Positions 1 through 27,213 of a stretch of DNA of 27,213 nucleotides are shown here, piece by piece. Source of the stretch: a virus. The translations under genes were made by a program, and so were the position numbers. Within the stretch, counting starts at the first letter, position 1; each line of letters begins with the position of its first letter. Where the stretch lies: the IMG/VR virus record IMGVR_UViG_3300044950_000219, positions 1 to 27,213 of that record. One strand, 5' to 3'. The notes below the pieces were generated by a model. The model saw only the letters and a program-made list of their open reading frames with translations, did not search any database and was not told where the DNA came from.

Positions 1-3000
1 CAGCCACTGTGGTTCTTGTTATTAAATTACCATTAGTCCCTGATACTCCTGTACCCACATTAGCTACTGTAGGATAGAATGTAAACAATTGACCAGTAAC
101 TTGTCCTGGACTAACTGGTAGTCCAACATTCATTGTCATCGAACCTGTTGCAGTTGTTAACTGAACCGCAGTAGTTTGACTTGTTAATGTACACGAACCT
201 GTCGCAGTTGTCAAAGGTACTGCACCACCATTAATTACACTAGAAATAGTAATTGTTGTACCAGAATCAACGCTTCTAATATAATATACTGTGCCGGGAT
301 CAATATCACCAAAAGTAGTACCAGTGAATGTAATTGGATCGTTTACATTTAATTCCAATGTTGAAGATACGGTAACTAAATTAGTAGTAGCAGTAGTAGC
401 TGTAACAGATAGTATTAACGGATCATCTTCAGTTGATATTGTAAATGTTTCATCATCAATAATTGTTATGATGTAATACGGTTCATTTTCAATGATACCA
501 CCAAATACATTTCCAACAAAATATACAGGTAGTCCAACATAGAATCCAGCAGTACCGGCAGTGCCAGTTGGCAATGTTGGGGTTGTTATAAAATTAGTTG
601 TTAGTGCGGTTGCTGTAACATCTAATATGCCAGGATATGCAATAGTGACAATAGCTGTATTAGTTACTTCACCTACATAACAAGATAGACCTGCAGGGTT
701 TATTGTTTCTGGTGTTAGTGTTACTGCACCTCCACCAATAGTTTCAGAAATAGTAAATCCACTATCTTCTATAATAGTAGGATCATCTAAGTTTGGCAGT
801 TTAACTAATGACTTAACATAATACGTTGTGTCATTAGATATACCGGTTGTTCCAATGGCGCCCACAAACTTGACTGGCATACCTACATAGAAGCCAATAG
901 TTGATCCGGATGCGTTTGGATCTACACTAGTAAATGATAATCTTATAACATTTGATACGTCTACTGTAGTTGTAGTCTCACTTACAGTACGAACAAACGA
1001 TGACCATGTAAGTACTTGGTCATTTGTGATATCTTGTATTTCAAATGTTGCACCTTGTGCGCTAGCTAAAATATTATCAACCGGTGGCTGAGTTTGTTCT
1101 AACGTAATTGAAGAACTAGCAATTCTAGTGCTATTGTTGAACAATCCTGCATAGAAACTACCATAGAAATTATTAGGTGCCCATTCAGTCACTTGAGAAT
1201 CGTATGTTGTTCTATCAAATCGTAATGTAATGATATTTTCTCTAATTGGCGTTGATGTTGATACACAACTTGCTCTAGCACTTACCGCAATCTTATTATT
1301 ACTTCCAGATCCAGTACTAATGAATACGACTCTATCACGGTCTTGTAATGCATTTGCATAACTAGTATACAATGCAACAACATAAAATGGAGTATTTTCT
1401 AATACTGCTAGATAATAATACTGACCATCATCTAATCCGCCAATTGCAGTTGTGTTATCACCTACATAATATAGTACCAAATCACCTGTCTGAACAAATT
1501 GTGTTTGCAGTGTAATTGTATTTGTTAGAACATCAACTTCTGTACTAGCAAACGTTACAATCTCACTAGGATCAATGCGAATTTCTGGCAATACCTGATA
1601 GCCTTCACCTGGATCAACTACATCAATTCGTAGAATTGTATCTAAGTTCATCACAGGTTGTAATATAGCCGCACGTCTTGGTGCTGGATATATAGTTGTA
1701 TCAATATACGCAGTGACTTTTGGTGGCTCTGAATAACCTCTACCACCGTTCAATAGTAATACAGGAGGCAAGTCAATTATAATTTGTTCGCCCGGAAGAT
1801 GATTTGTTATGGTAGTACCATTAACTCCACGAGTCAATCCACTCAATGTACTGTATGCTCTATCAACACTGCTGTATGCAATTTCTTCTGTACCAATTAG
1901 TATGACACCTGTAGTTGGAAAACCAAACACATTATCAACAACCATTGATATGCTGTTCAACGTCACATATGATATTAAGACAGTGATAGGATAATTATCT
2001 ACACCAGTGATACTTAAGCCTTGATTGTTGAACCAATTAATATATGGTTGAGTTTGCCAGATAGGATCTGTCGGTAAGTATTGATTTATACCACTTGGGT
2101 TAGCATAAACTAATTCAGGTGTAATATACTGTTGATACTGTGTATTATACTGTGCGGGCAAATCAAAATCTGTTATCTCACCTTCGTACACATCAGTACC
2201 GGTATATTTAAATAAGAAGTCTTTGATTACCACATGGAATGGTTTAGCTTCATTCAAATAGCCTGATAAGAATTCTTGGTTATCACTTTGGAATACTTCT
2301 AATGGTAACAATTCACGTATAGTGTGTGCAACATCGATGAACGATGTTTTGTTTAACCATGGTAGATAATTTTGACTCTCAATTGTTTCACTAACAATAT
2401 AATTGAACATTAAAATTAATGATTTATTTCTGAATAGTAATAAACTACTAGGTAATTCTTCATTTAAGGCACGAATAATAGAGCGTGTTTCTTCGCTTGG
2501 GAATGTATCATAAGGAGTAGTATCAAAGAAGTTATCTCCAAATCCTATTCGTGCTTCTGCGTAATCCCACAATGAACTACTAAACTGTATTGTACCATTT
2601 TGCAATCCAATACGAACCCATTCAATGCCATCAAACACATATGTTTCTTGTAGTCCGTCACCGTTTTTATTAACAGTAACAATTAGTCCAAGTTGAGCAT
2701 TGATTGGAGCTAAATCATAGTACGATTCTACTAGCATAGCAGACTTGGTATTATCATTGTAACCAGGCGCCCACCAGTTAATCAATTCCCAATAGTCTTG
2801 TGTATTGTAGAATAATTCTGGTGCACCAGGCCAATTTGGATTGCCTACTGTAGACGGGTTGATTGCACCTTCTGTGAATAAGAATTTCAAACTGCTTGTT
2901 TCAGCTAATGGATACTGTGCTAACACAGTGTTATAGAATTGCAAATAGTTTTCTAATGCTTTAAATCTATTATAGAAGAAACTTTGACGAGGGCGTACTA

Positions 3001-6000
3001 ATATACCACTTTGTACTGGTTTTGGTAAGAATGGATCAGGAACAACAGCACCGGTTTGATTGACACCGCTGAAACTTTCAAGCATTCTGTTATACAATGA
3101 TTCTGGTACTACTGTATCACCTATGCCAGGTAGTCCTGGTAAGAAGTCATCAGCATAATTAGAACGTATTAAACTATAAACACTATGCGAAACATCGTCA
3201 TTTGTACCAGTAGCAAATCCAATGTGTAGTGCTGTATCCGTTGCATTGATATTACTACCGCAATTGTATAAACCAAATACATTTGGTTGTATTGCTGCCA
3301 TAAATGAAATGCCAGTAGACAATGGTGTAGCAATATATGATTCACATATTGTGTCTGATAATGTTTTTCCTATTTGAGTAAACACAATGTTTGTATTTCT
3401 TACCCAATAGTAATACACAGGTACAAGAGAGCCTGTGCTATTCAATCTATATTCAATTGCATAGTCATCAATGCTACGAGGTGTACCTGGTCCTTGATAT
3501 GCAATTGGTTCTACATCACTGGTAACCCAGCTATATACTTTAACATCACTACCCGGGAATACTCTACCCCACCATTTACTATTGTAAACAACATCATCAC
3601 TTTGATGATAGTTTACAAATCGTGTAGTACTTGTGTCGAACCACAACTTACCCAATTGTCCTGAACCCCATACTGTAGAACCTTTATTCGTTGCATCAGG
3701 ACTATTGTAATTTGCAGGGTCACTATTAGATACTACATCTAAATTCTCACGCACTGCACCTAATATTTTGCCTTGTAATGGATCAATGTAATCCAAATTG
3801 TCTAATGTATTGTTAGTTGAGATACTATATAACTGAACATTTTGTATAGCGTCTGTATCAACAATTGGTGCAGAATTACGATATACTGTCCAATCAGCTT
3901 CACCTACACTATTGTTATAAATTACTACTTGACCATTATCATAGCCAGGTCTAAAGTTAGGTGTACCAATGATAACGCTGTTATTATTAAAATCTAACGC
4001 TGTACCATAATATGGTTGACTGCCATAATCTTCATTCAATGCATTAACGCTCTGAGCATAAACATACGCACCAGAATTGTTTACATTTTCATTGTAGACT
4101 GGCAAGTAATCATACATATATACTGCGCCTGCATTAACAAAACTATCTACAAACTGTGTTGTATTGTTATCAAACAATGTATCATTGTCATAGTTTTCGT
4201 CATCGCTTGCATCAAACGTTGTTTCTGCGTAACGTGCTGATACTGGCGAACTTACTACAAATGAACCACTTGAATTAAATTTAATAGTAGAACCAAATTG
4301 TGTTCTACCTTGACTATGCGGGTCATTAATTAATTGCGTTTGTGTATATAACTGAATGCCTAATTGGTCTAATACGTCAGCATCTAAAACTGATACTGTT
4401 AACTTAGCATTAATATATGCCAAATCTATACTGATAACTTGTATAGTTAAAATATTATTTGAAGCAGATGCAGTAACGTTTGTGATGTTTGCAGAAGTAA
4501 TAGCATTGGCAGCTGCCGTTGCATTTCCTACAGGAATATTTACAGCATAACCATTTACTAATATTGTAGTAGCCGAAGTTACGTTGCACTCAGTAGTGCC
4601 GGTAACTATACCATAACTACTACCGCCATATGTATAACGATAAACAGCACCTTCAGCATTTTGACTGTTAATTTCAAACGGTGCACCAATTAATAATTCG
4701 TTTGCATAATTGTCTACGTCTAAGCTATAACCAAAATTTGTTCCAACTTCAGGATTAGCATCAACCGATGTAAATTCCTGTGTTAATACAAATTCAGAAC
4801 CACTTACATTAATGATATCACCTGCAGTCAATGATTGATAAACATTGATATTTGATCCAACGACACCATATTCGTTATCATCAATTAGTGTTCCATTAAC
4901 GCTTACAAAGATTGGTTCAGTTTGTTGAACAGCGGTCATTGAACCAGTATCAGTAATTAATTGTAATGTTGAGCCACCGCGTTCAGTAGATACTGTAAAT
5001 GTAGTTCCTGATGGTTTAGCTAATACATAATAAACTGTGTTTAGTGATACTCCACCAAATACAGTGCCAGTAAACACGATAGGATCACCAACTGTTAAAA
5101 CAGAACTGTCAGTGCAGGTAAAGCGGTCAGTACCTGCATTGGTATCAGTTATAGCGTTACTCGTTGCTGTACTTAATGTAGTTGTAGTTGGTGTAAATAT
5201 CAAACTAAATGTTTGTGGGACAAACGGTGAACTATTATACGGTGCCTCAAACGTTTGTACTAATCTTTCAAATGAATAAGCCGTACCTAAATCAGCAACA
5301 ACGGTATCATTTTCTGGCGCACTAACAGCTATAATGTTACCATAATAGTTTGTGGCAATAGAATAACCAAAACTATCACCTGCACTTAATCCGGCAACTG
5401 TGATTGTTTCAGAGAATTCATATAAATCAGTTAAAGCAGATTTACGATATACATACACTAAATTCTGTTCATATGCAGAGATGTATAACCAGTTTTGGTC
5501 ACCGGACATTGCAATAGACGAGCCCCAGTTAGTTACTGAATCATCATCTGGTGATTCAATGACCTGATATTCTTGCAATTCATTAAGTAAGTTATTAATT
5601 ACTAAATCGTAAATATAAACTTTTCTGTCAGTATAGGCTGCCCCTGTCGGCTGTGAAATTACAAACAAGTTATCTACATATTCAATTGTTGAACCAAAAG
5701 ATGCACTCTCATTAATTGTTTGTACAATACTATACGTATCAAAAACAGCGTTATAACTATAGCGATATGCGACACCGGCAGTAGCATCAGTTATCAAATA
5801 TCCTAAATTACTTGTTTGTGCAACCGCACTACCATATGTTGACGACCCTGTTTTTAATAGTTCATCAGTATAGATATAGTTTAAACTCTTACGATATACA
5901 GCCCAAGAGCCATCATCATTTTCATCAACCCAAACTTTATTCTTTACAAATTCACTATCAAGTAAAGGTAAGTTATTAATATCACTTGGGGTAGCTACAC

Positions 6001-9000
6001 GCTGAGATGAGAATTTCATTGCGATGCCTTGACCAGTGATTGTTGTCAGTGCTGGCGATAAGCTTAACGCAATAGTTACTCTAAATGGGTCCACTACAGT
6101 TGCGACAATTCTATAACCATTAATGTTGGTATTAAAATTAATAACAGCAAATGGTTGATATTTTGTTAAGTTGTGCGGTGTTGCAAACTGCAATGTAACA
6201 GTTCCATTTAAGTTATTAATAGCACCCACTACTTGTCCAGCACTTGTTGGAGTATATACTTGCCAAGTGCTATTGTAATCAGCTAACCATACATATTCAT
6301 TTACATATAGTTGTGACAACGGAGTTGTTGCAGTATTCAATCCATTGTAATAGTATGACGAAATTTTAACATCATTAAAATTAGCATAACCTGCATCCGG
6401 AAACACTCTATTTGGTGTATATGACGGTACAGTTGGTAATACGTTTGCATTGTTTATGGGCCTACCATAATTGAAAACTGAGTACAGAGGTACTTCTTGT
6501 TCTACACCATCAGTATATACGCCAGTAGTAAGTCCAACAATAGATGGGTTACTTGTCAATTGATTTTGATTCAATCGGAAGTCAACAAAGTTATTGTTTA
6601 ATACACCACCAAATTCACCGGTCTTAATAGCCCAGTTATCATATACATCATAATCAATACCACCTTGTGGTAAGTTCAATCCCTTGAAACTATTTGTTGC
6701 AATGCTTGTACCTTTTTCTTTAATAAGGTTTTTATAAACATTAACCTGTGTTATGTCTGTCAAATCTGCTAGTGCTAAATAATCACGTGGGCGATATCCA
6801 ATCAATGACCAGCTTAGTAAATCACTATCTTGGTCTAAATTAGTTTTGTTTGTATCATAAAACAATGTTGCTTCATATGAACGTGTTGAACTGTTAGGTA
6901 GTAATCCCTTCTGAATCTCATTGTAATCTGTTTCTTTCCAATATTGTTCTTCAAATATTTCTTTCGCATTTAATACTTGTAATGCAAACCAATATCTGTT
7001 TTTATACTTAACAATACTGCCTCTAGTATACTTTTGATTAGTACTCCATTCTTCAATGTTATCTTGATTAAGAATAAAGCCTTGAGCATCAATAGTACCA
7101 TTCCAATCAGCAGACTTTGTACCTCTTGTTAAGATACGATTTTGTCTTAATCCGGTTGTTAAATTATATAACACATCATTGAACACGGTAACATTATCAA
7201 ACACAATACCGTGTTCAAAGTTACTAATGTTAAACTGCCCATAGGCAACAGTATCACCTTCATTTAATGGTGTTGCGCTAAAGAATGTGCTGTCACGTGT
7301 TACAGATAAATCAGTGCTTTGTATTGGATAGAAGTTTTGATTTAAGATAAAGTTTTGTCTTTGTAGAGTTAATGGTTGAACTACGTAGCTATCTTTATTG
7401 ATAGTAATCAAATTAGCGGCTGGGTTTAAGTTAACTAAACTTCCTGTTTCCCATCCACTCTGTGCCCAGTATAATAATTCTGTAACCATTTGACGCCAAT
7501 TAACATCTATACCAGATTCTATTTGGTCAAACAATACACCCTGTGTTAATAAATATCTTCCATAGCTAGCTATGAATTGACTTAATGATTGTAAATCAAC
7601 AAACTCAGTTCCATAAGGAACTATATTAGTTTTGTTGTCAGTATAATCATTTGCTAATTGAACTGATAAATTACCCACTGTAACTTTATTATAGTTTCCA
7701 TTAATCTTAGGAGTTACTGTAGTAAAGTATGCAGTATCTTGTGAGTTACCAAATACTTTCCAACCTGCACTTGTACTTTGTACGACAACACCGCTATAAA
7801 TTATCGTAGTAATAGGTATGTTATCATATAACACCACACTATAACTTTCGTCAGGGATTAACAATGATGCATTTCTACTGTTTGGTGTACCTTTTTCAAC
7901 ATAGAAACCAAGCAAACTCTTATCACTAAATCCTGCTAATCTATAAATTAATCTTACGTCTAAATTATCAAATAAGTCTGTGATATTTTGTGTGGCGTTA
8001 ACACCAACTTGCTTTTCATAATCAACAATCCAGTTAACGTAACTAGTTTTAGGAGTACCAGAACCATATATAGCAACATCACTAATCACCAAGTGACTAC
8101 GATTATTAACTAGATATTGATTAAACTCTGTACTAAATTTATAATTGTCTACATCAAACCCTAAGTTAAAGAATTGTGCAGGTTTAGTAAGGGCAAGAAT
8201 CTTCATTAAATCAAAAGGCCAGCTACTACTTCTACGATATGAGAATTCAGCTGGTCCTACATCGCCAACAGCCCAGTCATTTTTAAATGTTCTGAAATTA
8301 TAATTACCCATCACCGCATCAAACGGTGACAATAAATTGCCAGCACTGTCTACTGGAATAACACTTAATAGTTCTTCTCTAATGAACTCAGGTAATACAA
8401 CTGGATTACCGTTGTTCCAATTAATACCGGCTGCCATATCTCCCCATAATACTAAGTTATCACTTGTGTATGGGGCGGCGCCGTATCTATCAGTCCACCA
8501 AGTTGGCTGATTTGTAAAACCAATCATTTCCCATGGTGATGTATTTGGAGTGCTGGTATCATAGAAGTACTCATATATACCTCTCCAGAATCCTTGTTGT
8601 ATTGGTTCTCCATTTACCCTATTACCTGACTGTGTGTAGTTGTAACTAAACTGGTTGTTGGCTTGATAGAATTGTTTTTTATATTCAATACGATTCTGAC
8701 CAACCCAATTTAAGAAATACTGACTATATATTTGCAATACTTCATCATACGAGTAATTAGTTGTCCTAAAGAATCCAGGAATAACATCATATTCAGTAAC
8801 AGGAACAATATCTGTTAATTTAAGATTATTATAAACACGTGTTTCAAATTCTAATAATGCCTGGTCTCTAAAATCAACTAAATTACCATTAATATACTCA
8901 CCGTACAATTTAGTATATGATCCGTCGTGTCCTTGAATGAAATATGTAGGTTGAGAATAGTTACTATCTAATACGACACCAGGAATAAATGACGGATACA

Positions 9001-12000
9001 GTCCTAATTTAGTAGGCGTGTTTGGAACATAACTTCCAAATGTTTGATTGTATTCTTTAATCGTTACAACATCACCCGGGGCTAAATCTTTTGTAATAGT
9101 TAATGATGGACTATCTGTGCTTACCGTATAATCTTGATTAGTAATTAATTGTTGGGTTGATGTAAAGTTATTAACTGTTGTGGTTAAGTAGACCAATACA
9201 CCATAATAATTTGCAGTATCAAAATTGTAAATTCTTGTTAAAGGATATATACTTGTGTCTAATGAGTTAGCAAAAGTATATGTATTAGTAGCATATGCCG
9301 CTTTACTTGGCAACATATCACTCCAGAAGAAAGGTTCTGATTCAGTTTTGTTTTGTGTAATTTGATCCAGTGCATCATCTAAAATAGTTGCAGGTGGTTG
9401 ATATATATTATATTCAGTTCTATCTATTGTGTAAACTAACAATGCTCTGAAATTAATATACTGTTGACTATTATACTGCAAAGAGTTAATAAGATTATTA
9501 TTTTGTGACCTTAATAATGACCCAGGTAATGCTAAACTTGCACTATTTTGAATTATCTTAGTACCCCATGGCACAAGATTACCCAAGTCTCTATAGTTGT
9601 TTGAACCAAAAACGTTACCGGTTGTGTTTGGGTTGTTATAGAAAATGCTTTGATATTGACCGCGAATATCACCTACGTTAACAACAGATACATCATCATT
9701 GAACGGATTGTTTTGTAAGTTGATAGGTATTTGATAGTATGCAGTTGGACTTACTTGGTCACTTAATAATGTTATCTCAACTACTGTATCAACAAATAGA
9801 TCAGGAACAGTAAAATTAACAACTGTAGAATTGTCTGTAATAGTAAAAGTATAAGTTGATGTATCTTGTAATACGTTATTAACATAAACTTGAATATTAG
9901 GCCATACTGTATTTGTTGCGGCAGCTATATCACAGGTATATGTACTTACGCCACTGCCACCAATATAGTCAAAACTAAAGATTTGATATTGACGACTTTC
10001 TGCAACAGCAGTTTGCCATCCTAATTGTCTAACAACGGTTGTTCCAGAGGTGTAATTGTATACATAACCTGTATTAACTTTTTGTGTAATTGGATTAGTA
10101 CCACTTACATAATTAAATGTTTCACTGTTTAATGGTACGTCAAAGCTAATGTCACCTACGTTATTAACTGCGCTATAACGTAGTGGGAACCCTAGTACAA
10201 TATCTTTAATTCCAGAACCAATTCCATAACTGAATAATTTATTGCCAGCAAATGATGTACCTACATACACATCGGTGTCACCAAAGCTAATGCCATCATT
10301 GTCAAAAATATCAAAGTATGGTGCTTGATTAACTGTTGTTTTTTGTTGTGCTATTAACCATTCGATACCATCAAAGTAAAAATCTTTACCTTCGTTATTA
10401 TATCCCTTAAATGCAAATGTACATTCTAATGGCAATACTAATCCATTTTCTGCTTCTGTAAGTGTAATGAGTTGTGTACCGTTTCCTTGTATATCAGAAA
10501 ATCTTACAACATATATTTTGTTTCTAACATTTTCGTTTGTGTCAACAGAAAACACAATTCTTGCACCATCATATAATTCATAGTTATCGTTTGATATATC
10601 ATTTGCCACTAATGATGAATTGGGTGTAGTTGAAATTGTTGTAGAATCATCCCAAGTAACAGTAAGTGTTAATGTAGTTGTACCAGTAATAGTAGTAATT
10701 TGAGTATTTCTAGGTAGAACATTTGTGGTGTCACTTATGTATTGTCCAACCTGAAACGTGCCGGTAACATCTGATGCGGCAATAGTAATTGTTGTACTTG
10801 TTCCAGTTACTCCATTAATAGTTGCAGTATAATCAGTATATACCTCAACGTCTGGCCAATAGTTTTCTTGACCAGCTACAAGCGTAAATGCATCAGTTGT
10901 TCTATCATCAAAGAAGTCAATTGGATCTTTGCCAATGACACCATTATTAAATAACCTTAAGTTAGGATAAAACTCAATGATTGGACGTTTAGCTTTATTG
11001 TCCTGTGTTGCATATATTGTTGCAATACTAGGATCATTATTGTATGTTGCAGTAGAATTAATAACATCAATGTGGAACCAACGATTACTACGTGACCATG
11101 CATTTTTATCTATGCTGTTTCGTGCAATCGTAATATAATCTTGATACACAGGGATGTATAGTGTGCTGTCATAGTTACCAATATCATATGGTAGTGAGTC
11201 ATACGGGGTATATGTACCTTCAGTGAAAGGTTCCGGGGTAATAAGGTCTGCAACATTTATTAATTCAATTGCTGTACCAACACCTTCTACATAATATTCA
11301 CCTTCTTTATAACTTGTGGGGAAAATATCTCCACTGAAACTTACTTTTAGACCATTGGTAAACACAACACCATTGGGACTTGTATATTGCTGTTGACCTA
11401 ATATTTGAGTAATATCTATTTGATTAGTTGAATTGCTTTCAATCAATCTAATGATACCAACCTTGTTAGCACTTGTACCATCTTGGTAATATAATGTATC
11501 TAAAATAGCACTTAAATAAGGAACAATATTAATAGAGCCAACTGTATTACGATAAAAGTTTCTTGCTTTCCATTGTGTACCGTAGCTAGCTGTAATTTTT
11601 TGACCAATTGGTATAGCAGTTGATGGAACTAAACGTAATACAGGATCATCCACTGAACCTTCATACGTTATAGTATAGAAAGTAGAATAGATATCTGTAT
11701 AGAATCCACCTTCGTAGTTATTAAAATCTGATGTTGTGCCTGGGACTACATATGGATCATTACCACCATCTTCGTCATAAGTTGTTGTATCATAAAACTT
11801 AGAAACATATCCAGTTAAAGCTTTTGCTATACCTGTTCCAGTACCAACAGTGGCTGCAATAAAACTATCACCTATCGCATATGTAACACTGCTTGTTCCC
11901 GCAATAGTATTCCATTCTGTTTGTGTTGTAGTACCCAAATCTGTAATAGTGTACGTAGTTCCTACTACAAATGATCCAGCTACTACAATGAAGGGGCTAC

Positions 12001-12886
12001 CAGTGTTATAGAACATAACACTACGACCTTCAAGTCCTGTCACTCCATCGATACTACCAATCGTACTTAATAGTTGTCCATTAACTTGGTCAAATGGCAA
12101 CGTAGATACAACATCTACTAAATTGTTACCAGGGAAGTTATACTCGTCTTGTGCATTCTTATAAGGTACAGTGAATATTACAACACCCGCAGTTGCACCA
12201 TTATTCTCTACACCTAATACATCACGTGTTTGTATGTTTGGTTGTTGCGGATCATATCCAGTAATACCCGGCTTACCTTGAATCCAGAATTCAGTTGGCT
12301 GGTTTACAGTAAATGTATATGTACCACCACGAATCAATGTTAATGTAGGATTGGTTGTCCCTGCTGGGTTAACGTCACTGGATATATTATATCCATTAGG
12401 TAAACTTTGAACAGTATAATCTGTTGCATTATAAACAATATCTGTAGAAATATTAACAGATGGTGCACCGGTTGGCAACCAATAGTATTGATTAAAGTTA
12501 ATTATTTTATCTAAGTTAGTAAAGCTATCCCAAGAATAAAATTCGCTGTTAAACAATCTATCATTGTTATCTGTCAATGCACCTTCTAATTTTAATGCAT
12601 CTATGATACCGGGATAACTAATAAAATCTTTTGCAGTGCTTGTATTTGTTTTTGTGAATACAACACCCGGATCTAACTGATAGTCTCTACGAACTTTAGT
12701 AGGTTCAACTACATAATTATCTTTGGCATTAATTCCATAACCAAATTTACTACCAATATACCCCTCGATTCTCATCGTATTGGGTTGGTCAACGATTTGA
12801 TCCAGCGTTGCACCTAAAAATTGACTATTAGTAGGTGTTTGGAATATCTCTGGTAAAAAATTTAGTGTTCTAATTCGTGCTGCCAT
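1..12886 (-). CDS. Giant modular virion/baseplate-associated structural protein (partial, C-terminus off the left edge)
   Basis: The ORF starts at ATG 12886-12884, with a GAGAG ribosome site (12892-12896) five bases upstream. It stays open to base 2, giving at least 4,295 codons. My translation gives MAARIRTLNFLPEIFQ at the N-terminus, followed by features I remember from large structural proteins of aquatic T4-like phages (no search run). Modules in order: N-terminal conserved part (~1-175); cupredoxin-like segment (~180-246); a GTTYTIT-type beta module (~301-354); long Tyr/Asn/Trp-rich conserved region (~355-1940); carbohydrate-binding-like motif (~1945-1988); region with GYRPRDYLALADLTD; FG-GAP-type beta-propeller (~2346-2993); LSGLTRG module (~3635-3700); GGRGY/GEGY repeats (~3710-3770); and beta modules with a YY(I/V) core near the edge. 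It lies directly after gp6, the position of gp7/gp8 in T4, so a peripheral baseplate or fibre-like role is inferred. It is about four times T4 gp7 in length, and I cannot show homology to gp7. Confidence 0.85.
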   Translation of the reverse strand, partial: MAARIRTLNFLPEIFQTPTNSQFLGATLDQIVDQPNTMRIEGYIGSKFGYGINAKDNYVVEPTKVRRDYQLDPGVVFTKTNTSTAKDFISYPGIIDALKLEGALTDNNDRLFNSEFYSWDSFTNLDKIINFNQYYWLPTGAPSVNISTDIVYNATDYTVQSLPNGYNISSDVNPAGTTNPTLTLIRGGTYTFTVNQPTEFWIQGKPGITGYDPQQPNIQTRDVLGVENNGATAGVVIFTVPYKNAQDEYNFPGNNLVDVVSTLPFDQVNGQLLSTIGSIDGVTGLEGRSVMFYNTGSPFIVVAGSFVVGTTYTITDLGTTTQTEWNTIAGTSSVTYAIGDSFIAATVGTGTGIAKALTGYVSKFYDTTTYDEDGGNDPYVVPGTTSDFNNYEGGFYTDIYSTFYTITYEGSVDDPVLRLVPSTAIPIGQKITASYGTQWKARNFYRNTVGSINIVPYLSAILDTLYYQDGTSANKVGIIRLIESNSTNQIDITQILGQQQYTSPNGVVFTNGLKVSFSGDIFPTSYKEGEYYVEGVGTAIELINVADLITPEPFTEGTYTPYDSLPYDIGNYDSTLYIPVYQDYITIARNSIDKNAWSRSNRWFHIDVINSTATYNNDPSIATIYATQDNKAKRPIIEFYPNLRLFNNGVIGKDPIDFFDDRTTDAFTLVAGQENYWPDVEVYTDYTATINGVTGTSTTITIAASDVTGTFQVGQYISDTTNVLPRNTQITTITGTTTLTLTVTWDDSTTISTTPNSSLVANDISNDNYELYDGARIVFSVDTNENVRNKIYVVRFSDIQGNGTQLITLTEAENGLVLPLECTFAFKGYNNEGKDFYFDGIEWLIAQQKTTVNQAPYFDIFDNDGISFGDTDVYVGTSFAGNKLFSYGIGSGIKDIVLGFPLRYSAVNNVGDISFDVPLNSETFNYVSGTNPITQKVNTGYVYNYTSGTTVVRQLGWQTAVAESRQYQIFSFDYIGGSGVSTYTCDIAAATNTVWPNIQVYVNNVLQDTSTYTFTITDNSTVVNFTVPDLFVDTVVEITLLSDQVSPTAYYQIPINLQNNPFNDDVSVVNVGDIRGQYQSIFYNNPNTTGNVFGSNNYRDLGNLVPWGTKIIQNSASLALPGSLLRSQNNNLINSLQYNSQQYINFRALLVYTIDRTEYNIYQPPATILDDALDQITQNKTESEPFFWSDMLPSKAAYATNTYTFANSLDTSIYPLTRIYNFDTANYYGVLVYLTTTVNNFTSTQQLITNQDYTVSTDSPSLTITKDLAPGDVVTIKEYNQTFGSYVPNTPTKLGLYPSFIPGVVLDSNYSQPTYFIQGHDGSYTKLYGEYINGNLVDFRDQALLEFETRVYNNLKLTDIVPVTEYDVIPGFFRTTNYSYDEVLQIYSQYFLNWVGQNRIEYKKQFYQANNQFSYNYTQSGNRVNGEPIQQGFWRGIYEYFYDTSTPNTSPWEMIGFTNQPTWWTDRYGAAPYTSDNLVLWGDMAAGINWNNGNPVVLPEFIREELLSVIPVDSAGNLLSPFDAVMGNYNFRTFKNDWAVGDVGPAEFSYRRSSSWPFDLMKILALTKPAQFFNLGFDVDNYKFSTEFNQYLVNNRSHLVISDVAIYGSGTPKTSYVNWIVDYEKQVGVNATQNITDLFDNLDVRLIYRLAGFSDKSLLGFYVEKGTPNSRNASLLIPDESYSVVLYDNIPITTIIYSGVVVQSTSAGWKVFGNSQDTAYFTTVTPKINGNYNKVTVGNLSVQLANDYTDNKTNIVPYGTEFVDLQSLSQFIASYGRYLLTQGVLFDQIESGIDVNWRQMVTELLYWAQSGWETGSLVNLNPAANLITINKDSYVVQPLTLQRQNFILNQNFYPIQSTDLSVTRDSTFFSATPLNEGDTVAYGQFNISNFEHGIVFDNVTVFNDVLYNLTTGLRQNRILTRGTKSADWNGTIDAQGFILNQDNIEEWSTNQKYTRGSIVKYKNRYWFALQVLNAKEIFEEQYWKETDYNEIQKGLLPNSSTRSYEATLFYDTNKTNLDQDSDLLSWSLIGYRPRDYLALADLTDITQVNVYKNLIKEKGTSIATNSFKGLNLPQGGIDYDVYDNWAIKTGEFGGVLNNNFVDFRLNQNQLTSNPSIVGLTTGVYTDGVEQEVPLYSVFNYGRPINNANVLPTVPSYTPNRVFPDAGYANFNDVKISSYYYNGLNTATTPLSQLYVNEYVWLADYNSTWQVYTPTSAGQVVGAINNLNGTVTLQFATPHNLTKYQPFAVINFNTNINGYRIVATVVDPFRVTIALSLSPALTTITGQGIAMKFSSQRVATPSDINNLPLLDSEFVKNKVWVDENDDGSWAVYRKSLNYIYTDELLKTGSSTYGSAVAQTSNLGYLITDATAGVAYRYSYNAVFDTYSIVQTINESASFGSTIEYVDNLFVISQPTGAAYTDRKVYIYDLVINNLLNELQEYQVIESPDDDSVTNWGSSIAMSGDQNWLYISAYEQNLVYVYRKSALTDLYEFSETITVAGLSAGDSFGYSIATNYYGNIIAVSAPENDTVVADLGTAYSFERLVQTFEAPYNSSPFVPQTFSLIFTPTTTTLSTATSNAITDTNAGTDRFTCTDSSVLTVGDPIVFTGTVFGGVSLNTVYYVLAKPSGTTFTVSTERGGSTLQLITDTGSMTAVQQTEPIFVSVNGTLIDDNEYGVVGSNINVYQSLTAGDIINVSGSEFVLTQEFTSVDANPEVGTNFGYSLDVDNYANELLIGAPFEINSQNAEGAVYRYTYGGSSYGIVTGTTECNVTSATTILVNGYAVNIPVGNATAAANAITSANITNVTASASNNILTIQVISIDLAYINAKLTVSVLDADVLDQLGIQLYTQTQLINDPHSQGRTQFGSTIKFNSSGSFVVSSPVSARYAETTFDASDDENYDNDTLFDNNTTQFVDSFVNAGAVYMYDYLPVYNENVNNSGAYVYAQSVNALNEDYGSQPYYGTALDFNNNSVIIGTPNFRPGYDNGQVVIYNNSVGEADWTVYRNSAPIVDTDAIQNVQLYSISTNNTLDNLDYIDPLQGKILGAVRENLDVVSNSDPANYNSPDATNKGSTVWGSGQLGKLWFDTSTTRFVNYHQSDDVVYNSKWWGRVFPGSDVKVYSWVTSDVEPIAYQGPGTPRSIDDYAIEYRLNSTGSLVPVYYYWVRNTNIVFTQIGKTLSDTICESYIATPLSTGISFMAAIQPNVFGLYNCGSNINATDTALHIGFATGTNDDVSHSVYSLIRSNYADDFLPGLPGIGDTVVPESLYNRMLESFSGVNQTGAVVPDPFLPKPVQSGILVRPRQSFFYNRFKALENYLQFYNTVLAQYPLAETSSLKFLFTEGAINPSTVGNPNWPGAPELFYNTQDYWELINWWAPGYNDNTKSAMLVESYYDLAPINAQLGLIVTVNKNGDGLQETYVFDGIEWVRIGLQNGTIQFSSSLWDYAEARIGFGDNFFDTTPYDTFPSEETRSIIRALNEELPSSLLLFRNKSLILMFNYIVSETIESQNYLPWLNKTSFIDVAHTIRELLPLEVFQSDNQEFLSGYLNEAKPFHVVIKDFLFKYTGTDVYEGEITDFDLPAQYNTQYQQYITPELVYANPSGINQYLPTDPIWQTQPYINWFNNQGLSITGVDNYPITVLISYVTLNSISMVVDNVFGFPTTGVILIGTEEIAYSSVDRAYSTLSGLTRGVNGTTITNHLPGEQIIIDLPPVLLLNGGRGYSEPPKVTAYIDTTIYPAPRRAAILQPVMNLDTILRIDVVDPGEGYQVLPEIRIDPSEIVTFASTEVDVLTNTITLQTQFVQTGDLVLYYVGDNTTAIGGLDDGQYYYLAVLENTPFYVVALYTSYANALQDRDRVVFISTGSGSNNKIAVSARASCVSTSTPIRENIITLRFDRTTYDSQVTEWAPNNFYGSFYAGLFNNSTRIASSSITLEQTQPPVDNILASAQGATFEIQDITNDQVLTWSSFVRTVSETTTTVDVSNVIRLSFTSVDPNASGSTIGFYVGMPVKFVGAIGTTGISNDTTYYVKSLVKLPNLDDPTIIEDSGFTISETIGGGAVTLTPETINPAGLSCYVGEVTNTAIVTIAYPGILDVTATALTTNFITTPTLPTGTAGTAGFYVGLPVYFVGNVFGGIIENEPYYIITIIDDETFTISTEDDPLILSVTATTATTNLVTVSSTLELNVNDPITFTGTTFGDIDPGTVYYIRSVDSGTTITISSVINGGAVPLTTATGSCTLTSQTTAVQLTTATGSMTMNVGLPVSPGQVTGQLFTFYPTVANVGTGVSGTNGNLITRTTVA
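60..890 (-). repeat. Degenerate beta-module repeats with a YY(I/V) core near the open end of the giant protein
   Basis: Copies occur at about 720-890 (GMPVKFVG ... TYYVKSL ... GFTISETIGGGAVTLT), 405-540 (GLPVYFVGNVFGG ... PYYIITI ... TFTISTED) and 190-350 (NDPITFTGTTFGDI ... VYYIRSV ... TITISSVINGG). A further copy sits away from this cluster at about 4930-5095 (GDPIVFTGTVFGGV ... VYYVLAK ... TFTVSTERGG). The shared frame is P(I/V)xFxG-xFGG(I/V)-xxxYY(I/V)-x(6-8)-(F/I)T(I/V)S-xxGG-xxLTxxTGSxT. The array seems to continue past the window edge. I know such modules from virion proteins of aquatic phages; no function is established to my knowledge. Confidence 0.6.
141..214 (-). repeat. Short direct repeat encoding TTATGS(M/C)T
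   Basis: Bases 141-160 and 195-214 match at 18 of 20 positions and are 54 bases (18 codons) apart, so the repeat keeps the reading frame. The encoded peptides are TTATGSMTM and TTATGSCTL. This looks like recent in-frame duplication or recombination at the end of one YY(I/V) module. Confidence 0.6.
3910..5850 (-). repeat. Seven FG-GAP-type blades (predicted beta-propeller) in the giant protein
   Basis: Between residues ~2346 and ~2993 I count seven repeats of a blade with a (F/Y/W)G(S/Y/T)(S/A/T)(I/L/V) opening strand, a hydrophobic strand often ending in (G/S)(A/T/S)P, and a closing (V/A)Y(R/V/I)Y strand. Opening strands lie near 5848 (TYGSAVA), 5705 (SFGSTIE), 5530 (NWGSSIA), 5378 (SFGYSIA), 4742 (NFGYSLD), 4298 (QFGSTIK) and 4017 (YYGTALD). 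The best blade is the fifth: NFGYSLDVDN, LLIGAPF, GAVYRYTY. Similar WxVYRxS strands occur just before the first blade and just after the last (DGSWAVYRKS, EADWTVYRNS). Seven FG-GAP blades is the size of an integrin-alpha-type propeller. The calcium loop DxDxDG of classical FG-GAP repeats is not conserved. Blades 1-4 are ~50 residues apart; blades 4-5, 5-6 and 6-7 are spread by insertions. Confidence 0.6.
4340..4620 (-). other. Flagellin-hook-IN-like module inserted between propeller blades 5 and 6
   Basis: Between blades 5 and 6 the giant protein reads ATTILVNGYAVNIPVGNATA, then AANAITSANITNVTASASNN and ILTIQV. The order (strand with NG, hydrophobic strand, helix with repeated Ala/Ile/Asn, then GVTASxSNxxLTI) resembles the flagellin hook IN motif seen in flagellar hook-associated proteins and many phage tail proteins. 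I infer an independently folding surface insert. Recognition is by pattern only. Confidence 0.4.
6925..7055 (-). other. Carbohydrate-binding-like (CBM5/12-type) aromatic motif in the giant protein
   Basis: Residues ~1945-1988 read EEWSTNQKYTRGSIVKYKNR followed by YWFALQ and, after a short loop, EEQYWKETD. The order W-x(5)-Y-x-x-G-x-x-V-x-Y-x-x-x-Y-W-x-A ... W is that of small chitin/cellulose-binding domains (CBM5/12), in which aromatic residues stack on sugar rings. In phage tails such modules can help adhesion to glycans. The conserved stretch continues into GLLPNSSTR and GYRPRDYLALADLTD, so the motif could also be an integral part of a larger phage-specific domain rather than a true CBM. 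Confidence 0.4.
12150..12348 (-). other. Cupredoxin-like segment in the giant protein
   Basis: Around residues 180-246 of the giant protein the translation reads LTLIRGGTYTFTVNQPTEFW, then a Gly/Pro/Asn-rich loop, then GVVIFTVP. This strand-loop-strand pattern (RGxTYxFxV ... GxxxFTVP) is one I know from cupredoxin-like beta-sandwich modules repeated in phage structural proteins. The His and Cys ligands of a copper site are not evident, so a purely structural or binding role is more likely. The assignment rests on pattern only. Confidence 0.45.
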
Positions 12887-12903
12887 TATAACTCTCTAGT
12901 TGT

Positions 12904-12911
12904 TATATATA
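12904..12911 (-). promoter_or_regulatory. Candidate T4-type late promoter for the giant gene (weak)
   Basis: The sequence TATATATA lies 17 bases upstream of the ATG at 12886 and matches the T4 late -10 consensus TATAAATA at 7 of 8 positions. Its distance to the start codon matches those of the other late boxes in the window. It is a self-complementary AT run and therefore weaker evidence than the ATAAATA boxes. Confidence 0.35.
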
Positions 12912-12912
12912 C

Positions 12913-15900
12913 TTATCTTATTTGTAATTGCACTGGAGTTAAAGCCGCAATCACTACTACATCACTTGCAGTTGCACCATTTACAAAAATCTCAAAGGGT
13001 GCTGATTTAATTTCATACAAGTCACCAAATGACATTGTAGGATCATTTGGTACAAGTACCACTGAACTTACAAGATCACCTAGTTGTGCGTGTAAATATG
13101 CACTTAATTCTGAGAAGTAGAAGGTGTCTCCAAAACTCCAGTTGTTAATATTGAAATAACTATTCATTGCAGACAATACTGCACTACGTATTTCGCTATC
13201 ACTTGCATTGGTTGCTTGTGATTTGATTACTTTAACTGTACCTTGCAATTGTGTAGCTGATTTTGTTCCAAACAACGGGACAAAGCGAACACTATTTGGC
13301 ACAACGCTATCAGTTAACATTTTGTAGTCATCTAAATTACCATACGCCTGTTGTAATTCATTGATTGTAGGTACGTCTGGTTTTAGTACAGTTCCAGTAG
13401 TATCTTGTATCCAATTTTGATATGCAGTATAATATGCCTGTGTTACCAAATACAAATCAATAATGTTTGTAGTTGCAGGATCAATACGTGTTGTATTGTT
13501 ACTGTTATGTCTATATTGATACAATATTGCTTGTCTTCCTGGCTGCATACTATATTGTGGTTGTTCAACTACTATGTAATAGGGAGTTGTTACACTTGTA
13601 TCCTGAACTGTTGTATAAAATACATTATCACTGTATGCATAGAATATTTGTCCCAAAGGATATTCATATTTAATTACTTCAATGTTTGTTAATGTTGGGT
13701 ACTGATATATCACATCGCTTGTGGCAATTAATTGGTAACGTGATAAATTAACAGCATCTTCAATCAATTCAAAGAATGTATAGATGCCTGTATTACTAGA
13801 ACCAGTTACATAACCGGTTACTGTTTGAAAGAAGTCAGGATCAACCACAATTTCATTATTGTTTATGTCTATACTTGCGACTTCAACTTCAAAATCATTT
13901 ACATAGCCATCACTCTCAACAGTCTGTCCAATTACATTCATTTGTACAGGTCTTGATAGTGGTGCATTACTATTTGGTTGAGTATTTGAAGGTAATACTT
14001 TAACGAAATCAGCTAATATTTTACCTGTAAATGGATCATATACTAGTTTACCACTCTCATACCAGAATCGTGTATCAGCAACACTACCAAAGTAATAACG
14101 CAATGATTTGTACGCAATTTGATATCTGTTGTTACCTACACTGTTAAAGTTTACAAACCAACCAGTTGCGTTATATGCATCAATACTCCAACGGTCTTGT
14201 GTAATCAATAATGAGTTGTTAAATATCAAACTGAAGCTTTGATTTAATTCCATTCTGATAACACATTCATTAATCACTGCTGTGGGAAGTGTGTTACCAA
14301 ATGATGGTATAACCTGTGTGATAATTGCTCCAGTTGGAATATATCCGTTTAGTGTAACTGGACCTGAGCCGTTGCTGAAATTACCTTCACCGTTATTATA
14401 ACCATCACCGATAACATTTAATACAGTAGTCCAATAGAACGTTGTATCACTTGCACTTGCAATGCCATAAACTAATCGATTGTTGTTATCAAAGTACGAA
14501 CCAGTTGGCGCAGTAACTTTAATTAATGCACTCTTGGTTACATACTTCATATTATGTGTATTGTACGTTCCAGTTGCTATAGGTGTGTTTGCTGAACCAT
14601 CAATGTTATAAAAATAACCAGTGATACTATTTGCATCAGTTGTGCTTGTGTTCCAATATACAGTGCCATCACCTGACGCAGTGTTAATGTTATAGCGTAG
14701 ATAATTTTGTAGATAATATTGTCTTGCTCTATTATCAGCTAACGCTAATGCTAAGTTGTCAGTTAAGAACTTAATAATATCGCCAGTGTTAGTTATAGTC
14801 AATAACAAATTACCGTTATCACTATTTTGATATAATCCACCATCACTTGCAAATGAATTCGTGCTGGAGTATTTTCCTGTAGGATCAAGTAGGTCTAAGT
14901 TTTTAGACACGCCAATAGAACTGCGATTAATAGCGGCACTTTTAATAATTGAACTGTATAATGTATATGGGAAATTTGTATAATCTTCACCATTAACCAT
15001 TCTGTTCTGAGTATAATATCTTGCAGGAGCACGTAGTTTAATGTTTGCTAATGTTTCTCTGGCTTGCGCTGTTGAAGCTGGTGTTTGTAATGCTAATCCT
15101 ATAGTGAGTGCTTCTGTTCGTCCTGCTCTGCTAATATACTGTATTGTTACTTGAATCCCCTGCATTTCAGTTGGATCAATAGTATATGTCAATGCATTAC
15201 CGCCACGTACATATGCTCTAAATGCTCCAACTGGTGCTTCGGAAAATACTCCATCACCGAAAGTATAACTAACTTGGTCGTTGAATCTGGATACAACTGA
15301 AAACACTTTCTTAAAACTAGTTTCAGTTTGTAAATTAGCATTTGCATATACACTGTCTACCAATCTCCAAAGTGTTCTACCACCATTGCTAGCACTTAAT
15401 TGATATAACCAAGTATCGGTGTTGTTGACACCTTGAATATCAATATCAACTACCTGATTACTAATTTGTTGTTCTAAGTTAAAATCATAACTCTGCAATG
15501 TTCCTTGCTTAAAATAAAAGAAGAAACCTGTATTTGGACTACCGTAACCCAATTTATCGTTACGATACATCATATTCATTTTACCACTTGGTGCAGGTGG
15601 AATCTCATATACATAATCTTCATCTAAACTAGTTGCACTAACTAATTCAAAATTCATATTGACAGTATCTACTGTGCTAGTAAATGGTACAATAGGTAAA
15701 CTGGCAGGAGGAATGTTAATACTGTATTCATCTGTCTTTACACCAAGTAATTCTTGACTATTACCGGGGCGACCAACACGCTGGGTATTAATCAATGTAG
15801 CATTAATAACTGTGTTAAATTGTTCTAACCAGTTAGCATTTGCAGGATCATTCCATAATATTGTTTGATTGCTTAAGTTCAATCCATTAACGTCAGTAAT

Positions 15901-16284
15901 GTTTTCAGTGGTACTGATGTTTGTAACTTTAAGATAACCTTGACCTGCAATATTACGTTTAGGATTATAGCTTACTAAGTTAGCTAGTTTAATAACACTA
16001 TCTCTACGTTCAGCCGTATCAATAAAGTTCTCACGTGTGTTTAAGTCGTTGCGGAAAGCAAGACCTTGTCCCATAAACGCAATAACATCAAGTAGTGCAA
16101 TAAATTCACTAGACTCAATGTAATCGTTAAACGTTTCCGGATAGTATACTCGCAGATAATCGATGAAACTCTTACGTAGGGTTTCATAATCGTAGCTTTT
16201 AAAATCTGCTTCACGAAAGGTTTGATAGATGGCCTGCCAATTTTGCACACCAAATATTGCTGATTGTCTTGAACTTGTAGCCAT
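12913..16284 (-). CDS. 6: Baseplate wedge protein gp6
   Basis: This is a 1,123-residue wedge subunit. gp6 forms the inner ring of the T4-type baseplate and joins wedges around the hub during sheath contraction. The N-terminal block (about 30-112) has the clear gp6 pattern: YDYETLRKSFIDYL, YPETFNDYIESSEFIALLDV, LNTRENFIDTAERRDSVIKL and VSYNPKRN. A Baseplate_J-like core follows at about 335-440, with VSYTFGDGVFSEAPVGAF, the AGRTEALT strand, then ANIKLRAPARYYTQNRMVNG-EDYTNF. The product is much longer than T4 gp6 (660 residues, from memory); the extra length lies in the C-terminal half and is beta-rich. The ATG at 16284 has GAG-rich sequence (AAAGAGAA) upstream. The next gene, the giant ORF, starts 26 bases after its stop. 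Confidence 0.95.
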   Translation of the reverse strand: MATSSRQSAIFGVQNWQAIYQTFREADFKSYDYETLRKSFIDYLRVYYPETFNDYIESSEFIALLDVIAFMGQGLAFRNDLNTRENFIDTAERRDSVIKLANLVSYNPKRNIAGQGYLKVTNISTTENITDVNGLNLSNQTILWNDPANANWLEQFNTVINATLINTQRVGRPGNSQELLGVKTDEYSINIPPASLPIVPFTSTVDTVNMNFELVSATSLDEDYVYEIPPAPSGKMNMMYRNDKLGYGSPNTGFFFYFKQGTLQSYDFNLEQQISNQVVDIDIQGVNNTDTWLYQLSASNGGRTLWRLVDSVYANANLQTETSFKKVFSVVSRFNDQVSYTFGDGVFSEAPVGAFRAYVRGGNALTYTIDPTEMQGIQVTIQYISRAGRTEALTIGLALQTPASTAQARETLANIKLRAPARYYTQNRMVNGEDYTNFPYTLYSSIIKSAAINRSSIGVSKNLDLLDPTGKYSSTNSFASDGGLYQNSDNGNLLLTITNTGDIIKFLTDNLALALADNRARQYYLQNYLRYNINTASGDGTVYWNTSTTDANSITGYFYNIDGSANTPIATGTYNTHNMKYVTKSALIKVTAPTGSYFDNNNRLVYGIASASDTTFYWTTVLNVIGDGYNNGEGNFSNGSGPVTLNGYIPTGAIITQVIPSFGNTLPTAVINECVIRMELNQSFSLIFNNSLLITQDRWSIDAYNATGWFVNFNSVGNNRYQIAYKSLRYYFGSVADTRFWYESGKLVYDPFTGKILADFVKVLPSNTQPNSNAPLSRPVQMNVIGQTVESDGYVNDFEVEVASIDINNNEIVVDPDFFQTVTGYVTGSSNTGIYTFFELIEDAVNLSRYQLIATSDVIYQYPTLTNIEVIKYEYPLGQIFYAYSDNVFYTTVQDTSVTTPYYIVVEQPQYSMQPGRQAILYQYRHNSNNTTRIDPATTNIIDLYLVTQAYYTAYQNWIQDTTGTVLKPDVPTINELQQAYGNLDDYKMLTDSVVPNSVRFVPLFGTKSATQLQGTVKVIKSQATNASDSEIRSAVLSAMNSYFNINNWSFGDTFYFSELSAYLHAQLGDLVSSVVLVPNDPTMSFGDLYEIKSAPFEIFVNGATASDVVVIAALTPVQLQIR

Positions 16285-16301
16285 AGTTATTCTCTTTTAA
16301 G

Positions 16302-16309
16302 TATTTATC
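16302..16309 (-). promoter_or_regulatory. Late promoter box GATAAATA for gp6
   Basis: On the minus strand GATAAATA ends 17 bases before the gp6 ATG and matches TATAAATA at 7 of 8 positions. T4-type late promoters consist essentially of this -10 element read by gp55-bound RNA polymerase with no -35 box. It lies in the 48-base gap between gp25 and gp6. Confidence 0.6.
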
Positions 16310-16332
16310 TTAAAGGAAAACCACGGATTTTG

Positions 16333-16782
16333 TTATTGTAATGTAGCTGTATTTGTCAAGCTATTAAAGAAAACATTCAATACTTCAGCATTATTGAAGG
16401 GTGCAATAGCTAATTCTACTTCAAGTAGTATACCGTTTTCTTGTGGATAACTCTTTACTGTATTGATAATCAATCTAGGATCACCATTAGCAATCCTGCG
16501 AATTTCATCTTCAAGTCTAAATTGAGTTTGTGCATCATTGGGCTCAAAAACAAAGCTCCAAATAGTAGAACCATATCCTGGATTTCCAACTTTTTGTCCT
16601 TGTTGAATGTTTAATGCATTAACAAAGTCTCTGACTACTAATGCTTCATCTACAAGACGATACTTTTTACCCGGGACTGTTGGTTTTAGTACACCACCTG
16701 TACCCCCATCAACACCCGGACTAGCATCAGTTGTCTTTGGCTCGTTAGCCCCAATTGTTGAAAATCCTATATATGTTGGCAT
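16333..16782 (-). CDS. 25: Baseplate wedge protein gp25
   Basis: This is a 149-residue member of the gp25/GPW family, the sheath-initiating wedge protein shared by contractile tails and type VI secretion (TssE). It has a typical length for the family, with a Gly/Pro/Thr-rich lead of ~38 residues. The core has ALVVRDFVNALNIQQGQKVG (47-66), PGYGSTIWSFVFEPND (68-83), and the helix/strand EIRRIANGDPRLIINTV (93-109), whose GDPR corresponds to the conserved (E/D)PR signature that contacts sheath and gp6. It starts at ATG 16782 with AGGAT six bases upstream. It sits between gp5 and gp6, as in related phages. Confidence 0.92.
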   Translation of the reverse strand: MPTYIGFSTIGANEPKTTDASPGVDGGTGGVLKPTVPGKKYRLVDEALVVRDFVNALNIQQGQKVGNPGYGSTIWSFVFEPNDAQTQFRLEDEIRRIANGDPRLIINTVKSYPQENGILLEVELAIAPFNNAEVLNVFFNSLTNTATLQ

Positions 16783-16798
16783 TTTTTATCCTATACAA

Positions 16799-16806
16799 TA
16801 TTTATG
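16799..16806 (-). promoter_or_regulatory. Late promoter box CATAAATA for gp25, overlapping the gp5 stop codon
   Basis: On the minus strand CATAAATA lies 16 bases before the gp25 ATG and matches TATAAATA at 7 of 8 positions. The last codon and TAA stop of gp5 (16802-16804) are embedded in the box, so promoter and gene end share bases. An AGGAT ribosome site lies between box and start. Confidence 0.6.
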
Positions 16807-19800
16807 CTACTGTTTCTAAGGTGGCAAGCTCGTCTGATAATGCAAGCCATTTATTTCTCAATTCATTAATTTGAGGATCACCGGCTGGAAGTTCATTTTT
16901 TGCTTTAGCGAATGCTAATCTAGCCTCTCTAACTTCACCAACTTTAGCAAACACTTTTTCAGTTAATACTCTCTGCTCATCCGCATTATTTCTAAGAGCT
17001 TCTGTACCTGAAGTTTCACCTGTTGTTGCAGGATTTCCTCCATAATTAGGTAATGAAATTTTGTTACTACCAAATACCTTAGCTAACTGAGTTGATAAAG
17101 CAGAACGTGTACCATCTGTATTAGTACCAATAACCGGCACTGTTACCGGAGAACCACCGTTAGGTAAAGATGCAACTGCTGTTCCAAGTTTTGCCGCTAA
17201 GGCTGGTCCTAGTCCTGCGGCTGCAAATTGTAAAAGCGATGCGCCCGGTAATTTTAATTGATTTACTAAATTGCTTGCTCCACCTGGTAATGAGCCTATA
17301 TTTACAGCCGCATTAACTTGTCCTAAAGCGGCTGTTATTCCAGCAGTTCCGGGTATTATGTTTAATGCTCCTGGAGCTTTATTCACAATATTGTTTACTG
17401 CGTCTTGTGCACCTGGTAAGTTACTTAATCCAGTTGACACACTTGCTGGTAATGTTGCTTTAACCGCATTTACTGCATTTTCTGCACTTGTTACTAAATT
17501 AGTAGATGCTCCCAATCCAGTAGTAACAGCACTTGTAATGCTAGCTAATCCGTTAGTGGCTGATGAGGCTGCTCCTGAGGCAATACTTGCGGCATCTATC
17601 CCTGAGTTGGCAGCCGCAGATTTTAGTACGCCTGCAACATCACTTGCCTCTGTACCGGATGCTTGTACATCTGCTGTAGCCTTATCAGCAATTTGTTTTA
17701 AGTTTTGTGGCACACCTGCCTTGAGAGCAGGGAATCCTTTTGTAATTGCATCAAATGCTGAACCAGCTAATCCTTTAGCACTGTCTAATAATCCAGTTAA
17801 GCCGCCTCCTATTGATTTGGTTAAGCCAGTCAGTGATGTTGCAATAGAGCCTAGCCCACCTGTCAATCCTGAAGTTAAGTTGGCTGCAAAATTACCAGAA
17901 GATATTGCACCAGTTACACTACTTAGTAACTTGTTAGCAGATGCACCTGAATTATTTAATAATCCGGAAACACTGCCAGCGGCTGCCGCTGTCTGTAAGA
18001 ATTTAGTTGTTTCACCAATCCCGCAACTTGCGGTAGCTGTTACTAATCCCGCAATTTGACTACAATTTTCATTACCCGTTATAACACCTGCTTGTGTTAA
18101 TTGTGTTTGTGCTTGTTGGAAGTTACTAACCTGTGCGTTAACCTGTGCAATAGGATTGTTAACCAAGTCTGTTAGCGTTTTTGCTCCAGGTACTCCTGCA
18201 AACAAATTGTTAGTCATAGCTTTCTCAATTGGTACACCTGAGCTAGTTAATGAGTCAACTAATGCGGCTGCTCCTTGTTTAAGTATTCCTGCGTTTTGAA
18301 GTGCTTGTGGTGTCAATGCTGTCTTACCAACTACTGCTACGCCGTCTACTACTCCTGCCCCTAATTTAACTGCGGATGCGGCCGCACCACTTCCTGCCGC
18401 GGTAGCCGCCGCACCAACCATACCAGCTGTCACTCCTGTTGGAAATGCTTTACTAATGTCCCCAGTTACTGGCACAGTTGATGCTACACTAGATGTAAGT
18501 GGTGCATTTGGTGTGCTTGGTACTGCGGCATTAGTGGCTGCAACAGCCGCTGAGGGTGCGCTTGGGAAGTTTGCACTTGCGTTGTTATCTACTTTAACAT
18601 CAACACCTTGATTTGCACTAGCCCATGGGCTATGTGCAGGTGCTCTACTTACGATACTTAATAAGGCTCCGGGTGCAGCCGCCCAACCTTTTGTAGCATC
18701 ATATAGTGTATCAGTATGTGCTACTCTTGATAATGTTTTAACTTCTTGTGGTACAATACCTGCTGATCCTGTGTTCAAGTTAATCTTACTACCATTGATA
18801 TATGTAACACTTTGACTTGCAAAACTTGCTTCACCACTTGATTTAAAACTCATCTGGTAATCAGATTTTAATGTATATTTACCTAACGCATACGTTGAAA
18901 AATCTGTTCCTACTCTGATTCCCATTTTATTTTCAGTTTCAATATTAATATTATCTGCTGAGATTTTTAAATCTTTTTTAGCATTGATGTTGATATTGTT
19001 ATCGGCGTGTAAATTTAAATCACCTTGTGTTCTAATATTAACTGAGTTGGTAGCATACAAATCAATAGTACCTTCTTTACCTAACTCTACCCAACTTTGT
19101 CCGTTAGCGTGAATGATGTGTAAACATTGTCCATCATCACTCATTAATATTTGATGCCCTAAACTGCTACGTATTCTTACTAATTGGTCTCTACCTAATA
19201 AGTCACCATCATCCATTACAATACTATGACCAACTCTACGTGAAGAAATCTTTAACCCACCTTCTGGTCCGGACCCAGTTGCGGCATCAGCAATAGTTTC
19301 ATCTGTAAAGCCACCTTCATATATAGGTCTACCGGGAGTATTGACTCCCCAACCAACACGACTAGGACTTTCACGTTGACTACTTGAACCTATTGTACCA
19401 CGTATTGTGTCTCTAATTAAACCCTGTTGATTTAATACGCCGGCTAGATAACTATTAACAGGCTTTGGTTGATTGTAAAACGTAGGGGTATCATTGATTT
19501 TTTGATTATTAGCATTGATGTTAGTAACTGGCAATTTCTTTGCACCACCATAACTATTTGCCTCACTCTCATTTAATACTGCTGTCTCAGTTGAACCGTT
19601 TGCAGGAACCATCCATAGTGTTTCTGGTTCTGGTACACATCCAATCCAATAACCATAATTAGGATCACCGTTAATGAAAATGCAGATAACCGTTGTACCA
19701 ATATCTGGTGGGCTACTCCACATACCATAACTGACTGGATTCTGTAAATATGTTCCGTATCCTGTTTTATCTCCTGTGCCTTCAGTTGCACCATAAAAAG

Positions 19801-20011
19801 GTGTCATATAGTTTACAGTAAACCATGTGTTACTATCGTTGGGACTAGTACCTCCCATATCACTGATATAGACACGTAGTCTGCCTGCACGAATAGGATC
19901 AATGTTGTCTTTCACTACTCCAAATAATGGTACAGGATTAACTACTGCACCACCTGCGCCTAGTTTATTTGCGCTTGTTGCGCCTCTGGGTTTATATATA
20001 TTCCATGCCAT
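16802..20011 (-). CDS. 5: Baseplate hub/spike protein gp5 without lysozyme domain, long low-complexity C-terminus
   Basis: This is a 1,069-residue central spike protein. An OB-fold (about 27-130) reads VPLFGVVKDNIDPIRAGRLR, VYISDMG, SPPDIGTTVICIFINGDPNY and GYWIGCVPEPE, matching T4 gp5N/VgrG-type hubs. A linker of ~125 residues follows where T4 gp5 has its lysozyme; no catalytic lysozyme pattern is visible. A VgrG-like beta-helix lead comes next (about 255-415): RRVGHSIVMDDGD, LGHQILMSDDGQCLHIIHAN, then alternating strands such as VNIRTQGDLNLHADNNININ. The segment SRAPAHSPWASANQG (~455-469) resembles the PxHEPW motif that closes this region in marine homologues (from memory). The last ~600 residues are Ala/Ser/Gly/Thr/Val/Leu-rich with few aromatics, ending in a charged, likely coiled-coil helix. 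Starts at ATG 20011, fifteen bases after the hub gene stop. Confidence 0.9.
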   Translation of the reverse strand: MAWNIYKPRGATSANKLGAGGAVVNPVPLFGVVKDNIDPIRAGRLRVYISDMGGTSPNDSNTWFTVNYMTPFYGATEGTGDKTGYGTYLQNPVSYGMWSSPPDIGTTVICIFINGDPNYGYWIGCVPEPETLWMVPANGSTETAVLNESEANSYGGAKKLPVTNINANNQKINDTPTFYNQPKPVNSYLAGVLNQQGLIRDTIRGTIGSSSQRESPSRVGWGVNTPGRPIYEGGFTDETIADAATGSGPEGGLKISSRRVGHSIVMDDGDLLGRDQLVRIRSSLGHQILMSDDGQCLHIIHANGQSWVELGKEGTIDLYATNSVNIRTQGDLNLHADNNININAKKDLKISADNINIETENKMGIRVGTDFSTYALGKYTLKSDYQMSFKSSGEASFASQSVTYINGSKINLNTGSAGIVPQEVKTLSRVAHTDTLYDATKGWAAAPGALLSIVSRAPAHSPWASANQGVDVKVDNNASANFPSAPSAAVAATNAAVPSTPNAPLTSSVASTVPVTGDISKAFPTGVTAGMVGAAATAAGSGAAASAVKLGAGVVDGVAVVGKTALTPQALQNAGILKQGAAALVDSLTSSGVPIEKAMTNNLFAGVPGAKTLTDLVNNPIAQVNAQVSNFQQAQTQLTQAGVITGNENCSQIAGLVTATASCGIGETTKFLQTAAAAGSVSGLLNNSGASANKLLSSVTGAISSGNFAANLTSGLTGGLGSIATSLTGLTKSIGGGLTGLLDSAKGLAGSAFDAITKGFPALKAGVPQNLKQIADKATADVQASGTEASDVAGVLKSAAANSGIDAASIASGAASSATNGLASITSAVTTGLGASTNLVTSAENAVNAVKATLPASVSTGLSNLPGAQDAVNNIVNKAPGALNIIPGTAGITAALGQVNAAVNIGSLPGGASNLVNQLKLPGASLLQFAAAGLGPALAAKLGTAVASLPNGGSPVTVPVIGTNTDGTRSALSTQLAKVFGSNKISLPNYGGNPATTGETSGTEALRNNADEQRVLTEKVFAKVGEVREARLAFAKAKNELPAGDPQINELRNKWLALSDELATLETVA

Positions 20012-20026
20012 ATTAATTATTTGCTA

Positions 20027-22639
20027 TTAAGCACCCTCTCCTGGTCTTGCACCGGTTAATAAAGTATTAGTTTGTGTTTCTCTACCTGCATCCGGGCTCT
20101 GTGAGTTAGCAACACCGGTTTGTGTTTGCCCTGCATTTTGAACGCTATCATCATTTGCAACACCTTTATTAGTATTTGATGTTGTAACAGTACTAGGTTG
20201 TTGTACTTTAGGAGCGAGCGAGGTCTCACCTCCAGTTGCATTATTTGTGCTTTGTGGAGAATTCGCAGGTGGTCTATCTTTTGCAAATCCAGTAGCAGAT
20301 GACGCATTACTACCGCTACTTGGAGTTGCATTATTACCACCTGTTTGCGCGGCACCTGTTCTAACATCATTAGACTGTCGTTGTAACAGAAGGTCTCTTG
20401 CATTTGCATTTGGTGCAGTAGAATATCTATTACCACGATTTCTTAATAAATAGTTTTCATTTTGATTTGCAGTAGTAGTAGGGTTTTCTCGTCCGGTTGT
20501 TGCTTGTTCCGCATTTTCTGCTTCAAGTATTTCAGGAATATCATTAATGTTGCAAGTTAAAGTTTGTGTGAATTTACCACCTTTAAAAACACTTTCGCAT
20601 TCTCTTACTTTATAACTAACACCTCTAATCTTATTAGCTACTGCCTTAGGGTAATTCCAAAAATAAATTGATTCATTAACATCTAATAAACCATCCCTGT
20701 TACTATAATCTACTGCCTCTTTAAAATCTATTTCTATGAATACTTCACTACCATTTGGATTAATAGTAAAGCCGTCAGTACCATAAAATTGATTGTAAAC
20801 CTGATTAATGCCCGACACTGTTTCTTGCGTTAGATAATCAGGATCACCCAATATAACAATTTTGGCCAATGCATATGTGCCAATATCAAATAGACTGGTC
20901 ATATAGGCATTTTGTGCTTCCATACCGCCCACAAGTCTACCTTGACGATCTTGATTTTGTAACTTATTTGGATATGTAGGAGTTGTTGTGCCGCCACCAT
21001 GACTTGCTGGGTCATCCTCAGGAAGTATGGCTACATTGAAGTATGTATTATCCATTTTTTGATCATATGATATGATTTCACTATTTTGTCCAGTGAACCA
21101 ATAGTCATATCTTTTATATGGTCCAGTATACTTACTAGATTTACTGTATGGTGTTGCCATACTAGGTGTTAAGTATGGTTGAATAATATATGTAATCTTA
21201 TATGCAAAATCATTTACGATAGGATCAAATTCCAAACATTGTAGTTCTGCACTTAAGTTATACCATTGTAATGGTGGAGGATCTTTTTTTGGAGTTACAT
21301 CTGGGCTTTCTGTATCTTCATTCGGTGATTCAGTAGATATTAATATTCTTTCTAGTGCATCTTCCATATATGAACTTTGTTTAATAATATTATTAATAGC
21401 CTGTTGTATCGGAGTACCTTTAGTTATTTGAATTATCCGTCTGGTCGTGTTTGGTACTGCTTTAACACTGGTGCCTTCGTTAATTTCATTGGCATTGTCT
21501 GCATTACTCATCGGTTGTTTTTTCTTACTAGGATCTGCTTTACTAATAAGACTAGCATTTTCTAATAAAGCAGTATCACCCAAGAACTTAATATCATACA
21601 CATTGGCTCTAGTTATATCTCCTGCTTTTTCTAATGCTTGTTGAGTTTCATTTAATGTTTTTATTAAACTATTGATTCCATCTCCGTCACCAAGTAATGC
21701 TTCTTTTACTGTACCGGCAGAGATTGGCACCATATTATCTACTATTCCAAATGCTGTGCCCATTCCAACAGTTGTCGGTGACATTTTAGCTACTACATTA
21801 TATGTGGTTGCACTTCCATTGATTGTGAATTTTATGCTCTCAATCATAATGTCAAAAAATCGTTCATATACACCACTAGCATCACTACCTGTATTTAACG
21901 TATCTTCAGAAAAAAACTGACTAGCATTAGCAATATTACCATCCTTATCATAGCCTTGAAATCTAATACCTAATATAAAAAATTGTTTAGAGGCGTTAAC
22001 AGCTTCTTCATAATTTCGTATATTACTATCTTTTACTAATTGTTCTCTTGCTCTTTTTAGTTTAGTCATAAATGAAAAACCATATGGTTCATATATATTA
22101 AAACTAATGAAGCTAACATTTGAAGTACCTTGTGCCGCATTGGTACTTATTAATGATTTAATTTTTAAATCATCTATATAAAAATCTACATCAAACTCAG
22201 GTGCTCGTTGACTTGCTTTATTATTAACTCCACCTGACTGTGCTATTAAGAATGCACCACCGTTTGTTGCAGAGCCATTTGCATTTTTAGAGGTAAGTGA
22301 ATTAATATTTTTTCTACCTGATTCAATAAAAGCATTGTATGCATCAGGAGTAATCATATACAAACTTAACTGATATGTGTAACTGCTAAAGTTACCCAAT
22401 GGGTTTTGTAATCTAGCTCCTGGTTTTTTTCCTGCTGATTGTGGTCTTTTTGCAGTAATAGTAATTTCTGGAATATTAGCTTCACCGGCCTGTGTTTTTC
22501 CTGCAAAACTATCATTAAGAGTTTTTATTTCCCCATTGCCACCGGGTGTTTCACCGTTGTTTGCGGCAATTTTTGAAGCTTCGGCTTGGTTTAAACTATA
22601 ATCACCATCTGCTGGAGTGCCGCCTAATTTAGTTGCCAT
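20027..22639 (-). CDS. Probable baseplate hub protein (gp27-like position)
   Basis: 870 residues. After a disordered lead containing EITITAKRP (58-66), the structured part holds FSSYTYQLSLYMITPDAY (84-101), VDFYIDDLKIKSLI (151-164) and FISFNIYEPYGFSFMTKLKR (178-197). Further on are KIVILGDPDYL (593-602) and a C-terminal hub-like end, GVSYKVRECESVFKGGKFTQ TLTCNIND (673-700). The 'KGGKFTQTL' ending is frequent in phage hub proteins of the gp27/gpD type. A position between gp53 and gp5 supports a hub role, probably as gp5's partner; clear homology to T4 gp27 is not shown here. The last ~165 residues (705-870) are Asn/Gln/Ser/Thr/Ala-rich and probably disordered. The ATG at 22639 directly abuts the gp53 TAA stop, suggesting translational coupling. 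Confidence 0.65.
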   Translation of the reverse strand: MATKLGGTPADGDYSLNQAEASKIAANNGETPGGNGEIKTLNDSFAGKTQAGEANIPEITITAKRPQSAGKKPGARLQNPLGNFSSYTYQLSLYMITPDAYNAFIESGRKNINSLTSKNANGSATNGGAFLIAQSGGVNNKASQRAPEFDVDFYIDDLKIKSLISTNAAQGTSNVSFISFNIYEPYGFSFMTKLKRAREQLVKDSNIRNYEEAVNASKQFFILGIRFQGYDKDGNIANASQFFSEDTLNTGSDASGVYERFFDIMIESIKFTINGSATTYNVVAKMSPTTVGMGTAFGIVDNMVPISAGTVKEALLGDGDGINSLIKTLNETQQALEKAGDITRANVYDIKFLGDTALLENASLISKADPSKKKQPMSNADNANEINEGTSVKAVPNTTRRIIQITKGTPIQQAINNIIKQSSYMEDALERILISTESPNEDTESPDVTPKKDPPPLQWYNLSAELQCLEFDPIVNDFAYKITYIIQPYLTPSMATPYSKSSKYTGPYKRYDYWFTGQNSEIISYDQKMDNTYFNVAILPEDDPASHGGGTTTPTYPNKLQNQDRQGRLVGGMEAQNAYMTSLFDIGTYALAKIVILGDPDYLTQETVSGINQVYNQFYGTDGFTINPNGSEVFIEIDFKEAVDYSNRDGLLDVNESIYFWNYPKAVANKIRGVSYKVRECESVFKGGKFTQTLTCNINDIPEILEAENAEQATTGRENPTTTANQNENYLLRNRGNRYSTAPNANARDLLLQRQSNDVRTGAAQTGGNNATPSSGSNASSATGFAKDRPPANSPQSTNNATGGETSLAPKVQQPSTVTTSNTNKGVANDDSVQNAGQTQTGVANSQSPDAGRETQTNTLLTGARPGEGA

Positions 22640-22951
22640 TTATATACCCAATACTTGTATCAGTGTAGAATTCTCTGGGAGGTAAATTGATGTACCTGCA
22701 GTAAAGTCAAAGAATGGATCTGCTAATGTGTTTGGGTTTCTACTAGCAAACACCCACCATAATCTAGGATTTGCATATAAGTCATATGCAAGCATATCAG
22801 GTCGTAGATTATATGTTGTTGTGATTTCCCAATATCTATCGCTACCTAATTTAGGAATAGGTCTATCAACTAACGTATCTAAAAATCTACCATTGACTAC
22901 GCCTGTTGCAAAGTAAGGACTTGATGCTGGATATAATGCATTATTAGACAT
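22640..22951 (-). CDS. 53: Baseplate wedge protein gp53
   Basis: 103 residues from ATG 22951; a TTG six bases upstream could extend it by two codons. I chose the ATG because it overlaps the preceding stop as TAATG, a classic coupling arrangement. The gp53 signature is clear: RYWEITTTYNLRPDMLAYDL (39-58), ANPRLWWVFASRNPN (60-74), DPFFDFTAG (78-86) and the strand SIYLP. This LysM-like fold binds between wedge components in T4-type baseplates. It is about half the length of T4 gp53 (196 residues, from memory), matching the compact forms I know from aquatic phages. Stop TAA abuts the hub ATG. Confidence 0.85.
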   Translation of the reverse strand: MSNNALYPASSPYFATGVVNGRFLDTLVDRPIPKLGSDRYWEITTTYNLRPDMLAYDLYANPRLWWVFASRNPNTLADPFFDFTAGTSIYLPENSTLIQVLGI

Positions 22952-24222
22952 TACCAAATACCTCCACCTGAACGTTTACTTCCCCGTAGTAATTGACCGG
23001 TCGCATACTTTTCGAGACTGAATGTATTACTGATATCGTTTCGTGTAACGATTGGTATACACGTAATTTGTAATTGTATTTTTGTAGGGACATAAGTTGC
23101 TTCAGAGTTAATAAGTGAATTCTGTGTTTGAAAGTTTGGGGGTGCCGGTTTCAATCCATTGATTGTTGTTCTCTGCACACTTTGGCTAAAAGTATTTAAT
23201 GTGCTATTTTGTTGTGATACATTTTGACCCGGTTGGTTAGTCTGACTACCAGCACGAATGTAATCTACATCTGTTGGTGTTGCATACGTAAAGTTTGTTA
23301 CTACCAATGGATGTGCATCATAAGTGTACGCACCAAAGCCACTTAAGTAACATAATGGTGGGGGTACTCCGGCTTTTGGATCTTGATCCTGTCCATAAAA
23401 CATTTTAGTTACACTACGGAAGAAATGTATTACTGCTAATAAGTAATTTGCTTCATTAGTATCTTGTGCTGTAAAATCAGCCGTGATTGAAACTGCGTCT
23501 ACGCTACTACCTTTATATTGATAAATTTTATAATTGCTATGTACTAATTCAGATATATCATAGCCAGCGGCATAGGTAACTGATATAGCAGGCGTATATG
23601 GGAATATAACTCCGTTAGTTTCTTGTAACGGATTTAGTATACCTGCTTGCCCTTTTTTTACATTATACAAATAATTTGATTTTGGAGCTAAACTTAATTT
23701 TGCTCTCCAATCTAGTTTCTGCTGAGAACTGGTAGTATCTCCTGTTGTAGCCTGACTACGTGCACCGTTTAATGCGGTAGATATGCCTTGAGGTGTAGAT
23801 TGATTAACTGCATCAATAGCAGCCTGCGCATCGGCATCACTATCACGTGCTTCGGCTGCTAGTCTGGCTGCTTCAATTGGATCTTCATCATCGATATTAG
23901 CAGGGGATGAGTTTTGTATCTCTGCACCAATACTTGTATTAGGGTCACTATTTGTATCTATAGTTTGTTGATTGCGTGGTAACTGCTCAGTCTCATTACC
24001 TACGTTAGTGTTTGGATCATTGGCTGCTACTGTAAGATTAGATAGTTGTGATTCTAGACTAGATAGTGATGATTGAGCCGTTGATAACTGTCTTTCTAAG
24101 TTAGCTATTACGGCAGGGTCAGGCTGAGGTGAGCCCGAGGCTGCGTCTAATTGAAGTTCCAATGATGCTACTTGAGCCGTTGCTAGAGCAATATCGGCTT
24201 CTAATTGAGCTTGTGATGCCAT
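22951..24222 (-). CDS. Tail-tube/baseplate protein, gp48-like (tentative), with coiled-coil N-terminal extension
   Basis: 423 residues. Residues 1-65 form a predicted coiled coil (LEADIALATAQVASLELQLD, NLERQLSTAQSSLSSLESQL), followed by ~100 acidic/Asn/Ser-rich disordered residues. The structured core starts at ~170: DWRAKLSLAPKSNYLYN, NGVIFPYTPAISVTYAAGYD, HSNYKIYQYKGSSVDAVSIT, FTAQDTNEANYLLAVIHFFR and SVTKMFYGQDQ. I know this core from aquatic T4-like phages, where I recall it annotated as a baseplate/tail-tube (gp48-type) protein; I am moderately sure of the family and less sure of the number. It is the first gene of the leftward cluster, with a late box 22 bases upstream and AAGGA about 12 bases before ATG 24222. 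Confidence 0.6.
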   Translation of the reverse strand: MASQAQLEADIALATAQVASLELQLDAASGSPQPDPAVIANLERQLSTAQSSLSSLESQLSNLTVAANDPNTNVGNETEQLPRNQQTIDTNSDPNTSIGAEIQNSSPANIDDEDPIEAARLAAEARDSDADAQAAIDAVNQSTPQGISTALNGARSQATTGDTTSSQQKLDWRAKLSLAPKSNYLYNVKKGQAGILNPLQETNGVIFPYTPAISVTYAAGYDISELVHSNYKIYQYKGSSVDAVSITADFTAQDTNEANYLLAVIHFFRSVTKMFYGQDQDPKAGVPPPLCYLSGFGAYTYDAHPLVVTNFTYATPTDVDYIRAGSQTNQPGQNVSQQNSTLNTFSQSVQRTTINGLKPAPPNFQTQNSLINSEATYVPTKIQLQITCIPIVTRNDISNTFSLEKYATGQLLRGSKRSGGGIW

Positions 24223-24244
24223 AATATGTTGTTATCCTTACTTA

Positions 24245-24252
24245 TATTTATC
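24245..24252 (-). promoter_or_regulatory. Late promoter box GATAAATA for the leftward baseplate cluster
   Basis: On the minus strand GATAAATA lies 22 bases upstream of the ATG at 24222, followed by TAAGTAAGGATAACAAC carrying the ribosome site. It matches TATAAATA at 7 of 8 positions and is identical to the box in front of gp6. It is the likely start of a transcript covering the gp48-like gene, gp53, the hub gene and gp5. Confidence 0.6.
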
Positions 24253-24295
24253 TACTAAATAAAGTAGTATTTTTACCCTTTCCATCACAAAATAG

Positions 24296-24324
24296 TTGCT
24301 ATTCTGCAACAATAATGTTATACT
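24296..24324 (+). promoter_or_regulatory. Sigma70-type promoter for gp55
   Basis: TTGCTA (24296-24301) and TATACT (24319-24324) are separated by an ideal 17 bases. Each box matches the bacterial consensus (TTGACA, TATAAT) at 4-5 of 6 positions. A start near 24331 would leave a leader of about 19 bases carrying CGGAG (24341-24345) before the ATG at 24350. Such a promoter would let the host polymerase make gp55 before late transcription. Confidence 0.6.
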
Positions 24325-24349
24325 TACATCAACATAATAACGGAGAACT

Positions 24350-25255
24350 ATGTCCCTACCCTCACGCAAACCTGTCAACTATTTAAATAATAAAGACATT
24401 CTAAAAGAGATTCACGAAAGCAAAAACGCTTATTGTTACTTTGCAGACCCAAGCTATCATCGCTATGATTTTATTGTAGATATGCCCCAATCTAGTATTG
24501 AAGAAAGCTTAGAATATGCTTTTAAACCAGAAACAATTCAGCAAGCAAAAGAAACACGTGCTTTACGTCTTAGTTTAGAGCAGGGTTCTAAAGACGCAGT
24601 TAGCCCAGATTCTATCCCCGTTACAGATTTAGTATTTCGTGTAATGAATTGGGATCACGTTCCGGTCGCACCAAAACAACCCCGCAAAACAGTTAAAAAG
24701 AAAACAGCAAAAGATATCTTTGAGTTTGATGAACCAAATCCAGATGAGATTTTTGCTGACCTAGAAGATAATACTACAAAAGCTGAAGTAGATGACATGG
24801 TTCATGTTAAAGTTAACTTTCCACCATTCCAACATTACAAAATTGATGAGAATAATACATTCTATTGTGTAGGTAAAAGTCATTGGGAAGGTGATTTAGA
24901 AACAGGCAATTTCAATAAAGACCATGGCAAAATCACAAACAAGCTTGCCCGTATGTACATTATGATGTGTGAAAAATACGCAATGAAATACAATTGGCGT
25001 GGGTATACTTACAATGATGAAATGCGTAACAGTGCTATCCTTCAATTAACATACGTTGGTTTACGTTTCAATGAAGCTAAATCAGCTAACCCGTTCGCTT
25101 ACTACACAGCCGCTATTACTAATAGTTTCTGTCGTGTATTGAATACAGAAAAGCGAAATCAAAACATACGTGATGATATACTAGAAATCAATGGTCTCAA
25201 TCCAAGTTGGTCACGACAGGGTATTGGAACTAGTTCTACAGTATACGAAGAATAA
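24350..25255 (+). CDS. 55: Late-transcription sigma factor gp55 with N-terminal extension
   Basis: 301 residues. The C-terminal half (about 152-285) is gp55: KVNFPPFQHYKIDENNTFYC, SHWEGDLETGNFNKDHGKIT, then a sigma region-2-like stretch from KLARMYIMMCEKYAMKYNWR through NPFAYYTAAITNSFCRVLNT and EKRNQNIRDDI. gp55 replaces host sigma and recognises the late -10 element only. T4 gp55 is 185 residues. Here about 150 residues precede the core: NYLNNKDILKEIHESKNAYC and TDLVFRVMNWDHVPVAP define a conserved-looking unit (~9-107), then a Lys-rich and acidic linker (~110-148). The last residues (TSSTVYEE) do not show an obvious hydrophobic clamp-binding tail as known for T4 gp55. The start ATG has GGAG five bases upstream. 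Confidence 0.92.
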   Translation: MSLPSRKPVNYLNNKDILKEIHESKNAYCYFADPSYHRYDFIVDMPQSSIEESLEYAFKPETIQQAKETRALRLSLEQGSKDAVSPDSIPVTDLVFRVMNWDHVPVAPKQPRKTVKKKTAKDIFEFDEPNPDEIFADLEDNTTKAEVDDMVHVKVNFPPFQHYKIDENNTFYCVGKSHWEGDLETGNFNKDHGKITNKLARMYIMMCEKYAMKYNWRGYTYNDEMRNSAILQLTYVGLRFNEAKSANPFAYYTAAITNSFCRVLNTEKRNQNIRDDILEINGLNPSWSRQGIGTSSTVYEE

Positions 25256-25262
25256 TTTAACC

Positions 25263-25289
25263 AAAGCCGTTGCTATATGTGACGGCTTT
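25263..25289 (+). terminator. Hairpin between gp55 and gp47 (possible terminator)
   Basis: AAAGCCGT (25263-25270) and ACGGCTTT (25282-25289) form a perfect 8-base stem. It can be extended by T-G, G-T and C-G pairs to leave a 5-base TATAT loop. It starts seven bases after the gp55 stop codon. The downstream side reads TTTATTATATAA, a broken U-tract, so termination may be partial. It could also act as a processing or mRNA-stability element. Confidence 0.65.
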
Positions 25290-25299
25290 ATTATATAAT
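25270..25299 (+). promoter_or_regulatory. Candidate sigma70-type promoter for gp47, partly inside the hairpin
   Basis: TTGCTA (25270-25275), the same -35 hexamer as at gp55, lies 18 bases before a consensus TATAAT (25294-25299). Transcription would begin near 25306, which is the A of the gp47 ATG, implying a leaderless or nearly leaderless mRNA. The boxes overlap the terminator-like hairpin, so chance matching in AT-rich sequence is possible. Confidence 0.4.
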
Positions 25300-25305
25300 A
25301 GACGA

Positions 25306-26322
25306 ATGAGTAACCTTTTTAAAAAAGCCGCTGTGTTCACTGACATTCATTTTGGATTGAAGTCAAACAGCTTACAACACAACCAAGACTGTTCCGATTT
25401 TGTAGATTGGTTCATTAAAAAAGCAAAGAGTGAGGGATGTGAAACTTGTTTCTTCTTGGGCGATTACAACCATCATCGTGCAAGTATTAACATTCACACA
25501 TTACAATTTGGACTACAAGCATTGGAGAAACTAAGTGCTAACTTTGATACTGTATATTTTATACCAGGCAATCACGATCTTTATTATCGTGACCGTAGGG
25601 ACATTCATAGTGTTGAGTGGGCTAAACATTTACCAAACGTTAAAATCGTCAACGACTTCTTCAGTCAAGGAGACGTAGTTATTGCACCTTGGCTTGTACA
25701 AGATGATTATAAGAAACTACAAAAGATGGGTGGCAAATATATGTTTGGTCATTTTGAGTTGCCCAGATTCTATATGAACGCAATGGTAGAGATGCCCGAT
25801 CATGGTGAAATCAATGAAGACCATATGACTGGATTTGAAAAAGTATTCAGTGGGCATTTTCATAAACGTCAAGCACGTAAAAACATTTGGTATATTGGTA
25901 ATGCTTTCCCTCACAACTATGCCGACGCAGGTGATGACGCACGTGGTATGATGATATTAGAATGGGGTAGTGAACCAGAGTTTCATACTTGGCCAAGACA
26001 GCCCGTATTTCGTGTACACAAACTAAGTGATATCTTAGAAAACCCTGAGGGCTTGCTATTGATTGATAGTTATGTTAGAGTACATCTTGATATTGAAATC
26101 TCATATGAAGAAGCTAACTTCTTGCGTGAGACTTGGATACCAGAACATAGATTAAGAGAGATGGCATTGATACCTATGAAGGCAGATATGAATGAGAATG
26201 GACAAACAGCAGACGGACTAAAATTCGAAAGTGTTGACCAAATTATTATTGACCAAATTAACAGTATTGAATCAAATAATTTTGATAAGAAGATTCTTTT
26301 GGACATTTATAACAACCTATGA
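25306..26322 (+). CDS. 47: Recombination nuclease subunit gp47 (SbcD/Mre11-like)
   Basis: 338 residues from ATG 25306. An in-frame TTG at 25270 would add 12 residues but lies in the hairpin, and the family N-terminus fits the ATG. All metallophosphoesterase motifs are present: D13-I-H15 (FTDIHFG), G52-D53 (FLGDYNHHR), G88-NHD91 (IPGNHD), G148-H149 (FGHFE) and G183-H184-F-H186 (SGHFHK). The length is close to T4 gp47 (about 340). With gp46 it forms the Mre11-Rad50-type exonuclease that resects DNA ends for recombination-dependent replication and helps degrade host DNA. No clear Shine-Dalgarno sequence precedes the ATG. It overlaps gp46 by ATGA. Confidence 0.95.
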   Translation: MSNLFKKAAVFTDIHFGLKSNSLQHNQDCSDFVDWFIKKAKSEGCETCFFLGDYNHHRASINIHTLQFGLQALEKLSANFDTVYFIPGNHDLYYRDRRDIHSVEWAKHLPNVKIVNDFFSQGDVVIAPWLVQDDYKKLQKMGGKYMFGHFELPRFYMNAMVEMPDHGEINEDHMTGFEKVFSGHFHKRQARKNIWYIGNAFPHNYADAGDDARGMMILEWGSEPEFHTWPRQPVFRVHKLSDILENPEGLLLIDSYVRVHLDIEISYEEANFLRETWIPEHRLREMALIPMKADMNENGQTADGLKFESVDQIIIDQINSIESNNFDKKILLDIYNNL

Positions 26323-27213
26323 TTACATTACAAGACATTACATTACGCAATTTTTTATCTATCGGCGCAGTAACACAAGCAGTAGACTTTGACAAAAAAG
26401 ACTTAACACTTATTCTAGGTGAGAACTTAGACTTAGGTGGTGACGGTGCCCGTAATGGTACAGGTAAGACTACCCTTATTCAGGGTCTTAGCTATGCACT
26501 GTTTGGTACACCCATTAATAATATTCGTAAAGACAATTTAGTTAATCGCACAAATGGTAAGGGTATGATGGTTACATTGACATTCAATGTCAATGGTACT
26601 AACTATAAGATTGAGCGTGGTCGTAAGCCAAACATTCTGAAATTCTATGTGAATGATATTCAGGATAAAGCTTCTGAGGATCAGCAAGGTGAGAATAAAG
26701 AAACACAGGCAGCGATTGAAAAAGTTATCAATATGTCAGCCGATATGTTCCGCCATATTGTTGTATTGAATACTTACAGTGAACCTTTCTTGGCATTGAA
26801 AAATAATGAACAGAAAGATATCATTGAACAATTAATGGGTATCACGTTGTTATCTGAGAAAGCTGAAGTCATCAAAGAGATGATTCGTAAAAGCAAAGAT
26901 GATATTCAGCAAGAAGATTTTAGAGTTAAAGCTATTGAAGAAGCCAACAAGCGTGTTAAAGAACAAATTGATGCACTGAAACGTAGACAAACATTGTGGT
27001 TGAAGAAGCACGATGATGATTTAACTAATTTAGCCCTTCAGTATGATGAACTAAGTAAAATTAACATTGAAATAGAATTACAAGCACACAAAGATTTAAA
27101 CGTTTGGACTAAACAGAAAGAACAACAAGATGCATACAATGCACTGGTTGCTAGGTCTACTGCTTGGCAACAAAAACACAATAGTGACGTTTCTGTAGCA
27201 CATAAAGCCTACT
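26319..27213 (+). CDS. 46: Recombination ATPase subunit gp46 (SbcC/Rad50-like), partial
   Basis: The start ATG (26319-26321) overlaps the gp47 stop as ATGA, coupling the two subunits. 298 codons are visible before the right edge. The N-terminal ATPase half begins MITLQDITLRNFLSIGAVTQ, with Walker A in GARNGTGKTT (43-52; K50). Before it is ENLDLGGD (35-42), a short insertion compared with T4 gp46 (from memory), which I associate with aquatic relatives. ERGRKPNILKFYVND and MFRHIVVLNTYSEPFLAL correspond to gp46 segments KRGQKPN and FKQIVVLG. From ~200 on the Lys/Glu/Gln-rich sequence is the first arm of the coiled coil. The zinc hook, signature motif and Walker B lie outside the window. Confidence 0.95.
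   Translation, partial: MITLQDITLRNFLSIGAVTQAVDFDKKDLTLILGENLDLGGDGARNGTGKTTLIQGLSYALFGTPINNIRKDNLVNRTNGKGMMVTLTFNVNGTNYKIERGRKPNILKFYVNDIQDKASEDQQGENKETQAAIEKVINMSADMFRHIVVLNTYSEPFLALKNNEQKDIIEQLMGITLLSEKAEVIKEMIRKSKDDIQQEDFRVKAIEEANKRVKEQIDALKRRQTLWLKKHDDDLTNLALQYDELSKINIEIELQAHKDLNVWTKQKEQQDAYNALVARSTAWQQKHNSDVSVAHKAY

Follow-up and report, generated by a model that had tools for sequence, protein, structure and literature searches.

The minus-strand gene described here is a single real gene of a virion protein family that lies directly after gp6 in a baseplate cluster and has grown by modules on a conserved core. We consider it probable that its product is a giant baseplate-cluster protein of jumbo phages, about 6,000 aa long, that has replaced T4 gp7 as the wedge partner of gp25 and gp6. 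The window, as we call the whole stretch that was analysed, is a 27,213-bp IMG/VR fragment record whose left edge is only the end of the contig. Within it, the first 4,295 codons of the giant gene occupy positions 2..12886 on the minus strand, an assignment based on the ORF, a profile match and dN/dS, and the stop codon lies beyond the contig.

The earlier note had claimed a frame without a stop from the ATG at 12886 to base 2, taking up nearly half of the window. Both the ORF list and the translation agree with this, as the minus-strand ORF 12886..2 starts with ATG, runs for 4,295 codons without a stop, is open at its 3' end and makes up 47% of the window. The frame is not open by chance, since each of the other five frames holds 228-586 stops over the same stretch (294 and 586 in the other two minus-strand frames and 299, 228 and 395 in the three plus-strand frames). 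Compared with the nearest long relative, G003, the giant showed a dN of 0.044 and a dS of 0.53, and across nine bins of at most 500 codons dN/dS always lay within 0.03-0.15. Five pairs were compared in all, and the per-bin values were 0.05-0.20 against G001, G004 and G002 and 0.09-0.34 against G017. These data show that the frame is a single real gene under purifying selection along its length and not an artefact. A megablast search with positions 1-25000 of the window gave no match among phage records.

Extension of the contig leftward, proposed in the same note as a way to find the stop, was made by way of relatives. A scan with the giant's last 500 residues gave 69 loci; 19 records were searched, all of which matched, and the neighbouring DNA of 18 was read, the one left out (G015) having the same frame length (6,268) and match identity as G007. 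One complete giant ORF of 5,702-7,756 aa was present in all 18 of these longer contigs, in DNA without N. Module offsets in four of the relatives (G001, G002, G003 and G004) place 1,663-2,188 residues beyond the window edge, from which the full length of the window's giant would be about 5,960-6,480 aa. Directly after the giant, all 18 contigs carry an ORF of 206-212 aa, which in G003 matches phrog_11259 (unknown function). Parts of the giant's last 500 residues recur in shorter ORFs (344-1,291 codons) of the same genomes in G001, G002, G006-G009, G011 and G012, and the modules of this region seem to be shared between genes.

In PHROGs, the giant matched phrog_10938, annotated as virion structural protein, over five stretches (E 3.2e-253). 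This family is common. A tblastn search with residues 1300-2100 matched 60 phage records, 54 of them covering at least 80% of the query and all at less than 60% identity; the matches include RaK2-like and PA5oct-like phages, Atu_ph07, Phosso, SCTP-2, a Vibrio phage, XacN1 and two Stenotrophomonas phages. The pattern PWEM[LFI]GF gave at least 599 matches in IMG/VR, with a relative encoded in 598 of 599 stretches. By record coordinates, the family genes encode 3,138 aa in RAS14, 3,313 in XacN1, 3,326 in RaK2 (ORF070w), 3,332 in XaC1, 3,333 in PBECO4, 3,340 in CBB (CBB_236), 3,342 in Munch, 3,771 in Vibrio phage 2.275.O, 3,807 in SCTP-2 (gp140), 3,857 in PA5oct (gp355), 4,449 in Atu_ph07 (AUZ94962.1) and 4,555 in Phosso. 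The window's giant is thus a very long member, at the long end of the family.

Virion proteomes of related phages, which the earlier note had named as a place to look for the product, do contain relatives of it, as both CBB_236 and PA5oct gp355 are reported by mass spectrometry. CBB_236, which in its record is the giant following CBB_237 (baseplate wedge), was found in CBB virions with 21 unique peptides and 7.72% coverage, according to the CBB paper (PMC5259590); these peptides place the protein in the virion and not at a site within it. PA5oct gp355 carries the record note ESI-MS/MS. Passages of the Atu_ph07 paper (PMC6102473) list gp181 and gp182 under baseplate, and the order of accessions suggests that gp181 is the giant. 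A text search for ORF070 in the available part of the RaK2 paper (PMC3622015) gave nothing. Our searches turned up no paper on what a phrog_10938 giant does or how it is built in the open-access literature, where the passages seen on the giant say nothing beyond "structural" or "baseplate", and those on AP-J-162 (with a 4,455-aa structural protein) and on moraphage add no function. Family, size and virion presence are already on record. What we did not find in the literature is the size range of this clade, the number of its modules, the cupredoxin-like domain with its split and the leads at the N-terminus described below.

The giant is the last gene of a minus-strand cluster that runs from a 423-aa structural gene through gp53, an 870-aa structural gene, gp5, gp25 and gp6. 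The 423-aa protein (22951..24222) belongs to phrog_12050 and the 870-aa protein (20027..22639) to phrog_11190. Between them lies a gp53-like baseplate wedge protein of 105 aa (22640..22957; phrog_7145, E 1.7e-24; phrog_232, the T4 gp53 family, E 3.6e-4), and they are followed by a gp5-like hub protein of 1,069 aa with an OB domain (16802..20011). The gp25-like baseplate wedge protein of 149 aa (16333..16782; phrog_261, E 7.7e-10; phrog_43, E 1.6e-6) we take, from its position, to be gp25. The gp6-like baseplate wedge protein (12913..16284; phrog_10646, E 1.4e-254; phrog_219, E 1.3e-16) has 1,123 aa, compared with 660 in T4, and its ORF ends 26 nt before the giant's start.

That the giant follows gp6, where T4 has gp7, had been stated from the window alone, and this arrangement extends well beyond it. 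Of 167 distinct environmental giants that have 3.6 kb or more of upstream sequence, 165 are directly preceded by a gp6 ORF when a clean four-member profile is used, and in all 18 long relatives an upstream ORF of 1,117-1,135 aa matched a four-member gp6 profile. Among the isolates, a gp6-profile match lies upstream of the giant in Phosso, XaC1, Munch, PBECO4, CBB, XacN1, RAS14 and Vibrio phage 2.275.O, and gp6 is also directly upstream in Atu_ph07, PA5oct and RaK2. In SCTP-2, the gene before the giant (gp141) has no gp6 match, and gp6 lies elsewhere, near position 231305 of the record. This preceding SCTP-2 gene encodes 3,096 aa without gp6 similarity (L005 8609-17899), and an ORF of 243-262 aa separates gp6 from the giant at L230 6543-7271 and L253 6339-7124, which were exceptions before duplicates were removed.

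Just upstream of the giant, ATAAGTAT within AAGATAAGTA (12909..12916, minus strand) is a possible late promoter element. On the minus strand, ATAARTA words at 24251, 16805, 16308 and 12916 each stop 15-22 nt short of a gene start, namely that of the 423-aa gene, gp25, gp6 and the giant, respectively. Four of the five minus-strand matches lie near gene starts, compared with none of the three plus-strand matches near a plus-strand start, and ATAARTA was present upstream of the giant in all 15 of the 18 long relatives that were inspected. The T4 late promoter consensus is TATAAATA (PMC5587285), and judged by this motif the ATAARTA words may be late promoters. The window also encodes a gp55-like late sigma factor.

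The earlier note had pictured beta modules set on a conserved N-terminal part. The beta modules are present, but the core is not confined to the N-terminus, as the segments common to the isolates are spread over residues of about 1-120, 500-1200, 1300-2150 and 3000-3560, and are separated and followed by parts specific to the clade. The segment at 500-1200 (9287..11389, minus strand) was delimited by comparison with isolates and by a model of residues 1-1190; that at 1300-2150 (6437..8989, minus strand) carries the PWEM[LFI]GF motif; and the C-terminal one at 3000-3560 (2207..3889, minus strand) has helices near its end in a model of residues 2960-3660. All three core slices were present in 66 of 66 distinct complete environmental ORFs. 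Mean pLDDT was 86 for the predicted structure of residues 1-1190 (101 sequences) and 82 for that of residues 2960-3660 (114 sequences).

A beta module of 79 aa, found by HMM search, occurs in four copies at residues 3782-4237 (176..1543, minus strand) and twice more at residues 497-554 and 2579-2655, which makes six in the window. The 18 long relatives carry 13-21 copies each. The domain accretion suggested earlier is borne out to the extent that length rises with module number (Spearman 0.78 in the 18 long relatives); the value of 0.91 over all 26 comes partly from the zeros of the isolates. By these comparisons of sequence, the longer members are built by extra beta modules on a shared, scattered core. 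Further modules, at residues 3634-3793 (1508..1987, minus strand), are common with the giant gp7 of cyanophages (hhalign, E 6e-6 to 1.8e-4).

Other parts of the chain resemble known folds to varying degrees. VIA on the model identified a cupredoxin-like fold at residues 151-484 (11435..12436, minus strand), split by a variable insertion at about 270-400, with a Z of 10.4 and an rmsd of 1.8 over 93 residues against rusticyanin (2cal). The usual copper ligands are mostly absent, and copper binding is unlikely here because only 9 of the 101 rows have C in the cysteine ligand column and 65 have D, the window having no C. Six FG-GAP-like repeats, recognised with a pattern of our own, span residues of about 2397-2990 (3917..5698, minus strand) with a 79-aa module inserted; Pfam FG-GAP_2 scored just below threshold in the giant (E 1.7e-4, 22.1 bits where the cut-off is 23), and this region is probably a beta-propeller. 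A chitin-binding type 3 match (CBM_5_12) at residues 1946-1970 (6977..7051, minus strand) was also sub-threshold, with an E of 0.026 and 15 bits against a cut-off of 26.2. Residues 3377-3434 (2585..2758, minus strand) weakly resemble the trimerisation domains of tailspikes and collagen XVIII (the six best chains had VIA Z scores of 4.2-5.2), and such an element would be easier to reconcile with a trimer than with a single copy in each wedge.

Searches with the whole giant returned nothing from NCBIfam, nothing from PDB sequences at E 1 and only two sub-threshold matches from Pfam. Foldseek with slices 1-1190 and 2960-3660 gave no PDB match at E ≤0.001, and none of the PDB structure matches listed for these two slices is a wedge protein, although large models can hide a domain. 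In BFVD, slice 2960-3660 had 16 matches at E ≤0.001, among them an Atu_ph07 structural protein.

Whether the giant takes the place of gp7, gp8 and gp10 together had been raised in the earlier note, and the profile comparisons do not support all three being inside it. Against nine T4 tail families, with five master sequences each, no comparison of the giant reached an E below 0.045, and the positive control, jumbo gp6 against T4 gp6, gave 1.1e-4 (hhalign). No profile match to T4 gp7 was found (E 0.32 or worse, hhalign), nor one to the gp8 body (E 0.15 or worse, five master sequences), and the best gp10 comparison had an E of 0.045 over 40 columns, with no gp10 body found. The gp6 profile matched all 15 records tested. 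The T4 gp7 profile matched T4 alone of the 15, and it also matched one of 14 unrelated control genomes; among the window's genes and eight genes downstream of the giant in G003, no PHROGs match belonged to the gp7 family, a search in which a diverged gp7 could be missed. The gp8-type profile phrog_438 matched T4 and the Atu_ph07 giant, the latter through a central stretch matched seven times, and it found no separate gp8 in ten of ten long relatives, RaK2, PA5oct or SCTP-2, where a diverged gp8 may be missed. The gp10 profile phrog_958, which also matches T4 gp9 in addition to T4 gp10, matched 12 of the 15 records and in none of the 14 non-T4 records fell inside a giant. An ORF outside the giant that resembles gp10 was found in PA5oct, where gp358 matches by its C-terminus (E 2e-17), and not in RaK2, Atu_ph07 or SCTP-2, in which the profile had no match. 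All ten long relatives tested have ORFs outside the giant with an N-terminal motif common to the gp10 profile and T4 gp9, and these ORFs may be gp9-like rather than gp10-like. Its position and the lack of another gp7 match suggest that the giant replaces gp7.

The N-terminus offers a further lead. Residues 1-60 (12707..12886, minus strand) form an LPxxF(R/Q)T...F...YIG element, which the model shows as having short helices. In column shuffles, the N-termini of T4 gp6 and T4 gp8 each beat 150 of 150 shuffles against the giant's N-terminus. With jumbo gp6, 80 of 150 shuffles scored as high, the profile in that case holding one non-gp6 row (SCTP-2 gp141), and scores were also not above chance for cyanophage gp7 (25 and 115 of 150), gp10 (140), gp53 (96) and gp5 (37). 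The N-terminal window was then ranked among 212 overlapping windows. With a deeper alignment of 122 rows for the N-terminus, it ranked first for gp8 (E 0.0011, 20% probability), third for gp6 and 22nd for cyanophage gp7. With one alignment of 27 rows for all windows, it ranked first for T4 gp6 (E 6.8e-4, 27% probability) and first for gp8 only by a near tie (16.7 against 16.6, E 0.011). These resemblances were picked after several targets had been tried, gp8 having entered as a control, one of eight. The giant's N-terminus thus weakly resembles those of T4 gp6 and gp8, and which of them ranks first depends on the alignment. Passages on phage XM1 (PMC10457771) describe an N-terminal helix-turn-helix common to its gp7 counterpart and its gp6 counterpart, so a gp6-like element of this kind would suit a wedge partner.

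A place for the giant in the gp7 slot is consistent with the family match, the gp6 gene upstream, the virion relatives, the absence of a gp7 profile match elsewhere, the kept core, the growth by modules, the cyanophage giants in the same slot and the N-terminal resemblance to gp6. It has against it that no gp7 profile matches the giant, that the gp6 resemblance is weak and fails with jumbo gp6, that no wedge protein appeared among the structure matches and that gp6 lies apart from the giant in SCTP-2. The same absence of gp7 similarity, together with the beta modules, the tailspike-like element and the SCTP-2 arrangement, would be expected of a protein that is only a peripheral arm or a holder of fibres, the gp7 role falling to another unrecognised protein or to gp6, which at 1,123 aa is much enlarged over the 660 of T4. 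However, a gp6 gene directly precedes nearly every distinct environmental giant (165 of 167), the core is kept in one ORF in all 66 complete genes, and the PHROGs matches of the window and of the eight G003 genes include no gp7 family, even if a diverged gp7 could escape them. We regard a purely peripheral arm as possible and somewhat doubtful.

A fusion carrying gp8-type and gp7-type parts in one chain could account for the first rank of gp8 at the N-terminal 60 columns in the deeper alignment and for the lack of a separate gp8 by phrog_438. The lead of gp8, however, shrank to a near tie once the alignment was uniform, gp8 was one of eight targets and served as a control, and no gp8 body was detected, with profiles that may miss a diverged one; such a fusion appears very unlikely. 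An assembly chimera or a mis-joined contig might be suspected in a single fragment record with a gene open at its edge, but complete ORFs from 18 other contigs could be aligned with the giant over its length and purifying selection was found in every bin, so that this explanation is scarcely credible.

If the giant does stand in the place of T4 gp7, it would join gp25 and gp6 as their partner in the baseplate wedge, perhaps with one copy per wedge and six per virion. Its scattered core would form the wedge and outer baseplate. The parts that project outward would be the propeller, the cupredoxin-like domain with its split, the element resembling tailspikes and strings of 79-aa modules, and they could hold fibres and touch the cell surface, relaying the signal that triggers sheath contraction. 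As members lengthen by gaining modules, reach and adhesive surface could change without alteration of the wedge. According to passages of PMC10457771, the 242-residue gp7 counterpart of phage XM1 takes part in forming the bundle and also binds the tail spikes; by analogy, the giant would do both tasks on a far larger scale.

The giant is one of the longest genes in the phages compared, and a common core and a modular growth that can be tested are seen in 66 distinct complete genes from the environment and in 18 longer ones. They raise the question of how the gp6 wedge is completed if gp7 is not to be found, and they bear on how phages enlarge the surfaces that contact the host and on very long proteins in bacterial viruses. 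A broader proposal, which we hold to be unlikely, is that throughout a clade of jumbo phages one polypeptide of about 6,000-7,700 aa has taken over from individual wedge proteins (from gp7, to judge by position, and perhaps from gp8) and makes up much of the outer baseplate, that in cyanophages a different protein became the giant in this slot and that the gene adjacent to gp6 is a hot spot for independent giants.

Cyanophages do carry giants after gp6, namely a 3,045-aa "structural protein" in S-CAM3 and a 4,225-aa "baseplate wedge initiator" in ACG-2014f; in P-RSM3, a 7,312-aa giant after gp6 (L387 5152-27090) is labelled "similar to gp7". According to passages of PMC7029224, pelagi- and cyanomyophages lack T4 gp7, which VrlC appears to replace. 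The S-CAM3 and ACG-2014f proteins that occupy the place of VrlC, identified by position and, in S-CAM3, by the label "virulence-associated structural protein", gave no match above chance. Profiles of ACG-2014e and P-RSM3 matched T4 gp7 three times, with E values of 6.7e-4 (27%, T4 residues 702-900), 1.8e-6 (90%, over 30 columns only) and 1.1e-4 (57%, T4 663-830), which modestly links the cyanophage giant gp7 to T4 gp7. The window's giant had no match to the N-terminal core of cyanophage gp7 (E 0.13 or worse for the N-terminal slices), and a RaK2-based profile had none at all to the cyanophage giant gp7. Because the window's giant matches neither T4 gp7 nor the cyanophage core, we recognise two giant families that occupy one slot and between which no shared core was detected.

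Compared with known systems, T4 gp7 (1,032 aa) shares with the giant its gene position after gp6 and differs in being about six times shorter and without detectable sequence-profile similarity. T4 gp8 and gp6 resemble the giant weakly over about 40 N-terminal columns, the rest of either protein being unmatched. The cyanophage giant gp7 has the slot after gp25-gp6, the gigantic size and the modules at residues 3634-3793 in common with the window's giant; unlike the latter, it matches T4 gp7 modestly by profile, and it is followed by a separate wedge gene in both S-CAM3 and ACG-2014f, gp8 in the latter. The phrog_10938 isolates are like the window's giant in their core segments, their single ORF and, SCTP-2 excepted, their slot after gp6. 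None of the eight isolates compared has the 79-aa modules, whereas the window's clade carries them and, at 5,702-7,756 aa in 18 relatives, is longer than the isolates of its family.
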